A DNA stretch of 64,000 nucleotides from Bacteroidaceae bacterium (GTDB taxonomy: Bacteria; Bacteroidota; Bacteroidia; Bacteroidales; Bacteroidaceae). The position numbers and the translations under genes were made by a program. Of this stretch, positions 1 to 64,000 are shown piece by piece. Each line of letters opens with the position of its first letter. The first letter of the stretch is position 1. The stretch spans positions 327,294-391,293 of the forward strand of contig CABIVS010000003.1 of assembly GCA_902362375.1 (NCBI GenBank), written 5' to 3'. Below the pieces are notes generated by a model. The model was given only the letters and a program-made list of their open reading frames with translations, had not been told where the DNA came from and made no database searches.

Positions 1-310
1 CTTTGGTGAATCCGAATAGCAGCAGTGCCATCACGAACAGGAACATGACTCCTTGAATCATGACGGGACCGACATCCGAATAGCGTCCTTCGCCGTTGCG
101 TCGTGCTATGACTATCTGCGAACCGGTACTGAATCCGAATGCGATGGTGAATACGCATATATAGAATAACCCGCCCATAGCCGATGCTCCAAGGGCTACC
201 TCACTCACGTGTCCGAGGAATGCTGTGTCGGTGACATTGATGACATTTTGTGCCAGCAAGCTTAGTAGTATCGGATAACTGACACTCCAAATCTGTTTGT
301 TGGTGTACAT
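1..310 (-). CDS. MATE family efflux transporter, N-terminal part
   Basis: The first ~103 residues of a multidrug/toxin (MATE) exporter, cut by the window edge. The start codon is at 310-308. The N-terminus (MYTNKQIWSVSYPIL) runs into LSLLAQNVINVTDTAFLGHV, the usual first helix of bacterial MATE proteins, and then GSQIVIARRNGEG, typical of the second helix and loop. Several hydrophobic segments are visible. MATE proteins expel cationic compounds across the inner membrane using a Na+ or H+ gradient. The substrate cannot be inferred. The gene is followed on the same strand, after crossing its own start region, by no close partner; the kinase pair to its right is also on the minus strand. Confidence 0.85.
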   Translation of the reverse strand, partial: MYTNKQIWSVSYPILLSLLAQNVINVTDTAFLGHVSEVALGASAMGGLFYICVFTIAFGFSTGSQIVIARRNGEGRYSDVGPVMIQGVMFLFVMALLLFGFTK

Positions 311-349
311 AATTAAGTGTTTAAGTTTACACTTTGCAAAGATAGTGCT

Positions 350-2305
350 TTATTTCGATTCGGAAACGATGGGGTAGATGAAAACAATTTCCGGACCTTC
401 GGGAGTTTTATCGTTGACGAGATAGTTTCCTCCGAAATGTTTTAGCAATAACAGGTTTATATCATGCCGGATGATGGTTTCCTGTGATACGAATGCATGG
501 TCTGCCAAAGGTGAATTAGTGATCCGGAAACGGAGCATATCTTCATCCCGGTTTAATGTGAATCGGATGATTCGTGCTTGTCTGTGTTCTTGCGGGTATA
601 CCAGTGCGCTAAGCAAGGCCTGCGTCAGTCGTGTTATATCGGTATGGATTTGAGCGTCTGTTTCACTGGAAAACTCAATCTGGATACCTGTTTTCTCGTT
701 TTGCATCTGCGCCATGCAACATGCTTCCTTACATAGGGTAGTGGCATCATAGTCTTGCAACTGGAACTTCATCATTTGGGCTTCCAAACGGGATAAGTCG
801 AGAACGTCATTGACAAGTCTCATTAACTTCTCCGAACTTTTGTGGATGATGTTTGAGTATTCTTGCCTTATTTCCTTGTCTATGTTGGGTTCACTGGCTA
901 TGAGTTGTGAGAAACCGACTACATTGTTGAGCGGGGTACGGATGTTATAGCTCATGTTGGACAGGAAGCGATTTTTTATTTCATTGGTTTTCCGCACGTT
1001 TTCTGTTGTTTTCCGGATTTCGTTTTCTGCGTATTTGAGTGCTTTCCGTACCATAAAGAGTCGCGCCATAAAGATAAAAAGCAGAAGCAGGATAACAAAT
1101 ATAAAGATCAGATAGGTGAGCTGGAGCCGGTTGTTTTCCCTTTTTTGATCCAGTTCTGTTTTTTCGATATTGTATTTGCTCTGTATCTGTGCCATCTGAT
1201 TGTTTGAGAGTACAGTGGCTGTCGAGTCTTTGATGGCGAGTGCCTCCTCATACAGAGGGATGGCTTTTTCGCTTTGCCCTGCCTGTTTCCATATTCTGGC
1301 CTTTTCGAGTAGCTGTTCGGCATAGTCGCTTGTGAAGTCTTTCTTCAACATCGTCAGTGTCGTGTCGATATAATCCGATGCCTGTTGGTAGTCTCCAATT
1401 GCTTGGTGATATTTGGCAAATGTGTCGAAATAGAGTACTTTATACATGAAATAAGTATTCTCATCCAGATATTCTTTAGATTTTACAAGATGTTCATAAG
1501 CTTGTTGCGGCTGATGGGTATTCAGGTAATAATAGCTGTAGAACAGTTCATTGAACAGATATACATCGGCAAACCCCGTTTTTAAAGATGGGTTCGCACT
1601 GATATGGTTATGAAGGGTGTTTTCCAGTTCCTGCAGATATTTGAGTAGTTTTTTATTATCCTTCTTTTCTTTGACAACGGATACTAACTGTGATAATACC
1701 GAGATACGGACCACCGGATTTTCTGTCGGGGTGAGTAGCTGGTAGGCAGTCTCCAATGCTTCTATTCCTTTATCCCAGCGCTGACTGCCGATATATGCAT
1801 TGCTCAGGCATTGATAGGCGGCTATACTCCCCCGGTTACTATTCCTTTGGGAGGCTTGCTGTTGCATCTTTTGAGATTCGTTGATAGCAAGTTCATATTG
1901 TTCGTTGAATGTGTACAGATCTATCTGGAAACGTTTGGCATCAAAGAAGTAATTCCATAAATCTGATTTCCGGGCATGAGGCTCCATTATGGTGAGCCAT
2001 TTCGCTACACTGTCTTGATTATTACGATTGTAATAGTATAAGATATGGTAGTAAGCGGCCAGACCGGCGTATCTGTCGTTTCTCAGTTGCAATGCTTCTT
2101 TCATTAATACATCTGAATATTGGATACATTGCTGGTTGTTTTGTTCTATTCTGATGATTTTATTAAGAACATTCAGCCGTGTCGTATCGTATGGTAACGT
2201 TTGCAACACCTTTATCAGGCTATCTGATTCCAAAACAATCTCGGTACTGGCTTTTCCGGTGAAGGCGCAGCATAATAGAAGGAACAGGAGCAGGACTTGT
2301 TTCAT
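350..2305 (-). CDS. TPR-containing degenerate histidine kinase (His replaced by Tyr)
   Basis: 651 residues: a signal peptide (about 1-20), TPR-like helical repeats (about 40-370), one membrane helix (about 395-417), a short coiled coil and a HisKA-like dimerisation helix. The H-box, normally SHEIRTPL, reads SYNIRTPL here, so the phospho-accepting His is Tyr453 and the following Glu is Asn. The C-terminal ATPase region is short and I see no DxGxG or GxGLGL motif, so autophosphorylation is very unlikely. The gene overlaps the stop of the intact kinase upstream by 4 bp (2302-2305), so the two are translationally coupled. It probably acts as a sensor or heterodimer partner. It could also be a decaying duplicate, but the frame is fully open. 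Start chosen for the signal peptide. Confidence 0.85.
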   Translation of the reverse strand: MKQVLLLFLLLCCAFTGKASTEIVLESDSLIKVLQTLPYDTTRLNVLNKIIRIEQNNQQCIQYSDVLMKEALQLRNDRYAGLAAYYHILYYYNRNNQDSVAKWLTIMEPHARKSDLWNYFFDAKRFQIDLYTFNEQYELAINESQKMQQQASQRNSNRGSIAAYQCLSNAYIGSQRWDKGIEALETAYQLLTPTENPVVRISVLSQLVSVVKEKKDNKKLLKYLQELENTLHNHISANPSLKTGFADVYLFNELFYSYYYLNTHQPQQAYEHLVKSKEYLDENTYFMYKVLYFDTFAKYHQAIGDYQQASDYIDTTLTMLKKDFTSDYAEQLLEKARIWKQAGQSEKAIPLYEEALAIKDSTATVLSNNQMAQIQSKYNIEKTELDQKRENNRLQLTYLIFIFVILLLLFIFMARLFMVRKALKYAENEIRKTTENVRKTNEIKNRFLSNMSYNIRTPLNNVVGFSQLIASEPNIDKEIRQEYSNIIHKSSEKLMRLVNDVLDLSRLEAQMMKFQLQDYDATTLCKEACCMAQMQNEKTGIQIEFSSETDAQIHTDITRLTQALLSALVYPQEHRQARIIRFTLNRDEDMLRFRITNSPLADHAFVSQETIIRHDINLLLLKHFGGNYLVNDKTPEGPEIVFIYPIVSESK

Positions 2306-4152
2306 TCGGCTTCCTCCTTTCCTGGTTGCTCATGGTAAATAGGGTGTGTGAACAGGAAACGGGCTCCTTCCTTATAATTGGAGTCAATCCATATTTTGCC
2401 GCCCAGCTGCTCGATAATGAGTTGGCAGATAGACAAGCCGAGTCCTGTGCCTTGAGCATTTTCATTTAGTTTCTCAAAACGGTTGAATATTTTATTCTGA
2501 TTCTCCGGAGAGATACCGCAACCGGTGTCGGTCACAGAAAACAGTGCTATATCTTCTGTCTGTTTTTCCAGTTCCATGGTGATGGAGCCTTGCGGAGTAA
2601 ATTTGGTTGCGTTGATGAGAAGGTTGATTAATAATTGTTGCAACCTTGCATTGTCTGTCGTCAGTTCTAATGAATGGAGAGAGGTTGAAAAACGGACGTT
2701 TGCATTTGTCTGTTTTATTTTCTCAACCATGTCGATAACATTTCTGCATATTGCTACTGCATCACACTGCTCATATTTGAATTTCATCTTGCCCACTTCG
2801 AGACTGGACAAGTCGATTACGTCGTTAATCAGCTTGAGTAACAGTTCTGAATTTTGCTGAATAATATCGCTACACTGTTTCCGGGTCTCGTTGTCGATGG
2901 ATTCTTCCGTCAAGATAGAGGAGAAGCCGGACAACGCATTGAGTGGTGTCCGAATTTCATGGCTCATGTTGGAAAGGAAAAGGCTCTTTGCCCGGATGGA
3001 ATTTTCTTCTTGCTTTTTCGCTTTTTCCAGCTCCTGTTGTGATTGGCGCAGTTTTTTATTCCCTCGTTTGACCAAAAGGATGAAAAATACAATCAGTATG
3101 ACAATGAATAGGATGGTAAACCAACTCCAGAAAAGGATTGTCTTCTGTCTGTTTAAGTTGTCCAGTTCGTTTTTGTCTATTTGGTAGAGGGTGTGTAATT
3201 CGTTGATTTGGCGAATATAATTCATTGCGTCCAAAGAGTCTTTGTACGTATTGAATATTTCATAGGCTTCACATGCTTCCTTGCCTTTTCCCATCAGGGC
3301 AAGTATGTGGGCACGATCCTTTTGTACTTGCAAGGATGTGTATGAGTTGGTAGTTCTCGTATGCGAAAGTAATTCATCAAGTGTGGTTAATGCCTGAATG
3401 TACTCTTTAGATTCAGTGTAGTAGCAAGAGTACAAGTATTTAATCATTAAATGAAAATATGGGTACAGATGCTGCTGACTGATTTGCTTGGCTTGCTGTA
3501 TGTGGTTTAATGCTTCGGGAAGATGGTGTGTCTGAATACGGTAGAATGCCTGACAGTAAACTAGATGAAAGTCGTCTTGTGGATTCCCGCCTTTGTCAGT
3601 AACAGATTCGAGTTCCCGGATATTGTCTTCTATATCTGTCATTTGATGATATTTGAGCTTGGTCAGAATGAGTTGGGGCAGAATTGTTTTGACATATTGG
3701 CTGGCATGAGGGATTTTCCGGATCACTTCTAATGCTTCCCTGTATGATTCGATGGCGGCTTGTGGCGTTGATGAACTTAAATAAGTATTTCCAATGGCGT
3801 GTAATGCGAGTGCTGTCCCCAGAGGATAATCCATTTCTTTGGCTTTCTGGTACATCTGGTTGGCCTGATTGATGGCAAGACTGATGTTGCCTTCTGCTAT
3901 CAAGGCCTGAACGGTCAGCAAATTTATTTGAAATAGGAGTGGATATTGTTGTTTCTTTTGTAATTCCGGTTCTAAAAGTTTTTCCCAGGCAATGATGCTG
4001 TCGATAGGGATGTCCGGACTGAATGGATGATTATATTCAAGTAAAGGTTGTAATAAAGAAAGACGATCTGAATTTGTACGTGCTGCATATAAGGTGACCG
4101 ATATTAATACGGTTACGACTATTGCAATTATATGACGTCTGTATTTTTTCAC
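2302..4152 (-). CDS. TPR-containing sensor histidine kinase
   Basis: 616 residues. An N-terminal membrane anchor or signal (about 7-24) precedes TPR-like repeats (to about 330), a membrane helix (about 345-365), and a HisKA domain with the intact H-box SHEIRTPLNAL (His398). The HATPase_c domain carries NLLINATKFT (N box), DTGCGI (G1), an F box and GTGLGLSI (G2). It is therefore expected to autophosphorylate. No response regulator is encoded next to it, so its partner lies elsewhere. It overlaps the degenerate kinase gene downstream by 4 bp. TPR-fronted kinases of this kind are common in Bacteroides, where the repeats usually sit in the periplasm. The signal sensed is unknown. Confidence 0.9.
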   Translation of the reverse strand: MKKYRRHIIAIVVTVLISVTLYAARTNSDRLSLLQPLLEYNHPFSPDIPIDSIIAWEKLLEPELQKKQQYPLLFQINLLTVQALIAEGNISLAINQANQMYQKAKEMDYPLGTALALHAIGNTYLSSSTPQAAIESYREALEVIRKIPHASQYVKTILPQLILTKLKYHQMTDIEDNIRELESVTDKGGNPQDDFHLVYCQAFYRIQTHHLPEALNHIQQAKQISQQHLYPYFHLMIKYLYSCYYTESKEYIQALTTLDELLSHTRTTNSYTSLQVQKDRAHILALMGKGKEACEAYEIFNTYKDSLDAMNYIRQINELHTLYQIDKNELDNLNRQKTILFWSWFTILFIVILIVFFILLVKRGNKKLRQSQQELEKAKKQEENSIRAKSLFLSNMSHEIRTPLNALSGFSSILTEESIDNETRKQCSDIIQQNSELLLKLINDVIDLSSLEVGKMKFKYEQCDAVAICRNVIDMVEKIKQTNANVRFSTSLHSLELTTDNARLQQLLINLLINATKFTPQGSITMELEKQTEDIALFSVTDTGCGISPENQNKIFNRFEKLNENAQGTGLGLSICQLIIEQLGGKIWIDSNYKEGARFLFTHPIYHEQPGKEEAE

Positions 4153-4197
4153 TTGATATAAGAATTGCTTGCTTGTAAGTTTATCTGCAAAAGAACT

Positions 4198-4240
4198 AAA
4201 AAGAGTGAAGATTACAAAGAAATCTTCACTCTTTTTTATA
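4198..4240. terminator. Bidirectional hairpin terminator
   Basis: A near-perfect 14-bp inverted repeat (AAGAGTGAAGATT and its complement) with A and T tracts on the two sides. It lies between the sulfatase stop codon (4243) and the start of the kinase gene (4152). It probably terminates the leftward sulfatase transcript. Confidence 0.8.
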
Positions 4241-4242
4241 AT

Positions 4243-5709
4243 TTATTTTCTTTTGAGTATCTCTCGTGCCCCAGGGCCCTCGTGGTTGGGGTAGCCGGGA
4301 GTATGGTTTCTGCATCGTGGATCGGCATCTACTTTCAAACTCCGGTAATCATCTTTGGTGCGGGCGATGTAATCATCAAGCATGGCACGGTGTTCGGCGA
4401 GAACCTTACTGTATTTAGGGTCTTTGGCGAGATTCTTGCGTTCTCCCGGATCCTTTTTCATATCATATAGCTCTTCTCCGTTACCTTCCAGATAGTGAGT
4501 GTACTTGTATCTCGGTCCGCGTACCATACGTCCGGGAGTAACGACATATTCATATTCGCTATGCCATTCGGAAACTACATAAGGGTGAGTTTTTTTCTGT
4601 TTCTCCCCTTTTAATATAGGTGCAAGGCTGATTCCCGGTTTTTCGGCCGGAACGGGAATTCCTGCCAAATCACAAAGGGTAGGCAGAAGATCTAACGTAG
4701 GCTGTGTCAATACTTGGTCTACGGGCTTTTTCTGTTGTTTGATGCCAGGACCTGCAAAGATAAACGGTACGTTGGTCATTTCATCATAGAAACTGATGTG
4801 CTTGGTCACCATGCGGTGTGAAGCCATTCCATCACCATGGTCAGCCATGATAATAACGATTGTGTTTTTTCCGGCAGGAGTGGAGTAGAGGGCTTTCAAT
4901 ACGCTGTCTACTTGCTTGGAAACCATCTTGGTATAGTGTTGGAAAGCGGCAATGTAATGACGGTAATTCTCTTCATTCCAATGAGCGGCCTGGGTCATGC
5001 GGCGATGGCTGCAGCAGATGTATTGCACTGGTTTAGGGATATTGCTCCAGTCTTCTACATCGAAATTGGCCGGTAGCTCCGGAAGGGTTCCACTGATGGC
5101 GCGGTCGGTATGTATTCCTTCGTTTGCTCCTACAAATCCGCAGATATTGTGAGGGTTCTGAAAATCGGCAATACAGATGAATGGTTCTTCCGGCGGATTA
5201 CTTAGATAAGCAACAGCGTCTTCACATGTTCCTACGTCCAGGAAACTGTCGTTATTAACCGGGAATTCCGGATCGGTGAATGGCTTGGCTACCGGTTCTT
5301 TATGCTTGAATCCTCTAAGTGAACCCATGTCGTGTGTTTTTCCGAAGTGTACGGCTTCATAACCGTTTTCAGAGAAAAGGCTTCCTAATGTCGGTATGTT
5401 TTCGGGAATACGTGAGTTGATAGGTTCGCTGGAGTTGGAGCGTACATTGGTTTGATGAGGCATCATGCCACTCCATAAAGCAGCACGTGAGGGTTGGCTG
5501 AGAGGGCAGCCTACATAAGCATTGGAGAAGATAACTCCTCGTGAAGCGACTTCGTCAATAGGGAGGGTACAGCCTTGTGTTTGTCCGTAAGCTCCCACAA
5601 CACGTTGTGTAAGATGGTCGCACTGAATAATCAGGAAATTGGGCTTTTCTTGAGCCTGTGCTGTCACGCTGCACAGGGCTAATCCCATGAATGGATAAAT
5701 AGTTTTCAT
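4243..5709 (-). CDS. S1-family sulfatase (Ser-type)
   Basis: 488 residues with a cleavable signal peptide ending near AQAQ (about residue 20), so periplasmic or exported. The sulfatase core is visible: NFLIIQCDH near the start supplies metal-binding Asp, and the active-site signature reads SQPSRAALWSG with Ser71 at the position converted to formylglycine. Because this residue is Ser and not Cys, maturation would depend on an anaerobic radical-SAM sulfatase-maturing enzyme, as usual in Bacteroides. IIMADHGDGM supplies the later metal-binding Asp-His. The enzyme should remove sulfate from a glycan; the exact linkage cannot be read from sequence. No SusC/SusD pair is adjacent, so it is not in an obvious utilisation locus here. 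Confidence 0.9.
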   Translation of the reverse strand: MKTIYPFMGLALCSVTAQAQEKPNFLIIQCDHLTQRVVGAYGQTQGCTLPIDEVASRGVIFSNAYVGCPLSQPSRAALWSGMMPHQTNVRSNSSEPINSRIPENIPTLGSLFSENGYEAVHFGKTHDMGSLRGFKHKEPVAKPFTDPEFPVNNDSFLDVGTCEDAVAYLSNPPEEPFICIADFQNPHNICGFVGANEGIHTDRAISGTLPELPANFDVEDWSNIPKPVQYICCSHRRMTQAAHWNEENYRHYIAAFQHYTKMVSKQVDSVLKALYSTPAGKNTIVIIMADHGDGMASHRMVTKHISFYDEMTNVPFIFAGPGIKQQKKPVDQVLTQPTLDLLPTLCDLAGIPVPAEKPGISLAPILKGEKQKKTHPYVVSEWHSEYEYVVTPGRMVRGPRYKYTHYLEGNGEELYDMKKDPGERKNLAKDPKYSKVLAEHRAMLDDYIARTKDDYRSLKVDADPRCRNHTPGYPNHEGPGAREILKRK

Positions 5710-5925
5710 TACTGGTTAGAATTAAGTAATATTTGATTTGGAAGCAAAAATAGGAAAAAAGGAAACGTAAAAAAGGGTGAGGTAGTGGTTTTGGACGCAA
5801 ATGAAAGTATTTTGTACAAAAATGAAAGGTTGGCTGGCCGTTAGGGGGAACTATCGGTGATGGGAGTTGAATGATAAGTGATAAACGGCAGGTGATAAGT
5901 CATAAAACGGGTTACTGAAAAAGAA

Positions 5926-5971
5926 AACGGTGAATAAACTGCACTTGTTATGGCGCGGTTTGTTCACCGTT
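5926..5971 (-). terminator. Terminator downstream of rho
   Basis: Inverted repeat with arms at 5926-5940 and 5957-5971 (AACGGTGAAtAAAC against GTTTgTTCACCGTT), about 20 bases beyond the rho stop codon. The rest of the 5710-5992 gap shows no coding signal. Confidence 0.65.
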
Positions 5972-5992
5972 CATTTATAAGTTTGCTGTTGA

Positions 5993-8290
5993 TTAGCTGT
6001 TCATGCTCATCAGGAATTCGTCGTTGTCTCTGGTTTTTTCCAGACGGTCTTTAACGAAGTCCATTGCTTCGATCGGATTCATGTCGGCAAGATATTTGCG
6101 TAATATCCACATGCGGTCAAGGGTTGTTTTATCAAGCAACAGGTCGTCGCGACGAGTGCTGGATGCGGTAATGTTGACTGCCGGGAAGATACGTTTGTTG
6201 GACAGGTTGCGGTCGAGCTGCAACTCCATGTTACCTGTACCCTTAAATTCTTCGAAGATAACTTCGTCCATTTTAGAACCGGTATCGATCAGTGCGGTAG
6301 CAATAATGGTCAGTGAACCGCCGTTTTCAATATTACGGGCAGCACCGAAGAAGCGTTTTGGTTTATGAAGTGCATTTGCATCCACACCACCAGAAAGAAC
6401 TTTTCCGGATGCAGGAGATACTGTATTGTATGCACGAGCCAGACGAGTGATAGAATCAAGGAAGATAACTACGTCGTGACCGCATTCTACCAGACGTTTT
6501 GCCTTTTCCAATACGATACCTGCAATTTTTACGTGACGTTCTGCCGGTTCGTCAAAAGTAGAAGCGATTACTTCTGCATTAACACTGCGAGCCATGTCAG
6601 TTACTTCTTCCGGGCGTTCGTCAATCAGCAACATAATCATGTAAACTTCCGGGTGGTTGGCTGCGATAGCATTAGCTATATCTTTCATTAATATGGTCTT
6701 ACCTGTCTTTGGCTGGGCAACGATCAATGCACGCTGACCTTTACCGATAGGAGCGAAAAGATCGACAACACGGGCAGACATAGAGTCTGAATAACCGCCT
6801 TTGCAAAGTTTGAACTTTTCATCCGGGAAGAGAGGTGTCAGATGTTCGAAAGGAACACGGTCGCGAACGAAAGCTGCGTCACGTCCGTTGATTTTCGAAA
6901 CCTTTACCAATGGGAAATATTTTTCTCCTTCTTTGGGTGGACGGATAACTCCTTCTACTACATCACCGGTTTTCAGACCAAATAGTTTGATTTGAGACTG
7001 TGATACATAAATATCGTCCGGAGAAGAAAGGTAGTTGTAGTCGGAAGAACGGAGGAATCCGTATCCATCCTGCATAATTTCCAGAACGCCTACTCCGTTG
7101 AGAATATCATCGAATTCATAAGGCTTTTCGCGTTCAATAACCTTGCGTTCCTGCTGCTGTTGTTGTACCGGAAGATTTTCACCCGCATTGTTCTGCTGAG
7201 CGGCACGTGGCATCGGTAAGCGTTGTTGGTTTTGGTTCTGATTTTGATTTGGAATCTGAGCCTGATTCTGGTTATTGTTGTTACGCTGGAAATTATTATT
7301 GCTATTATTATTGGCGTTATTGCCATTGTTAGTAGCATTATTATTGCCGTTGTTATTGTCGCGTGGGCGAACAATACGCGGACGTTGCTGCTGGGATTGC
7401 TGCTGTTGAGATTGTTGTTGCTGTTGAGGATGAGATGATTGTTCCGGTGCTGTCTGTGCTGATTCTGTTTTGGTAGCTTCGAATTTTCCGAATAGTTCGG
7501 TAGGAAGCTCTATTTTTTCAGAAGGCAGATCTTCGATTGGAATAAAATCATCGTCGTCAACGTTGGACAGGATATTACTTTCCTCGTCGATAACGGGGGC
7601 AGCTTTCTTTTGTGGTTTATCTATAACCTTTTTCTCTACAACAGGATTGTTAGGTTCTGCAGCCGGTTTATTTGTTTCTGCAACAGGCTTATTCGCTTCT
7701 GATGCAGGTTTGTTTTTTGCTTTCTTCTCGGCTGTTTGCTGTTGTACCGGAGCCGTTTTTTCCTCAGTACCAGTAGCTTTCTCTGCAACAACAGGCTTAG
7801 ACTCCACTACTTTGGGTGCTGCCGGTTTTGCATTTTCTACTTCTTTTTTCTCTTCTGCGTCAGAGTTCTTACGAGGACGGCCTACTTTACGCTTGGGAGT
7901 AGCAGTGTTTTCTGCTTTAGCTTCTACAACAACAGTTTCTTTTTCTTTGTTTGTACTCTCTTCTTTTTGGGAAGGTTGTGGTGCCGCTTTTACAGGAGTG
8001 GGCTCTTTTGTCTTGTTAGCCTCTCCACTCTTTGTTGCGGAAACCACCTTGTCTTCTTTTTTGGTAGGAGCTACCCGTGAACGCTTTTTCTTTTGTTCTT
8101 CATTTTTGCGTTCTTCTTTTAGTTTATCTGCGGCAACTTTTTTTGTAGCTCCTACAATGGCCTGTTCATCGAGTATTTTATAAACAAGGTCTTCTTTTTT
8201 GTATGAGTCTGCTTTTTTTATGCCTAACTCTTTGGCAATAACTTGAAGTTCCGACAGATTTTTGTCGTTTAATTGGATAATGTTATACAT
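5993..8290 (-). CDS. rho: Transcription termination factor Rho with long disordered insertion
   Basis: 765 residues, far longer than the ~420 of E. coli Rho. Order: Rho N-terminal helical domain (1-45, [20 protein letters not shown]), a Lys/Ala/Pro/Glu-rich stretch, a Gln/Asn-rich low-complexity region (about 285-385), the cold-shock RNA-binding domain ([20 protein letters not shown], about 395-470), and the RecA-like hexameric ATPase with Walker A PKTGKT (about 522-530), the catalytic Glu region [12 protein letters not shown], and [14 protein letters not shown]. It unwinds nascent RNA to terminate transcription. The long disordered region is a known property of Bacteroides Rho and has been linked to condensate formation in gut Bacteroides. 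Several open frames antisense to this gene are by-products of its repetitive codons. Confidence 0.97.
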
Positions 8291-8476
8291 ATAGTATGGT
8301 AAGTTATTAATATTTCTTTTTTTGCTGAATTATGGACAGCATTACTACAGCTCATGGCTACAGATATGCGAGCATACGTTTTGTTTTTTATTCTGAATTA
8401 GGGATGTATATGTTGAATCGTAGAATGTTTCAACGGGGCAAAGATAATAATTTTTTTTGGTTTCATGAACAATCAA

Positions 8477-8507
8477 ACATTTTTTTCCACGTAAAAGTGT
8501 ATCTTTG
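8477..8507 (+). promoter_or_regulatory. Bacteroides-type promoter for the EFR1 gene
   Basis: The -7 box TATCTTTG lies at 8500-8507, about 20 bases before the ATG at 8527. The -33 region is T-rich without a clean TTTG. The box decides the start codon, because all upstream in-frame ATGs lie before it. Confidence 0.6.
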
Positions 8508-8526
8508 CTACATAAAAGAAAATAGT

Positions 8527-9363
8527 ATGACAGTAAATGAAGCTCATTTAATTTATTTTTCGCCTACACACACATCTAAACAAGTTGCGGAGGCGATTGT
8601 TCACGGAGCGGGCATAAAAAATATTTTTCCTATCAATGTGACACAGCAGATTGCAGATGAAATTGTGATTCCTACATCTTCTTTGGCTATTATTGTAGTG
8701 CCTGTGTATGGAGGACATGTCGCTCCTCTGGCAATGGAGCGTTTGCAGTATATCCGTGGAGTGGATACTCCTACCGTTTTGGTAGTGGTTTATGGAAATC
8801 GTGCTTATGAAAAAGCTTTAATGGAACTGGATGCTTTTGCTATTCCTCATGGATTTAAAGTAATAGCCGGGGCAACTTTTATTGGAGAACATTCATATAG
8901 TACCGACAAATATCCGATTGCAATGGGACGTCCTGATGAAACGGATTTAGCCTTTGCGGTGGAGTTTGGGAAGAAAATCATGGAAAAAATACAGACAGCT
9001 GATAGCATGGATACCCTTTATCCGGTGGATGTACGTGCTATCAAGCGTCCGAGTCAGCCATTTTTTCCTTTGTTCCGTTTTTTGAGGAAAGTCATCAAGT
9101 TACGTAAAAGTGGGACACCGCTTCCCCGGGCTCCTTGGGTGGAAGATGAGAATTTGTGTACCCATTGCGGGTTGTGTGTGGTCCGTTGTCCGGCAGGGGC
9201 TATAACGAAAGGGGACGAGCTACATACGGATGAGGCTAAATGTATTAAATGTTGCGCCTGTGTAAAAGCTTGCGTTAGGAAAGCAAGGGTATATGATACC
9301 CCTTTTGCAGTTTTGTTGTCAGATTGCTTCAAGAAACAGAAGTTGCCTCAAACTATTTTGTAG
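8527..9363 (+). CDS. EFR1-family flavodoxin-ferredoxin fusion
   Basis: 278 residues from the ATG at 8527. I reject the longer frame starting at 8332 because it runs through the promoter and its extra residues look unrelated. The N-terminal half is flavodoxin-like, with a phosphate-binding loop [13 protein letters not shown] binding FMN. The C-terminal third has two Cys clusters ([11 protein letters not shown] and [11 protein letters not shown]) for two 4Fe-4S clusters. Such proteins carry electrons in anaerobes; the partner is unknown. The last 16 bases overlap the 3' end of tilS, so the two genes converge. Confidence 0.88.
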
Positions 9364-10628
9364 ATCACGACGCGCTTGGTCGTTTCATCAATACGAAAGC
9401 GGTTGTCTGTTCGTTCGCCTATCAGCCATGCGATGTGTTCTCCACAGCAGAGTACCCATTGGCGTTCTTTTTGGCTGATAGAAAATTTGCGGTCGGTCAG
9501 ATAATCGCTTATTTTTTTCTTTCCTTTCATTCCAAAAGGGATAAAAGTGTCTCCCGGTTGCCATTTCCGGTAATGAATTTCTCCATTCAGTTTGTCGGCA
9601 TCAAAACAGGCTATTTCCTTTTCACGTGGAATGAGAAAATCCGGGGTGTACTCTCTTTCCTCTTTGGTGATTTGAAAAGGAGGAAGAACCTCATTTTCAG
9701 ATTCAATGGTTTCTATTAATAAGAATTCTCTGTCTTTTATCACTCTCCATTCTTTGCTGCAGAATTGCTTGCCCGGTTGGCTATGAAGCGAATGGGCGAT
9801 ATCTTTGATTTGTGCGGAATTGAATCCTAGAGGATGCAGGACTTCGAATAAGATAGCTTCGGGTGCCGGTTCCTTAACCAAATCACTGATTCGGACACCT
9901 TCTGCTGTAATGATTTTCTTTTTAGTCGCCTCTATACATTTATTATATATAGTGGCTACATCATTCAGATAATTACTCGTATCTATCAGAGTGTTTTTGA
10001 CTGACGGATTAATTTCCTGCATGAGGGGAAGGAGGTTGAGCCGGATCTTATTACGGGTATATTCGTCTTCCAGATTGGTGCTGTCTGTCACATAATCTTG
10101 TCCGATGTTTTGCAGGTAACGAATTATTTCTTCCCGGTTGATGCAAAGCAGAGGGCGTACGATGGCTCCATTACGGGGGCGGATTCCTAACAGACCGGTA
10201 ATTCCTGTTCCCCGAATCAGGTTAAGTAGTATAGTTTCTATGCTATCATCTTGGTGATGGGCCACAGCGATAACATCTGCCTGACATTCTTTTCTAATTT
10301 TCTCGAACCATTGGTAGCGGAGTTCCCGTGCGGCCATTTCAATCGAAATATGTTTTTCCGTTGCATATTGGGTCGTGTTGAAATCAATGGTATGTAAATG
10401 GATTTCCATTCTTTCGCAAAGTTGGCGGACAAATAACTCGTCCCGGTCTGACTCTTTGCCTCGCAAGTGGAAATTACAATGTGCGGCTTCGCAATGATAA
10501 CCTGCTGTATGCAGAATATATAGCAATGCTACCGAGTCGGCACCACCACTCAATGCGATCAGGATTTTATCATCCGGTGAGAACAAATGTTCCTTTTCTA
10601 TATATTTTGTAACGCGTTGTTGTATCAT
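9348..10628 (-). CDS. tilS: tRNA(Ile)-lysidine synthase
   Basis: 426 residues. The PP-loop ATPase motif SGGADS sits at about 29-34, followed by [16 protein letters not shown] and [17 protein letters not shown], both typical of TilS. C-terminal substrate-binding domains follow ([21 protein letters not shown]). TilS attaches lysine to C34 of the minor tRNA-Ile(CAU), which lets it read AUA codons; it is essential in most bacteria. Length matches the family. It converges with the EFR1 gene (16-bp overlap) and is divergent from feoAB. Confidence 0.95.
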
Positions 10629-10724
10629 GCCTGCAAAGATACGAGTTTATCAATAAGTTTTTTTATTTTTTTCTGAATCTTTTAGAGGATGAAAAAGGCT
10701 GCTATTTAAAAACATTCTAAATAA

Positions 10725-10756
10725 TTTGCATGCTCCGAAGTTATGAATTATCTTTG
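10725..10756 (+). promoter_or_regulatory. feoAB promoter
   Basis: TTTG at 10725-10728, a 20-base spacer, then TATCTTTG at 10749-10756: a full match to the Bacteroides vegetative promoter. The start site should fall near 10763, which makes the ATG at 10775 the real start and excludes the in-frame ATG at 10730. Confidence 0.8.
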
Positions 10757-10774
10757 CCAAAAATTTTGAGAGTT

Positions 10775-13261
10775 ATGCGTTTGTCCGAATTAAAAACAGG
10801 AGAAAAAGGTGTTATTGTAAAGGTATTGGGGCACGGTGGTTTTCGTAAACGTATTGTGGAGATGGGCTTTATTAAAGGTAAAACGGTTGAAGTGCTGTTG
10901 AATGCCCCGCTAAAAGATCCCATAAAATATAAAGTTTTAGGTTATGAAATTTCTCTTCGTCGTCAGGAAGCTGAAATGATCGAAGTGATCAGCGAGGAGG
11001 AAGCAAAGAAGCTGGCCGAAAAGACCGTTTATCATGAAGGATTGCCTGAAGACCTTTCAGTAAAAGAAGAAGATATGAAACGGTTGGCGTTAGGTAAACG
11101 CCGTACCATCAATGTTGCTTTGGTCGGAAACCCGAACAGTGGCAAGACTTCTCTGTTTAATCTTGCATCCGGTGCTCATGAGCATGTCGGAAACTACAGC
11201 GGTGTAACCGTGGATGCCAAAGAAGGTTATTTTGATTTCGAAGGCTATCATTTCCGTATTGTCGATTTGCCGGGAACTTATTCTTTGTCTGCTTATACGC
11301 CGGAAGAAATCTATGTCCGTCGTCATATTATCGATGAAACTCCGGACGTGATTATTAATGTGGTCGATTCCTCCAATCTGGAGCGAAACTTATATCTGAC
11401 TACCCAATTGATAGATATGAATGTCCGCATGGTAGTAGCTCTGAATATTTATGATGAGTTGGAAGCCAGTGGAAATACCTTGGATTATCATCTGTTGAGC
11501 AAGTTGTTCGGGGTGCCGATGTTGCCTACTGTCAGTAAGAAAAATCGTGGATTGGACACCTTGTTTCATGTTGTTATCAATCTGTATGAAGGAGTAGACT
11601 TCTTCGACAAACAGGGAAATATGAATCCGGAAGTTCTTAAGGATTTGACTGAATGGCATGACTCCTTGGTGGATCGCAAGAAACATGAGGAAGAGCATTT
11701 GGAAGATTATGTGCGTGAACACAAAAAGACGGGACGTGTCTTCCGACATATTCATATTAATCATGGACCTGATATCGAAAAAGCGATTGAGGCTGTAAAA
11801 AGTGAAGTGTCTAAGAACGAATTTATCCGGCATAAATATTCTACCCGTTTCCTTTCCATTAAATTGTTGGAGAATGATCCTGATATTGAACGTATTGTGC
11901 GCACATTGCCAAATGCGGATGAGATATTCCATGTCCGTGACAAGATGTCGAAGCGTGTTCAGGACACAATGAATGAGGATTGTGAATCGGCTATTACGGA
12001 TGCTAAATATGGATTTATCAGCGGTGCACTGAAAGAGACATTCACAGATAATCACTTGGAGCAGGCGCAGACAACGAAAGTGCTGGATTCGATCGTAACT
12101 CATCGTGTTTGGGGATTTCCTATTTTTTTCCTTTTTATGTATCTGATGTTTGAAGGTACGTTTGTCATTGGAGAATATCCGATGATGGGGATTGAATGGG
12201 TTGTTGAGCAGATTGGTGACTTGTTGCGCAATAATATGGCAGAAGGTCCATTTAAAGATTTGCTGATTGATGGAATTATTGGTGGGGTAGGAGCGGTTAT
12301 TGTCTTTTTGCCGAATATCTTGATTTTGTATTTCTGCATTTCTCTTATGGAAGATTCGGGTTATATGGCTCGTGCGGCTTTTATCATGGATAAGATCATG
12401 CATAAAATGGGATTGCACGGAAAATCATTCATACCTTTGATTATGGGATTTGGGTGCAATGTGCCTGCTATTATAGCTTCCCGTACTATTGAGAACCGGA
12501 AGAGCCGCCTTATTACAATGTTGGTGAATCCTTTGATGTCTTGTAGTGCGCGTCTGCCGATTTATTTATTGTTGGTGGGTGCTTTCTTTCCGAACAATGC
12601 AAGTCTGGTGTTGTTAAGTATTTATGTGATTGGTATTGTATTGGCTGTGGTAATGGCCCGCTTATTTAGCAAGTTTTTAGTGAAAGGTGATGATACTCCA
12701 TTTGTGATGGAGCTTCCACCTTACCGGATGCCGACAGCGAAATCGATCTTCCGTCACACATGGGAAAAGGGAGCGCAGTATTTGAAAAAGATGGGAGGAA
12801 TTATTATGATTGCTTCTATTATAATCTGGTTCCTGGGATATTATCCGAATCATGATGCTTATGAAACGGCTGCTGAACAGCAGGAAAATTCTTATATCGG
12901 CCAGTTGGGGCGTGGCATAGAGCCGGTTATAAAACCACTGGGATTTGATTGGAAACTAGGTATTGGCTTGCTTTCCGGTGTGGGAGCGAAAGAGTTGGTA
13001 GTAAGTACATTAGGTGTCTTATATGCAGATGATCCGGATGCTGATTCGGTAAGTTTGGCAGAACGAATTCCGATTACTCCATTGGTTGCTTTCTGTTATA
13101 TGTTGTTTGTATTGATTTACTTTCCGTGTATTGCGGCGATAGCGGCTATAAAACAGGAATCGGGTAGTTGGAAATGGGCGCTCTTTGCTGCTTGTTACAC
13201 AACGGGCTTGGCTTGGCTTGTATCATTTGCTGTTTATCAGATTGGAGGACTGTTTGTATGA
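10775..13261 (+). CDS. feoB: Fused FeoA-FeoB ferrous iron transporter
   Basis: 828 residues from the ATG at 10775 (chosen from the promoter position). Residues 1-75 form the FeoA SH3-like domain (MRLSELKTGEKGVIVKVLG). A linker leads to the FeoB G domain with G1 GNPNSGKTS (about 116-124), G3 DLPGTYSLSAYTPEE and G4 NIYD. The membrane domain has gate motifs including MGFGCNVPAI and GVGAKELVVSTLGVLY. FeoB imports Fe2+ across the inner membrane, and FeoA-FeoB fusions are usual in Bacteroides. The stop overlaps the start of the next small gene as ATGA, so the two are co-translated. A long antisense open frame inside this gene is not a gene. Confidence 0.96.
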   Translation: MRLSELKTGEKGVIVKVLGHGGFRKRIVEMGFIKGKTVEVLLNAPLKDPIKYKVLGYEISLRRQEAEMIEVISEEEAKKLAEKTVYHEGLPEDLSVKEEDMKRLALGKRRTINVALVGNPNSGKTSLFNLASGAHEHVGNYSGVTVDAKEGYFDFEGYHFRIVDLPGTYSLSAYTPEEIYVRRHIIDETPDVIINVVDSSNLERNLYLTTQLIDMNVRMVVALNIYDELEASGNTLDYHLLSKLFGVPMLPTVSKKNRGLDTLFHVVINLYEGVDFFDKQGNMNPEVLKDLTEWHDSLVDRKKHEEEHLEDYVREHKKTGRVFRHIHINHGPDIEKAIEAVKSEVSKNEFIRHKYSTRFLSIKLLENDPDIERIVRTLPNADEIFHVRDKMSKRVQDTMNEDCESAITDAKYGFISGALKETFTDNHLEQAQTTKVLDSIVTHRVWGFPIFFLFMYLMFEGTFVIGEYPMMGIEWVVEQIGDLLRNNMAEGPFKDLLIDGIIGGVGAVIVFLPNILILYFCISLMEDSGYMARAAFIMDKIMHKMGLHGKSFIPLIMGFGCNVPAIIASRTIENRKSRLITMLVNPLMSCSARLPIYLLLVGAFFPNNASLVLLSIYVIGIVLAVVMARLFSKFLVKGDDTPFVMELPPYRMPTAKSIFRHTWEKGAQYLKKMGGIIMIASIIIWFLGYYPNHDAYETAAEQQENSYIGQLGRGIEPVIKPLGFDWKLGIGLLSGVGAKELVVSTLGVLYADDPDADSVSLAERIPITPLVAFCYMLFVLIYFPCIAAIAAIKQESGSWKWALFAACYTTGLAWLVSFAVYQIGGLFV

Positions 13262-13473
13262 ATAATTGGCAAGATTGGGTAGTCGGAGTACTGGTTGTAC
13301 TCTGTATTGCCCGCGTTATATATGGAATATTTCTTTTTTTTCGTCGTACGCGAGAAAATCAGAATCCTTGCGATAGCTGTGTAAGTGGCTGTGAACTAAA
13401 GGATATGATGGACAAGAAACGCGGAGAGTGTGATGTAAAGAAAAAAAGTACAAAGAAAAATTGCTGCGGATAG
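13258..13473 (+). CDS. FeoB-associated Cys-rich membrane protein
   Basis: 71 residues from the ATG at 13258, which overlaps the feoB stop by 4 bp. One N-terminal membrane helix (DWVVGVLVVLCIARVIYGIF) is followed by a short cytoplasmic tail with five Cys (CDSCVSGC and CDVKK...NCC). This matches the small Cys-rich proteins found after feoB in many Bacteroidota, possible iron-delivery or cluster-binding partners. A longer in-frame version beginning inside feoB is rejected. Confidence 0.8.
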   Translation: MNNWQDWVVGVLVVLCIARVIYGIFLFFRRTRENQNPCDSCVSGCELKDMMDKKRGECDVKKKSTKKNCCG

Positions 13474-13524
13474 TTGGTAGTTTCAAAATTTGTACTACCT
13501 TTGCAACCGCAAACGAGAAATAAT

Positions 13525-13595
13525 GGTTCCTTGGATGAGTGGCTTAGTCAGCGGTCTGCAAAACCGTGTACGGCGGTTCGAATCCGCCAGGAACC
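13525..13595 (+). tRNA. tRNA-Cys(GCA)
   Basis: Cloverleaf read by hand: acceptor GGTTCCT/AGGAACC, anticodon loop CTGCAAA (GCA), T arm GGCGG-TTCGAAT-CCGCC, discriminator U, and no encoded CCA. A -7 box TACCTTTG lies at 13496-13503. Its 3' end is the prophage attachment site; integration restores the tRNA exactly. Confidence 0.95.
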
Positions 13596-13596
13596 T
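13584..13596 (+). other. attL core
   Basis: CGCCAGGAACCTC, covering the last bases of the T arm, the 3' acceptor strand of tRNA-Cys and one base beyond. An identical copy lies at 61512-61524. Confidence 0.88.
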
Positions 13597-13605
13597 CGAA
13601 GAAGG

Positions 13606-13639
13606 AAAAATGCCGGATACAGAAATGTGTCCGGCATTT
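13606..13639 (+). terminator. Phage-supplied terminator for tRNA-Cys
   Basis: Hairpin with arms AAATGCCGGA and TCCGGCATTT about 12 bases after the tRNA, followed by a T-rich stretch. It lies on the phage side of the junction, so it substitutes for the native tRNA-Cys terminator, which is now at 61529-61569. Confidence 0.7.
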
Positions 13640-13748
13640 GTTATTTATTGACATTCAGTTAATTAGCTACTTCTTCATTTGTGTGACAAACTGTGCAGGT
13701 GTAGACCGATGATCAATTCTTACCTGCAAAAAGGAACCATTGTAGATT

Positions 13749-14912
13749 ATGGTAACTATAAAAATATATCTAAGAACATATGGTAACGACCCGGAAAATG
13801 GAGTCGTGTGGTTATCCTTTTATGTCGATCGTGAAAAAGTGAACTTTTCCACGAAGGTTTCAGTTGCCATTAAGGACTGGAATGATAAAAAGAAGTGTGT
13901 AGGAGCAGGGGATAAGTTAGCAAAAGATAAGAACTTGATTATAGAAACTATTCTAGCAAGGGTAAACAATGTTTTTGTAAAGTATCGTCTTCGTGACAGG
14001 AAACTTACTAGAGACTCTTTTCTCAAAGCATATCATCGTCCGACTGATTATAATACTTTCTTTGAGTTCGTGTCGGAGTATCAGAAGAAGGAATCTCTCC
14101 GGCTTGAAGATTCTACGTACAAGACCAATTTGTCTGTAATCAAGAAGTTGAAGGAATACAACCCTAACCTTTATTTTGATGATATAACCGGTGAGTGGCT
14201 TGACGAGTACTTCTTTCATTTAATGAATGAGCTGGAGAATAATCAGAATACGGCAAATAAAAACATGGCCACAATCAAAAAGTATGTCCTGGCTGCATAT
14301 AACGCAGGGTATATGGATGAAAATCCTTTTAAAAACTGGAAGATAAAGAAAGGGATTCCTTCCGGAGAGTATCTGCAGGAAGATGAATTGCAGACTTTGA
14401 TGGGTTTATATATGGATGGAGAATTGGATTATAAGCACCATAAAACGTTAGAGATGTTTTTGTTTTTATGCTTTAGCTCATTACACATAGGGGATGCAAA
14501 GAAGTTGACTCTTGAACAATTTACAGATAATACGTTGACTTATTTCCGAATAAAACTGAAGAAAAGAAAACCATTTCCTATTCAAGTACCTATATCGGAT
14601 CCACTTCATACACTGCTGAAAAATATTGTTGGTACCAGAAAAAAAGGTATCGTTTTTGAGAAACTACCTGCTGATCAGACAATGAATAGATTTCTGAAAG
14701 AAATAGCTGTGATTGCCGGAATAGAAAAGAACATTACACATAAAGTTGGCAGACATACCTTTGCGACTATTTTTTTGCGTAAGACTAAAGACATAGCTTC
14801 CTTAAAAGAGATACTAGGACATTCTGATTTAAAAGAGACTTTAGTGTATGCTCATGTATTAAATGAAAGCAAACAAGAAGGAGTACAATGCTTTAATTGT
14901 TTCGCTTTTTAA
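13749..14912 (+). CDS. int: Phage tyrosine integrase
   Basis: 387 residues. N-terminal arm-binding and SAM-like core-binding regions precede a catalytic domain with a Lys (about 275), HKVGRHTFAT (His-x-x-x-Arg block), LGHSDLKETLVYAHV with the Gly-His box, and the nucleophile Tyr near 366. The first catalytic Arg, expected in a G-L-R-x-x-D-type motif, appears as His in SSLHIGDAKKL. A missing first Arg is also known in some Bacteroides integrases (IntDOT), so this may be a subfamily trait. It lies next to attL in tRNA-Cys, the usual position for a tRNA-targeting integrase. It catalyses integration and, with an unidentified excisionase, excision. Confidence 0.95.
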   Translation: MVTIKIYLRTYGNDPENGVVWLSFYVDREKVNFSTKVSVAIKDWNDKKKCVGAGDKLAKDKNLIIETILARVNNVFVKYRLRDRKLTRDSFLKAYHRPTDYNTFFEFVSEYQKKESLRLEDSTYKTNLSVIKKLKEYNPNLYFDDITGEWLDEYFFHLMNELENNQNTANKNMATIKKYVLAAYNAGYMDENPFKNWKIKKGIPSGEYLQEDELQTLMGLYMDGELDYKHHKTLEMFLFLCFSSLHIGDAKKLTLEQFTDNTLTYFRIKLKKRKPFPIQVPISDPLHTLLKNIVGTRKKGIVFEKLPADQTMNRFLKEIAVIAGIEKNITHKVGRHTFATIFLRKTKDIASLKEILGHSDLKETLVYAHVLNESKQEGVQCFNCFAF

Positions 14913-14925
14913 ACTGTACATTTGT

Positions 14926-15010
14926 GCAATGGACTATTATAACTTTGATAATCAAATAATAACGAGCGTACAATCTTCGTACACTTTAGTACAGAATACT
15001 GTACGCTCGT
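14926..15010. terminator. GTAC-rich hairpin between int and amidase
   Basis: Perfect 10-bp inverted repeat at 14962-14971 and 15001-15010 (ACGAGCGTAC and complement) between two convergent genes, so probably a two-way terminator. The same 85 bases hold six GTAC tetramers, a density shared with 54190-54300, so a protein-binding role is also possible. Confidence 0.5.
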
Positions 15011-15022
15011 ACTAAATCGAAT

Positions 15023-15514
15023 TTAAGGGCGTATGACTATTGTAGGAGAATAACCAAATTCTGCTGCCGCATTGAAACAGGGGCAAGATTTAATCCACTC
15101 ATTAGGTTCTACGATGCCATTATCGTTCAAATCAGGTGAAGTGTCTCGATGCCCTAATATTTCAGTGATATTAAATTGTTGTTTGAGACGGGACACTAGC
15201 TCCATGAGGGCTTTCTTTTGTGCTTCTGTACGTGTATCTGTAGGTTTGCCATAACTGTTTAAGCCTCCTACATAACATATTCCAATGCTGTGTTTGTTGT
15301 AAGATATGCCGGAATTTCCTTTGGTGTTACAATGTGCACCTTCCATATCGAGGGGTCTACCTTCTTCGATAGTACCATCTAGGTCAATGACATAGTGATA
15401 GCCGATCATAGAAAAGTTCCGATCTCGATGCATTTTATCAATGTCTTTTGCTTTGAAATCTTGTCCGGCACGTGTAGCGGAACAGTGAATGATGATTGAA
15501 TCAATATTGTTCAT
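15023..15514 (-). CDS. N-acetylmuramoyl-L-alanine amidase (endolysin)
   Basis: 163 residues, a single amidase_2 (T7-lysozyme-like) domain. Zinc ligands expected from the family are visible: His10 in IIHCSAT, His61 in EGAHCN, and a Cys in SCPCF (about 144). GYHYVIDLDGTIEEGRP is the standard second strand and GHRDTSPD lies at about 121-128. It should cut the amide bond between MurNAc and L-Ala in peptidoglycan to lyse the host. No signal peptide is present, so release needs a holin. It is the last gene of the leftward late operon, well apart from the spanin-like genes at 40.4-41.2 kb. Confidence 0.92.
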   Translation of the reverse strand: MNNIDSIIIHCSATRAGQDFKAKDIDKMHRDRNFSMIGYHYVIDLDGTIEEGRPLDMEGAHCNTKGNSGISYNKHSIGICYVGGLNSYGKPTDTRTEAQKKALMELVSRLKQQFNITEILGHRDTSPDLNDNGIVEPNEWIKSCPCFNAAAEFGYSPTIVIRP

Positions 15515-15543
15515 GTCTTTTATTAAAAGTGGTGGATATGGAG

Positions 15544-15801
15544 TTATTTACTTAAAAAGGCCTCATTAACCGCAATCTGTACAACTGCGACAAAGTTAGT
15601 TCTTACGTATTCTTTGATGCGTTCCGCCTGATCCGTAGACAATTCCACCTCACCGTTCTTGTAGATTTGTTGAGCTAATTCCAACTCGCCCAAATCAGCG
15701 GTTTTCTGGTAGATAGTATTACCTAACACTTTTGCAATATCGACGGTACTGTTATTCCCTTCGATGTCTTTTACTTGAATATTTCTAAAGTCTATTATCA
15801 T
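15544..15801 (-). CDS. Small phage protein, unknown
   Basis: 85 residues, MIIDFRNIQVKDIEGN at the start. It is acidic, mostly strand then helix, with no membrane segment or motif I recognise. It starts 4 bases after the fibre gene stop and lies 29 bases upstream of the amidase gene. The position suggests a tail-tip accessory or a lysis-timing protein. Function not assigned. Confidence 0.7.
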   Translation of the reverse strand: MIIDFRNIQVKDIEGNNSTVDIAKVLGNTIYQKTADLGELELAQQIYKNGEVELSTDQAERIKEYVRTNFVAVVQIAVNEAFLSK

Positions 15802-15804
15802 AAT

Positions 15805-17979
<2,175 letters not shown>

Positions 17980-17983
17980 GCTA

Positions 17984-19024
17984 TTATTTTAGTGATAATT
18001 CAACAACAAACGTCGCTTTTACATCGACTTCGGCAGCAGTGACGGTAATGGTCTTTCCAGTCTTTACACCGGAAGTTCCCCAAGCCGTATCTTGTGTACC
18101 ATCCTTATTGTACTTCTTCCAAGAAAATACAAATTTGGTATCAGCGGCACTATCGGTGAATGCTTCCCCATTCTGCCATACTTTGGCATTGATAGTTGTA
18201 CTTCCTTGACCATTTATTAATTTATCCCCCGTTGTAGAAGAGACTTCCACTATATACGGATCGGAAAGATCGGAGAACGAAATAATATCGCTCACTGTTG
18301 TGTTGTAGGTCCCGGATGCTGTATCGGTATCCTTGATCTCACATTTGAAAGACTCGAAATTTAAGACAGCACTTGCCGGGATGGTGATCTCATTAGTTGT
18401 TGTACCCGTAATGCCGTATGAGTTGGAAGCTGCCAAAGATTCCCAGGTTCCATCAGATTTCAATTTAAACCATTGATATGCAACCTTATCAGCATCGATA
18501 CTACTACCCCGCCACATGTCACAATGCGCTTTTAAAGTTGAAGACTGATCGTTTTTGAAAACATTACCGGCAGGAGCATACGCAATAGCACAAATAAGCT
18601 GTCCGGCATTTTCAGTTTTAGTGTAGTTGATAACTGCCTTGACAGGAGTTTCTAACTTCGTATCCGGATCAACATAAATACCGGAGCATTCGACCTTCAT
18701 CTGCGATACAGATGTCATATTGTTCTTAAGCGTCAACGCATACGGCGCAGTAGCGGCAACAGTACCACCGAATGCAGTGATTGCACCTCCATTCACTGTA
18801 TAGGCAGGAGCAGCTTTTAAACGACTGATTACGTTTGTTGTCGTTCCGGATACATACATTTCAGGGGTAATGACAAGGAAAGGAGAAGCCGTATAGTTCG
18901 GTACATAGGTGCTGTTTTCCTTGTTAAAGATTTGCGTCAAAGGCTGATTAGAGCCTAGATACATGTTCATTGATTTTGCGTCGTTCAAATCGACGATGGT
19001 AATTTGACCTCTTGCGATTGGCAT
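17984..19024 (-). CDS. Tail fibre or tip protein with Ig-like repeats
   Basis: 346 residues, starting MPIARGQITIVDLNDAKSMN, close to the start of the collagen-like fibre. The C-terminal half has beta-rich segments (SSTTGDKLINGQGSTTINAK, TITVTAAEVDVKATFVVELS) like bacterial Ig-fold domains; the last gene-end motif also recurs in the 457-residue protein upstream (ATFNCIVSL). It is probably a receptor-binding or decorating tail protein. Four-base gap to the fibre gene. Confidence 0.7.
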   Translation of the reverse strand: MPIARGQITIVDLNDAKSMNMYLGSNQPLTQIFNKENSTYVPNYTASPFLVITPEMYVSGTTTNVISRLKAAPAYTVNGGAITAFGGTVAATAPYALTLKNNMTSVSQMKVECSGIYVDPDTKLETPVKAVINYTKTENAGQLICAIAYAPAGNVFKNDQSSTLKAHCDMWRGSSIDADKVAYQWFKLKSDGTWESLAASNSYGITGTTTNEITIPASAVLNFESFKCEIKDTDTASGTYNTTVSDIISFSDLSDPYIVEVSSTTGDKLINGQGSTTINAKVWQNGEAFTDSAADTKFVFSWKKYNKDGTQDTAWGTSGVKTGKTITVTAAEVDVKATFVVELSLK

Positions 19025-19034
19025 AATTTATATT

Positions 19035-20408
19035 TTAAAGTGAAACAATACAGTTAAATGTAGCACGTCCCCAAACATCATCCGAGGTAAGTGTCAACAC
19101 ATGTCCGTGCCCGACATGCGTCTCATTGAATATTTTATCGGTATCCGAATTACCACTTTCCTTCTCCCACGAAAAGCGAGAAGCCGGAACGCTATCTGTT
19201 ATGTCCGTGTCTCCTTTTATCACGTATGCGGTTAAAGTGGTAGCTACAGAACCATTCTGAAATATATTACCGTTAGAACTCATTATGTAAACTATTACTG
19301 CGTCCTTTCCCGCTGCCGACTTTTCAAGCCAGTCTGTAGCACCTTCCTCCGGTTCTTGCGTTGTAGGCTTATCTGAAATACATAGCCATGACGAACCATT
19401 GTGAGTAACCTCGTCATAATAGCAATAGCTTCCGGATGTCCATTCTCCCTTAAAGCAGGGAACTCGACTTTCTGTTATTCCATCGTCTGAAATCTGTTTG
19501 ATTACCCCTGTCATATATACATTACGGAGATACGCACTATGTCCGGTCATATCAATATCAAACAGTTTTAAGTTAGACAGGTCGCCCAACTGCATAGCGA
19601 TCATTTCCTTAGTAATCTCCCAATTATTAACACCTGTCAGATAGCGGACATAGCTTTGCGTCGAATAGCTCGATCTTTGTCGCTCTTCGTTCGTGAAGTT
19701 TCCATACGCGACGAAGTGCATGGTCTTTTGTGGTGGAAGTATAGTTCCGCTACGAAGTATGTATTTAAAAGTCTTTTCATCAATTTTTTCAGAAATTCGG
19801 AAATAAGAGGTATGAAAACCAGTGACCGAATCATTGAATTTTCCTTTGCAGATGTCATCAATCTCTATTTCTGCAAGTTCTCCGGGCTCTAATTTCAAAT
19901 AGATAATTCTCTCCAGTGGATCTACTTCCTCTATGATGCCCCCGCCAGGTGCATTCCAAGTTTCTCCACTAACTACCGAGATACGATTATATCTAAATTC
20001 ATCTGATTCCAAGAATCCGCGTATGTGTACAGAGTTAAACTCTGCATCTCCGATAGCCGATATTAACCATCCCAACATTTTGCAGGCATAGTCTGAAGAA
20101 GAAATATCTCCTGAAGTAGAAATGTTTCCAGTGAAAGAGGCGGTATTGGCAAGAAGTTCATTTAGCACCTCTATATTATCAGCTTTTACTCCTTTCTCAA
20201 CTTCAAGTCCTCCTAGTAACTGCAATAAGAAGAGGGTGCTGTCTGGTTGCTTACGACGCAAAAAAGTATCTCCTTCAGCAAAATCTTTCAGTTTTTCATT
20301 TAGGAAAGATAGTACTGTTGCGACATGTCGGTTGGAGACACTGTTCTTCAAAATAGCCTTGTCAATGTAGTCTATCAGTTGATCTATGAGATCCTGTTGT
20401 GTTGACAT
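19035..20408 (-). CDS. Tail fibre / tail-tip protein
   Basis: 457 residues. The N-terminal 60 residues are helical (MSTQQDLIDQLIDYIDKAIL) and contain FLRRKQPDSTLFLLQLLGGL, a segment common at the base of Bacteroides phage fibres. A middle domain carries a carbohydrate-binding-like stretch (FKGEWTSGSYCYYDEVTHNG). The C-terminus is an Ig-like domain. It lies between the tail-tip genes and the fibre genes and is probably a structural base for the fibres. No enzymatic motif seen. Confidence 0.7.
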   Translation of the reverse strand: MSTQQDLIDQLIDYIDKAILKNSVSNRHVATVLSFLNEKLKDFAEGDTFLRRKQPDSTLFLLQLLGGLEVEKGVKADNIEVLNELLANTASFTGNISTSGDISSSDYACKMLGWLISAIGDAEFNSVHIRGFLESDEFRYNRISVVSGETWNAPGGGIIEEVDPLERIIYLKLEPGELAEIEIDDICKGKFNDSVTGFHTSYFRISEKIDEKTFKYILRSGTILPPQKTMHFVAYGNFTNEERQRSSYSTQSYVRYLTGVNNWEITKEMIAMQLGDLSNLKLFDIDMTGHSAYLRNVYMTGVIKQISDDGITESRVPCFKGEWTSGSYCYYDEVTHNGSSWLCISDKPTTQEPEEGATDWLEKSAAGKDAVIVYIMSSNGNIFQNGSVATTLTAYVIKGDTDITDSVPASRFSWEKESGNSDTDKIFNETHVGHGHVLTLTSDDVWGRATFNCIVSL

Positions 20409-20409
20409 A

Positions 20410-21543
20410 TCAATTGAATTGTTTAGTGAATTGTTCGGTATGTATTCGTGGCGACCCTAAATCATCATCATTAAATGAACCTGTATAACGTTGTTCTGAA
20501 TCCGCAAAACGTAGAGATAACTTTATACTCTCCGGAACGGTTGCACGGGATGCTCTGGTAAGATTTTCCGCTGTGACATTTACTCTGATATTTCGTCCGT
20601 CCAGTCCAAGGAGTTTTATGTCGTCAGAAGATAACAGATCAATCAAATGTATCAGTTCGTCATTTGTGCGATATCCGGATTCTACAGTCATAGATTCGCG
20701 TCCGGATAACCTTTCCCAGGATTCAACATAATCATCTATGACTTCATCATACTTATTGAATGCATTTTCTTTTTCTGCTTCACGCTTAATACTTCCAATG
20801 CCGGTAATTTCGATCAGCTCATAAGAACCGTATGAATTAAGAAATTGTAAGAGATACCTTTCTCTACTTATTGTTCCGGGAGTAATTACGATCGTGCAGG
20901 ATTTAGTTTCTCCTACATAGATATCAAATATGGAGGCAAGAATATGGTGAGTATCGAAAAGTTGCTTCCGAAGACGATATAAGTTGAGTGCAACCGGTTG
21001 TCCGGCTACTCCGATTAGGGCGGTCTCCATTCCGTTTGCAATTACTCTTAGTATACCACCATCAGGATAGATGAAGGAGAGCGGAAGTAGTTCCGTTTCC
21101 CGGATTGTAATAAGTCTTTCGGAAGTACGGGTTGTTTGGAAGAAATTACCGTCCGGATTCATCAATTTCCAGATAAACACATTCTTATTTTCATCATTGA
21201 GATGACGTAACATTCTTTTGCTTACTCCGCCAATAAATACTTTCAGTGAGATCGTTAGATTATTTTTTTCACTATTGGAAACATTGATAGTAACATTACG
21301 AGAACAACCTTCTGCCTGTAGCAGAACTTCTTCCGATTCATTATATAATTGGGCCGGTTGTACTATATCAGCAAGTATGTCCTGAATAAAAACAAAGAAG
21401 TTGCCTTCTCCGCTGCCGGTGAATATTGTTTGTTCTCCTACTAAAATGGTATAAGTTGCCAGAGAACTGCTGTTGATCGACAACTTGATTGGATTGCCGG
21501 TCAATGCCATATTGGCGGGCGATATGTTTGCAGTCAGACTCAT
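20410..21543 (-). CDS. Tail protein, unknown
   Basis: 377 residues, beta-rich, with no membrane segment and no motif I can name. It overlaps the small gene upstream by 4 bp (21540-21543) and is 1 base from the next gene, so it is tightly coupled in the tail operon. Position after the tail-tip protein suggests a distal tail or tip component. Confidence 0.65.
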   Translation of the reverse strand: MSLTANISPANMALTGNPIKLSINSSSLATYTILVGEQTIFTGSGEGNFFVFIQDILADIVQPAQLYNESEEVLLQAEGCSRNVTINVSNSEKNNLTISLKVFIGGVSKRMLRHLNDENKNVFIWKLMNPDGNFFQTTRTSERLITIRETELLPLSFIYPDGGILRVIANGMETALIGVAGQPVALNLYRLRKQLFDTHHILASIFDIYVGETKSCTIVITPGTISRERYLLQFLNSYGSYELIEITGIGSIKREAEKENAFNKYDEVIDDYVESWERLSGRESMTVESGYRTNDELIHLIDLLSSDDIKLLGLDGRNIRVNVTAENLTRASRATVPESIKLSLRFADSEQRYTGSFNDDDLGSPRIHTEQFTKQFN

Positions 21544-21764
21544 TTTACTAGATAATTAGGTGAGATAATTTGTTCTTGTACCAGATAATTACAGGTACAA
21601 TAGTCATGCAGGAATTCTTCTCTATCAGCGGTGGGGTGAGAGAGAAAAAGAAAGAGGTCATCAAACGTAATAGATGCATTTTTCATATATTTCTGATAAG
21701 TGATGAGCATCTTTTCAATATCATTTGATTGAATAGTTGATATTACTGTTTCTGATGTATTCAT
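21540..21764 (-). CDS. Small tail-operon protein
   Basis: 74 residues, helical and acidic in its first half (MNTSETVISTIQSNDIEKML). It sits between two tail genes and overlaps the next by 4 bp. It could be a chaperone or a small structural part; no function assigned. Confidence 0.6.
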   Translation of the reverse strand: MNTSETVISTIQSNDIEKMLITYQKYMKNASITFDDLFLFLSHPTADREEFLHDYCTCNYLVQEQIISPNYLVK

Positions 21765-21806
21765 ATTGCAAAATTGTATGTTATATTGCGGGATATAAAG
21801 GACATT

Positions 21807-23969
21807 TTATAATAACTCTGCACGCACTGATTGGTCATATTGCAGGTCATAATGTACTCCTCCTCTCGAATTACTAATCTCATAATGGAGGTGTCCATCG
21901 GGCGTTGTACCGAGGTAATACCTAATCCGGTAATATAGATCGAAACTATAATTGACTTTCCTTATAAAATACTCCTTTTTATTATTGTAATCTTCTTCAG
22001 TAGGTACTGAAAGAGGGACTTTAATATCTACTGTATCAGTAGAAACATTCTTATATTGTAGGTCATATAAGCTATTCCCATCTCTATTCGCTTCGTCTCT
22101 CCAGGCATCTTTTTGTGGTTTTACGGCAGCTTCTACGACTGAATTCTTGTTATCAAATAACGCCCACTTATATTTTTGATCGACGATGGGGACGGTTTGT
22201 TCTTCTTCCAGATTATATGGTTTGAGTAATTTGGTTGTACGCAATTTGACTGTTGCCGGGAATGAAGAGCTTTGGGGTAACGTATAACGTATGGTATCAG
22301 GCAACATTCGTTGACCATCAAGTAAAATAGGAGAGGAGAAATCTGGATTCATACATTGTTGAGCCGATAGATGCATATCCGTTTCTATGAGATGATTGGC
22401 GTGGCGAAGAATAGCGTCATATTCCTTCCAGAAATGATTGAACAGTCCATATTTGCCAACAAATAAAAGAGAAATTTCGCAGGCTTTTCCATTTTGTTTG
22501 TTTAATACCGGTTCTCCGAAAATATCCAGACAAATTTGTGAACCATAAGTAACTCGATCTCTTGTATCGAAGAAAGAAAAGCAAAATGCCAAAGGGGTTT
22601 GGTAGTTTAAGTTTTCTGATAATTCAACATCGGAACTAGAAATTGTGGTGTATCGATGTACTTTACCGAAGAGATAGTAAGGAACTCGTATATATTTATA
22701 TACGTCTCCTTTAAAACGTTCCGTTGCGGAAGGCAAAAATTCATCAATAGAGGTAATCTCTTTATATGCCATATCAGCTCCACGATCCCAGGGGAAGAAA
22801 TCCGTTGACACTAATTCTGAACGTCCGGTTATGTTATCTGTTTTATAATATAATCCGCTCTCTGTAGAATAGGTTAGGTATCCATTTGCTTTAGTCGTGA
22901 CAATATAGTGATATGGCTTTAAGAATTTATCCAGTGAATCAGCGGCAGGAGCTGCCGTCCATTTTGGATCTTCTCCCCGTACGTTTGTTGCAGCTGATAA
23001 TTTTAATTGCTGTGGGGCTTCAAAATTGATAGTTGGTTTGGACGCTTTTTGTAGCGTCCAATCAGAAGTAGTTTTGGAATTAAGGATATCACGAATGAAT
23101 TTAAGTCTGACCTTACGGGTATTTCCATCTACAAAGTAAAGTAATCCAAAACGGCACCATAAGGCTTGCATGAATTCATTGATTGTGCAGTCAGGCATGA
23201 GATCAGCATATTTTAGTTCTCCTTTTACACAGCAGTCGGCTGCATTATTAAGAACAACCAATTGACCGAGCTGGTGGTGGTTAGTAAATGGGTTCTCCGT
23301 GACAGTATATCCGTAGGTTGAGAATATAGCTTCTAATATATAGCTGACTTTTATAAATGGAACTATTCCATATCCTTCAGGAAGCGATACTTCCACGGGT
23401 TCTCCATTGATGAAAAAAGTTTCCGTCCGTGCTTTCCACCAATATCCATCACGATAATTATTTATATATTCTGCATAATCCGTAACAGTATCATTATCTT
23501 TCTTACGATTGCAAGATACAGCCACAGGAAACAGACAGAAAGGAGAATCATTCTTTTGACTATTCTCTATAATATAAGGTATTAATTCTGATACTCCTCC
23601 AAGGCGAAGAACAGGAAGGTTGATGGACTGCAAAGAAATATCTTCCCATATACTATATAATTCAGATTCTCCAAAGCCTACATTAAAAGTTATTCCGTCA
23701 TTCTCTGAAGCTTTTGTCGTATTCATTTTACCCACTCGATGGTAAACTCCGTCACTGATGGTCACGCGTTCATCAGCAATAGGGGCGCTGTCAATATCAG
23801 TTCTGTTAATGTAATTGTTAAGACGTAGATTATTTCTGGTACTAGGTATGGTAGCGGCAATAGATTGTGATCCCCGTTCGTTGTAGATAGGAGAGCTGTC
23901 TTCTATTTCTGTACTGAAGTCTTTCGGCAGATCAAAAGTACCGGATGTATTTGATATTCTTAGTGCCAT
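21807..23969 (-). CDS. Tail-tip / distal tail protein
   Basis: 720 residues immediately downstream of the tape measure gene, the usual place for distal tail and tail-associated lysin proteins. The start MALRISNTSGTFDLPKDFST is a conserved beginning for such proteins in Bacteroides phages (from memory). The protein is mixed alpha/beta with no clear peptidase motif. It probably forms the tail tip that links the tube to the fibres. Confidence 0.7.
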   Translation of the reverse strand: MALRISNTSGTFDLPKDFSTEIEDSSPIYNERGSQSIAATIPSTRNNLRLNNYINRTDIDSAPIADERVTISDGVYHRVGKMNTTKASENDGITFNVGFGESELYSIWEDISLQSINLPVLRLGGVSELIPYIIENSQKNDSPFCLFPVAVSCNRKKDNDTVTDYAEYINNYRDGYWWKARTETFFINGEPVEVSLPEGYGIVPFIKVSYILEAIFSTYGYTVTENPFTNHHQLGQLVVLNNAADCCVKGELKYADLMPDCTINEFMQALWCRFGLLYFVDGNTRKVRLKFIRDILNSKTTSDWTLQKASKPTINFEAPQQLKLSAATNVRGEDPKWTAAPAADSLDKFLKPYHYIVTTKANGYLTYSTESGLYYKTDNITGRSELVSTDFFPWDRGADMAYKEITSIDEFLPSATERFKGDVYKYIRVPYYLFGKVHRYTTISSSDVELSENLNYQTPLAFCFSFFDTRDRVTYGSQICLDIFGEPVLNKQNGKACEISLLFVGKYGLFNHFWKEYDAILRHANHLIETDMHLSAQQCMNPDFSSPILLDGQRMLPDTIRYTLPQSSSFPATVKLRTTKLLKPYNLEEEQTVPIVDQKYKWALFDNKNSVVEAAVKPQKDAWRDEANRDGNSLYDLQYKNVSTDTVDIKVPLSVPTEEDYNNKKEYFIRKVNYSFDLYYRIRYYLGTTPDGHLHYEISNSRGGVHYDLQYDQSVRAELL

Positions 23970-23977
23970 AATAATTC

Positions 23978-26900
23978 TTATTTGGTTGATCGGGTAAATG
24001 GTTTCTTGGATTTTTCATCTAGTTCTTCAGCATTTCGTATATCTCGTAGGGATACGTATGCTTTTAGATTTTTGAGGGTATTAATCAGCATTCCGATTTC
24101 TTTTATGAGTTTATCTAGTTCTGTTGCTGATGTATCAGTTTCATGGATTTCCTGGTTATTTCGGACAGGAGTATCTATTGCTGCGTAATTACCCGAAGCT
24201 CGTTGGGGCACATGACCTTTACGGGCATCTTCAATCGCATTTAGTACCAAAGGATAATTTATATGTTTTTGTAACCGGGATAAGTCCTCGGCGTTAATGA
24301 TTAATTCTGCACCATTCTCTGAAACTAGAGAAGTGTGTCGGACGATTCCGGTTTGTGCAGCCCCAATATAAGGTATGTCCTGATAGTTCTTGCCGTCATC
24401 TTTCCCGATGACATCATACCGACCGGATGCCCATTGGGATACGCTGACGGTTGCTCGTTTGGGAGCGTCGGTCGAAGACGTGTCGGAGTCGGAAGATCCG
24501 GACGAGTGTTTGCCGCTAACCATTCCTTTCAGAGCACTTTTTGCAGTTGCAAGTGCTGCCATAATCAAGCCGGTGAGAATGGCTGCACGAGCTGCACCGG
24601 AAGCTCCGAATGATGCAACGGAATCCGGCATAGCCATTGCTTCAGCTGTAGATCTGGCCACGGCACCGGTGGCAGTGGCTGTAGCTTTTATAATTTCGGC
24701 TTCGATGATCTTTCCCAGTATATCGAATACGATATCAATCATTGTGTCTGCAAAACCCTGCATTGCATTTTCTTGTCCGGAGATAATGTTCCCCATTGCT
24801 GAACCAAGTGCTGAACCATACTGTTTGTATGTTTGCAGACGTTCCTGATATTGTTGTTGTTCTTTCTTGGTTTGTGCTGCTGTCTTCTTTTGTTCAGCAT
24901 CTTTTGCTTTGGCATGTGAGGCCTGTTCTTCCTTCATGCATTTTATTTTGAAATCAAGAAGTTGTTTCTCAACTTGTTTTCGTTGTTCGGCGTTTAAACC
25001 GGCAATGGAAAGCATTCGTTCAAGATGCATGATGGTAAGTTGTTCCATAGCATCATTATAGGCTGTTTCGGAGCTTAGATTCTCATCTTTGCCGGAGGCA
25101 TACAGTTCTTTTAAATCCTGTTGTTGCTTTTCATATTGAGTTGTTTCTTCGTCAAGTAGCTGTTGAGTGTGGTCTTTCTGCATTTTTAACTTCAGATCAT
25201 TAATCTGATTTTGGATTTCGGCACCTTCTTTGGATTTGGATCCAGCAACTTTAAGGGACCGTTCCAGGTATTCCATCTGCAGACATTCCATTTCTTTCTG
25301 AAATTGCTTTTCTGTCTTCAGAGTTTCATCATTACCCTCCAGAAACATTTCTTTCAGTATGGCTTGCTTTTGGGTATATAGTTTTTTTTCTTCTTCAAGT
25401 TGTTTTTTTCGCTTCTTTTCGGATTCTTTTTCATCCTCGATTGTCTTATCTCCTTCCGGTTTGTCTCCGGTAACAACAGTTTCAGGGAGAAGACTATTAT
25501 TGATACGGTTTAGAAAAGGGCGGAACTTAGCTTCGGTTTGAGCAATCTTTTTTTCCATATCATATACACTTTTAATATAGTCTTCTATATATTCTCCCAT
25601 TTCATCGCTAAGTGCTTGCCCTTTGAAATACTTGCGACTGATGTTGTGATAGGCTTGTCCCCAAGCCTGTTGCCATTTCATGCCAGCTTTTTGGAATTCC
25701 GAGGTTGTTTGTTTCAGATCGTCAATTACAATATTAGTAAGCTGTCCGTTTCCGAGTGAACTGGCTACTCTGCTACGGATACCCTCAAGTGCTGTAGCCT
25801 GTTCTTTTACGGCACTAGTCACGATTTTATCAGTAGCCTCATTTTGTACCTTGAGAGCTATTTGTGTTTGTAAAGAACCGTTTATTCGTTTGTAGGCATC
25901 ATTAATCTCATCAAGTGAGCTTTTCTCGGTGAGAAGATGTGGAAGATACTGGCCATAGGTTTCATTAACAGCTTTAATCAGCCGGCGGCGGTCCTCTGTG
26001 CCTTCTCTTGCTCTTTTAAGAGCATCAAACAAATTATTGAGCGAACGTTGCTCTTTAAGTAACTCGCTTTGGAATTTCTCTTGTGCCTCCGTTGCTTCTT
26101 TGGATCGTTTAGTGAATTGATAGATTGCCATAGCTGCTGTGGCCAATAATGAAATAATGATTCCTATCATATTTCCTTTCATTATGGCATTGAGTCGCTG
26201 CATGGCGGCTGTGGCCATCGTTGTGTTGCCGGCTAATGCATATTTGGCTGCAGATAAAGCTAGAATTGAGGCTAACCTGATCTTACTCCATGTCTCCGCT
26301 ATTTTGTCGGTTGCAATACTTAATAGTTTGGCATTTTTGAGCTTTGTCTCGTAAAATTCAGTAGCCTTTACAGCTAGGTAGTAAGTTGTAATGGCAGTTG
26401 TTAGAGTGATGATTATACCCGAATGTTTGACCATAAACCCAATCAGGTCTATAATTTTTCTGGTCCAGTTTACTGTACCGTTTACTGCACTAATGATTGA
26501 AGGATTGAGTTTTTCCATTAACTCCATTCCCATCTCATTCATTTTGTTTTTCGCTTGTGCGAGTTTGGTGGCTGCCGTATCGGATTTGGTAGCTGCCTGT
26601 TCCATGGCGACACTGGTGTCGGTGACTGCTTGGGTGTAGTATTTGACTTTTTCAGTTTCGTTGATCAGAACAGAAGCGACGTTATACCCCTCTTCACCAA
26701 ACATTTTTTTGATTTGTGCTGCAGACAACTGTTTTTTCTGCAGGTTATCCAGTGCAGTCTCCAGTCCTACGATTTTAGGATTCGTATCGTTAGCTCCGGT
26801 TTGAAGAGTAAGAAAGAATTTCTTTAGACCGGTACCGGCAATTTCATCTTTGATACCCTTTTCTGCCAAAGTTTCAATAGTTCCGACTAACTGCTCAATG

Positions 26901-27868
26901 GGGATGTTAGCGGATGAAGCGGCAACACCGGATTTGGTTATTGCATTAGTAACTGATTCAACTGCAGCAGATCCATATTTAGAACCGGCTGCCATGACAT
27001 TCGCATAACGGGCTGCCTGATCAGCACCATCTCCGTATTGATTGAGTGAAAGAGTTACAGCATCAACAGCATCTTTCAATGTCATTCCTGAAGCAGATGC
27101 TAAGATGAGTGTTTGTTCTGTTACTGCGGCTAGTGCTTCCTTGTTAGATAGTAACTCCGGTTTAGCAGAACCGACCAATTTATAAGCATCAAGAATTTCG
27201 GTTGCTGATTGTCGGATCCGGATACCGGAATCACTAATTGTAGTGGAAAGCCGGATTGCTTCTTGTTCCAGCCAATTAATGTTGTCTTTGGAAAGTCCTG
27301 TTAATGCTTCGACATCGGCTTTGGCATCTTCACGTTCATTGCGTTTTTCACGAAGTTGGTTCAGCTTTAGTGTTAAGCCTGTCACAGCTGCTATGACGGT
27401 GGTGACAACTGCAGCATATTTATTAAACAGTTCCACGGCTTTTCCTATTGGACTAGCTTGACAACCAACTTCTACACGCATATTTTTTTGTGCCCTGGCT
27501 ACTGCTTCAGCGACGCGCCTATTTTGCTCCAGGGCTGCATTGTATTGTTCAGTACCGGGTATGGCTGCACGGAGTTCTTTACGGACTTTTTGGCTGACAG
27601 ATAATAGTTCGTCATAGGTTGCTCCAGAGAGGTTTTTCAGGATTCGGTCGGTCTCGGCTACTTTTTGCTTATAAGTATTGAGAGTTTTATATTTATTCTC
27701 CAGTTCTTTTTGCAGAGTTTTGGATTTTCTGGCATATCCTGATTCTGATTTATCAAGAGAAGATATTTTATTCTCTAGCTGGGAGATGGCATCTTCTATC
27801 TTCTTGACGCCGGCTGATGCTTCAGTTCCATCAATAAATATTTTAATACTTCGGTTTAGGTCGTTCAT
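23978..27868 (-). CDS. Tail tape measure protein
   Basis: 1296 residues, the longest protein here. The N-terminus is coiled coil (about 10-130); a TP901-type core follows (ASASGMTLKDAVDAVTLSLN, IPIEQLVGTIETLAEKG); hydrophobic helices lie at about 480-500 and 565-590; a long Glu/Lys/Gln coiled coil spans about 780-1010; and a Gly/Ala-rich hydrophobic segment follows at about 1070-1120. Tape measures set tail length and help DNA pass the membrane. At roughly 0.15 nm per residue, a tail near 190 nm would be expected. The gene overlaps nothing but is spaced by only 6-9 bases from its neighbours. Confidence 0.9.
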   Translation of the reverse strand: MNDLNRSIKIFIDGTEASAGVKKIEDAISQLENKISSLDKSESGYARKSKTLQKELENKYKTLNTYKQKVAETDRILKNLSGATYDELLSVSQKVRKELRAAIPGTEQYNAALEQNRRVAEAVARAQKNMRVEVGCQASPIGKAVELFNKYAAVVTTVIAAVTGLTLKLNQLREKRNEREDAKADVEALTGLSKDNINWLEQEAIRLSTTISDSGIRIRQSATEILDAYKLVGSAKPELLSNKEALAAVTEQTLILASASGMTLKDAVDAVTLSLNQYGDGADQAARYANVMAAGSKYGSAAVESVTNAITKSGVAASSANIPIEQLVGTIETLAEKGIKDEIAGTGLKKFFLTLQTGANDTNPKIVGLETALDNLQKKQLSAAQIKKMFGEEGYNVASVLINETEKVKYYTQAVTDTSVAMEQAATKSDTAATKLAQAKNKMNEMGMELMEKLNPSIISAVNGTVNWTRKIIDLIGFMVKHSGIIITLTTAITTYYLAVKATEFYETKLKNAKLLSIATDKIAETWSKIRLASILALSAAKYALAGNTTMATAAMQRLNAIMKGNMIGIIISLLATAAMAIYQFTKRSKEATEAQEKFQSELLKEQRSLNNLFDALKRAREGTEDRRRLIKAVNETYGQYLPHLLTEKSSLDEINDAYKRINGSLQTQIALKVQNEATDKIVTSAVKEQATALEGIRSRVASSLGNGQLTNIVIDDLKQTTSEFQKAGMKWQQAWGQAYHNISRKYFKGQALSDEMGEYIEDYIKSVYDMEKKIAQTEAKFRPFLNRINNSLLPETVVTGDKPEGDKTIEDEKESEKKRKKQLEEEKKLYTQKQAILKEMFLEGNDETLKTEKQFQKEMECLQMEYLERSLKVAGSKSKEGAEIQNQINDLKLKMQKDHTQQLLDEETTQYEKQQQDLKELYASGKDENLSSETAYNDAMEQLTIMHLERMLSIAGLNAEQRKQVEKQLLDFKIKCMKEEQASHAKAKDAEQKKTAAQTKKEQQQYQERLQTYKQYGSALGSAMGNIISGQENAMQGFADTMIDIVFDILGKIIEAEIIKATATATGAVARSTAEAMAMPDSVASFGASGAARAAILTGLIMAALATAKSALKGMVSGKHSSGSSDSDTSSTDAPKRATVSVSQWASGRYDVIGKDDGKNYQDIPYIGAAQTGIVRHTSLVSENGAELIINAEDLSRLQKHINYPLVLNAIEDARKGHVPQRASGNYAAIDTPVRNNQEIHETDTSATELDKLIKEIGMLINTLKNLKAYVSLRDIRNAEELDEKSKKPFTRSTK

Positions 27869-27874
27869 ATGGCT

Positions 27875-28483
27875 TTACTTTTCAATGTATATTTTGGTTG
27901 CGTCGATAAGCATAGTGTCAAAATAGCGCATACAGATATCGGCAAGTTCCGGAAGACGGTTTTTGATGACCGGATCGAACCAATGGTAAGCCTGCCGGTT
28001 ACCTTCATTCTGTTTGCCAAGTGATGCGGGATTAGTATGTCGGATGATACTCGTATTGATTTCCATTCCGTTGATTCTCTTCAGATAGCTCCATTTACTT
28101 CCGATAAGACCACCTTGCCCACGTCCGGCACCTTTGTGGATATAGACACCATGACGAGGAAAAGAGAAACCAAGTCGGTTGATTAATCCGTATTTGTCAG
28201 TATAGGCTTTAGGTTGTAGTTCACGAGCAATGCGTAAACTACGGGATGAAATGGTGGCTTTGAGTTGTTTACTGACAGCATCCTGCCATTGTTCCACCTC
28301 TTTGTTGAATGCGGTGAGTCGGTCGGCATCCTGGGCGATGTTATAGCGTTCTATCTCCGAGATGGTTTCCATTCGGATTAGTCGGGAAGTCGGAGTAGAA
28401 GATAACTTATCCGCTTTTCGTCGGACTGCATTATAGCGTTTGATTTCCGACTGCTTGTCTGACATTCGTTTATAGAATTCCAT
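27875..28483 (-). CDS. Tail completion-type protein
   Basis: 202 residues from the ATG at 28483, which lies inside the end of the upstream gene (the TAATGG junction gives a 14-bp overlap). The longer open frame from 28564 is antisense noise from that gene. The protein is basic and helical, with a Gly-rich loop GAGRGQGGLIGSKW. It precedes the tape measure gene, so a tail assembly or completion role is likely, but no family is certain. Confidence 0.65.
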   Translation of the reverse strand: MEFYKRMSDKQSEIKRYNAVRRKADKLSSTPTSRLIRMETISEIERYNIAQDADRLTAFNKEVEQWQDAVSKQLKATISSRSLRIARELQPKAYTDKYGLINRLGFSFPRHGVYIHKGAGRGQGGLIGSKWSYLKRINGMEINTSIIRHTNPASLGKQNEGNRQAYHWFDPVIKNRLPELADICMRYFDTMLIDATKIYIEK

Positions 28484-28952
28484 TACAAAAGTAGTTTGGA
28501 TCGACGATGAATTCTTCCGGAACATTAACAAAGAAGGTAAGCACGGTGCCATAGAAGTTATCACCGATCGGGCCGATACCGTTAATTTGAGTATTGCGGT
28601 CTACATATTTAATGTCTTTCAGCAATTTATTCCGGATCTGTTTACATATACTCTTGCATTGTTTGGCTGCCTGATTAATCGTTTCCGGATTTCCGGAGAT
28701 TGTGTTTCTGGCCACGATGAATGAGTAGACTTGTTTGTCATTGAGTGAATCGGCTTCGTTGTCTTCGGATTCGGACTCGCAACCATCAACGGCGATAAGG
28801 ATGGTTCCATCAATGGAGGATAAGCTGTCATCGAGGCTGATCAGGTCCTCCAGTCCGAATGCTGTGAAGAACCTTTTCTTTTGAGATGTGTGTGAAATGG
28901 CTTTGAGTGCCGAAGCTAAGGCCTCACCATAAGCGAAATGGTCATACTCCAT
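28470..28952 (-). CDS. Probable tail terminator / minor tail protein
   Basis: 160 residues, MEYDHFAYGEALASALKAIS at the start. It has an acidic loop (CESESEDNEADSLND) and a beta-rich second half. It is the first gene of the tail block that runs into the tape measure gene and follows the terminator at 28985-29007, so a new promoter or antitermination must feed it. The order is typical for a tail terminator or neck protein; assignment by position only. Confidence 0.55.
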   Translation of the reverse strand: MEYDHFAYGEALASALKAISHTSQKKRFFTAFGLEDLISLDDSLSSIDGTILIAVDGCESESEDNEADSLNDKQVYSFIVARNTISGNPETINQAAKQCKSICKQIRNKLLKDIKYVDRNTQINGIGPIGDNFYGTVLTFFVNVPEEFIVDPNYFCNGIL

Positions 28953-28984
28953 AACTGTATAATGTTTAGGTTATGGAGACAAAA

Positions 28985-29007
28985 ATAGCCCGCTGCGGGC
29001 GGGCTAT
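28985..29007 (-). terminator. Terminator at the end of the 30.2-29.0 kb small-gene operon
   Basis: ATAGCCCGC / GCGGGCTAT hairpin (arms 28985-28993 and 28999-29007). On the minus strand it is followed by TTTTTG, so it fits the operon ending at 29026. Confidence 0.8.
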
Positions 29008-29025
29008 AAAGGACAAAACGATAGG

Positions 29026-29163
29026 TTAGAAGAACAGGAATAGTGCTAGCAAGGCGAACATGAGCAGAAGCCAAAAAACTTTTGCAAGGATTGAGCGCGA
29101 GGCTTTAAAGAATACCAGGCACAGAAGTACTATTCCGGATATAGTTATTATCGCTAAGATCAT
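29026..29163 (-). CDS. 45-residue two-helix membrane protein, holin-like
   Basis: MILAIITISGIVLLCLVFF, a short basic turn (KASRSILAK), then WLLLMFALLALFLFF: two membrane helices and almost nothing else. Its ATG overlaps the stop of the gene before it as ATGA, a strong sign that it is translated. Size and topology fit a small holin, which the phage needs for its signal-less amidase, but a membrane toxin or superinfection protein is possible. It ends 19 bases before the terminator. Confidence 0.65.
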   Translation of the reverse strand: MILAIITISGIVLLCLVFFKASRSILAKVFWLLLMFALLALFLFF

Positions 29164-29300
29164 TTTTGTTCTTCGTCTGATTCTGGAAGCAAGATACGAA
29201 TTAATTCAGAAAGTTGTGCGGCTGCACGCTGCTTTTCGTCCATTGGTGTTTCCGGATCCAGTAATTTGTTTACTAACCGTAAGGCTTCATATCTATTCAT
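29160..29300 (-). CDS. 46-residue paralogue of the 41562-41684 protein
   Basis: Starts MNRYEALRLVNKLLDPETP and contains DEKQRAAAQLSELIRILLPE. It aligns without gaps to the 40-residue product of 41562-41684 (about 28 of 40 identical). All helical and acidic. It overlaps the downstream holin-like gene by 4 bp. Function unknown. Being kept in two operons of the same phage argues for a real role. Confidence 0.7.
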   Translation of the reverse strand: MNRYEALRLVNKLLDPETPMDEKQRAAAQLSELIRILLPESDEEQK

Positions 29301-29304
29301 AATG

Positions 29305-29544
29305 TTATTTTTTAGGGTGTTGAATACTGCTTATTGATTGAATATGTTTTTTTATTATTCTGATTTCAGAAATAAGTGTTAGTCGATTAGTGGAATCGAT
29401 GTCCGGAGAGTCTATATCAAGAGCCAGGTCAATAGCTTTTTCCAAAGTGGTTTCCATCCATGAATGTTCTCCTTCCTGGATAGTTTTTATTGATTCAATG
29501 CAATCATCGGTGAGGATGATGCCATTGATTTCTGTTGGTATCAT
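29305..29544 (-). CDS. 79-residue phage protein, unknown
   Basis: Acidic helical protein, MIPTEINGIILTDDCIESIK at the start. A strong ribosome-binding site AGAAAGGAG precedes it. It overlaps the gene before it by 4 bp and lies 4 bases from the paralogue gene after it, in a five-gene operon. No motif recognised. Confidence 0.65.
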   Translation of the reverse strand: MIPTEINGIILTDDCIESIKTIQEGEHSWMETTLEKAIDLALDIDSPDIDSTNRLTLISEIRIIKKHIQSISSIQHPKK

Positions 29545-29894
29545 GGCTGGTCTCCTTTCTGCTCCAGTAGGTGAGATCCTTCTCCAAAAGAATAATGACC
29601 GCGTACTTTACTGTATGAGATATAACATACAGGATTGCTATCATCGTCTCCTAGTTTTATACTCCATTGTCCACCGAAAGAGTCTCCATTATGCCCATTG
29701 AATTTGAGTTTTTTTTGATTAGGGTATTTCTCATTCAGTTCCTTGACAACTTCTTCGAATTCGCATTTTAGGGAATCCATAGCACATTCATCTTGTACTA
29801 GAATACGGTCGTATGCCTGGGCAAATTCACACATTTCCTGACCCTTACGATTGACTTTCTGATAGGTCTGTACATGATGGATAAAGAATATCAT
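29541..29894 (-). CDS. 117-residue phage protein, unknown
   Basis: The open frame starts MIFFIHHVQTYQKVNRKGQE; a later Met (MCEFAQAYDR, residue 21) is an alternative start, but AGAAAGGAGG before the first Met favours it. The second half is rich in Gly, Asp and aromatic residues (FNGHNGDSFGGQWSIKLG), suggesting a small beta domain. It overlaps neighbours on both sides by 4 bp. Function unknown. Confidence 0.65.
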   Translation of the reverse strand: MIFFIHHVQTYQKVNRKGQEMCEFAQAYDRILVQDECAMDSLKCEFEEVVKELNEKYPNQKKLKFNGHNGDSFGGQWSIKLGDDDSNPVCYISYSKVRGHYSFGEGSHLLEQKGDQP

Positions 29895-30232
29895 TTTTCA
29901 CCTCCTTTCTGACACTTCTTTGCTCGATAGACACAGATGACTGCTCCGATCACAGCAGCAGGATAAACAAAAGTTAAGCAAAAACAGGCAATTGCGGATA
30001 GGTAGCAAATGTCTTTTGTCTCAAGTTTGTGTAGGCTTTTTAATAAAGGTGTATCTTCATTTGTTTCGCTTGCGCGGAATGAGGGCACGTAGTTCGTGCC
30101 CTGGGTTAATTGTTTCATATACTGTGATGTTTTGGCTGTTGAAGGCAAGTTCTCTTGCATCCATTTGGATGCAAGAACGGCTGCCAATTCCCGAGTTCGC
30201 CAAAACATCACAGTATAATCCCCGAAGAGCAT
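29891..30232 (-). CDS. Small membrane protein, unknown
   Basis: 113 residues in the longest frame, with a hydrophobic segment near the C-terminus (YLSAIACFCLTFVYPAAVIG) and a basic tail. The first 38 codons contain the large palindrome at 30119-30216. Its arms encode recurring residues on both strands, which makes the true start uncertain: ATGs at 30232, 30208 and 30118 are all possible and none has a strong ribosome-binding site. First gene of the operon down to 29026. Confidence 0.5.
   Translation of the reverse strand: MLFGDYTVMFWRTRELAAVLASKWMQENLPSTAKTSQYMKQLTQGTNYVPSFRASETNEDTPLLKSLHKLETKDICYLSAIACFCLTFVYPAAVIGAVICVYRAKKCQKGGEK
30119..30216. repeat. Large nested palindrome
   Basis: Outer arms of 18 bp are perfect (30119-30136 and 30199-30216, ATACTGTGATGTTTTGGC and complement). 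An inner hairpin has 11-bp perfect arms and a 2-base loop (30153-30163, 30166-30176). A separate GGGCAC...GTGCCC hairpin lies beside it at about 30084-30102. The whole can extrude as a cruciform. Confidence 0.85.
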
Positions 30233-30341
30233 TATAACAATGTGGGAAAGACAGCCGTATTCGTTTATAAATAAACTTCTACTATTTCGTATATGAATTT
30301 GCTTCCGACATGAATGTCGCTTGCAAACTGATGGACATAAA

Positions 30342-30446
30342 AAAAGCCCAATTTCGTATTGAGCATCTAACCGGGCTCATTCGGTACAGATATATCTGTA
30401 ATGTTTTGGCACTGCAAATATGAGGATAATATTTGAGAGTGCCAAA
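30342..30446 (-). ncRNA. Promoter plus ~67-nt terminated leader or small RNA
   Basis: On the minus strand: TTTG (30446-30443), a 20-base spacer, CATATTTG (30422-30415), then a predicted ~67-nt RNA with an ACAGAT-AT-ATCTGT hairpin and a GCCC/GGGC terminator followed by seven U (end near 30342). A perfect 9-bp inverted repeat, TTTGGCACT (30438-30446) with AGTGCCAAA (30405-30413), brackets the promoter and is a candidate operator. It could be a free small RNA or an attenuator for the operon starting at 30232. The motif after the terminator (U-tract then ATGTCCAT) recurs at 42,400. Confidence 0.55.
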
Positions 30447-30462
30447 CAAAATAATGTTTATT

Positions 30463-30708
30463 TCACCAATCATCGTTGGTTTCAGAACGTGTGTTTAACA
30501 TTGCGGCACGCAAACTTTCAATTATAGAAATTTCTATGTTTCGTTTGATGACCGTTAGTTCTTTCTTATGAATTGTTTTCTCACAATCATAATTTTTAAA
30601 ATAGATTTCAAAAGGTTCTTTGAAAACTTTAGGAACTAAACCTGCTTTAAATCCCTGCATAAGAAAATCAGATAGTTCATATCGATACCTGCCATCTTTA
30701 GTTTGTAT
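30463..30708 (-). pseudogene. C-terminal fragment of a phage gene
   Basis: An open frame of about 81 codons without a normal start at its head; the first ATG is at 30660 and gives 65 residues. The residues before that Met (DGRYRYELSDFL) look coding, so this is probably the tail of a gene cut off when the cassette to its right arrived (cassette ends at 30750). It could still be expressed from the internal ATG. Confidence 0.4.
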
Positions 30709-30749
30709 CTATCAATATCTTATTTTTTTGACGGGAAATAAAAATGGGA

Positions 30750-31313
30750 TTATTTATTGTTGATTTTGATAATTAAGCTGCGAGTTTCTTTTATAAGTCT
30801 AGTGCAACGTTGTTGGATTTCAGGGATGTCAACATCAGAAATAGGCACATCTTGAGCATCAAAGTTGGTAGCAGAAGTAAATAAGTCATTGATACTATTT
30901 TCTAATGAGCGGATATCCATACCAAAAAGACTTGTTAGTTCTATAGCCTCCTTCATTCGATTTTTAAGCATAAATATCGAATTTATTTTTGATGCCATAT
31001 GAGTAATATTGATACTGGAAGAGGTTTCTAAAAGATCTTCTATACTATGGACTATTTCTTCAATCGATTTAAGATCATTTATTAAAAAATCTTTTTCAAA
31101 GCGCTGTTCTGTTAGTCTTTTAGTAATATACCATGCAACTATAAGTGTCAGAAATGATGTGATAATAAGACTTACATACTCAAAAGCATTAACAGAATAA
31201 TCTATCTCGCTTATAAATATGAAACCGCAAAATAGGCGTATAAAATGTATTAATAGAAATGAGGAGCAAATAATCAAAAGGATTATCAGACCTTTCTTTA
31301 TTATTTTTTCCAT
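30750..31313 (-). CDS. Two-TM coiled-coil membrane protein (cassette effector candidate)
   Basis: 187 residues from MEKIIKKGLIILL at 31313, overlapping the upstream STAS-like gene by 13 bp. Two membrane helices (about 8-32 and 46-66) are followed by a ~110-residue cytoplasmic helical domain (RFEKDFLINDLKSIEEIVHS). It is the third gene of the GHKL / DUF4325 / two-TM operon. Small two-TM proteins with a helical cytoplasmic region are common membrane-disrupting effectors in anti-phage systems. That role is inference; no family recognised. Confidence 0.75.
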   Translation of the reverse strand: MEKIIKKGLIILLIICSSFLLIHFIRLFCGFIFISEIDYSVNAFEYVSLIITSFLTLIVAWYITKRLTEQRFEKDFLINDLKSIEEIVHSIEDLLETSSSINITHMASKINSIFMLKNRMKEAIELTSLFGMDIRSLENSINDLFTSATNFDAQDVPISDVDIPEIQQRCTRLIKETRSLIIKINNK

Positions 31314-31621
31314 ATTTGATTTTTGATATAATCGATAACCCAATTAAAGTTATTGGTATGAAAAATAATTGTAGTAGAGACATTCTGTATCCCTTTTTGT
31401 CGTGCTAATTCTCCAAAAGATTGATCAAGGAAGGAACGAGGATATGAAATTACACCATCTAAATATATGTGCAGTTTTTCTGCTTGACTAAAAGCTTTCT
31501 CAAATTCTGGACATAATTTGGTCTCATAGAAATCTTCGCCTGAAAATTCTCCTAAAGATTTCCATCTACCTCCAAGGATACGACTATAGTCGCTTGCTAT
31601 TGTGATAGAGAATTTTTCCAT
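31301..31621 (-). CDS. STAS-like DUF4325 protein
   Basis: 106 residues. It shows the DUF4325 pattern: SDYSRILGGRWKSLGEFSGE at the start, a central LHIYLDGVISYPRSFLDQSFG, and a C-terminal strand. DUF4325 has a STAS-type fold, the fold of anti-sigma-factor antagonists such as SpoIIAA. The gene lies between a GHKL ATPase and a membrane protein, overlapping both (25 bp upstream, 13 bp downstream). By analogy with SpoIIAB/SpoIIAA, it may be the switching partner phosphorylated or bound by the ATPase. That is inference from context. Confidence 0.8.
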   Translation of the reverse strand: MEKFSITIASDYSRILGGRWKSLGEFSGEDFYETKLCPEFEKAFSQAEKLHIYLDGVISYPRSFLDQSFGELARQKGIQNVSTTIIFHTNNFNWVIDYIKNQIWKK

Positions 31622-32682
31622 TGTAAATAATTATTTTTACTAATTGACCATGAATAATATGTACCTATAAAAAAAGGAGTATTGAGAATCCTAAAATCTC
31701 CTTTTATATAACGCAAAGATACACTATTTGTTATTAAAAAAAAGTTAGATATCCATTCTTTTTCTATATTCTCTAAAATTAGTGGCATCCCATTTCCTCT
31801 TCCCGGTTGTCGAGTAGTAGATCCCAATCTACCTTTTAAGGCATTTAGTAATATGTCTTTTTCGGAATTCATTTCTGTTTTGGTTAATAACATGGATTCT
31901 TTATACGAATTAATAATCCCTCCTCCCATGTCCACAAAAACATAGTGCATTGATTGTGTATGTACGTCAGAATATCTATGTATCCACCAGTTTATATTTT
32001 TGTTTTTGATGCCATGTTCTGCTGCATTTCCAATTAGCTCAACTAATAAATCGTATAATGGTTCAAATGTATCTTCTATGTCAATATTGTTTTTTAATTC
32101 TTGGGTGAGTTCCGCTATTAAGTTAACATCTACTAATTTTGAACGTTCTATCTCTTTGTCCGTTACTTGTTCATTTTCGTGGACTAAAGGCATTTGCTCT
32201 TTTTTTCTAATATTATAGTTATGGTGGCGTAATAGGTTTAAGCCAGTTGAAGAAATAAACTTGAGATATTCGCGAAGGTTCTCTGGGTTGTCATCATCAT
32301 ATTTTTCAATTTCATAAACAATTTCATCTATATTTGAATATTTGTGTGCATAGTATGCAGTATCCAATCTCTTCTCTAATAATTTGGGATTTAGTATAAG
32401 TAGATTCTTATTAGGTTGTAGGGATTCTTTTTCTAATTTTGCAATGAATATAATATAAGCTTCCTCGGATATATTTTTTAAATCATGGCAATCTATATAG
32501 ATTGGCTTTTTAAGGTCTTTTGATAGTTGCTTTATAAAAAAGAGAGACTCTTCGATATATTTTTCGTTTAACGAAAATATAACAGGCATTTTTAATGTGC
32601 GCTTCTTTGTCGATATATGATAGTACATATATGATGCACACAAAAATAAGAAGATGCAAACTTCGATGATTAATCCTGTCAT
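31597..32682 (-). CDS. Membrane-anchored GHKL ATPase
   Basis: 360 residues from the ATG at 32682, chosen because it begins the membrane helix (MTGLIIEVCIFLFLCASYMY). An in-frame ATG at 32721 lies inside the leader RNA stem and would add 13 residues. After the helix comes a strand-helix region that may be STAS-like, then a GHKL domain: N box LLVELIGNAAEHG (about 214-226), G1 FVDMGGGI (about 249) and G2 PGRGNGMPL (about 295). No phospho-accepting His helix is present, so it is closer to anti-sigma kinases or MORC-like ATPases than to sensor kinases. It follows promoter/leader copy 1 and heads a three-gene operon. Confidence 0.82.
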   Translation of the reverse strand: MTGLIIEVCIFLFLCASYMYYHISTKKRTLKMPVIFSLNEKYIEESLFFIKQLSKDLKKPIYIDCHDLKNISEEAYIIFIAKLEKESLQPNKNLLILNPKLLEKRLDTAYYAHKYSNIDEIVYEIEKYDDDNPENLREYLKFISSTGLNLLRHHNYNIRKKEQMPLVHENEQVTDKEIERSKLVDVNLIAELTQELKNNIDIEDTFEPLYDLLVELIGNAAEHGIKNKNINWWIHRYSDVHTQSMHYVFVDMGGGIINSYKESMLLTKTEMNSEKDILLNALKGRLGSTTRQPGRGNGMPLILENIEKEWISNFFLITNSVSLRYIKGDFRILNTPFFIGTYYSWSISKNNYLQWKNSLSQ

Positions 32683-32707
32683 CTCTTTACTAAATATTTT
32701 AATGGGT

Positions 32708-32846
32708 GAATCCCTTATCATCGTGCGCCAAAAGGTTTATATATAGACCTTAATCCGATTTTACGGATTACACGACGAAAAGGGATTCATGTTTTATATA
32801 ATTATTTGGCGAATGCTAAGGTACAATCTTTTCTGAATGTAACAAA
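32708..32846 (-). promoter_or_regulatory. Promoter and three-way-junction leader RNA, copy 1
   Basis: Minus strand: -33 TTTG (32846-32843), 19-base spacer, -7-like TACCTTAG (32823-32816), then the conserved GCCAAATAATTATATAAAA and a fold closed by stem P1 (32788 down to 32708; 9 bp, one U-U mismatch, then 9 bp including one G-U and a final U-G), with hairpins P2 (AATCCG/CGGATT) and P3 (AAGGT/ACCTT) inside. CGCCAAA at the RNA 5' end can also pair with TTTGGCG between P3 and P1. Immediately upstream of the GHKL ATPase operon. Copies 2 and 3 at 34567 and 43834. Confidence 0.85.
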
Positions 32847-32921
32847 AAGAAAGCGGAGTTTTTTACTCCACTTATTTGTGACTAATATTGATTGAAATAA
32901 TTATGTAGATTTGTAACGAAT

Positions 32922-34343
32922 TTATTCCACAGTGTTGACGAGCATGAAATTTTCCAGTAAATCAATTTTGTTAGTAAAGTATGATAATGGTATCATTTTA
33001 TTATTTTTGAATACCCATTCTAAAGCCTCGGACAATAATTCTTTATTGATAAATTTTACATTAAAGTTGATTTCTAATTTTGATTGAGATGATGTTCTAG
33101 TTAAAAGTTCATCATTATTGTCTGAATTTTGATAACTACAGACATAACATCTTAATAATAAAGCTAATGTATAGTAAAAATAGCGGTTAGGAGAATAACT
33201 TGCGCTTAATTTAACGTTAAATATTAGTTTTGGAAGTATAGTTTCTATTTGATCTATAAGTTCTTGTATTGAGTAGCTTTTATAACTGATTTTATCATAG
33301 CAATCAGGTTCACAAATTCGAAGATATGTGAGTAAACATACTAAATCTGAATATATGATTTGATTATAGTTATACATATTTAATGATAGACGAATATGAG
33401 TGAATATCTTTTCTATTTGTCTCAATGATAGATTTTTATACATGAATAGAATGTTAGCTATAACTAAAAAAGACTCCTTTATTCCATCTCTTGAATCTCT
33501 CGCCTTTTCATAGCTATCAAAGCCATAATAATCATATAAATAGTTACAGAATTGTCCTATATTAGGGGCTGGTAGTATATATTCAATATCAACAAACCTT
33601 TTCAAGTATTCATTGGCGTCTATTAGATCACTTCCATAATATCCACGTATAGAGTTACTTAATTGTTCCTTATCTATGGATAGGACAAATACTATATTAG
33701 GTATGTTGAAAAGATGTTTAATTCGTTCTAAAGTTTTTACTGCATAATGTGGGTTGCATCGATCAAGTTCATCTATGATAAATATCAATGGTTTTTTGTC
33801 ACAGACTTCATTAACGTATTTTTCGAGTTTTTCCCGAAATTGTTTCAGGCTATATTTTTGGCTTTCATAATTTTCTATTTCTTTTTTCAACATTGAAGCA
33901 CCCTCTTCAATTCCATCGCAAAGTATATCAACAGTTTCTTCACCCGCATATTTCTTTACTACTCCCTTGAACATTGCGGGAGCCGCTTTCAATACGATTT
34001 TTCCTGCTGTATTTATGACTGATGTTAGTGCTGCTTCTGCTTTTTCTTGTGGATTCATTTTTTTTATTTCCCCAAGTAATCCGACAAGGGGATCTGATAT
34101 GAAATCATTTTCCCAGGCATTAAAATACAATGTGTGGAAATGATCTAATTTAAGATATGCTTTCCACATTTCTACAAATGTGGTTTTTCCTGTTCCCCAT
34201 TTGCCATTTATTGCCAATACGAAGCCTTTATTATATGTAGTGATAATCGTTTTAAGGACTTCAGCATACTTCTCCCGATCCAGCTTACAATTTTTAAAAG
34301 GTTGTTCTGCTGGGATTTCTAATTTTTCAAGTTTGCATTTCAT
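32922..34343 (-). CDS. KAP-family P-loop NTPase
   Basis: 473 residues. Walker A GKWGTGKTT at 47-55, the KAP hallmark FNAWEND soon after, and Walker B PLIFIIDELDRCNPHYAVKT (about 183-200) followed by VFVLSIDKEQL. A hydrophobic, possibly membrane-associated stretch lies at about 105-130. KAP NTPases include the F-plasmid PifA phage-exclusion protein and ATPase parts of other defence systems. The gene lies between leader copies 1 and 2, next to a divergently oriented metallopeptidase gene. A+T content is higher than in the phage structural genes, a sign of separate origin. Probably a phage-exclusion gene; not proven. Confidence 0.85.
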   Translation of the reverse strand: MKCKLEKLEIPAEQPFKNCKLDREKYAEVLKTIITTYNKGFVLAINGKWGTGKTTFVEMWKAYLKLDHFHTLYFNAWENDFISDPLVGLLGEIKKMNPQEKAEAALTSVINTAGKIVLKAAPAMFKGVVKKYAGEETVDILCDGIEEGASMLKKEIENYESQKYSLKQFREKLEKYVNEVCDKKPLIFIIDELDRCNPHYAVKTLERIKHLFNIPNIVFVLSIDKEQLSNSIRGYYGSDLIDANEYLKRFVDIEYILPAPNIGQFCNYLYDYYGFDSYEKARDSRDGIKESFLVIANILFMYKNLSLRQIEKIFTHIRLSLNMYNYNQIIYSDLVCLLTYLRICEPDCYDKISYKSYSIQELIDQIETILPKLIFNVKLSASYSPNRYFYYTLALLLRCYVCSYQNSDNNDELLTRTSSQSKLEINFNVKFINKELLSEALEWVFKNNKMIPLSYFTNKIDLLENFMLVNTVE

Positions 34344-34354
34344 AGGTTCTCGTT

Positions 34355-34573
34355 TTAGATTGTATTTATGGTAAAAACAATAAATAAATGCTTATTTTTA
34401 GGTTTAATAAGAGTATGTGATCTATCGGATGGCCGAGTTAGATTCCATTGTTTAACTAAAACAGCTTTGTTAGTTTTATGCCATTCTCTTATTGATTTTT
34501 TGTGCTTTTTTTCAATATTGCCATTAAGCTGTTCGCAATTTTCAATTGTAAAATAGTGAAATGGGCGAATCCC
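34355..34573 (-). pseudogene. C-terminal gene fragment between leader copy 2 and the KAP gene
   Basis: An open frame of ~72 codons with no start, bounded upstream by stop codons inside leader copy 2. It reads like protein (EQLNGNIEKKHKKSIREWHK) and ends 12 bases before the KAP start codon. It is probably the tail of a gene whose front was replaced by the leader element during cassette exchange. Confidence 0.4.
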
Positions 34574-34682
34574 TTATCATTGTGTGCCAAAAGGTTTATA
34601 TAGAGACCTTAATCCGATTTTACAGATTACACAATGAAAAGGGATTCATATTTTATATAATTATTTGGCGAGTGCTAAGATA
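34567..34682 (-). promoter_or_regulatory. Promoter and three-way-junction leader RNA, copy 2
   Basis: Same element as copy 1. The -7-like box is TATCTTAG (34682-34675), but the -33 TTTG is missing at 19 bases. P1 runs 34647 to 34567; its inner half is TCATTGTG/CACAATGA, against TCGTCGTG/CACGATGA in copy 1, a compensatory change. P2 keeps pairing through a U-G (AATCTG/CGGATT). It lies upstream of the KAP gene (same strand) with a gene fragment between, and ~85 bases from the divergent metallopeptidase. A CAGAC-AAT-GTCTG palindrome lies at 34703-34715. Confidence 0.8.
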
Positions 34683-34765
34683 TAAATAAAAAATAGATTT
34701 GGCAGACAATGTCTGATATTTTATTTATATTTACTGAAAAATAATTATAAAATAAGAATGATGTG

Positions 34766-35836
34766 ATGAAAATGAATGATTGGATTAAGAAAATTTATGT
34801 GGAATCTTTTATGTATGATTTTGGTATTCATTTTATTAAAAGATTTCATTGGTTATTGTGGATATATGATAAAACAGAGTGGAATTGGGTTGGTAGATTA
34901 TTATGTAGTTTTGAAAATTTTGAATACTACAGAGAAACTAAACGTAGGAAAGAATTTAGTAATAATTATCAAAATGTACTTGAAGAACATCTAAATGAAA
35001 TAGTAACACTGTTAGAAAAAAGTTCTTTACCTTCCCCAATTTTATTAGAAGCGATAAATGATACTAGTGGTTTTGAACACTTTAATGCAGAGTCTGTACC
35101 TTGGTTTGGTGAGAATTATATAGCTGTAAATTCAGGTATTTGTTTTTATAGTCATATTTTAGTAAGATGTTTGCAACCATATTTTATAGATATTCAGTTT
35201 GGACAAAATTCGTGGTGGGGGCAACGCTTGAATTGGTATTGGAATAGAAGGTTTGTAATATCATCCGTAGCTTATGTTAGTAAAGATTTTCAATCTGCTT
35301 TGATGCTTATGTCTTTAATTCCTGAAGATGATTCTTTATTAGAGGGTATTGAAAAATTTGTTATATCTCATGAGTATGCTCATTTAATGATCCGAACGTA
35401 TGGATATGAAAAATTTAAATTTAATTCTTATTTTAATAAAGAAACTGTTTTGATGATAATGAATGATGAGGAAGTTGCAGCTGACTCTATTGCATTGCTT
35501 ATTTTATATTTTATGAGTAAAAGGGAGAGTAAGTCGTTTTATCTTTTATATGGTCCCCAATTTATTTTTGCTATATTGAGTTGTTATGAACAGGGAAAGC
35601 TGATTGAGACTCCTAAATCTCATCCTTCTTTTTTTTCTAGATATAATTATCTAAAAGATATGATTAATCAGCTTGAACCGAATGATTTATATGAAAAATT
35701 TGATGGAGTAATTTGGAATATATGGGAGAATAATAAGGACAAAATTAAGATTCAATCAATAAAAAAAATAGATTTCCTAAATAAGTATGTTGACATTTGT
35801 GGGAAACTGTATTATAGATATGGTTCTGAAGGCTAA
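34766..35836 (+). CDS. HExxH zinc metallopeptidase (M48-like)
   Basis: 356 residues from the ATG at 34766 (a GTG one codon earlier is possible). The zinc motif is HEYAH (His202, Glu203, His206); NDEEVAADSIALL (about 233-245) supplies the third ligand, as in M48-type enzymes, and SHPSFFSRYNYL resembles the conserved S-H-P-x-x-x-x-R of that group. No signal peptide. It is on the plus strand, against the late operon, so it has its own expression, probably in the lysogen. Its 5' end faces the KAP gene across leader copy 2. It may form a two-part defence cassette with KAP, or be a separate moron. Substrate unknown. Confidence 0.82.
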   Translation: MKMNDWIKKIYVESFMYDFGIHFIKRFHWLLWIYDKTEWNWVGRLLCSFENFEYYRETKRRKEFSNNYQNVLEEHLNEIVTLLEKSSLPSPILLEAINDTSGFEHFNAESVPWFGENYIAVNSGICFYSHILVRCLQPYFIDIQFGQNSWWGQRLNWYWNRRFVISSVAYVSKDFQSALMLMSLIPEDDSLLEGIEKFVISHEYAHLMIRTYGYEKFKFNSYFNKETVLMIMNDEEVAADSIALLILYFMSKRESKSFYLLYGPQFIFAILSCYEQGKLIETPKSHPSFFSRYNYLKDMINQLEPNDLYEKFDGVIWNIWENNKDKIKIQSIKKIDFLNKYVDICGKLYYRYGSEG

Positions 35837-35857
35837 TATAGTTATTTGATATACACA

Positions 35858-35909
35858 TTTTAGTGTAGAAAAGAGAGGGACAATAAATGCTCTTTTTTTC
35901 TACACTAAA
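35858..35909. terminator. Two-way terminator between convergent genes
   Basis: TTTAGTGTAGAAAAGAG and its complement form a long stem with A/T flanks on both sides. It separates the plus-strand peptidase gene from the minus-strand regulator gene ending at 35921. Confidence 0.85.
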
Positions 35910-35920
35910 AATAGGTAACA

Positions 35921-36388
35921 TCAGAAATTTGCAACTTCATAATATTTAAAGAAGTAGTAGAGGGCTACCTTATGCCATTTAGTTAATTCTTTGTCACCAG
36001 ATAAAAGTGATGATACAGTGCATTTGTCGATGCCTGTATAGTTGCTTAAGTGCTTGCTTTTTAAGCCAAGCTTTTCCATACGCTTCTTAATCCAATCGAC
36101 GGTAATGCTGTCGATATCCTTACGATCAAAGTTTACAGCCGATACAGTCAGCTTCCAATCATCCGGGATTTCTCCTTTAAACATTTCTCGTACACGTTCG
36201 GTTAGTTCCTTTTTGGTAAGGAACTTGTCATTTACTAAGTCTTTTTGCTCTGCGCGAACGATTAATCGGCTATCGGAGTAAGAGACTACTTCTATGGATA
36301 TATGTCCATAACGTTGATACTGCTTTGCGAATTCGTCGATTCGCTTTTTACTCTCGGCAGAGAGAGGTAGTAAGTCTAAATTCTTCAT
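35921..36388 (-). CDS. HTH regulator
   Basis: 155 residues. The N-terminal ~95 residues are a mixed domain I do not recognise. The last ~55 contain an XRE-like helix-turn-helix (WIKKRMEKLGLKSKHLSNYT and then GIDKCTVSSLLSGDKELTKW). It is second in a two-gene operon with its own promoter and twin operators at 36853-36921, so it is probably autoregulated. The gene order (small protein, then HTH protein) resembles HigBA-type toxin-antitoxin loci. The first gene does not look like a known RelE-fold toxin, so that reading is tentative. Confidence 0.75.
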   Translation of the reverse strand: MKNLDLLPLSAESKKRIDEFAKQYQRYGHISIEVVSYSDSRLIVRAEQKDLVNDKFLTKKELTERVREMFKGEIPDDWKLTVSAVNFDRKDIDSITVDWIKKRMEKLGLKSKHLSNYTGIDKCTVSSLLSGDKELTKWHKVALYYFFKYYEVANF

Positions 36389-36469
36389 AATTCATCAATT
36401 TACGATTTGATAATCGGGTATTTAATAATGCAATATACTTTGTAATGGAGGGGCTTTCGCCCCTCCGGA

Positions 36470-36805
36470 TCACAATTTGATGAGTCTCATTTGCCCGATG
36501 TCGAAAATAGCAATCTGTTTGTTTTCACGCCCGAATTGCTTGGCTTCTTCAAGGTTGGTGAAAATCCTGATGGAGTCGAAATAAAACTGATTGTTTTCTT
36601 CGTTAAGCCATCCACCGACTTTCTTTTCGTGCATCAAAGCATGATTAAGAACTCTTTTCAATCCTTCTTCTCCGAAACTGTCTTGAGTCTCAAGATAGGC
36701 GACTGAAATACCTTTTGTGACCTTTTTTAAGGTTGTGAGGTCAACCGTGAATCCATCAGGATTCGCATCTGCTATCTTTAGGATAGCCTCGAACAATTGT
36801 TCCAT
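36470..36805 (-). CDS. 111-residue protein paired with HTH regulator
   Basis: Starts MEQLFEAILKIADANPDGFT. Mixed alpha/beta, ending in a strand-rich segment (QIAIFDIGQMRLIKL). First gene of the operon whose promoter overlaps twin 21-bp repeats. I do not recognise the family. A toxin or a lysogeny-expressed modulator are both possible. The 81-base gap to the regulator gene includes no terminator. Confidence 0.65.
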   Translation of the reverse strand: MEQLFEAILKIADANPDGFTVDLTTLKKVTKGISVAYLETQDSFGEEGLKRVLNHALMHEKKVGGWLNEENNQFYFDSIRIFTNLEEAKQFGRENKQIAIFDIGQMRLIKL

Positions 36806-36852
36806 AATATAAAAGAACTTATGCGGACGTCACCCGCGTTTGTTTGACACTG

Positions 36853-36921
36853 CAAATATATAGAAAAGTTTGCTACTAACAAACTTTTTGTTGTTTATTT
36901 GTTTGCTACTAACAAACTTTT
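36853..36921 (-). promoter_or_regulatory. Promoter with twin operators
   Basis: Minus strand: TTTG (36883-36880), 19 bases, TATATTTG (36860-36853), an exact Bacteroides promoter. Two near-identical copies of GTTTGCTACTAACAAACTTTT lie at 36868-36889 and 36901-36921, each an inverted repeat GTTTG-N7-CAAAC, 33 bp apart (about three turns). One covers the -35-to-spacer region. Probably the binding sites of the HTH protein at 35921-36388. Confidence 0.8.
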
Positions 36922-37786
36922 ATCTGTTTCTTAGACTTTCTTCGGTTTCCTCTTTACGTCTGATCGATTCGTCCATCGAATACAGGGCATCAAGTAAAAG
37001 ACCTTTTCGGATTTCCGGCTTTTTAGTCATGTCGGACTGTGCCAGGGAATCAAGAAGGCGGAGCTGTGCATCGAATACGCGACCGTAACTACCCTTTCCC
37101 TCTCCTGAAAAAATACGCGGATAGGAATTGGCCATACATGACAGACTTCCTAAAATATACCAATACATGAGTATTTTTCTGTCTTCAGGAAGATGGTGAA
37201 GAATGGCTGCATCTTTGTCTAATTGATTAATGTCGAATACCTTATTACGATGCCACAAACAGGCTAGTAGGTGGTCGATCTTCGTTGGATCTGAACGCAT
37301 TGCATCAAGATAGGTCTGTAGATACATGAATTGTTCAAAGGTAATATCAAGCAACTGATCTTCTGGGCCGATGAATTTCCAAAGCCGGCAATGAATGGTT
37401 GGATATGGGTTGGTTGTCAGATCCGGTGTCAGGTGATAGTATTTGCGCATGGGCAATGAACTATCTTCTTCCGAACAAATAAGGAAGTCAAACAAGTTGG
37501 CAAGCATTGATACTTCTTCCGGATGAAGAAGATAGCTATGGCGACGGACATAGAAGCGGACTGTTGGACTTTCTTGCCCAATTCTGATACGTACATACTC
37601 TTTAAATATTTTCTTATGCCGGCATACATGAGCTTTCAGGCAATAAAGCATCATGTATACCTTAACTTGTTCTACCGGTATATCTGACTTTGTGAGCTTG
37701 ACTAGATAAAGAAGCTGTTTCGGGGTGAGTTCGTCCCAACTTCCTGGAAGTGTGTATGTATCATCATTAATTTGTATAGTATGCAT
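36920..37786 (-). CDS. Tail assembly chaperone / connector-type protein
   Basis: 288 residues from MHTIQINDDTYTLPGSWDEL at 37786; the longer frame from 37930 runs over the end of the previous gene and is rejected. GSWDELTPKQLLYLVKLT is a common start of phage proteins in this position in Bacteroides (from memory). The protein is helical and acidic at the C-terminus. It follows the connector gene with a 4-base gap. Probably involved in tail initiation or assembly. Confidence 0.6.
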   Translation of the reverse strand: MHTIQINDDTYTLPGSWDELTPKQLLYLVKLTKSDIPVEQVKVYMMLYCLKAHVCRHKKIFKEYVRIRIGQESPTVRFYVRRHSYLLHPEEVSMLANLFDFLICSEEDSSLPMRKYYHLTPDLTTNPYPTIHCRLWKFIGPEDQLLDITFEQFMYLQTYLDAMRSDPTKIDHLLACLWHRNKVFDINQLDKDAAILHHLPEDRKILMYWYILGSLSCMANSYPRIFSGEGKGSYGRVFDAQLRLLDSLAQSDMTKKPEIRKGLLLDALYSMDESIRRKEETEESLRNR

Positions 37787-37790
37787 AGTG

Positions 37791-38714
37791 TTACGATATT
37801 GAGGTGAATAGTTTCTTTTCTTTAGAATTGAAGTCAATAGCTTGTGACGTTGTTTCAATTCCCAGTTCTTCCGCATTTTCGGCCAGATAAGTGTGTATTT
37901 TCCCTGAATAATAAGTTGCCTGGTCTGCAAAAAAATTGCCGTTTGCGTCCGGATCCTGATAGATTGGTCGAATAGTGGGAGTATATTCGATCGTTCTGCC
38001 GGCTACATGTTGTTCGGTTGTTTTCTGTGAGGTATATAATTCGGCAGTTTTATTGGCTAAATAGCGGATGATATAGTCAATAAGTACTTGTTGTTTGGGT
38101 GTTTCGGTCTCTTCTGAAAGAGCTTCTTTTAGTATGTCATAGACTTTATCCGTTATCATTTCTCGAATGTTGTGTTCTTGAAGTTGACGAATGGTAGGGA
38201 ACATGATACGATAAGATAGGATAGAATAATCAATGTCTACCATACCGAGATCTTGGAACTCTGCTGCATTACGAATGAAGCAAAAACGGGGTATATTATC
38301 GATAACATAATCAGGATAATCCTTTTTGTTTTCCTCCAGGTATGATATTAGCCGGTCAAGTGCTTGCATTCCGCGAAAACAGAGATTCTTTTTTGCTGCT
38401 GCGATCTTAGTGTCACTGGCAGGAGAACGCTGTCCCTGCACGTTACTTACTGTGATACCGGCATCACCGAACATAACACCCAGTTCATCAGATGCGAGCA
38501 TCAGGGTTAATGGGCCGAGGGCACGCAGTAGTTTGTTGTATAAGTCAGATCCTTTGTCTTCATGAGCTTTACTGATCGTTGCTTTACCGATATACGGTTT
38601 GATGTATATATCCAGTGCATCTTCGATGTATGGTTCGATTGATTCGTAAGGCAGTGAGGAGTTGATCTTTACTACCTTTTTGAGGGTGTCGATGTCGGGG
38701 ATTAGTGCGTTCAT
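37791..38714 (-). CDS. Head-tail connector-type protein (DUF6712-like)
   Basis: 307 residues, almost entirely helical, starting MNALIPDIDTLKKVVKINSS. It is directly downstream of the portal gene (1-base gap). Position and fold prediction suit a head-tail adaptor. Resemblance to DUF6712 proteins of Bacteroides phages is from memory and moderate. Confidence 0.6.
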   Translation of the reverse strand: MNALIPDIDTLKKVVKINSSLPYESIEPYIEDALDIYIKPYIGKATISKAHEDKGSDLYNKLLRALGPLTLMLASDELGVMFGDAGITVSNVQGQRSPASDTKIAAAKKNLCFRGMQALDRLISYLEENKKDYPDYVIDNIPRFCFIRNAAEFQDLGMVDIDYSILSYRIMFPTIRQLQEHNIREMITDKVYDILKEALSEETETPKQQVLIDYIIRYLANKTAELYTSQKTTEQHVAGRTIEYTPTIRPIYQDPDANGNFFADQATYYSGKIHTYLAENAEELGIETTSQAIDFNSKEKKLFTSIS

Positions 38715-38715
38715 T

Positions 38716-40137
38716 TTATTCTGTTTCTGGGGTTAAACCTGTATTCTTTGTCGCTCCGGTACCTTGGTCTAGCGTGGTGAGTTGACAATTAGTCACCGAG
38801 AAATAAATATCTTTAGGCCAGTTATTCATGGCTTTTGCAAAGTAGAGAGGTTCCAATGTTGCATCCTGATACATCTTCATGAGTGTCTGTTCTATGATAA
38901 ATAACTCCCGTGCTTCGGTACCATTGATACTTTTTCCCTTACCTGGTGCGGATCCGATTATCGAAGGATGTACGCCCATACCGTAACACATCATATTGCT
39001 GACCTCTTCGCTGTCTTCAATATACTCACCACCTTTGAAGAAAGATTCGAGTGGAGTAATAATGATGTCTTTTTCTTCAAAGCCTTTTACACGATCGTAG
39101 CGAAAGTGAGAGACAAAGCCTTTGCCGGCATTTTCTTCACCGGCAAGAAAATCATTCATATCCTTCAGGAACTTTTCTTTGCGTGCTTTCTTCTCGTCAT
39201 CTTTGACTATGCCTTCAGATGCAAATAACTTTTCCCAAAAAGGCTCTTGAATATACACAATGTACCGCAGTGCCATTTGATTTTTAATCAATGATTTTTT
39301 GAAAACAGGGATTGCACTGGAGAAGTCATACCAGCCGGATGCAAAAACACTCCACCAATATGGATGACTATAATAAAACCGTCCGGGTGTAGAGATGCGG
39401 AGGTTATGGATAAATCTCCGTTCTTTTCCTACAATTTTCTCTCCTTTGTCATTTGGAGCAAGTCCCATTCTCATTTTGAGGTCGAGTAGTGGAGTCTGCC
39501 GATCGAGCAGGGGAGTGGCAATCAAATCTGTTGGTGTACCGGTATGCCATTCTGCAGAATAACCGTGCCATTCGCTTTTACCAGTCTTTTCGTCAATTTC
39601 ACTGATCCTGGAACAAGTGGACTCCTTAGCTTTGATTTGTACGAGTTTGGGGGATTTATTGTCATTGTTGAATATATACTCCAGGTAGCCGTCATAGAAT
39701 ATAACCAGATCGTTTGCCAGCTCCATACGGACAAAATTGAAGTTGTTGTTTTCAAGGAATTCAAAAATTTCCGGCTGCTCGTACGGAAGAACTTCCTCTT
39801 TGACTATTTTCCTCGTTTTAGGGTCCCGGTATTTCCGATAGACGAGTATGCTGTCACCGAATACAACTTTATTCTTGAATTCGATATTGCTGCCTATGGT
39901 GACGTTGGTACCGATTTTTTTCATGATGTCATAAGGCATATGATTATTTCGTCCGCGTGGTATCCATTTGATTGGATTCTTTTCTCCTTTGGGAGCTACT
40001 TCGATAGGTGTAGGATTCTTATCAGTGGCGATATCACTGTTATCACTGAATTTGATAACATTCTTTCCACCTTTTAAGACGGCATAAGTATCATAGCCTT
40101 TCATTATAAGATTGATTGAGGGTTGTTGTTGCTTCAT
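38716..40137 (-). CDS. Portal protein
   Basis: 473 residues from the ATG at 40137, which overlaps the upstream stop as TAATG; the frame from 40179 is rejected. Features of HK97/SPP1-type portals: an N-terminal clip/wing region, a long helical segment with YGMGVHPSIIGSAPGKGKSI, then ARELFIIEQTLMKMYQDATL. The dodecameric ring at the capsid vertex is the DNA channel and docks terminase. It is separated from the terminase gene by ~5.7 kb of accessory and lysis genes, which is unusual. Confidence 0.75.
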   Translation of the reverse strand: MKQQQPSINLIMKGYDTYAVLKGGKNVIKFSDNSDIATDKNPTPIEVAPKGEKNPIKWIPRGRNNHMPYDIMKKIGTNVTIGSNIEFKNKVVFGDSILVYRKYRDPKTRKIVKEEVLPYEQPEIFEFLENNNFNFVRMELANDLVIFYDGYLEYIFNNDNKSPKLVQIKAKESTCSRISEIDEKTGKSEWHGYSAEWHTGTPTDLIATPLLDRQTPLLDLKMRMGLAPNDKGEKIVGKERRFIHNLRISTPGRFYYSHPYWWSVFASGWYDFSSAIPVFKKSLIKNQMALRYIVYIQEPFWEKLFASEGIVKDDEKKARKEKFLKDMNDFLAGEENAGKGFVSHFRYDRVKGFEEKDIIITPLESFFKGGEYIEDSEEVSNMMCYGMGVHPSIIGSAPGKGKSINGTEARELFIIEQTLMKMYQDATLEPLYFAKAMNNWPKDIYFSVTNCQLTTLDQGTGATKNTGLTPETE

Positions 40138-40397
40138 TAGAAATATACTTTGAGATTGTTGAATTTGGTGATAAGGCATCGGCGGATTTTTCTCGGAGTA
40201 GCTTCTCCGGCAGGTAATACGTTAATAGTGCTTCCACTACTATGGAATGAGGTCAATACTGCACGATCGTAGGTGACAAGTTCGCCTGTGCTCTTTTTAC
40301 AGAATTCAATGGAGAATTCGATAGGCTTACCGTCTTGTCTACGCTCCATGAGTTTCCATATCTTACTTTGATGGATTCTTTTGTCTATACTTTGCAT
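40137..40397 (-). CDS. 86-residue phage protein, unknown
   Basis: Basic, beta-rich protein (MQSIDKRIHQSKIWKLMERR). It overlaps the spanin-like gene before it by 35 bp and the portal start by 1 base. No family recognised; perhaps a small portal-associated or head protein. Confidence 0.6.
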   Translation of the reverse strand: MQSIDKRIHQSKIWKLMERRQDGKPIEFSIEFCKKSTGELVTYDRAVLTSFHSSGSTINVLPAGEATPRKIRRCLITKFNNLKVYF

Positions 40398-40902
40398 AAA
40401 AAGGTAGTATGAGAATGATTAGTAATATTGGGATACCAATGATTAAGCCATACTTGAATCCATCATCAATTCCGTCCGCGATAGAACCGCTGGCATTCTT
40501 TTGGGATTCGGATTGTTTGTTTTGCTGAAACGTGACGTCAGTCGTTGTTTCCTGTTTATCAGATATACGTGTAGTGTCATCTTTCTGAAGCAAAGTTTTG
40601 ATCGTTGTCTTGCTCCCTTCAATCTCGATATTCGATATTGGGGGTAGTCCGGTAGATGGGTCTGCTGATTTCGTTGTGTCGAAGTTAACTTTAACTTTCC
40701 AGTCTTTACCCGTTTGTTCCTGGTTGAGGTTGAATCGGGAATAGGTATCTTCGGTTCTAATTCGCAGTGCGGAATCTGTGATAGAAAGATCGCTTTGTTC
40801 TTGAGTACTACGATTGTTTTGAAGAGTACTACGGCAACTACACAGTAGCCAGGCAATAGCAAGGCAAGCAAGATAGATGAGAGTGTGTGCATGATGTTTC
40901 AT
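40363..40902 (-). CDS. Lipoprotein with C-terminal TM, unimolecular-spanin-like
   Basis: 179 residues. The N-terminus is a lipoprotein signal with lipobox LCSC (Cys about residue 23), then ~110 polar residues with coiled or extended character, and a C-terminal membrane helix (YGLIIGIPILLIILILPFY) followed by a basic tail. A lipid anchor for the outer membrane at one end and an inner-membrane helix at the other is the layout of unimolecular spanins (phage T1 type), which fuse the two membranes at lysis. It overlaps the gene upstream by 4 bp. Assignment by architecture. Confidence 0.65.
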   Translation of the reverse strand: MKHHAHTLIYLACLAIAWLLCSCRSTLQNNRSTQEQSDLSITDSALRIRTEDTYSRFNLNQEQTGKDWKVKVNFDTTKSADPSTGLPPISNIEIEGSKTTIKTLLQKDDTTRISDKQETTTDVTFQQNKQSESQKNASGSIADGIDDGFKYGLIIGIPILLIILILPFYAKYRQKNPSK

Positions 40903-41246
40903 TGTTTACGGTTGTTACACGTTAGGTTTACACATTTGAATCGTTTAAGATCAGCTATTTCTTTTTCGTTTTCTGCTATCTTTTTATCTTGGGATAGCTG
41001 GTTGCTTTCCAGCTTTTCTATACGGGTAGTCCATTTTGTTTCGCTTTCTATTTTCTCTTTTTTCATAGCCTCCTTGTCAGCTCGCAGGTCAGCGATTAGT
41101 TCCTGATATACATCTTGTACGGAACTAAGAGCTTTGGCTTCTGCTTGCTTCTTGGTGTATTTGAGCGTAATAACTCCAGTGATGGATGACAAGAGACCAC
41201 CACCAAGCAAGAATGTGAGTAGGTTTTGTGTAATGACATCGTTCAT
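40899..41246 (-). CDS. Single-TM coiled-coil protein, lysis-associated
   Basis: 115 residues from MNDVITQNLLTFLLGGGLLS at 41246. One N-terminal membrane helix (about 5-27), then a Lys/Glu coiled coil (about 35-105) and a Cys-containing end (CVNLTCNNRKQ). It overlaps the spanin-like gene by 4 bp. It could be a holin, an inner-membrane spanin or a tail-fibre-like membrane protein. Lysis is the most likely area. Confidence 0.6.
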   Translation of the reverse strand: MNDVITQNLLTFLLGGGLLSSITGVITLKYTKKQAEAKALSSVQDVYQELIADLRADKEAMKKEKIESETKWTTRIEKLESNQLSQDKKIAENEKEIADLKRFKCVNLTCNNRKQ

Positions 41247-41420
41247 GACCTTCTTTTTAAGCAAAGGTATCAGGTGTATGGCAGGCGATAAAGGACAGGG
41301 AGGAGAGCCGATTTTGACAAAATTAATTTTCTTTACATTTTTAAAAGTGCAGCATATAAGGGAAATTGAAAAACTTTAGGTCGAAACTTTTTTTCAGGGC
41401 GGTGCGTGGTCTTGCGACAG

Positions 41421-41446
41421 ATAAAGGGGAAATTTTTCCCCTTTAT
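41421..41446. terminator. Palindromic hairpin
   Basis: ATAAAGGGGAAA and its complement with a 2-base loop, in the 41247-41561 gap. A minus-strand terminator is plausible, but U-tracts are weak. The remainder of the gap has no coding signal apart from the terminator at 41514. Confidence 0.5.
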
Positions 41447-41513
41447 TCAACTGCTTCATTTGATAATCAGAATTTTCTGAATTTTGTTGTGGGAATTGCA
41501 TGAGACAAGAAAA

Positions 41514-41541
41514 AAGCACAGGTATGTGATAACCTGTGCTT
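41514..41541 (-). terminator. Terminator of the 42.3-41.6 kb operon
   Basis: AAGCACAGGT/ACCTGTGCTT hairpin followed on the minus strand by TTTTTTC, 21 bases after the stop at 41562. Confidence 0.85.
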
Positions 41542-41561
41542 CCTAATGAAGAAACTAATGA

Positions 41562-41684
41562 TTATTCCGGCAGTAGAATTTTGATTAGTTCTTGAAGTTG
41601 TGCTGCCGCCCGTTGTCTTTCGTCAGCGGGAGTATTTGGATTGAGCAGCTTAGTTACGAGTTTTAGAGCTTGTTCTCTGTTCAT
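41562..41684 (-). CDS. 40-residue paralogue of the 29160-29300 protein
   Basis: MNREQALKLVTKLLNPNTP then DERQRAAAQLQELIKILLPE. The frame could start at 41750, but alignment with the paralogue puts the start at 41684. Helical, amphipathic. Last gene of a three-gene operon whose leader resembles that of the other operon. Confidence 0.7.
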   Translation of the reverse strand: MNREQALKLVTKLLNPNTPADERQRAAAQLQELIKILLPE

Positions 41685-41774
41685 TGCTGTTGAATTTGAA
41701 TTGATTGAATGCATAACGTACAGATAGCCATACAGCTTTCTTTTCTGCATTTTGAATATTGTGTTGATAAAAGC

Positions 41775-42062
41775 TCATCGTTGACTCACTTTTTTTATCT
41801 TATTGTTGAAGTCAAATTTAATAATTTTACAAGAGAATTTTTTATCTTGATTAGCAATAATCTTTTTCTTGTAATTGGTTAGCGTTTCAATTACAGCATC
41901 TATGCAGTTTTCTCTGATAGAACCTATTGTTGATTCTGCTGTCCCTATGTAAACTCCGTTCATATCAAAAATGGCGGATTCTCCCTCTATATGAATGAAA
42001 CCTGACTTATTGTCTATAATGCGGCATTGCGAAGGGATAATTCGTTCTACATATTCCTTCAT
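41775..42062 (-). CDS. 95-residue phage protein, unknown
   Basis: Starts MKEYVERIIPSQCRIIDNKS, with a good ribosome-binding site AAAAGGAGG. Alpha/beta with a basic C-terminus. It overlaps the gene before it by 4 bp. No family recognised. Confidence 0.65.
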   Translation of the reverse strand: MKEYVERIIPSQCRIIDNKSGFIHIEGESAIFDMNGVYIGTAESTIGSIRENCIDAVIETLTNYKKKIIANQDKKFSCKIIKFDFNNKIKKVSQR

Positions 42063-42268
42063 AGCTCGCCTCCTTTTCCATTAAATGTAATATTGACTGT
42101 GCCTCCATTGGCGTGGATTACAATACCTCTGTGCGATTTATTCACTCGGAGACGTTCGTTACCTTCTGCTACTTCAAGGCAAATGTTGGAAAGGGCTTTC
42201 TGAAGTTTTTCTACGGATATATAGCGTCCGTTTGCGCTTTGGTTTTTCTTTTTCATTTTGGAGATCAT
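42059..42268 (-). CDS. 69-residue basic phage protein, unknown
   Basis: Basic N-terminus (MISKMKKKNQSANGRYISVE), C-terminal beta segment (GGTVNITFNGKGGEL). It follows a structured ~200-nt leader with its own promoter, and overlaps the next gene by 4 bp. A small nucleic-acid-binding protein is possible. Confidence 0.6.
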   Translation of the reverse strand: MISKMKKKNQSANGRYISVEKLQKALSNICLEVAEGNERLRVNKSHRGIVIHANGGTVNITFNGKGGEL

Positions 42269-42297
42269 TTAAAATGAAATAATATGTTGATTAAATA

Positions 42298-42500
42298 CGG
42301 GAAGGGAACAAAAAAGTTCCGCTTTCCCGTTGATCTCCACCTGAAACAGGCAGTGGGCGCATTAACGCTCCACACGGGGGTCGGAACTATATTATGAGCT
42401 ATGGACATAAAAAATGCCCGCAGCGAATAATTGGCGAGCCTACTCGCCTGTTTCAAATGGAGATCGCTACAAAGATGGTGAATCTTTTTTAATGAGCAAA
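42298..42500 (-). ncRNA. Promoter and structured leader / noncoding RNA
   Basis: Minus strand: TTTG (42500-42497), 19 bases, CATCTTTG (42477-42470). The predicted RNA 5' end coincides with a 20-bp closing stem whose arms are 42465-42446 and 42351-42332 (18 Watson-Crick pairs and two G-U). Inside are a GGCGAG/CTCGCC hairpin, a GCUCGC/GCGGGC stem followed by U6 (possible early terminator) and smaller hairpins. A further GTTCC-containing hairpin lies at about 42300-42328. It may be a free RNA of ~135-165 nt or the leader of the operon starting at 42268. Confidence 0.6.
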
Positions 42501-42571
42501 ATAAAAAAATAAAAAAGCAGTTTAAAGGTTGAATTTAACATAAACATTCTTGGCATAAAAATGTTTTTACT

Positions 42572-42579
42572 TATATTTG
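42572..42579 (+). promoter_or_regulatory. Promoter for the small plus-strand membrane gene
   Basis: TATATTTG at 42572-42579, with TTGG about 18 bases upstream in place of TTTG. The predicted start site near 42586 lies after the in-frame ATG at 42561, so the ATG at 42603 is the start. Confidence 0.6.
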
Positions 42580-42602
42580 CGAACGATAATCACTCGAAAT
42601 AC

Positions 42603-42803
42603 ATGTTTGACTTATTCAGAAATATACTATCTTTTATTGGTACTTTTTTAGTAGTAAGTACAAGTACAATGTTATTATTGCAAGGAATCGTGTGTTGTGT
42701 TACATGGAATTGGAACACTAAAAAAAATACCGATTACAGAATTATTGCAATCGGTATTGTTGTAGCTGTTATATTAATCCCCTTTTATTATTTACCCGCT
42801 TGA
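42603..42803 (+). CDS. 66-residue two-TM membrane protein (moron)
   Basis: From MFDLFRNILSFIGTFLVVST: a hydrophobic helix, a Trp-containing loop (CCVTWNWNTKKNTDYR) and a second helix (IIAIGIVVAVILIPFYYLP). It is transcribed against the late operon from its own promoter and is tail-to-tail with the PUA-like gene (stop codons abut at 42803/42804). This is a typical lysogeny-expressed moron layout; superinfection exclusion or a partner role with the neighbouring gene are possible. Confidence 0.65.
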   Translation: MFDLFRNILSFIGTFLVVSTSTMLLLQGIVCCVTWNWNTKKNTDYRIIAIGIVVAVILIPFYYLPA

Positions 42804-43820
42804 TTAATAATCGCGTCTTCCTTCGTTTTTAGCTTTTAAAATTTCGATTATGGGTTTCATGTCGTCGGGGGATTTAATTTTTAAAGAGTCCATAGCACGC
42901 GCTGCGGAATTAATCAATTCTCTGTCTGCTGCTCTATCTAAATAATCATTGATAGCACCTGGAATACCTGTTGTATATAACTCGAAACCTTGGTCTGTAT
43001 TATATCTTAATCCGCCTCCTGTTAAAGCTGTAATGAATAGTCCAAAGGCTAATAGTTTAAATATATTTTTGGTTGATAATCTTAACCATCCAGGCGATTC
43101 CATCTGAATTTTCATAATCAATGCATCTTCATGCGGTATGTCATTTTGACGGCAGAAATCTTCAATTAATGTAGAGATGGCTTTTATATCACAGAAATCA
43201 TCTAATGATACTTCATTTTGCGTCTGTATTTTTAATACCAAATGTAGAATGTCATCTTTTACATAACAATCATTCATTATGCTATCAATATAAGGTGCGT
43301 AATTTTTTACATCAGATAGAATGTGACGAGAGTTGAACATTAATTGAAGGGTGGGAGGAAGGGATCCTCTTATTGTATTATATTTCCATTGAATATGATA
43401 GCGTTTTTTGAAGTTGCAATGGTGATCTTCGTCAATTATAGGGTATTCTTCCTCATACATTTCTCCATCTACTATACCAAAGGCTACATTGGAGGCTCCT
43501 GACGAAGGAATAATTATAATATCTCCGGATTTAATGTCACGGGAAAAACGTAGTAACTGTGCCACTGGATATCCAGTGTTTCGAAGATTAGGATAACGGT
43601 CTTGAAACATTGCTTTTAAAACTTCTTTTGCAGTTGTTTCCGATTCAGGTAGTAATTTAATATCCGCTAAAGTTACTGCGTTATATCCTACTGCGATATA
43701 ATTACCATTAAAGAACTCATCAAAGTATGAGCCTCCCATAGTACGTACCATCCAGTAGTTTTGTTCAGAGTTTATGTTTTTTATGTCGTCTACAAGTTCT
43801 TCAAAATTAGAATATTCCAT
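42804..43820 (-). CDS. PUA/EVE-like domain protein with membrane segment
   Basis: 338 residues. Residues ~20-125 resemble the PUA/EVE-like modified-base-reading fold placed at the front of restriction and defence proteins (YWMVRTMGGSYFDEF, IAVGYNAV, GDIIIIPSSGASNVAFGIVD). A middle helical region follows (about 130-235), then a membrane helix (IFKLLAFGLFITALTGGG, about 252-270) and a polar helical tail. Sensor first and membrane segment later suggest an abortive-infection protein. Its start ATG directly follows the stop of a short leader ORF (TAAATG) in leader copy 3. Family not recognised with certainty. Confidence 0.6.
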   Translation of the reverse strand: MEYSNFEELVDDIKNINSEQNYWMVRTMGGSYFDEFFNGNYIAVGYNAVTLADIKLLPESETTAKEVLKAMFQDRYPNLRNTGYPVAQLLRFSRDIKSGDIIIIPSSGASNVAFGIVDGEMYEEEYPIIDEDHHCNFKKRYHIQWKYNTIRGSLPPTLQLMFNSRHILSDVKNYAPYIDSIMNDCYVKDDILHLVLKIQTQNEVSLDDFCDIKAISTLIEDFCRQNDIPHEDALIMKIQMESPGWLRLSTKNIFKLLAFGLFITALTGGGLRYNTDQGFELYTTGIPGAINDYLDRAADRELINSAARAMDSLKIKSPDDMKPIIEILKAKNEGRRDY

Positions 43821-43833
43821 TTAGTAATATGGC

Positions 43834-43973
43834 GAATCCCTTATCATTGCGCGCCAAAAGGTTTATATAATGACCTTAATCCGATTTTACGGATTACGCA
43901 ATGAAAAGGGATTCATATTTTTATATAATTATTTGGCGACTGCTAAAGTACAATGTTTTCATTATATGACAAA
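43834..43973 (-). promoter_or_regulatory. Promoter and three-way-junction leader RNA, copy 3
   Basis: Minus strand: TTTG (43973-43970), 19 bases, TACTTTAG (43950-43943), the conserved GCCAAATAATTATATAAAA, then P1 (43914 to 43834) enclosing P2 and P3. The inner P1 half is TCATTGCG/CGCAATGA, compensating relative to copies 1 and 2. A short ORF beginning in the 3' strand of P1 (MIRDSPYY) stops one base before the ATG of the PUA-like gene. Confidence 0.85.
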
Positions 43974-44029
43974 AGAAAGTGATATATTTTTGTTTAGAAT
44001 AGATGATAATCTTATTTTTTTGATTTTAC

Positions 44030-44095
44030 TTTTTATTATTTGGGAAGAATATACCACCAGCACTTGTTCCTGAAAGAGTGAAATAGAAATTCATA
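44030..44095 (-). pseudogene. Remnant of a terminase large subunit 3' end
   Basis: About 66 bases matching 45850-45915 with three or four mismatches. It encodes MNFYFTLSGTSAGGIFFPNN before a stop, against MNFYFTLPGTSAGGIFFLNN at the real terminase end. The GNAT/ASCH cassette lies between the two copies. The differences indicate a related but distinct phage as source, not a fresh duplication. Confidence 0.85.
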
Positions 44096-44159
44096 TCATC
44101 TTTGCGTATATCTATAGGGAACGAAGTAGTAGTTGCAACTAAAGGCAGAAGTATTGGCT

Positions 44160-44224
44160 AGATTGTTATAAATATAAAAGCACAAATAAGATATATATTG
44201 GTGCTTTTATATTTATAACAATCT
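44160..44224. terminator. 24-bp perfect hairpin after the ASCH gene
   Basis: AGATTGTTATAAATATAAAAGCAC at 44160-44183 and its exact complement at 44201-44224 would exceed a normal terminator stem in length; the arms start AGATTGTTATAAATATAAAA. It lies 16 bases beyond the ASCH stop codon and closes the GNAT/ASCH cassette. Confidence 0.75.
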
Positions 44225-44240
44225 ATGAAGTTTGAAGAAT

Positions 44241-44642
44241 TTAGATACTCAATGTTGGTTCTAAATCTTCCCCTACTATATACTTAAATGATTGAGGAGC
44301 AACAAAAGAAGAAAATAAATCAAATGGATTGATTGGATTCTCATAAAGTTTAGGTGAAGAAATTTTTAGCGCGTAACCTCGTTTACGACCTTCAAAATAT
44401 TGGTCGAAGAATTCTTTGGTAATTCCTGAAGCCTCTTTGGTCTGATCCCATAATTGTTGAGGTTCTTTTTCTATGATTGTTTCAACGGTAAATTCTCCGA
44501 CGATCATTCCCTCCGGTTTTGTAGAATACACCACTACTTGATTTACATTTTTGGTAAATATAGCTTTTCTGTATTCATACTTTTTGTTTCCTGCAAATAT
44601 TTCACGAACAAATTCCGGTTTAATCGATAATAATACTTTCAT
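44241..44642 (-). CDS. ASCH-domain protein
   Basis: 133 residues. The ASCH signature is clear: LLSIKPEFVREIFAGNKKYE then YRK, a central strand VVVYSTKPEGMIVGEF, and FEGRKRGYALKI near the end. ASCH is a PUA-related fold that binds RNA or nucleosides; one characterised member, E. coli YqfB, hydrolyses N4-acetylcytidine. It overlaps the GNAT-ASCH gene by 23 bp, so the two products are made together. A role opposite to the acetyltransferase is an attractive inference. Confidence 0.85.
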   Translation of the reverse strand: MKVLLSIKPEFVREIFAGNKKYEYRKAIFTKNVNQVVVYSTKPEGMIVGEFTVETIIEKEPQQLWDQTKEASGITKEFFDQYFEGRKRGYALKISSPKLYENPINPFDLFSSFVAPQSFKYIVGEDLEPTLSI

Positions 44643-45675
44643 TTATTTTTCCTCTTGAATTTATATTGTTAAATTGCTCATCTGTTATTTGGAGGAATCC
44701 CCAGTATTCATTGCCATCTAGTCCAACCTGTTCAATTAGCTCATTACGAGTGACCCTTCTATCAAATGCAGCATTATAAGTCATTTTAATAACAACCATA
44801 TTATATGTTGTGTACCACTTCTTTAACTCATTTTCATCAAATATGCTATAGGCATTAGCATATTTTATAAAGTCATCTACAGAAGCGAAATCTTTAGCTT
44901 TCTTAATTTCTTCAACCACGCATATAGAGGAAATTACGCTTCTATATTTAGCTGGTCCTGCATGATCAGAAGTACGATATATAAGTAAGATGTCCCCTTT
45001 TTCAAGTTGATCAAGCCCATTCATACTTGATACATATATCTTATGGATACTATTTGTATGTGTAACATCTTTAATGAGCACATCCTTGCTCCTTTCTTCT
45101 GTATTCAATATTGAATCAGGAAAAAGAGGAGTGTGGTATTCCGGTTTTACTGATAAAATGAATTTTCGGACATCCTTAGCATGCACGAAAGGATAATCTA
45201 ATAGTATATCTCCAGTATAACTTGTCATTGATTTTGTAAAAACAAGCTCTGGCTCATCCTCTTCTCCTTTAGTTCCGTATTCTGTGAATCCATATCTTTG
45301 TAATAGCGTGATTAGACCTGTATGTTTTTTATAGATGGTCACATAAATTTCACAGACTCCTATATATAAAGCAGCTGCAATGATTTTCTTGACAAAGTAT
45401 TCTCCTAATTTTGTTTTATGTGCATCTATCTTGAATGTACCGACTTTCAATCTACTGGCAGCAGGCATTGGAGGATTAATGTCATTTAATTCTTCTGTTT
45501 CATGTTTCATATAGAGAAATCCCTGGAGCTTTCCTTGCGCATCTTTTTGAATGAATGCTTTAGCTCCTTTTTTAGCCTTTTTAGTGTACCATTCTGAAAA
45601 TTCGGGATAATCTTGTTTTAGTGAATCGAAAAAAGGATCAGATAAATCTATATCGCAAAATTTATTTTGTTTCAT
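44620..45675 (-). CDS. GNAT acetyltransferase fused to an ASCH/EVE-like domain
   Basis: 351 residues. The N-terminal half is GNAT-like: an acceptor-side region GFLYMKHETEELND, a strand-loop KVGTFKIDAHKTKLGEYFVK corresponding to the acetyl-CoA pyrophosphate loop, and LLQRYGFTEYGTK near the end of the domain. The C-terminal half begins FILSVKPEYHTPLFPDS, a second copy of the motif that starts the downstream ASCH protein, and continues LEKGDILLIYRTSDHAGPAK in PUA/EVE style. It has a near-perfect ribosome-binding site (AAGGAGG), its own promoter and a pseudoknot-capable leader. It may acetylate a nucleic-acid or tRNA target. Confidence 0.8.
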   Translation of the reverse strand: MKQNKFCDIDLSDPFFDSLKQDYPEFSEWYTKKAKKGAKAFIQKDAQGKLQGFLYMKHETEELNDINPPMPAASRLKVGTFKIDAHKTKLGEYFVKKIIAAALYIGVCEIYVTIYKKHTGLITLLQRYGFTEYGTKGEEDEPELVFTKSMTSYTGDILLDYPFVHAKDVRKFILSVKPEYHTPLFPDSILNTEERSKDVLIKDVTHTNSIHKIYVSSMNGLDQLEKGDILLIYRTSDHAGPAKYRSVISSICVVEEIKKAKDFASVDDFIKYANAYSIFDENELKKWYTTYNMVVIKMTYNAAFDRRVTRNELIEQVGLDGNEYWGFLQITDEQFNNINSRGKINESIIID

Positions 45676-45695
45676 AGTTGCAACCTCCTTAGAAC

Positions 45696-45820
45696 ACTCT
45701 TTAGCAATAATGTGCCCATTTTTATGTAGAATTCATTTTGAATAACACCAGTACTAAAGAGTTATAAACAATAATATTTAGGGCACGACAAAGGTTGGAA
45801 TAATATTCGGGAAAAACAAA
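45696..45820 (-). promoter_or_regulatory. Promoter and pseudoknot-capable leader of the GNAT/ASCH operon
   Basis: Minus strand: TTTG (45820-45817), 20 bases, AACCTTTG (45796-45789). The RNA should begin near GTGCCC (45786-45781), which pairs with GGGCAC (45717-45712). ACTCTTTAG (45762-45754) pairs with CTAAAGAGT (45704-45696). The two helices interleave, giving an H-type pseudoknot order. The ribosome-binding site AAGGAGG lies just after the last arm. Confidence 0.6.
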
Positions 45821-45848
45821 GAAATGTAATAAAAATGCGAATAATAAA

Positions 45849-47570
45849 TTATTTATTATTCAGGAAGAATATACCACCAGCACTTGTTCCTGGAAGAGTG
45901 AAATAGAAATTCATACCTAGCCATAATGTGTCCAGGGCATCTGTAATATGTGTTTTGTATTCATCCGGATTGTCAGGAGTATCGGGTGTCCCTTCAGGTG
46001 TTTTGTCTTTCTCAAATCCGTTCTTTCCCTGTTTGATGCCAGTCTGTTCCATAGCGATCTTCAGGAATTCATTTTGGTGCAGGTTTATTTGTATCCAAAG
46101 GAATTGTGGATCTCCTTTCAGGGTTAAGTCAATATTCAAATGTTTCCATTCATGTTTGGGAGCTTGCCCGACATATACCATTGTGACTTTATATCCATTT
46201 TCCTTGAATACACGTTCGATGATATCAGCATAAGTTTCGGTTGAAGAACCGGATTCCCAGGTAAAGGTATGGTCATAGTAGACCACTACATCACGATTTT
46301 GTTTCGGACGGTAATAATCAGCTATCGTTTTGACCAAATCTTGCAGCTTTCCCGGTGTTTTGACATAGAAAGATTTAAGTACACGCATAGTATGATCATC
46401 CAACTGACCAACGACTGCAGTAGAAATAGAAGCGTTCGAATCGAAGGCCAAGTGCAGTTCTTTCGAGAAATTAAGGTCACCGTCACCTAGACAGCCGCAA
46501 GTTATTAATTTACTCCAGTTGCTACCAAGATCCCGGAGGCGTCCGTTATCACGAGGCGTATAGAAATGAATATTATCATCCAAAGCAGAATAAAATCCGT
46601 TTTGTACCCGGAATAAACGTTCATTCATAAATGCTGTACGCCAAATAAGAGGTGGAGAGTTGCGATACATTTGCCAGATAAAATCTTCTCCAAGTACTTC
46701 CAGGTTATCAAACACGTCATATTCGCCATAGAAAACAGTATATTCTTTTGTTTTTCCCTGTTGTTGTTTAATAGGTGGTTGATATTTTCGTGCCAGATCT
46801 AAATCATGTTGGTATTCTTTGATCATGCGCACCACATAGTCTGTCAGTGGTTTACGTTTATATTCCTGCACTTTTCTATATAGGTTCCGGATTAGGTTGA
46901 TATGCGATGGTGACATTTCGTCTATCTTATCTAAGATCCACTTACCCATTGAAGCGGTGGGCATATCTGTAGAGTAACTGACGCTGTGATGGTGAGGACA
47001 GTCCCCGAAATATTGTCGGTTACCGCGATTAGCAGGATCCACTTCGCTTTTGATTTTCTCATAGTTGAGAAACTTGGCTTCAGGACCTATTACCCAATCG
47101 AGTGACATGGAGTTTGCAGACATTCCCTGGTTAAAGGAAAGAATCACCATGACGGTACCATTCCAAAAATGGAAAGCGTTATTCCAACCATCGGCTAATA
47201 CCGGACGTACCGGTTTGCCGAATCCCATGCTTTCCGGAGCTTTGTGACCAACAACATAATGAATGCCTTGTATGTATCCCCATTCGGCAAGTGCTTTGCA
47301 AATAGCTGGCAATGTATTTCCCCAGGCTTTTGCATAGCTGGGAGAGATAAGCCCACCCAAAGAACCTGGCATTTCCCACACATTCCGTAAGATGATGCGT
47401 GCATCGATTCCTTCCGATTTACCGGTACCACGTGATGCGACTATGTATTCGTCATGTGCGTTGATGGCCATTGCCTGTCGTTGCATTCTATTAAAGAATT
47501 TGTCTACGACTTCATTCTGCTTTCTTCTTAGTTCATAGGCGGATAGAACAGGAGAGATTTGCGTGTTCAT
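45849..47570 (-). CDS. terL: Terminase large subunit
   Basis: 573 residues. The ATPase Walker A-like motif is SRGTGKS with Lys51; a Walker B-like LDWVIGPEAKFL follows. The C-terminal RNase H-like nuclease shows HLAFDSNASIS, DVVVYYDHTFTW and ITDALDTLWLGM with the expected acidic residues. It packages and cuts phage DNA at the portal. It overlaps terS by 4 bp. Its last ~20 codons occur again, diverged, at 44030-44095. Confidence 0.92.
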   Translation of the reverse strand: MNTQISPVLSAYELRRKQNEVVDKFFNRMQRQAMAINAHDEYIVASRGTGKSEGIDARIILRNVWEMPGSLGGLISPSYAKAWGNTLPAICKALAEWGYIQGIHYVVGHKAPESMGFGKPVRPVLADGWNNAFHFWNGTVMVILSFNQGMSANSMSLDWVIGPEAKFLNYEKIKSEVDPANRGNRQYFGDCPHHHSVSYSTDMPTASMGKWILDKIDEMSPSHINLIRNLYRKVQEYKRKPLTDYVVRMIKEYQHDLDLARKYQPPIKQQQGKTKEYTVFYGEYDVFDNLEVLGEDFIWQMYRNSPPLIWRTAFMNERLFRVQNGFYSALDDNIHFYTPRDNGRLRDLGSNWSKLITCGCLGDGDLNFSKELHLAFDSNASISTAVVGQLDDHTMRVLKSFYVKTPGKLQDLVKTIADYYRPKQNRDVVVYYDHTFTWESGSSTETYADIIERVFKENGYKVTMVYVGQAPKHEWKHLNIDLTLKGDPQFLWIQINLHQNEFLKIAMEQTGIKQGKNGFEKDKTPEGTPDTPDNPDEYKTHITDALDTLWLGMNFYFTLPGTSAGGIFFLNNK

Positions 47571-48169
47571 TCTTTTTCCTCCTCTTCAATGGGATGAGTG
47601 TCCACTGCTTTCTTGTTTAGCATTCCTTTAAACATACTGCGCATTCTGATTCGTTCTTCTTCAAGATTCTCTATCGGTTCGAGACCCTCCAGTAATGTGA
47701 CATCATCTGAAGGTTCAAAAGATGGAGGTACCAATTGCGAGTAATCGAATTTTTCATCTTCCTTGTCAGAACGCGTGTATTTGCCTATTTTGTCCAATGC
47801 AGCTGCAGCTCCCTTTGCATCTTCTTTGTCCATTGCCATATTAAAAGCCTTTTTTCCACCTTCTACAATCATATACCGGTACCAGGCTTTGGCTGCAAGT
47901 TGTATGTTTCCTACTAGGCGGTTAATCATGCCTATGTCACGGTAGGCTTGCGATTGGGAGACCGGTTCCGTATTTCCTCCACAGCCGTGTAGTAGAAAGT
48001 TAACCAGTTCTGTATCTGGAATTAGTGGCTCTTCCATTTTTTTGCTTACGCACAACATCATACGTTTCTTAATCTCCATTTCTCTGGGTGAAAGGAGGGT
48101 TGTTGCTTCATCTTTGTCTTTGAATAAAGCACGTTCAATTCGTTCGTATGTGGGATCTTTCTTTGGCAT
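47567..48169 (-). CDS. terS: Terminase small subunit
   Basis: 200 residues, helical, with a basic start (MPKKDPTYERIERALF), a central DNA-binding helical region (SQSQAYRDIGMINRLVG) and a very acidic end (HPIEEEEKE). It lies directly before the large subunit gene with a 4-bp overlap. It recognises the packaging site. Assigned from position and helical/acidic layout. Confidence 0.75.
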   Translation of the reverse strand: MPKKDPTYERIERALFKDKDEATTLLSPREMEIKKRMMLCVSKKMEEPLIPDTELVNFLLHGCGGNTEPVSQSQAYRDIGMINRLVGNIQLAAKAWYRYMIVEGGKKAFNMAMDKEDAKGAAAALDKIGKYTRSDKEDEKFDYSQLVPPSFEPSDDVTLLEGLEPIENLEEERIRMRSMFKGMLNKKAVDTHPIEEEEKE

Positions 48170-48459
48170 TATTCATTAATACTTTGTTCTTTCATGTATT
48201 TATCGGCCAGTGGTTCAGCTGCAGGACTGCCGGCGATAGCTAGTTTGATGACTGTTTTCCGGAGGTTGAGCTTGGTCTGAAGTCTTTCCTGGTGATAAGC
48301 AGTATAGATAGGCGAACTATGATGATTTTTGCAAATATCACAGAAGAAGTCCCGTTGGTCAACTGGGATATTCAATAAAATGGCAATTTCCCCCGGTGGT
48401 AAGAGGGCGGAAGACATTTCTTTTATCTGTTGCAGCACTTCTTCGGATAAGGTCATCAT
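48169..48459 (-). CDS. Small helical protein before terS
   Basis: 96 residues with an N-terminal HTH-like segment (LLPPGEIAILLNIPVDQRDF), which suggests a DNA-binding or second terminase-associated protein. It ends 1 base into terS and overlaps the PLD gene end by 4 bp. Assignment tentative. Confidence 0.6.
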   Translation of the reverse strand: MMTLSEEVLQQIKEMSSALLPPGEIAILLNIPVDQRDFFCDICKNHHSSPIYTAYHQERLQTKLNLRKTVIKLAIAGSPAAEPLADKYMKEQSINE

Positions 48460-48948
48460 TCTAATATATCATAGCGAATGGCATTTTCATACGCTTGGTT
48501 AAACATTTGTGAGAAGTATTCGTAATGTTTTCCGGAGGTGAAATAGAAACCATTTTCCCATCGGTGGTTTTGATTAAGATTTGCAGATCCGGCAATCCCG
48601 AATTTATGTTGCCTATTCTCGACTAATAATAGTTTGGCATGACATGAATCAATTCGGATGGACGGACTAATATTTGAGGCAAACAGTAATAGATCGAGTT
48701 TATGACGTTTTACTGTCATATCCAGTAGAAGTGCCAGGCTTTCTATTTTTCTTTCGTCAGCGAGAAAAAAAAAGAGGGCGTAGGCTATCTTCAGAGATAC
48801 TGAATGTCATGATCTTCACTTTTGCTGGGCCGATCGCAGATAAAAGAGAGGGCAATACTTCATGTATTGCCCAGTCTCCCTTGTGCATAAACGGTTCAAT
48901 AGAATCTGGACACAATGCAAGTGGAAAGTTATCCTGAAATCTTTTCAC
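48456..48948 (-). CDS. PLD-like nuclease interrupted by a frameshift at a T9 tract
   Basis: Two frames overlap: 48948 to about 48760 (MKRFQDNFPLALCPDSIEPF, ending after ISEDSLRPLFFS at a stop) and 48456-48719, which is open back across the first frame. They join at a run of nine T (minus strand, about 48765-48773). Read through with a one-base slip, the protein is ~163 residues with a single PLD signature HAKLLLVEN...FGIAGSANLN (His, Lys, Gly-Ser-x-Asn; the usual Asp is Glu), as in Nuc-type endonucleases that act as dimers. It may be broken, phase-variable, or made by slippage on the homopolymer. Confidence 0.7.
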
Positions 48949-49882
48949 CTTGTGTTAGTGCTATTTCAGCCTCCAATGTGGCAAGTTCTGTCTGATACTT
49001 CTCAATACGGTCCAAAGCATTTTGCATAACGGTCTGTTTTCCATCTTTTTGTGCACGGTCTGCAGCTGCTTTACTATTGGCTATATTGTTCTTCAAACGT
49101 TTGATTTGACGAGCTATTTCAATACCACGTACAATGCTGTTTTCACTGAATTCCGGTCGTTTCTCTTCTAATTGCAGATTGCCTTTACCTTCCGCCCAAG
49201 AATCTATCAACTTCCATAATTTGCGTCGTTCGTCATCAAGCTTGCATAATTCTTCTGCAATTGGTTGGCGTTCTTCTACGGGAAGTTCCGGATTTGCGAC
49301 ATCATTGTGTAGGCTTGCGTATAATGGAGCGATTTCCTTGATACGGTTATAAGCCTTGCGGATGGATGGATTGAGTGATTCTTCAGTAATGATTTTAACG
49401 CCTGGTGTGTTCAATGCGTCGATCTCATCACGCAGTTCTGTGAGTTCAGACATTTTTTCTTCGAATTGTTCCTGGAGGGAGACTAATTCGTCTGCATGAT
49501 TCTCACTGTCACTCTCTAGTTCGCCAACGCGAGATTGGATATCACTGATCATTGTCTCCAGATCGACCATTTCCTGTTTCTTGCTTTCGATCGTTTCTTG
49601 TCGTTCGTCATCACTCATCGTTCTTACTACGACTATTTCTTCCATTGCTGCTGGGTAGATAGCAGGAGAGAACTTGATTTCCTTGTCAATTTTCGTAAGG
49701 CTATTGACGAGCTGGGTAAAATGTGGATCGAAGATATGTGGTGCTTCCGGAGCGGTTGCAAAATAAGTGGAAAATCTTTTCTTAGCTGGTTCCTTCGCAA
49801 GTGCTTCGAAAAGAACTATACCGTCAGCGTATTTGCGCTGACGGTCGCCTAGCCATTGGGTAAGTTGTTCTTGTCTGGTCAT
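48929..49882 (-). CDS. Coiled-coil head-region protein
   Basis: 317 residues, strongly helical, with long coiled coils (about 90-160 and 260-310). It follows the capsid-associated gene with a 2-base gap and overlaps the PLD frame by 20 bp. A scaffold, internal head or packaging-associated role is plausible from position; no family recognised. Confidence 0.6.
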   Translation of the reverse strand: MTRQEQLTQWLGDRQRKYADGIVLFEALAKEPAKKRFSTYFATAPEAPHIFDPHFTQLVNSLTKIDKEIKFSPAIYPAAMEEIVVVRTMSDDERQETIESKKQEMVDLETMISDIQSRVGELESDSENHADELVSLQEQFEEKMSELTELRDEIDALNTPGVKIITEESLNPSIRKAYNRIKEIAPLYASLHNDVANPELPVEERQPIAEELCKLDDERRKLWKLIDSWAEGKGNLQLEEKRPEFSENSIVRGIEIARQIKRLKNNIANSKAAADRAQKDGKQTVMQNALDRIEKYQTELATLEAEIALTQGEKISG

Positions 49883-49884
49883 AA

Positions 49885-50586
49885 TTATTCGCTTGGGGTT
49901 GGTGCAGGTTTTAATCCTGCTATGACTTCCATGTCAATCGGCGTTTGTAGGAAGATGGCTGAATAATTGGAGTCTACGGTAGCTGTGTAAGTGGTACCAC
50001 GACGATCGGCTCTTGCTTTACCTCCGTTGAAAGATGGTGCGGTGGTTGCATACAAGCCGGGTTGCCCTAGGATCATTTGTTTGCCATCTGCATCTTCAAA
50101 GATATAATATCCTGGAGTGTTTTTGATTAGTGCATTGAATGCGTGCATTCCTGGAGTATTGCCAGGGAAAAAGAAACCGAGCGTACATTTATAGCTGATA
50201 CCGTCGGCTTCTCCTTGCTGTTCTGCTTTATATTCAACGGTTGCTTCGGTACTGTATAGGTAAATAGGTTGTTTGTAAGTTCCTTCAGCTGGAAACGTAA
50301 ATGATCCGGCTGCCGTTATTAATTCTTCGTTACTGGTTGCTTTTGATGGATCCGGTACGGTTGGAACTGTCTCAGGAGCATTAAAAGGAACAAAAAGCAA
50401 CATTCCCTTATAACCTCCCATGTTGTTTTGACCAACTTCCCATTTTAATGGAGCGAATGCGGGACCGGCAGCCATCATGATTAAAGTATCTCCATTGAGA
50501 TGGCACGTCTGCGAATGCAGTTCGGGGACTGTAATAACCAAAGCTACAAATAAAACGCAGAGAATCAAATAAATGTATTTTTTCAT
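49885..50586 (-). CDS. Structural protein with N-terminal signal-like helix
   Basis: 233 residues. The body is beta-rich (PAFAPLKWEVGQNNMGGYKG, GLYATTAPSFNGGKARADRR) and located next to the major capsid gene, like a decoration or tube protein. Oddly it starts with a clear signal-peptide-like segment (MKKYIYLILCVLFVALVITV then PELHSQTC), unusual for a virion protein. A start at MMAAGPAF (residue 37) would drop it. Possible export for a non-virion role, or a mis-set start. Confidence 0.6.
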   Translation of the reverse strand: MKKYIYLILCVLFVALVITVPELHSQTCHLNGDTLIMMAAGPAFAPLKWEVGQNNMGGYKGMLLFVPFNAPETVPTVPDPSKATSNEELITAAGSFTFPAEGTYKQPIYLYSTEATVEYKAEQQGEADGISYKCTLGFFFPGNTPGMHAFNALIKNTPGYYIFEDADGKQMILGQPGLYATTAPSFNGGKARADRRGTTYTATVDSNYSAIFLQTPIDMEVIAGLKPAPTPSE

Positions 50587-50652
50587 TTGTATAAAAGTTT
50601 AGAATAAATAAATAGGAGTGGCCAAACATGACCACTCTTTAGTTATTGAAGA

Positions 50653-51921
50653 TTAAGAGTAGGTTCCGGTTGCGGTTACCACTTCTCCCGCTACTACTGT
50701 TACTTGTTTGTTAGCCGGTTTGTTTTTACCGTCCACAGCATTGAATTCAATAGTATAATTGCCAGGAGCCAGTCCCAAAATACATTGTCCATTAGTGCGG
50801 CTGGCTGCTTTCCCTTGAATGCTCCAAGTGCCGTTGTCGGCTCCGGTAATATCCACTTGAATAGCTCCGGTTTTACAATAATCACCGGCCAAATCAAGTG
50901 ATTCATTCTTTTGCTCATTACAGCGGAAGGCCTTTTCATGCCAGTCACGAATACGAGTGTCATATCCGGTTTGTAACCAGAATTGCCATTCGTTCGGATC
51001 TTCGTAGATATCGCGGATTTGGCAGAATTTGGTTGCTGCCTGTGTGTTGAATGCGACGTCCATATTTCCTTTCTTTTGTAATACCAGACGTGAACCTTGT
51101 CCAAGTGCTTCATGAGATACGATTTCCAATGCTGGACACATTGCATCTTCACGGAGCAATTCAATCATGCGTTGCATGGATGGATATTCCTGCATACGTA
51201 GTTTGTTGCGCAAAGCTGCACGTGCTGCTTTCAATACTGTTTCCGCACATTGTAATTGAGGAATACCTGACTTGGATGAACGCAGGTATGTATTTGCTCC
51301 TCCAATCCATTCAACTAGATTTTCGTATGCTGCATAGTCTGTGTCAGATGTCGGGGTAACAAAAAGACCTGATTGGGCGAAGTTGCCGCGAGCTGCGTTA
51401 ACATCACCACCGGTAATCAGCATATCGATCTTAGTGAAGAGACCGTCAAATGCTCCGGACGGTGAGGAAGAGTCTTCGTCACGTTCGGCATGATAGAGTA
51501 CATATACGACATCTTCAATGTGTGATTTTACTAACGTGAAAGCAACACGCGTTTCCAGTGGATGTTTTTTGTTAATGTTGCTAACCGGTTCGCCTCCTAC
51601 AATCAGTAGTTCACCGTCATCATACTTTTGAGAGTTTTCCTTAGTGATGCAGACTACATCTTTGGGTTCGATAACTGAAGGTTCATAGCCAAGCAGTTTG
51701 TCAGTAAGGCGGAAATCTTTACCAATTTTGTAAGACTGGGTACCACCGGCACGACGACGTTCATTGATCAATGCGTGTTTGCCTTGCAGATCCATGACAT
51801 TTAGTCCCAGTATAGCTGCTACTTCCTGCAAAGTTGCGAAAGGAAGAGCACGAAGCCCCTTGTCATAAGTAACAAGAGCTTGGTTTAATTTAGATACGTC
51901 TATTAATTGGGGAGTAGACAT
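50653..51921 (-). CDS. Major capsid protein with C-terminal Ig/PEGA-like domain
   Basis: 422 residues. It follows the protease/scaffold gene with a 33-base gap, the normal order. The body fits an HK97-type coat protein in size (~350 residues) with an N-terminal helical region and a G-loop-like stretch (RRRAGGTQSYKIGKDF). The last ~70 residues form a separate beta domain (GAIQVDITGADNGTWSIQGK ... APGNYTIEF) resembling PEGA or Ig-like folds that would stick out of the shell. Possibly a carbohydrate- or mucus-binding decoration fused to the coat. Confidence 0.75.
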   Translation of the reverse strand: MSTPQLIDVSKLNQALVTYDKGLRALPFATLQEVAAILGLNVMDLQGKHALINERRRAGGTQSYKIGKDFRLTDKLLGYEPSVIEPKDVVCITKENSQKYDDGELLIVGGEPVSNINKKHPLETRVAFTLVKSHIEDVVYVLYHAERDEDSSSPSGAFDGLFTKIDMLITGGDVNAARGNFAQSGLFVTPTSDTDYAAYENLVEWIGGANTYLRSSKSGIPQLQCAETVLKAARAALRNKLRMQEYPSMQRMIELLREDAMCPALEIVSHEALGQGSRLVLQKKGNMDVAFNTQAATKFCQIRDIYEDPNEWQFWLQTGYDTRIRDWHEKAFRCNEQKNESLDLAGDYCKTGAIQVDITGADNGTWSIQGKAASRTNGQCILGLAPGNYTIEFNAVDGKNKPANKQVTVVAGEVVTATGTYS

Positions 51922-51954
51922 GATTTTTAATAGTTAAGGGTGTGGTTACTAAAA

Positions 51955-52935
51955 TTAAAGGAGACCGTCTTGCTTCAGACGTTCGGTGATGGCCTGATAA
52001 TCTCCGAGATTTTTTTCGCAGAAGGTGGATAAATCATCCTTAGTTTCACTTGCTCCTGGTTCTGATTGCGGAGAGAGTCCGTTAGATCCGGGTGCAGGAA
52101 CTTGCTTCAGGTTGTTTACCTGTTCTTTAAGTTGGGTGATTTCATCATCCTTCTGGGTACTTTCATTTTTGAGTTGCAAAATCTCCTGATCTTTGCTTTC
52201 TATGCTTGATTTCAGGGTTTTGATTTCTGTGACAGAAGATGCAAGTTTTTCATCTACGTCTTTTTTGGCATCTGCCAGTGAAGTGTGTTCACTCTTCAAA
52301 CGATTGAATTCACCATGTAATGAATCCAATCTTTCTGCTGATAATTCGGTATTTTCTGCATCTTCCTTATTGATTTTGAAAAAAGAGAGAAAAGCCGGCC
52401 ATGTTGCTTTGAGATTCATTTTATTTTTAGATGTATGATTGGATAATTCTGGCACGATATGCGTGTCCATACCCGCTGCCAGGAGAACGGATGTGGAACG
52501 GTCATAAAGACGAACGGCATTGGAGTTGGCGGGAATATCTACAATCGATGCTTCTCTCAACTCGCATTCAGTGACAGTTTCTCTGGTTTGACCAGGTAAC
52601 AGAACATCTTTGTTTGCTGATGTAGCTATGATTTTAATACCCACACTTGCGGCATTGAAAGTCCCTGCTTCGTATTTTGCGGCAATTTCTTTTGATAAAT
52701 CATCAACTTTGTCAAAAATAGGAATGGCAGAAAGTTCGTCACCGTTAAGTTGTATATCCTCCCAATGGCCGATAGCTTTGTAGTCCCCCCAATAGGGTGA
52801 ACCTTCATCGCGGAAATGCATATATAGCATGATAGGGTTCTTCTTAAATGCTTCGATTGACATTCCGGAAGTAAGAACCCGATAGCCGTAGCAGTTGAGT
52901 GATGAATCAGAAAGAATAATACGTTTTTGGCTCAT
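51955..52935 (-). CDS. Prohead protease fused to scaffold
   Basis: 326 residues from MSQKRIILSDSSLNCYGYRV at 52935; the frame from 52962 adds nine unlikely residues. The N-terminal half resembles HK97-family prohead proteases (MLYMHFRDEGSPYWGDYKAI, then VTECELREASIVDIPANSNA). The second half is a long coiled coil (about 190-290) with an acidic low-complexity tail, the scaffold part that the protease removes. It sits directly upstream of the capsid gene. Confidence 0.8.
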   Translation of the reverse strand: MSQKRIILSDSSLNCYGYRVLTSGMSIEAFKKNPIMLYMHFRDEGSPYWGDYKAIGHWEDIQLNGDELSAIPIFDKVDDLSKEIAAKYEAGTFNAASVGIKIIATSANKDVLLPGQTRETVTECELREASIVDIPANSNAVRLYDRSTSVLLAAGMDTHIVPELSNHTSKNKMNLKATWPAFLSFFKINKEDAENTELSAERLDSLHGEFNRLKSEHTSLADAKKDVDEKLASSVTEIKTLKSSIESKDQEILQLKNESTQKDDEITQLKEQVNNLKQVPAPGSNGLSPQSEPGASETKDDLSTFCEKNLGDYQAITERLKQDGLL

Positions 52936-52989
52936 TGCACTTATTTTGGTGCAATGATACATTTATTGAGAAGCCTATGGAAGGACGGA

Positions 52990-53448
52990 TTACAGGCTGT
53001 AATACTGTAAAAGAGGATATTGTGAAGTCCCTGATAATTTGAGTTCATACCCTGTAAAATCAGTGACTTTTTTGCCGATAACCTTGGTTAGTTCTCCGAA
53101 TAGTAAATATGTGCCGGTTCCGTATATATATTTGTCTCCGGCAGGATCCTGACAACGCAAAATGCACCCTTCTGTTATTCTGTTACGTAAATCATTTGCT
53201 GCTTCAGGAGCAAACAATGTTTGGGGAAGTTTAATTGCTGCTGAATGTTTATATGTAATTCCTGCCGCTGATTCGTTCGAGGTAACAGTAGGAGATTCAA
53301 TGATACCCACTGTAGGGAGACGATGCCAGTCATGTCCCTTTATAATCTGGATACATGCTGTATTCTGATGAATAGCAAATAGGGATATTTCATTTTTGTA
53401 TAGGATATCAGCGAATAATATGCCTCCCATATTGTTGATTTCTCTCAT
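52990..53448 (-). CDS. Phage protein, unknown, first of the head block
   Basis: 152 residues; MGGILFADILY at 53430 is an alternative start. Mixed beta protein with no signal or membrane segment. It lies upstream of the protease gene with a 54-base gap. Could be a head accessory protein; no family recognised. Confidence 0.6.
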   Translation of the reverse strand: MREINNMGGILFADILYKNEISLFAIHQNTACIQIIKGHDWHRLPTVGIIESPTVTSNESAAGITYKHSAAIKLPQTLFAPEAANDLRNRITEGCILRCQDPAGDKYIYGTGTYLLFGELTKVIGKKVTDFTGYELKLSGTSQYPLLQYYSL

Positions 53449-53527
53449 AATTTATTGATTTTCAATTAGTACGCATTTTTAGAACACTTTTCGAACAAAA
53501 AAAGGACATTTAACGACACTTGCTCGA

Positions 53528-54016
53528 TCATTTTTTTAAGCGATTATAGCTTCTTTTTTTCTCTTTTCTACGAATATCGGCTCTCCATCGGTAGTAGTTC
53601 TTCTTGAATGCATCTTCCGTGATGGAGTCAATACCGTACATGGTCATGAAATTATGTATTCCATTAATGTATGTAATTCCATAACTATGTTTTTGCTCGT
53701 CCAAGAAATCGTGCACTTCTGCCCACAGCATCCGGTCGATTTTTCTAACGAGAATAACTTGTGAGCGTTTTCCTAAATAGTTGTAGGTTTTGGGATCTTT
53801 GCCGGTACTGCGTTCAGGAAGATAAATCTCAAGATTACCCTGATCAATAGGTGGTATATTGATTGGGCGACGTTCAAGCAGATCATAAATAGTGTGATAG
53901 ATATCAATCTTGTCTGGGAAATGAATCGGAGAGTTCTGCATATCACAGAACTTTCCGATCAGATACTCCTTAAGATGTGGGGGAACTTCAATCTTAGTAG
54001 TAATCATATAAATCAT
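53528..54016 (-). CDS. Phage protein at the head of the late block, unknown
   Basis: 162 residues, basic at the C-terminus (RRKEKKRSYNRLKK), helical, with segments like KIDRMLWAEVHDFLDEQKHS. First gene after the GTAC-rich noncoding region and the early terminator, so it probably opens the late transcript. A late-gene regulator is possible from position and charge. Confidence 0.55.
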   Translation of the reverse strand: MIYMITTKIEVPPHLKEYLIGKFCDMQNSPIHFPDKIDIYHTIYDLLERRPINIPPIDQGNLEIYLPERSTGKDPKTYNYLGKRSQVILVRKIDRMLWAEVHDFLDEQKHSYGITYINGIHNFMTMYGIDSITEDAFKKNYYRWRADIRRKEKKRSYNRLKK

Positions 54017-54180
54017 AGTGGCTTAGGTGTGGAGCTAATATACAAAAAAAGAACTGAATAATACTTCTTTTGCAATAAAAAATGTGTCTAATTCAAATAC
54101 CCCTTTGCGGATGCGTACTTTTTTTTTGTGCAACTGTGCATTTTTTCTTTGAATGATTGTGATATCTGTTGAATATAAGG

Positions 54181-54310
54181 ATATTAGCTTCGTACGAAAA
54201 GCCGTACTTTTCAGTACAATATTATTATTCTCCGTACAAAATTCGATTTTGTGCACTTTTGTACGGATTGTACGATTTTGTGCAAAAATTGTACAATGTA
54301 TAAATACTTG
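54181..54310. promoter_or_regulatory. GTAC-repeat cluster in the early/late junction
   Basis: The 54017-54588 gap (572 bases) holds no convincing gene. Within 54190-54300 are seven GTAC tetramers, several as TGTACG or CGTACA, plus two TTGTGCAA-like variants, in A/T-rich DNA. A second cluster lies at 14926-15010. Candidate binding sites of a late activator, a repressor or an origin protein. Confidence 0.5.
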
Positions 54311-54509
54311 ATTATTAATGTAATAAATAGAGAAGATATAGGTTCTGCACAAAAGCACAAAATTTTCTACTATTTTTAGATAGGGTATTTTTAAGAAAGA
54401 AATAAAAAATAAAAATAATATATATATGTCCTTTTCTGCGTTTCTCCCTATTCCATGCACATTTGTCCAAAACGTTTTTGATAAAATGAAGGGGAGGCGA
54501 GGGGAGCGA

Positions 54510-54546
54510 AAAAAAAGAAAGCCCGGTACGCTGAAGCGCACCGGGC
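54510..54546 (-). terminator. Terminator of the early operon
   Basis: GCCCGGT...ACCGGGC (54521-54527 / 54540-54546) with an inner GCG/CGC pair; on the minus strand it is followed by TTTCTTTTTTTTC. It closes transcription from the early genes 43 bases after the 54589 stop. Confidence 0.85.
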
Positions 54547-54588
54547 AATAATACTATTGTGTACATAACAGAAGTGATTCGACTTATG

Positions 54589-54921
54589 TTAGCGCAAATC
54601 ATCAGGATAAAACACTTGAGAAATTAATTCATATTCACGAGGCAAGGATTTAACGCCAACAACTATGCAGATTCCTTTTGCTGCAAGCTCATACAGTCTT
54701 TGTGTCGTGATGATAGAACCACGAAAGTTATAATTGCTGCATAGCACGAAATAGGTTGTAGGTAGGTCAATTGAATAGATGTCTTTACGTATGATCTTCT
54801 TTGCATCTGAAGGTACTTTAGCAAACCCTAAACGAACGGCCAGGCGAGATATGAGTTGCTCTCGATCATCCGTTGTTGGCGCGATGACAACTATTATTTT
54901 ATTCTCTTTTTTTATCGTCAT
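54589..54921 (-). CDS. Early protein, unknown
   Basis: 110 residues, alpha/beta (IIVVIAPTTDDREQLISRLA, then GICIVVGVKSLPREYE). The layout suggests a Rossmann-like or P-loop-derived fold but no complete nucleotide motif is present. Last gene of the early operon. Confidence 0.6.
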   Translation of the reverse strand: MTIKKENKIIVVIAPTTDDREQLISRLAVRLGFAKVPSDAKKIIRKDIYSIDLPTTYFVLCSNYNFRGSIITTQRLYELAAKGICIVVGVKSLPREYELISQVFYPDDLR

Positions 54922-54982
54922 AATGTTGCATGTTAAAGCGGAAAATTGTATCTTTACAGAGTAATAAATTGGGATATTATAA

Positions 54983-55312
54983 TCATCTGCGATTCGAGTA
55001 GAAATGGGGTCTGGGTGTAGACAGCACTATTCGGGGGACATGTCGAATTGCATTATAATCATCAGAGAACTCCAGAAAACTCTCTAAACAGCTTTTCAGT
55101 ATCATTTCTTCCATTATGTACATAGTTGCTATTTTTATGAATAGGTCACGAGATGCTGGTGTACAGTGTTCGTCGATGCGAATACTTTCACCTTCAGGAA
55201 TAGTTGCCAAAATGTTGTTGACTGCATGATAAAATCGCATGAATCGATCTGGATCCTGATGGTAGATAGGCATAACTTCGTCTAATACTTCTTTATAACT
55301 CTGCATTTTCAT
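54983..55312 (-). CDS. Early protein, unknown
   Basis: 109 residues, helical, starting MKMQSYKEVLDEVMPIYHQD. No motif recognised. Sits in a run of small early genes with short gaps. Confidence 0.6.
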   Translation of the reverse strand: MKMQSYKEVLDEVMPIYHQDPDRFMRFYHAVNNILATIPEGESIRIDEHCTPASRDLFIKIATMYIMEEMILKSCLESFLEFSDDYNAIRHVPRIVLSTPRPHFYSNRR

Positions 55313-55325
55313 ATCTGTATTTGGT

Positions 55326-55514
55326 TTAGAGGATTATTTCACAATCAGATTCAATAAGAAAAAAGATCTCCTTCGTGTCTTTATAGACTCTACGTTTCGC
55401 ACCAAGAGCTTTCAATTTCTTATGCGAGATTGTCACTTTGGTATCTTCAACTGAATCTATACCGTCAATGCAGGTATGAATTTTAATATTCTTTTTTGTT
55501 ACTACCCATGCCAT
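55326..55514 (-). CDS. Small early protein, unknown
   Basis: 62 residues, basic beta-rich (MAWVVTKKNIKIHTCIDGID). A consensus ribosome-binding site AGAAAGGAG stands 6 bases before the ATG. Confidence 0.6.
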   Translation of the reverse strand: MAWVVTKKNIKIHTCIDGIDSVEDTKVTISHKKLKALGAKRRVYKDTKEIFFLIESDCEIIL

Positions 55515-55537
55515 ATTTACTCCTTTCTAAATTATTA

Positions 55538-55723
55538 TTAATCAATTATTTCAAATGTCACTTTCACTTTTTTACAGCGAAAGCCTTTCTTATACATCTG
55601 TTTCCATGTCAAATTAGTTCCGTCTAGCCAGTACCTGACACAATCTCTTCGGTAATATTTTTGAGTATTCATCACAAGTGTACCATCCGGGTAGGTTATC
55701 ATGTACATTATATCTTTACGCAT
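55538..55723 (-). CDS. Small early protein, unknown
   Basis: 61 residues, very basic (pI high; RRDCVRYWLDGTNLTWKQMY), preceded by AGAAAGGAG. Possibly nucleic-acid binding. MYMITYPDGT (residue 6) is an alternative start. Confidence 0.6.
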   Translation of the reverse strand: MRKDIMYMITYPDGTLVMNTQKYYRRDCVRYWLDGTNLTWKQMYKKGFRCKKVKVTFEIID

Positions 55724-55756
55724 ATTGACTCCTTTCTGATTGTATATTTATTTTAG

Positions 55757-56014
55757 TTAACAAAGAGCGAAGATGTCTTTTGGAGAAGCATACATATGCA
55801 GCCATTTCTCCGACCAATCAATTGTGCTTATTATCCAACCATATGGGATTTCTATATGTGCATTATCTGGATAATAAGCATACCAATGTATACTTATCTC
55901 ATATTCATGTTGTACTACTTCAAGATCTTTTATTTGGCATTTTAGCCGTTTTATGATTTCTTTTTTAAGTTTGTCTGATTTGAGACAGACTTGCTGTAAC
56001 GTTAACTTTTCCAT
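55757..56014 (-). CDS. Small early protein, unknown
   Basis: 85 residues (MEKLTLQQVCLKSDKLKKEI), with a helical first half and aromatic-rich second half. Starts 4 bases after the primase-helicase gene; same transcript. Confidence 0.6.
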   Translation of the reverse strand: MEKLTLQQVCLKSDKLKKEIIKRLKCQIKDLEVVQHEYEISIHWYAYYPDNAHIEIPYGWIISTIDWSEKWLHMYASPKDIFALC

Positions 56015-56018
56015 GTTT

Positions 56019-59000
56019 TCAAAAGTCTATTAGGGTTTGTTCTTTTTCTGCATCGTCTTCTGGAATTCCATCTCCTGTATAGGATCCAGTTCCAACGGTA
56101 AAATATTCTATTCCTCCAGCTTTATCGTCGATAATGGGGCGGCCATCTTTATCTAGTTGGAAGGGTTTGCCAGTTTTACTGTCATATTTATGTGGATTGA
56201 ATATGAAGCCTTTCCAGTCACAATACATTATGAACTTCTTTTTAAATGCAGTCGGTGATATAAATTTTCTTTGAGCAGGGTCATATGTACAAAAGGCATC
56301 ATATAAGTCTTTCCGGACAAGACGCTGATTCAAATGTTCATTTGAAGAGAAATATTCGTCTGCCCAGGATATAAGGGTTTCACCCATTTCCTGTCGGAGT
56401 TTCCGTTGCTCGAGCCGTTCTCCAGGAGCTTGTACAACTCCAAACTGAAGATAAAGTTGTATGCAGTTGGCCAATAAGTTCCAAGTGAGATTCCATTGGT
56501 CGAAATCCCATTCGGAGAAAAAAAGGCTACCGAAGTCATCAATAGGCTTACGTGAATCATTATAATAATCAGAAAAGGCGAGGAGCCATTGTCGATCAGT
56601 GAAGCTGGAACCACTACCACGAATTGCATGATTGGTGGCAATGTAGATTTTGGGAGATGCGGAAAAAGGTAGAGTGATTCTTCTGCCTCCTTTATAGTTT
56701 ACACTCCAGTCTCCAGTAATATTTGGGAATAAAAACTCAAAATTGAAGTTCTGTAGTACGTCATCTATGAAGACTAGTTTGGTGTTTTCAAGTACATCAT
56801 TCCAAACGAATTGATCATTGAAGAGGTCACTTCTTTTTCCAGGTATGTAAGCAGTAGGTACAGCGCAGCGCATGAGCTCTCCAATTAAAGACTTACCACT
56901 TCGGCCATTAGAATCACCTACTTCAGATTGTTTTCCGTCCATTCCAACAACAGCTTTTGAAACATTATTATCTTTTGCTTCCATTATCATATAACCGATT
57001 GCACATAACTTACTCAAGAGATGAATCCTATTTTCATTTTCTTCATCGGCATCTTTTTCTACTTCTGACTTTCGCCAGGAGAAATTGCTGGTGTTTTCCA
57101 GAAATTGGAGATAATGACATTTTTCCCCATCTTTTGAGATAGAATAGGTGTAATGATTTTCTTGGTCTACCCTGAAAGTGATTAATGGATAGCCTAAGTA
57201 CTTGGCTGGAATCATTTTTCGTTGTTCTGCCCATATATGGTGACTGATATTTTCATATCCCATTTCTTGCACATTGTCTTTGGTTATGTACCAACATTTG
57301 GTATCAAAATAAAAATATTGGCTTTCTCTATTAGGCTTTATAAAATTGGGTTCAATGAAATTGAGTAGTGATAGTTTGTCCGGGCCTACATACTGGGATA
57401 CCCCTTTGATAAGCATCTCGTTTACTTCCTTTTTGCAATAGTGTTTTGCAAATTGAAATAAATAATCTCGTGCATCCGATGCGTCGATTGCTTGAACAAC
57501 CGGTGGATCCAGGTGAATGAACTGATAGGTTTTGTCAAGTCGACGAAGACGACCAAAACCACGATTCTGTAGAAAATTATGGGAATTGACATAGCAGAAT
57601 TGATATTCAATACGTGAATCTCCTCCCCGATCTTTTTTCTCTACTTCTTCCCAAAATTTTTCATCATCATCGAAGGGCTGTGCCAAGATAACTTTGTCTG
57701 TGTCATCAAACTTCCATCGATATCTTCCGAATACAAATTCAGGAAGGTTTTTGAGAATATCCTTATGACGTTCGGCAAATGCTTCATGGGAATGTAGACA
57801 CCATAACTCTAGTAATTTGTGGTCGGTCCAAGTTGTAATCTTGAACATTTCAACGTACTTTCCAAGGCCTTTTTTTTGATTACACGCAAATTCGATATCA
57901 TTGGCCAGTTCATCTTCATGATCCTTAAGGGTATTTGACAGTAAATCGTCCAAACCTTTGTCCCCGGCTTCATTTTTCTGAATGTGGCCGACATAAACTT
58001 CTACATAGATATTTCGATTCTTAAGAGTACGCATATACTCTTTGAAGTTTTTGGCAGCGTAGAAAAAGCAGTAAGGACGTTTTTCGACACGGTCATTAAG
58101 TCGGATATTAGTGCTGATATCATCCCAATCAGAGTCAAATATGAATGCAACTTCTTTAACACCACATGTTGTGATGATCTTTACTAGATCTTCCGGAAGA
58201 GAGTTGTTTTCTTTACTACCTAAATTCTGAATACCAGAAACTGCAATTGAAGGAACTCCGTGTTTACAAGCCTTCTCTGCCTTTTTTTCTCCTTCCTGGA
58301 TATAGAGTCTGGGGATTTGCAGTTTCTCCTTATACATACGGCGCAGTTTCTCTGGAATATAGATAGGCGTACCACTTCCTGAAGGTGATTTATATTTGAA
58401 TGGTTTCCCTTCTTTGTCTAAATGTGCATCTGGAAATTGCCATCGTATTCGAAAATATTCTTTCCGTTCACCTGTGTCTTTTTTGCGATGATCTTTCCTG
58501 GGATAAGTAACTGGCATACCTTCGAGGTCATAATATTCTATGATCACGTCGTCCCCAGATGAATCAATTTCTCCGGATTCGTTTATAGTACCAGGACGAA
58601 ATGTACGTGTTTCAAAAATCGACTTAGTATCACCGGTTTTATAAATTTTAGCTGTGACATCTTCAAAAGTCAGCCCTGAATCAGAAAGCATTTTAGCACA
58701 AAAGCTGTCGACGTCATTGCCTTTAGCTTTTTTACTTCCTTTCTTCATTTTCTCGGTCGGCTTTTTTTTCTGTTCCGGACGCTGGTCAAGAATGACGTTG
58801 AATTTGTGTGCCAAGTACTCGAGAGCATCCGGGAATTCTTTTTTCTCGACTCTCATTAAATAGTCAAGTGCGCCAACTCCATTAATTTGATGGCAGGAGA
58901 AACAGCCATAAATATCTTTGACCGGGTGGATGCTAAATTTCTTCGACGCCTTGCATACTGGGCAGTCGCATACGTAACTAGCTCCGGACTTACGGAGATT

Positions 59001-59081
59001 TTGGAAGTCTTGTACCACATCAATCAGGTGACTGGCAGATGCGTCTTTGATGCGTTTTATATCATCATCAGTAAAATTCAT
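56019..59081 (-). CDS. Primase-helicase
   Basis: 1020 residues. Zinc-binding CHC2-type primase motif at the N-terminus (Cys40, Cys43, Cys60, Cys63 in CDCPVC...GCFSCH). A TOPRIM-like region follows (LYIQEGEKKAEKACKHGVPS, then EVAFIFDSDWDD, about 265-330). The C-terminal third is an SF3-like helicase with Walker A GDSNGRSGKSLIGEL (about 720-732), Walker B KLVFIDDVL (about 770) and a sensor-like IYIATNHAIRG. It would open and prime phage DNA. The gene dominates the early operon; no phage DNA polymerase is seen, so host polymerase is likely used. Confidence 0.9.
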   Translation of the reverse strand: MNFTDDDIKRIKDASASHLIDVVQDFQNLRKSGASYVCDCPVCKASKKFSIHPVKDIYGCFSCHQINGVGALDYLMRVEKKEFPDALEYLAHKFNVILDQRPEQKKKPTEKMKKGSKKAKGNDVDSFCAKMLSDSGLTFEDVTAKIYKTGDTKSIFETRTFRPGTINESGEIDSSGDDVIIEYYDLEGMPVTYPRKDHRKKDTGERKEYFRIRWQFPDAHLDKEGKPFKYKSPSGSGTPIYIPEKLRRMYKEKLQIPRLYIQEGEKKAEKACKHGVPSIAVSGIQNLGSKENNSLPEDLVKIITTCGVKEVAFIFDSDWDDISTNIRLNDRVEKRPYCFFYAAKNFKEYMRTLKNRNIYVEVYVGHIQKNEAGDKGLDDLLSNTLKDHEDELANDIEFACNQKKGLGKYVEMFKITTWTDHKLLELWCLHSHEAFAERHKDILKNLPEFVFGRYRWKFDDTDKVILAQPFDDDEKFWEEVEKKDRGGDSRIEYQFCYVNSHNFLQNRGFGRLRRLDKTYQFIHLDPPVVQAIDASDARDYLFQFAKHYCKKEVNEMLIKGVSQYVGPDKLSLLNFIEPNFIKPNRESQYFYFDTKCWYITKDNVQEMGYENISHHIWAEQRKMIPAKYLGYPLITFRVDQENHYTYSISKDGEKCHYLQFLENTSNFSWRKSEVEKDADEENENRIHLLSKLCAIGYMIMEAKDNNVSKAVVGMDGKQSEVGDSNGRSGKSLIGELMRCAVPTAYIPGKRSDLFNDQFVWNDVLENTKLVFIDDVLQNFNFEFLFPNITGDWSVNYKGGRRITLPFSASPKIYIATNHAIRGSGSSFTDRQWLLAFSDYYNDSRKPIDDFGSLFFSEWDFDQWNLTWNLLANCIQLYLQFGVVQAPGERLEQRKLRQEMGETLISWADEYFSSNEHLNQRLVRKDLYDAFCTYDPAQRKFISPTAFKKKFIMYCDWKGFIFNPHKYDSKTGKPFQLDKDGRPIIDDKAGGIEYFTVGTGSYTGDGIPEDDAEKEQTLIDF

Positions 59082-59083
59082 AG

Positions 59084-59275
59084 CTATGGTTTTTTATTTG
59101 GTACGGAGAAAACAAGTTCTTCGAGTTGCAAATGAAGCTGTTTTCTAAGGACTTCAATAGGACTGGATAAAAGTTGCGTGTCTGCCTGCTGAATTATCTC
59201 TAAAAGATGTTGAGCGTCTTTTGGATGAATATCATTAATGGTGAGTAAACCACGATTGTCAATGTCTACATACAT
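59084..59275 (-). CDS. Small early protein, unknown
   Basis: 63 residues (MYVDIDNRGLLTINDIHPKD), acidic, helical. 2 bases upstream of the primase-helicase gene. Confidence 0.6.
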   Translation of the reverse strand: MYVDIDNRGLLTINDIHPKDAQHLLEIIQQADTQLLSSPIEVLRKQLHLQLEELVFSVPNKKP

Positions 59276-59279
59276 AGTA

Positions 59280-59543
59280 TTACCTTTTTTTGCGCCCTCC
59301 TACGGCTTTATGGTGATAGTTTAACTTATATCGTTGGCGTAGTTTTTCCGCATATTCAGATGTTGCATTTTGGGGATCAACGAGAACTTGCGTCCGGGCG
59401 TCTATTCTTAACAATATCTTGTTTGATTCTAGCTGAACAGATTGCTGACAAAGAGCTGCAACTTCTTCCGGATTATCGTTCTCAAACAGGTTTATCTTTT
59501 CTCTTTTTTGAGTGGATGGGCTAGGAGAGTGAACAACTTTCAT
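59280..59543 (-). CDS. Small early protein, unknown
   Basis: 87 residues with a basic C-terminus (KLNYHHKAVGGRKKR). Linker-like composition; possibly DNA-associated. No family recognised. Confidence 0.6.
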   Translation of the reverse strand: MKVVHSPSPSTQKREKINLFENDNPEEVAALCQQSVQLESNKILLRIDARTQVLVDPQNATSEYAEKLRQRYKLNYHHKAVGGRKKR

Positions 59544-59552
59544 AGCTTACTA

Positions 59553-59876
59553 TTATAATTCTTTGAATAGTTCTTCAATAAATTCTTTTAAGTATTGAGG
59601 TATCTCCTTTGTTTCTATCTTCTCTTTTTCTTGGTATTTATAATAGTCACAGGCCGTTAATATGATATTACGGGCAATGGATGAATTTTGCATGATCTCC
59701 ACGACTGCTGGTATGATATTGATAGGAGAACCTGCAATTACTACCGGAGTGGCGACGAGAGAACCTTGCTTTTTATATAAAAAGCAAAGAGCATTCATAT
59801 CATTTGATTTAATAATATTTGAAATTCCAATCATTGCGGAAGTTATCCGTTTTTCTGCTTCTTCAAAGTTTTCCAT
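59553..59876 (-). CDS. Early protein, unknown
   Basis: 107 residues from MENFEEAEKRITSAMIGISN at 59876. A longer frame from 59936 would overlap the tRNA-like element and is rejected. Helical, with a central hydrophobic stretch (PVVIAGSPINIIPAVVEIM). No family recognised. Confidence 0.6.
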   Translation of the reverse strand: MENFEEAEKRITSAMIGISNIIKSNDMNALCFLYKKQGSLVATPVVIAGSPINIIPAVVEIMQNSSIARNIILTACDYYKYQEKEKIETKEIPQYLKEFIEELFKEL

Positions 59877-59908
59877 AACGTTTACTTTTATGTTAATAAT
59901 ATAAATTG

Positions 59909-59984
59909 TGGATATTTGGGAATCGAACCCAGCCAACAGAGAAATGCTGAAAACTCCGCCATGCTACCTTACACCATTATCCGT
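59909..59984 (-). tRNA. tRNA-like element with enlarged anticodon loop
   Basis: 76 nt on the minus strand with conserved tRNA positions: U8, D arm GTG-TAAGGTAG-CAT with A14, GG and A21 in place, T arm TGGG-TTCGATT-CCCA, and five internal acceptor pairs (GGATA/TATCC) with mismatches at 1-72 (C-A) and 7-66. The anticodon arm pairs CGGAG with CTCTG but encloses 12 bases instead of 7; a weaker 7-base loop (GGAGT/ATTTC, loop TTTCAGC, anticodon UCA) is possible. Either a decayed tRNA gene or an unusual RNA. A hairpin GCCGGG-TGAAATT-CCCGGC lies just upstream. Confidence 0.45.
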
Positions 59985-60172
59985 ATGCCGGGAATTTCAC
60001 CCGGCAAATCTAGTGTGACAAACCTAACCAGGGACTGGATACCCTACATGCCTCCTTAAGCATGGCTTTTTATGATTAATAATGATAAACTTCTATTTCC
60101 TCATTTGAGTATAGAAAATGTATAACTAAAATACCGGGCTTGTCCCGGACGCATTCCTTATGCGTAATTTGA

Positions 60173-60559
60173 TTAAATAATATATGGTTGATTAATAGAA
60201 GTTTCCTGTCTTTTGACTCGATGTTCAGTCCGTGTTCTGCGAGAACGGCGCACTGTATATGTTGAGTCTGTAATGATCGTGATTTCTCCACCAATAAACA
60301 GGAAGAGTAGTATGACTGATATTTGTCTTCTAACAAAAGGAGATAAGTCAAAGCTAATGTTGTGGTGTGTACAAAACCACCATGCGGAGATTTCGTTGAT
60401 CTTATTCAGTCCCAATTTCTCTTTAACTTTCCGGAGGGTATTATCTACGGTTCGTACGCTGATCTGCAACAGTGAAGCTGTCTCTTTATATGAGCCTCCC
60501 CATGCAACGCATTCGGCTATTTCATTTTCTCGTTTTGCAAGTGTGACTTTTAAGTTCAT
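60173..60559 (-). CDS. LuxR-type HTH protein with membrane segment
   Basis: 128 residues. A GerE/LuxR HTH at the N-terminus (LAKRENEIAECVAWGGSYKE, then TASLLQISVRTVDNTLRKVK), then a short Trp-rich stretch, one membrane helix (VRRQISVILLFLFIGGEI, about 75-93) and a basic, probably disordered tail. DNA-binding proteins held at the membrane are uncommon in phages. It is the second gene of the early operon after the Cro-like gene. Likely an early regulator. Confidence 0.75.
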   Translation of the reverse strand: MNLKVTLAKRENEIAECVAWGGSYKETASLLQISVRTVDNTLRKVKEKLGLNKINEISAWWFCTHHNISFDLSPFVRRQISVILLFLFIGGEITIITDSTYTVRRSRRTRTEHRVKRQETSINQPYII

Positions 60560-60561
60560 GG

Positions 60562-60819
60562 CTATATATCTTCAATGGTCCAACAGTCTGTTATATCATA
60601 TTTCTTAAAGACTTCTGTAATTGCCGAGAATAGAGTTACAGAGATATCGATAATCCCGGCATTCAGCTTTTTGGAGAAGTACGATCGTGATGGGTTATTT
60701 AAAACCTGTGTCAAGTCTGATTTGAGTTTGTCTTTATCTTCTAAAGAGACTTGCAGATATCCTTTTTTAAATGAATAGCGTTTTTTCGCTATTGCAGATG
60801 TTCTAGTTTTGTTGTACAT
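60562..60819 (-). CDS. Cro-like early repressor
   Basis: 85 residues from MYNKTRTSAIAKKRYSFKKG at 60819; the frame could begin with GTG at 60843, but that lies at the predicted transcription start. Small, basic, divergently transcribed from the repressor gene across the operator array, the position of cro in lambdoid phages. The fold is not obvious from sequence. It ends 2 bases from the LuxR-like gene. Confidence 0.65.
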   Translation of the reverse strand: MYNKTRTSAIAKKRYSFKKGYLQVSLEDKDKLKSDLTQVLNNPSRSYFSKKLNAGIIDISVTLFSAITEVFKKYDITDCWTIEDI

Positions 60820-60853
60820 TTGTTGCAATAATTTTGAAATCACTGTGCAAATA

Positions 60854-60961
60854 TAGAGAACTTTTCTCTATTTGCAAATATTTTACGAGAACATTTCTAA
60901 TAAAAAGATATTTTATTGCGAATTGTTCTATAAATGAAAATAAATAATGGAGAATAGTTCT
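60854..60961. promoter_or_regulatory. Switch region with four evenly spaced operators and early promoter
   Basis: AGAA-N3-TTCT sites centred at 60862 (within a perfect TAGAGAA-CTT-TTCTCTA), 60893, 60924 (one mismatch) and 60956, spaced 31-32 bp. On the minus strand TTTG and TATATTTG (about 60853-60846) with a 19-base spacer form the early promoter; the first operator lies between its boxes. The fourth operator overlaps codons 2-5 of the repressor gene. Confidence 0.8.
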
Positions 60962-61363
60962 ATTGCTAAAGAGACATTTATAGACCGACTTGAGTTTTTT
61001 ATGAAAACTGAAGGATTGAATTCTAATAGCTTGACTGTTGCAGCAAACCTTTCAAATGGTCTTATAGGTAAAGCTTTAAAGAATAGGTCATCTATGAATT
61101 CTGATAGTATAGAACGAATCTTGTGTGCTTACACAAACTTAAGTGCCGAATGGTTAATGACTGGTAAGGGCACTATGTATGTGAACGATCAGCCTGCGAA
61201 AGCATCCGATATTCCTAACAACTTGAATAGTGATAATTTGGTCTTTTTTTTGCGTGATAGGAATAAGGAATTGGAATGTGAAAACAGGAGATTACTCGTA
61301 GAAAACGCATCTTTGAGAACAAGATTGGAATTACTGGATGATTCCAAAAATAAAACAGGATGA
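60947..61363 (+). CDS. Phage repressor (CI-like)
   Basis: 138 residues. Helix-turn-helix at about 20-50 (LNSNSLTVAANLSNGLIGKA), the motif AEWLMTGKGTMY typical of Bacteroides phage repressors, and a C-terminal coiled coil (about 95-135) for dimerisation. There is no S24 peptidase domain, so RecA-driven self-cleavage is not expected and induction must work differently. It is divergent from the Cro-like gene and overlaps operator 4. Confidence 0.85.
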   Translation: MENSSIAKETFIDRLEFFMKTEGLNSNSLTVAANLSNGLIGKALKNRSSMNSDSIERILCAYTNLSAEWLMTGKGTMYVNDQPAKASDIPNNLNSDNLVFFLRDRNKELECENRRLLVENASLRTRLELLDDSKNKTG

Positions 61364-61511
61364 CGATTATTAAAGGGGGAAAATTCCCTAAATAAATAGT
61401 GAAGTATAACAAGAAAGATAAACTCTAGAAACTAAAGAACTGTTTCGGTTCCGGTTACGTTTGTAGCCCGCTTACGAGATAAGTTCCTGATTGTTAGTAC
61501 TGAAAATAGTA

Positions 61512-61524
61512 CGCCAGGAACCTC
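61512..61524 (+). other. attR core
   Basis: CGCCAGGAACCTC, identical to 13584-13596. A GTACT-N6-AGTAC inverted repeat ends at its left edge (61497-61512) and may be an arm-type or core integrase site. Phage DNA lies to the left, host DNA to the right. Confidence 0.88.
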
Positions 61525-61528
61525 AAGC

Positions 61529-61569
61529 AAAGCTCCGAAACTACTTATAATAAAGGGTTTCGGAGCTTT
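61529..61569 (+). terminator. Native tRNA-Cys terminator, separated by the prophage
   Basis: A 13-bp perfect inverted repeat (AAAGCTCCGAAAC and complement) followed by TTTTTG, 5 bases after the att core. In the unoccupied site it would directly follow tRNA-Cys. Confidence 0.75.
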
Positions 61570-61698
61570 TTGTTTTTGAAGAGGACGCAAATAGGGGCGC
61601 AAGCTTTGGATAAGTTTATTTACGATGCACCGATAAACGCTTTTTTTCAACGTGTACCCGGACTTGCTACTTGAAATGTAACGGTAATTAATAAAAAA

Positions 61699-61729
61699 AT
61701 GCTGCTTATCTGATGTGATAAACAGCATT
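61699..61729 (-). terminator. tRNA-Thr terminator
   Basis: AATGCTGtTTATC / GATAAgCAGCATT on the minus strand, followed by T7. It is 11 bases after the tRNA 3' end. The stretch 61570-61698 has no convincing gene. Confidence 0.75.
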
Positions 61730-61739
61730 CATTCTGGAG

Positions 61740-61813
61740 AGCCTCTTGTCGGATTCGAACCAACGACCCCGAGATTACAAATCACGTGCTCTGGCCAACT
61801 GAGCTAAAGAGGC
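61740..61813 (-). tRNA. tRNA-Thr(UGU)
   Basis: Acceptor GCCTCTT/AAGAGGC, D arm GCTC-AGTTGGCCA-GAGC, anticodon loop TTTGTAA (UGU), T arm with TTCGAAT. CCA is not encoded. Confidence 0.95.
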
Positions 61814-61907
61814 GTTTTTCTTTTGCGGGTGCAAAGGTATGAATTTCTTTTAAAAATGCAAATACATCGCATACTTTTTTTATATTTGCAAAGTTACCAA
61901 TGATTAG

Positions 61908-62510
61908 ATGAAAATGAAAATTATGAATGTATGTAGTATGGCGCTTTTAGCCATAGGTATATGGGCTTGTTCCGGACAGAAGAAAGGAACGGCGAATGTT
62001 GAAGTTGCAACAGATAGTGTAGAAGTAGCTACGGATGCAAAATCTGTTCAGGCAGATAGTACAGGATATATTGTCCGGGTAGGAGAGATGGCTCCGGATT
62101 TCACGATTACCTTGACAGATGGGAAACAAGTGAGTTTATCTTCCCTTCGTGGTAAAGTAGTCATGTTGCAGTTCACAGCAAGCTGGTGTGGAGTTTGCCG
62201 TAAAGAAATGCCGTTTATCGAGAAGGATATTTGGTTGAAGCATAAAAATAATGCAGACTTTGCTCTGATTGGCATTGACCGTGACGAACCGCTTGACAAA
62301 GTACTGGCTTTTGCTAAATCTACCGGAGTCACTTATCCGTTAGGACTGGATCCGGGAGCTGATATTTTTGCGAAATATGCATTACGTGAATCCGGAATAA
62401 CGAGAAACGTGTTGATTGATAAGGAAGGGAAAATTGTAAAGCTGACTCGTTTATATAATGAGGAAGAGTTTGCTTCTCTTGTGCAGGCAATTAATGAAAT
62501 GCTAAAATAA
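61908..62510 (+). CDS. TlpA-like thiol-disulfide lipoprotein
   Basis: 200 residues. Lipoprotein signal with lipobox WACSG (Cys about 21), a Val/Asp/Ala-rich linker, then a thioredoxin-like domain with active site WCGVCRKE (about 104-111) and the cis-Pro region GITRNVLID. TlpA/ResA-type proteins reduce or reshuffle disulfides in the periplasm or cytochrome c maturation. A -7 box (TATATTTG) lies at about 61882. MKIMNVCSM (two codons in) is an alternative start. Confidence 0.9.
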   Translation: MKMKIMNVCSMALLAIGIWACSGQKKGTANVEVATDSVEVATDAKSVQADSTGYIVRVGEMAPDFTITLTDGKQVSLSSLRGKVVMLQFTASWCGVCRKEMPFIEKDIWLKHKNNADFALIGIDRDEPLDKVLAFAKSTGVTYPLGLDPGADIFAKYALRESGITRNVLIDKEGKIVKLTRLYNEEEFASLVQAINEMLK

Positions 62511-62561
62511 AAGAAAACCCTCATCAGATGTTCCTAACGGAACAGGTATGAGTATATAAAA

Positions 62562-62596
62562 ATAGTGACGCTATCCGGAGTGCATACCGTCACTAT
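62562..62596. terminator. Hairpin between convergent genes
   Basis: ATAGTGACG / CGTCACTAT hairpin in the 98-base gap between the TlpA-like and methyltransferase stops. Confidence 0.7.
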
Positions 62597-62608
62597 ATGA
62601 TGATGTAT

Positions 62609-63340
62609 TCAAGCAATGCTAAGTTTGACCAGATAATCGTAATGCTTTCCTTCTTTTATCAATTCTGCCTTAAAACCACATTCGGAAGCATATAAGCTAA
62701 GAGTCTGGAAATCTACATATAACCAGTCGAATGTGTCTCCTTCTACATCTTTATACTGCATTTGGAAGTCAATCTCTCCGTAATAATCTCCGGCAAGGTC
62801 GATGACTATGCTACCGTCTTCCTCTTCAAAAAGATAACGCAAATCACTGGAATCCATAAGTATGCATCCACCAGGGCGGAGAATACGTTTCATCCGTTGG
62901 AAAAAAACGGGCATATTATTCAGCCGTCCGATAATTCCGGAACCATTCATGAGCATTAGGATCGTATCGAATGTTTCGGAAAATGTTTCATCAAAAAGGT
63001 TGATGAGGCGGGGATCGTTCACTCCGCGTTGTTTCATTACTTCGACAGATAAGGGAGAAATGTCAATGGCGCATACGTTTTTTCCCATTTCCTGAAGTGC
63101 CAGCGCATGGCAACCACTTCCGGCACCTACATCCAAAATCCGTCCGGTAGCCATTTGCAGGGCGGTACGCTCTAGTATAGGCATAGACTGTATATTACGA
63201 AACAGTTCTTTGACGGGAATTTCATCTTCTTCGAATTGAGAAGAAAATACCCGCAAACGATCAGCTCTGTGATGGTTGAAATAGTCAGAAATAGCGGCTC
63301 CCATCGGGTCCTTTTCTGCAGAAAGAATTGTTGTTGCCAT
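62609..63340 (-). CDS. SAM-dependent methyltransferase
   Basis: 243 residues. Class I motif I is DVGAGSGCHALAL (about 71-83), motif II VCAIDISPLSVEVM, and motif post-I acidic residue in DSSDLRYLFEEEDG. Helical N-terminal cap before the fold. Substrate unknown; not in an obvious pathway operon. Upstream TATCTTTG on the minus strand at about 63365-63372 is its promoter. Confidence 0.85.
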   Translation of the reverse strand: MATTILSAEKDPMGAAISDYFNHHRADRLRVFSSQFEEDEIPVKELFRNIQSMPILERTALQMATGRILDVGAGSGCHALALQEMGKNVCAIDISPLSVEVMKQRGVNDPRLINLFDETFSETFDTILMLMNGSGIIGRLNNMPVFFQRMKRILRPGGCILMDSSDLRYLFEEEDGSIVIDLAGDYYGEIDFQMQYKDVEGDTFDWLYVDFQTLSLYASECGFKAELIKEGKHYDYLVKLSIA

Positions 63341-63435
63341 TGGTGGTTACGATTGTTAACTTTGCAAAGATAAATAAATCCGCAGAAAAGGGTTATCTTT
63401 GCCATCGGAAATATTGAATACTAATAAATGATTAT

Positions 63436-63621
63436 ATGAGTATAGAAGAAGCAATCATGGGTGGCATCGTTTTTAAAGGTAAGAAAGATAAGCCCAAAGA
63501 AGAGGAAAAGGTGAAAACGAAAGCGAAAAAAGCGACGTATATTCGTGGTCAGCATGGTTCGGGTGCAGCGAAGATGAAAGCAGATATCCGGAAGAAAAGA
63601 GCTAGTCGACATAAAAAATAA
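63436..63621 (+). CDS. Small highly basic protein
   Basis: 61 residues: MSIEEAIMGGIVFKGKKDKP, then Lys/Glu-rich, ending RKKRASRHKK. Likely nucleic-acid binding; family not recognised. TATCTTTG box upstream at about 63394-63401. Confidence 0.6.
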   Translation: MSIEEAIMGGIVFKGKKDKPKEEEKVKTKAKKATYIRGQHGSGAAKMKADIRKKRASRHKK

Positions 63622-63625
63622 AAAT

Positions 63626-64000
63626 ATGTTTATAAATATAATAGTTTGTATAGTTGCTGTTATACTTCTATTGCGAGGTGCTTTTCTTGTTCTGCAAATG
63701 GGAATCTTGTGGATAATTCATTGCAAGATAATAAAAGCGTATAGCAAGAAAACATATGGGAAGGTAGTGGATATAGAGATACTAAAGTCTGATGGTGTGA
63801 ATATTACTGATGTATGTATACCAAAAATAAAATATAAATTGGAGGGAGAAAAAGAGGTATGTTGCCAATTTCTTCCTTCTGCTCCAAAGAGTGAAGGGGA
63901 AAGTCATGTTTATCTTTATCCAAAACAGTATCATGTAGGTGATAAGGTTGTCATATTGTATGATAAAAATAAGAAAGATGATATGTTTGTGTTGCCAAGC
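63626..64000 (+). CDS. Membrane protein with DUF3592-like domain, partial
   Basis: 125 codons to the window edge. N-terminal membrane helix (MFINIIVCIVAVILLLRGAF), then a beta-rich domain (YGKVVDIEILKSDG, HVGDKVVILYDKNKKDD) resembling DUF3592. Follows the basic-protein gene by 4 bases and is probably co-transcribed. Confidence 0.7.
   Translation, partial: MFINIIVCIVAVILLLRGAFLVLQMGILWIIHCKIIKAYSKKTYGKVVDIEILKSDGVNITDVCIPKIKYKLEGEKEVCCQFLPSAPKSEGESHVYLYPKQYHVGDKVVILYDKNKKDDMFVLPS

Follow-up and report, generated by a model that had tools for sequence, protein, structure and literature searches.

In translational attenuators of the erm type, the 5' arm of a helix carries a leader ORF and the 3' arm immediately precedes the main start codon; put of HK022 is a structured RNA with which a phage transcript begins. 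For the leader of class 1 integrons (attI1; the aminoglycoside-responsive leader of aac/aad), a putative leader peptide at a first ribosome site has been described, and a structural change was proposed to unmask the ribosome site of the cargo gene (PMC7588185). The AbiF ncRNA RCd22 of a C. difficile prophage is reported to bind and neutralise one protein family (PMC12373285). As described by Fremin and Bhatt (2021), HMP2_4078 is a 109-bp palindromic candidate RNA that occurs mostly in Bacteroidetes and near phage-related domains (PMC8040213). The locus analysed here carries a structured RNA element that invites comparison with these systems.

The window, the whole stretch of 64,000 nucleotides analysed (contig CABIVS010000003.1 of a Bacteroidaceae bacterium), contains only one family of direct repeats of at least 40 nt with three copies, the leader element. 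All three copies are located on the minus strand, at positions 32699–32813, 34558–34672 and 43825–43940 (covariance-model coordinates), and were scored by cmsearch at 110.6, 107.6 and 110.9 bits, respectively; the fold of copy 3 had a z of -4.47. The mean column identity of 91% agrees with the approximately 90% given in the first-pass annotation. The RNA had also been placed on the minus strand, and rightly so, since the copies scored 116–123 bits compared to about 30 bits on the reverse strand and G-U pairs are common. The pseudoknot 5' strand and the 5' arm of helix P1 were read at 32810–32806 and 32789–32770 in copy 1, 34669–34665 and 34648–34629 in copy 2, and 43937–43933 and 43915–43896 in copy 3; the corresponding pseudoknot 3' strand and P1 3' arm are at 32731–32727 and 32726–32707, 34590–34586 and 34585–34566, and 43857–43853 and 43852–43833.

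The family fold is a three-way junction in which P1 closes P2 and P3. In the three copies these helices occur as first described, and so do the G-U pairs and compensatory substitutions. In the family alignment, 96.5% of the cells are paired and two-sided changes were found in 30 of the 36 base pairs, with a covariation of 0.551 compared to at most 0.114 in slid controls. At the sequence level this covariation is decisive and establishes a structured RNA family. Conserved pairing with compensatory changes is accompanied, as judged by sequence, by a promoter and a same-strand 5' UTR position, the features of a structured cis leader. A conserved CGCCAAA had been suggested to pair with TTTGGCG in an alternative fold. 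The pairing is real; it lies outside P1–P3, however, and is compatible with them, so that it does not form an exclusive alternative. We rejected the alternative fold in favour of a pseudoknot because the five pairing letters covary and occupy precisely the segment separating P3 from P1. It is the very 5' end of the RNA, GCC(C/A/G)A, that pairs with the junction, and all five pairs are present in 50 of 53 elements, a number reached in none of 10000 shuffles (mean 22.5). The variable pair is C-G in 29 elements, A-U in 13, G-C in 10 and A-A in one.

Reading of the sequence upstream of the copies confirmed the proposed promoter elements. The promoter of copy 1 (32816–32846, minus strand) consists of a -33 TTTG (32846–32843) and, after 19 nt, the -7 box TACCTTAG (32823–32816), and that of copy 3 (43943–43973, minus strand) of TTTG (43973–43970), 19 nt and TACTTTAG (43950–43943). 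Copy 2 has the -7 box TATCTTAG (34675–34682, minus strand) and lacks an exact -33 TTTG. A strict form of the -7 box occurs in 38 of 57 family members. The GCC strand was located in 53 of the 57 elements, 4 nt past the -7 box in 43 and 5 nt past it in 10. Because the promoter adjoins it so closely, the predicted transcript start falls on the pseudoknot, and transcripts should begin at its 5' strand.

The covariance-model search proposed in the first-pass annotation matched 20 of 149 genomes of one Bacteroides genus as well as phage contigs, giving 57 distinct sequences. An element found only in this phage and lacking covariation would have spoken against the proposal; with 57 distinct, covarying relatives, many beyond the window phage, this is not the case. 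Membership of L078 (41 bits), in which no promoter was found, is doubtful. In wider searches the element was found in at least 3 of 393 genomes of the order, at least 2 of 395 of the phylum and at least 5 of 151 of the family, and in 1 of 3 and 1 of 2 genomes of two small genera; these counts include genomes already known as carriers and, with at most 9 or at most 25 candidates scored per genome in the large searches, are no measure of rarity outside the genus. Searching phage and plasmid collections by blastn gave few matches (2, 1, 0 and 1 records), and the plasmid copy shares 73.8% identity. The match in MT836966 (L003) comprises promoter letters only, neither covariance model detecting an element, and the pattern matches L004, L005, L007–L010 and L013–L016 were discarded as chance palindromes scoring at most 28.7 bits (L008, E 3e-4) or not at all. 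The suggested comparison with Rfam motifs showed that the element matches no Rfam 15 family: none reached its gathering score on the window elements, and permissive scans of positions 32600–34800 and of five relatives gave sub-threshold matches only (best E on the element 0.3–0.5). Among the open-access papers listed by our literature searches, none plainly concerned this element.

In 52 of 56 loci the cargo start codon is located 6–24 nt past P1, and the element is therefore a 5' leader. The genes behind it are unrelated (KAP NTPase, GHKL-like operon, PD-Lambda-5, exonucleases, nSTAND, tiny peptides), and part of them are not recognisable as defence genes. The earlier idea of a shared regulatory RNA for phage-borne defence genes thus holds for the shared leader, given the 57 relatives, the covariation and the spacing, but not for a cargo made up of defence genes throughout. 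Sequence comparison strongly supports the view that one structured leader with its own promoter precedes unrelated, partly defence-like phage-borne genes. Some leaders precede uncharacterised small proteins, including a recurring pair of a tiny peptide and a membrane-like protein.

In the window, the first cargo gene of copy 1 (31597–32682, minus strand, 361 aa) starts 24 nt past P1, and the second (31301–31621, minus strand) encodes a STAS-like DUF4325 protein (PF14213, 5e-6). The GHKL label of the first gene was upheld in part: a Pfam search with the gene itself gave no match, but its stretch 207–348 resembles the L018 protein (28% over 150 aa, 3e-13) with N/G1/G2-box-like motifs, and the L055 protein, an N-terminal look-alike of the L018 protein, has weak HATPase_c matches. 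The evidence for a GHKL-like gene is accordingly indirect. The KAP NTPase (32922–34343, minus strand, 473 aa) was labelled correctly (PF07693, 1.7e-39; PADLOC PDC-S20, 2.6e-169). Copy 2 does not abut it: the gene starts 222 nt past P1, and the gap contains an open frame without ATG. A hairpin search located terminator-like hairpins at two places: in the interval that separates the KAP gene from the copy-1 promoter (32851–32873, minus strand), and 3' of the copy-3 gene (42726–42758, minus strand). This gene (42804–43820, minus strand, 338 aa) starts 12 nt past P1 and had been mistaken for a PUA-like protein; it is without a Pfam match and is a PDC-S02 relative (PADLOC, 3.3e-22), and the PUA-like ASCH protein is encoded separately (44241–44642, minus strand; PF04266, 6.6e-6), beside a PDC-M11A relative.

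The gene of this relative (44620–45675, minus strand) comes after what is probably a decayed fourth copy of the leader, overlooked in the first-pass annotation (45686–45787, minus strand). Its product is 58% identical to the L083 protein (PADLOC PDC-M11A, 5.7e-144), whose gene follows a standard leader copy. The candidate copy has a AACCTTTG box, 4 nt and then GCCC, and GGGC precedes the P1 3' arm; P1 is retained, P3 is missing and the P1 edge has no AUG. It scored 24.5 bits (E 8e-5 in 20 kb, filters off), a value not decisive alone, as the unrelated palindrome in L008 scores higher, and its fold was no better than those of shuffles (z -0.23).

The cassettes are inserted among virion-module genes and, in 20 of 21 loci, share the strand of the virion-module clusters; the backbone clusters c0 and c1 received no functional assignment from PHROGs. 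The cargo regions have a G+C content of 30–32% compared to 40–42% and are swapped relative to MT835542.1. Own promoters and terminators (the latter sought in the window), a position among virion genes and atypical composition are the marks of phage morons.

Each of the three standard window copies also contains a short ORF (MNPFSxRNP-like) that had escaped notice, reading, up to its stop codon, MNPFSSCNP in copy 1 (32761–32790), MNPFSLCNL in copy 2 (34620–34649) and MNPFSLRNP in copy 3 (43887–43916), all on the minus strand. Of the 57 elements, 39 carry its AUG at the P1 edge and 18 do not, and in nine elements (L061, L062, L064, L089, L092, two in L091, L058 and L077) not a single AUG-initiated ORF enters P1; the ORF is therefore not essential family-wide. 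In the largest clade, the AUG with an A-rich context is conserved at the P1 5' edge. In Bacteroidota, A has been described as favoured at -3 and stray AUGs near starts as avoided (PMC6847099). In a tree of 56 elements, whose members were not selected by AUG, the A of the AUG changes 3–4 times and position -2 six times, compared to 13–25 changes in each of the other 14 upstream columns, with four gains or losses of the AUG. Within the AUG clade the A shows zero changes, which is partly by construction because this set was picked by its AUG. The peptide is not visibly selected, since an excess of changes at the third codon position was sought and not found (27, 29 and 27 changes by position). 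The conserved A could instead make a tertiary contact.

Folding energies, all computed without the pseudoknot, gave a median cost of 16.2 kcal/mol for opening the start region in 54 elements compared to 6.1 for 200 ORFs drawn from the same set of loci; in some elements, such as window copy 1 (7.3) and L081 (2.3), the start region is unburied. In computation only, the closed leader is predicted to bury the cargo start region. In 38 of 38 cases the short-ORF region was open while the RNA was nascent (5.2) and closed once the leader was complete (17.0). A ribosome mask placed at the leader stop reduced the cost of the start region in 27 of 36 elements (median from 14.0 to 9.2) and failed to do so in nine.

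We tentatively favour, at slightly less than an even chance, a leader of moron-like mRNAs in which P1 hides the cargo start and ribosomes on the short ORF open P1. The element would form the 5' part of mRNAs that the phages' own promoters produce for moron-like accessory genes of Bacteroides phages. In the completed leader, P1 would be shut and clamped by the pseudoknot, keeping cargo translation low. A ribosome initiating at the short ORF during leader synthesis, or lingering there, would occupy the P1 5' arm; the 3' arm would stay free and the cargo gene would be translated. Since cargo output would be coupled to leader translation, slowed or stalled ribosomes could raise it. That the leader might serve as a phage-wide translation sensor, reading ribosomes on a throw-away ORF and boosting cargo or defence genes when translation is disturbed, e.g. 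by a competing phage, we regard as unlikely.

The elements without AUG retain the complete fold, and in the AUG clade the CC past P1 hardly varies (2 and 1 changes). Both would fit a leader in which P1 is opened or closed by the binding of a small molecule, or of a protein from the host or the phage, to the pseudoknotted junction, the short ORF being incidental. However, such binding does not account for the conservation of the AUG, and the cargo genes share no common metabolism that hints at a ligand, so that we consider it possible but somewhat unlikely. The spacing between promoter and GCC, which sets the 5' end at the pseudoknot strand, could point to a protective role, the first nucleotides being locked in the three-way junction, shielding the mRNA and sustaining low-level cargo mRNAs in the lysogen; the topology is reminiscent of flaviviral exoribonuclease-resistant RNAs. 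Protection would leave both the distance from P1 to the start codon and the conserved AUG unexplained and appears improbable.

Cargo is swapped or diverged at element sites between near-identical backbones, and every tandem cassette is headed by the element, as might be expected of a repeat acting mainly as a homology arm or attC-like structured recombination site for cassette exchange. The covarying pseudoknot, the common G-U pairs, the fixed promoter and start-codon spacings and the divergence of the copies, including that on the plasmid, argue for an RNA instead. Moreover, the attC fold is not known to be pseudoknotted; we judge an exchange module very unlikely. An integron cassette would have a recombination site behind each gene and go with an integron integrase; the element here keeps to the start codon that follows it (52 of 56 loci). 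An antitermination site like HK022 put, the other earlier suggestion, would match a structured RNA at the presumed start of a phage transcript and make polymerase read through terminators. This found no support: start codons come immediately after the element, the cassettes of two window copies end in the terminator-like hairpins given above, and read-through would be expected to activate virion genes in the lysogen, which makes such a role extremely improbable.

The common leader on unrelated cargo suggests one shared mode of cargo control in gut Bacteroides viruses. If it does control, the cargo carried by prophages of a major gut genus would be under common regulation. The element would also offer a direct handle for discovering new cargo genes, namely whatever comes after it, and, in the RNA itself, a tractable means of studying what prophages respond to.

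Among the described systems, HMP2_4078 may be this very element, compared by description only; the part of the report describing it gives no function or cargo link (PMC8040213). The phage leader resembles HK022 put as a structured RNA at a transcript 5' end, but it abuts the start codon and heads single cassettes. RCd22 likewise adjoins a phage-borne defence gene, whereas here one RNA stands before many unrelated genes. With erm-type attenuators it shares a helix that has a short ORF in its 5' arm and the main start just past its 3' arm; in contrast, no drug gene was seen, the peptide bears no sign of selection and the AUG is missing from some family members. Like the class 1 integron leader, it is one leader for cassette genes of varied origin, but it occurs once per gene rather than once per array, folds into a three-way junction with a 5'-end pseudoknot, and precedes phage accessory and defence-like cargo.

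The window contains a phage, with a tape measure protein at 23978-27868 and a primase-like protein at 56019-59081. The three near-identical elements that the first-pass annotation had placed on one strand were recovered at 32699-32813 (copy 1), 34558-34672 (copy 2) and 43825-43940 (copy 3) of the minus strand, each with a Bacteroides-type -7 box and, in copies 1 and 3, TTTG 19 nt upstream. A probable fourth copy, strongly diverged, was located at 45686-45787 and judged by its parts and place: its score of 24.5 bits (E 8e-5, filters off) is not decisive alone, as an unrelated palindrome in locus L008 reached 28.7 bits, and it folded no better than shuffles (z -0.23). It comprises AACCTTTG, followed after 4 nt by GCCC, and GGGC ahead of the 3' arm of P1, the helix closing P2 and P3; P1 is kept and P3 lost. 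The gene behind it is a PDC-M11A relative with 58% identity to the L083 protein, which itself follows a standard copy.

The family extends beyond this phage. First relatives were obtained by blastn and pattern scans, and a covariance model of 12 sequences (threshold E 1e-5) found the element in 20 of 149 genomes, two source genomes included, from the genus to which G001 (the genome with Bacteroides timonensis locus L012) belongs; one genome of this genus held four copies. A second model together with three more phage-contig patterns gave 65 matches over the 55 sources searched, which amounted to 57 distinct elements (L078 being doubtful) after removal of one reverse-strand match and identical sequences. 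No family in Rfam 15 matched the element. The proposed base pairing was borne out by covariation: in an alignment of 58 distinct rows, including the reverse-strand match and L078 and fitted to, thus favouring, nested helices, 30 of 36 pairs had two-sided changes and 96.5% of cells were paired. Two-sided changes occurred in 377 cells versus a shuffle mean of 117, and the covariation score was 0.551 versus at most 0.114 with partners slid. The pseudoknot between the extreme 5' GCC strand and the junction is absent from the model and was tested separately on 53 of the 57 elements, four having no findable 5' strand. All five pairs were present in 50 of the 53 (partner-shuffle mean 22.5; 50 reached in 0 of 10000). 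In L040, one of the four, GTCCA faces TGGAC by eye, a further pseudoknot change.

Presumed virion-module protein clusters were seen in 21 of 23 laid-out loci, namely c3, the tape measure, in 12 of these loci, together with c0 or c1, two clusters without known function that co-occur with c3; such clusters were absent from plasmid L113 and from L114. The element lay on the virion-module strand in 20 of the 21, L098 being the exception. The backbone of the window aligns at 92-98% with phage record MT835542.1, interrupted by two gaps (30447-35919 and 42506-45848) whose cargo is different or diverged and includes a KAP gene at 80%. G+C content is 30-32% in the gaps and 40-42% in the backbone, and terminator-like hairpins follow the KAP gene and the copy-3 gene. 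As judged from sequence, the cassettes fit morons. A repeat of about 64 bases (44032-44095 and 45852-45915, 95%) represents the 3' end of a 573-aa gene (45849-47570), found again past the PDC-M11A/ASCH cassette, a pattern that looks like stacking of cargo through recombination at this 3' end. ARAGORN also called a tRNA-SeC (tca) at 59908-59982, which was absent from the Rfam matches at gathering score.

The genes following the element are indeed unrelated, ranging from the KAP NTPase (PDC-S20) through PDC-S02, PD-Lambda-5_A, PDC-M11A, RNase_T/BRCT proteins (PDC-S48), nSTAND1, HSDR_N, MACPF, HIRAN and a sub-threshold Trypco2 match to peptides of about 30-60 residues. Not all of them are recognisable as defence genes. 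At 1e-5, PADLOC families matched 7 of 13 followers of at least 150 aa (chosen for diversity, not randomly, from 21, KAP counted), none of 6 shorter followers and 2 of 20 randomly drawn other genes (7/13 versus 2/20, Fisher p 0.013); matches in L023 and L040 are domain-level, and the PDC families of PADLOC have candidate status. The cargo is thus probably enriched for defence, though not universally defensive. In all 13 loci with cluster c7 (L002, L021, L079, L084, L085, L087, L088, L095, L098, L100, L101, L102 and L107), the c7 gene stands tail to tail with the leader-RNA transcript. The c7 proteins are about 160-300 aa as called and membrane-like by eye, and one member each gave no match in Pfam and PADLOC. 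The opposing leader ORF encodes a peptide of 31-56 codons that is often rich in proline; the exception is L021, with no ORF of 28 codons found near the leader. The pair is a candidate two-gene cargo system. Three tandem elements, each followed by a different small gene, occur in L095 (10024-11464) and L091 (5780-6981).

In 38 of 57 elements a strict TAnnTT[TA]G box was present 0-8 nt upstream of the GCC strand (chance about 0.009 per element); with a looser box, 43 elements had a spacing of 4 nt and 10 a spacing of 5 nt (3-6 allowed). With the usual Bacteroides promoter geometry, transcripts are predicted to start at the pseudoknot strand or one or two letters before it. At the other end, an ORF with 28 or more codons started within 130 nt in 56 of 57 loci, its start codon 6-24 nt past P1 in 52 of the 56. 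The only other locus was window copy 2, whose KAP gene is 222 nt from P1; a 69-codon ATG-less open frame (34344-34565) occupies the usual cargo-start place between them. The median cost of opening the start region was 16.2 kcal/mol across 54 elements (L021, L078 and copy 2 omitted) versus 6.1 for control ORFs, with energies that ignore the pseudoknot. The controls were 200 ORFs drawn from the 362 in this locus set that are 150 aa or longer, cargo genes still included; each was folded with an upstream flank fixed at 110 nt, and 7% reached 16.15.

An AUG coincides with the 5' edge of P1 in 39 of 57 elements and opens a short ORF, mostly encoding an MNPFSxRNP-like product with its stop in the P2 loop. 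In the AUG clade the A shows zero changes, but this clade was chosen by its AUG. For a fair test, all 56 elements other than L078 were used, and on their tree the base of this A changes 3-4 times and position -2 six times, versus 13-25 times for the other 14 upstream columns; the AUG was gained or lost 4 times. The usual stop site in the AUG clade holds TAA in 21, TAG in 9, TGA in 4 and others in 5. A selected peptide was not supported, the codon positions changing 27, 29 and 27 times. For part of the family, we read this as possible selection on initiation at the P1 edge rather than on the encoded peptide. An AUG ORF entering P1 was absent in 9 of 57, and in L065, L066, L067, L070, L071 and L090 the AUG lies inside P1 instead. 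In L065, L066 and L090 it opens a 24-codon frame that stops 2 nt short of the cargo start codon, which is suggestive of termination-reinitiation coupling.

We prefer a model in which closed P1 would control cargo translation and ribosomes on the short ORF would open it. In folding calculations the leader AUG region was open in nascent RNA (5.2 kcal/mol) and closed in the full leader (17.0) in 38 of 38 cases, and a ribosome modelled at the leader stop made the cargo start cheaper to open in 27 of 36. The leader may instead sense a ligand or protein, or protect the 5' end; antitermination of the HK022 put type, raised initially, is judged unlikely. By its sequence the element is a structured cis leader, which is a known kind. 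In the literature searched, nothing was plainly about this family; the published candidate HMP2_4078 (PMC8040213), compared by its description only, may be the same RNA.
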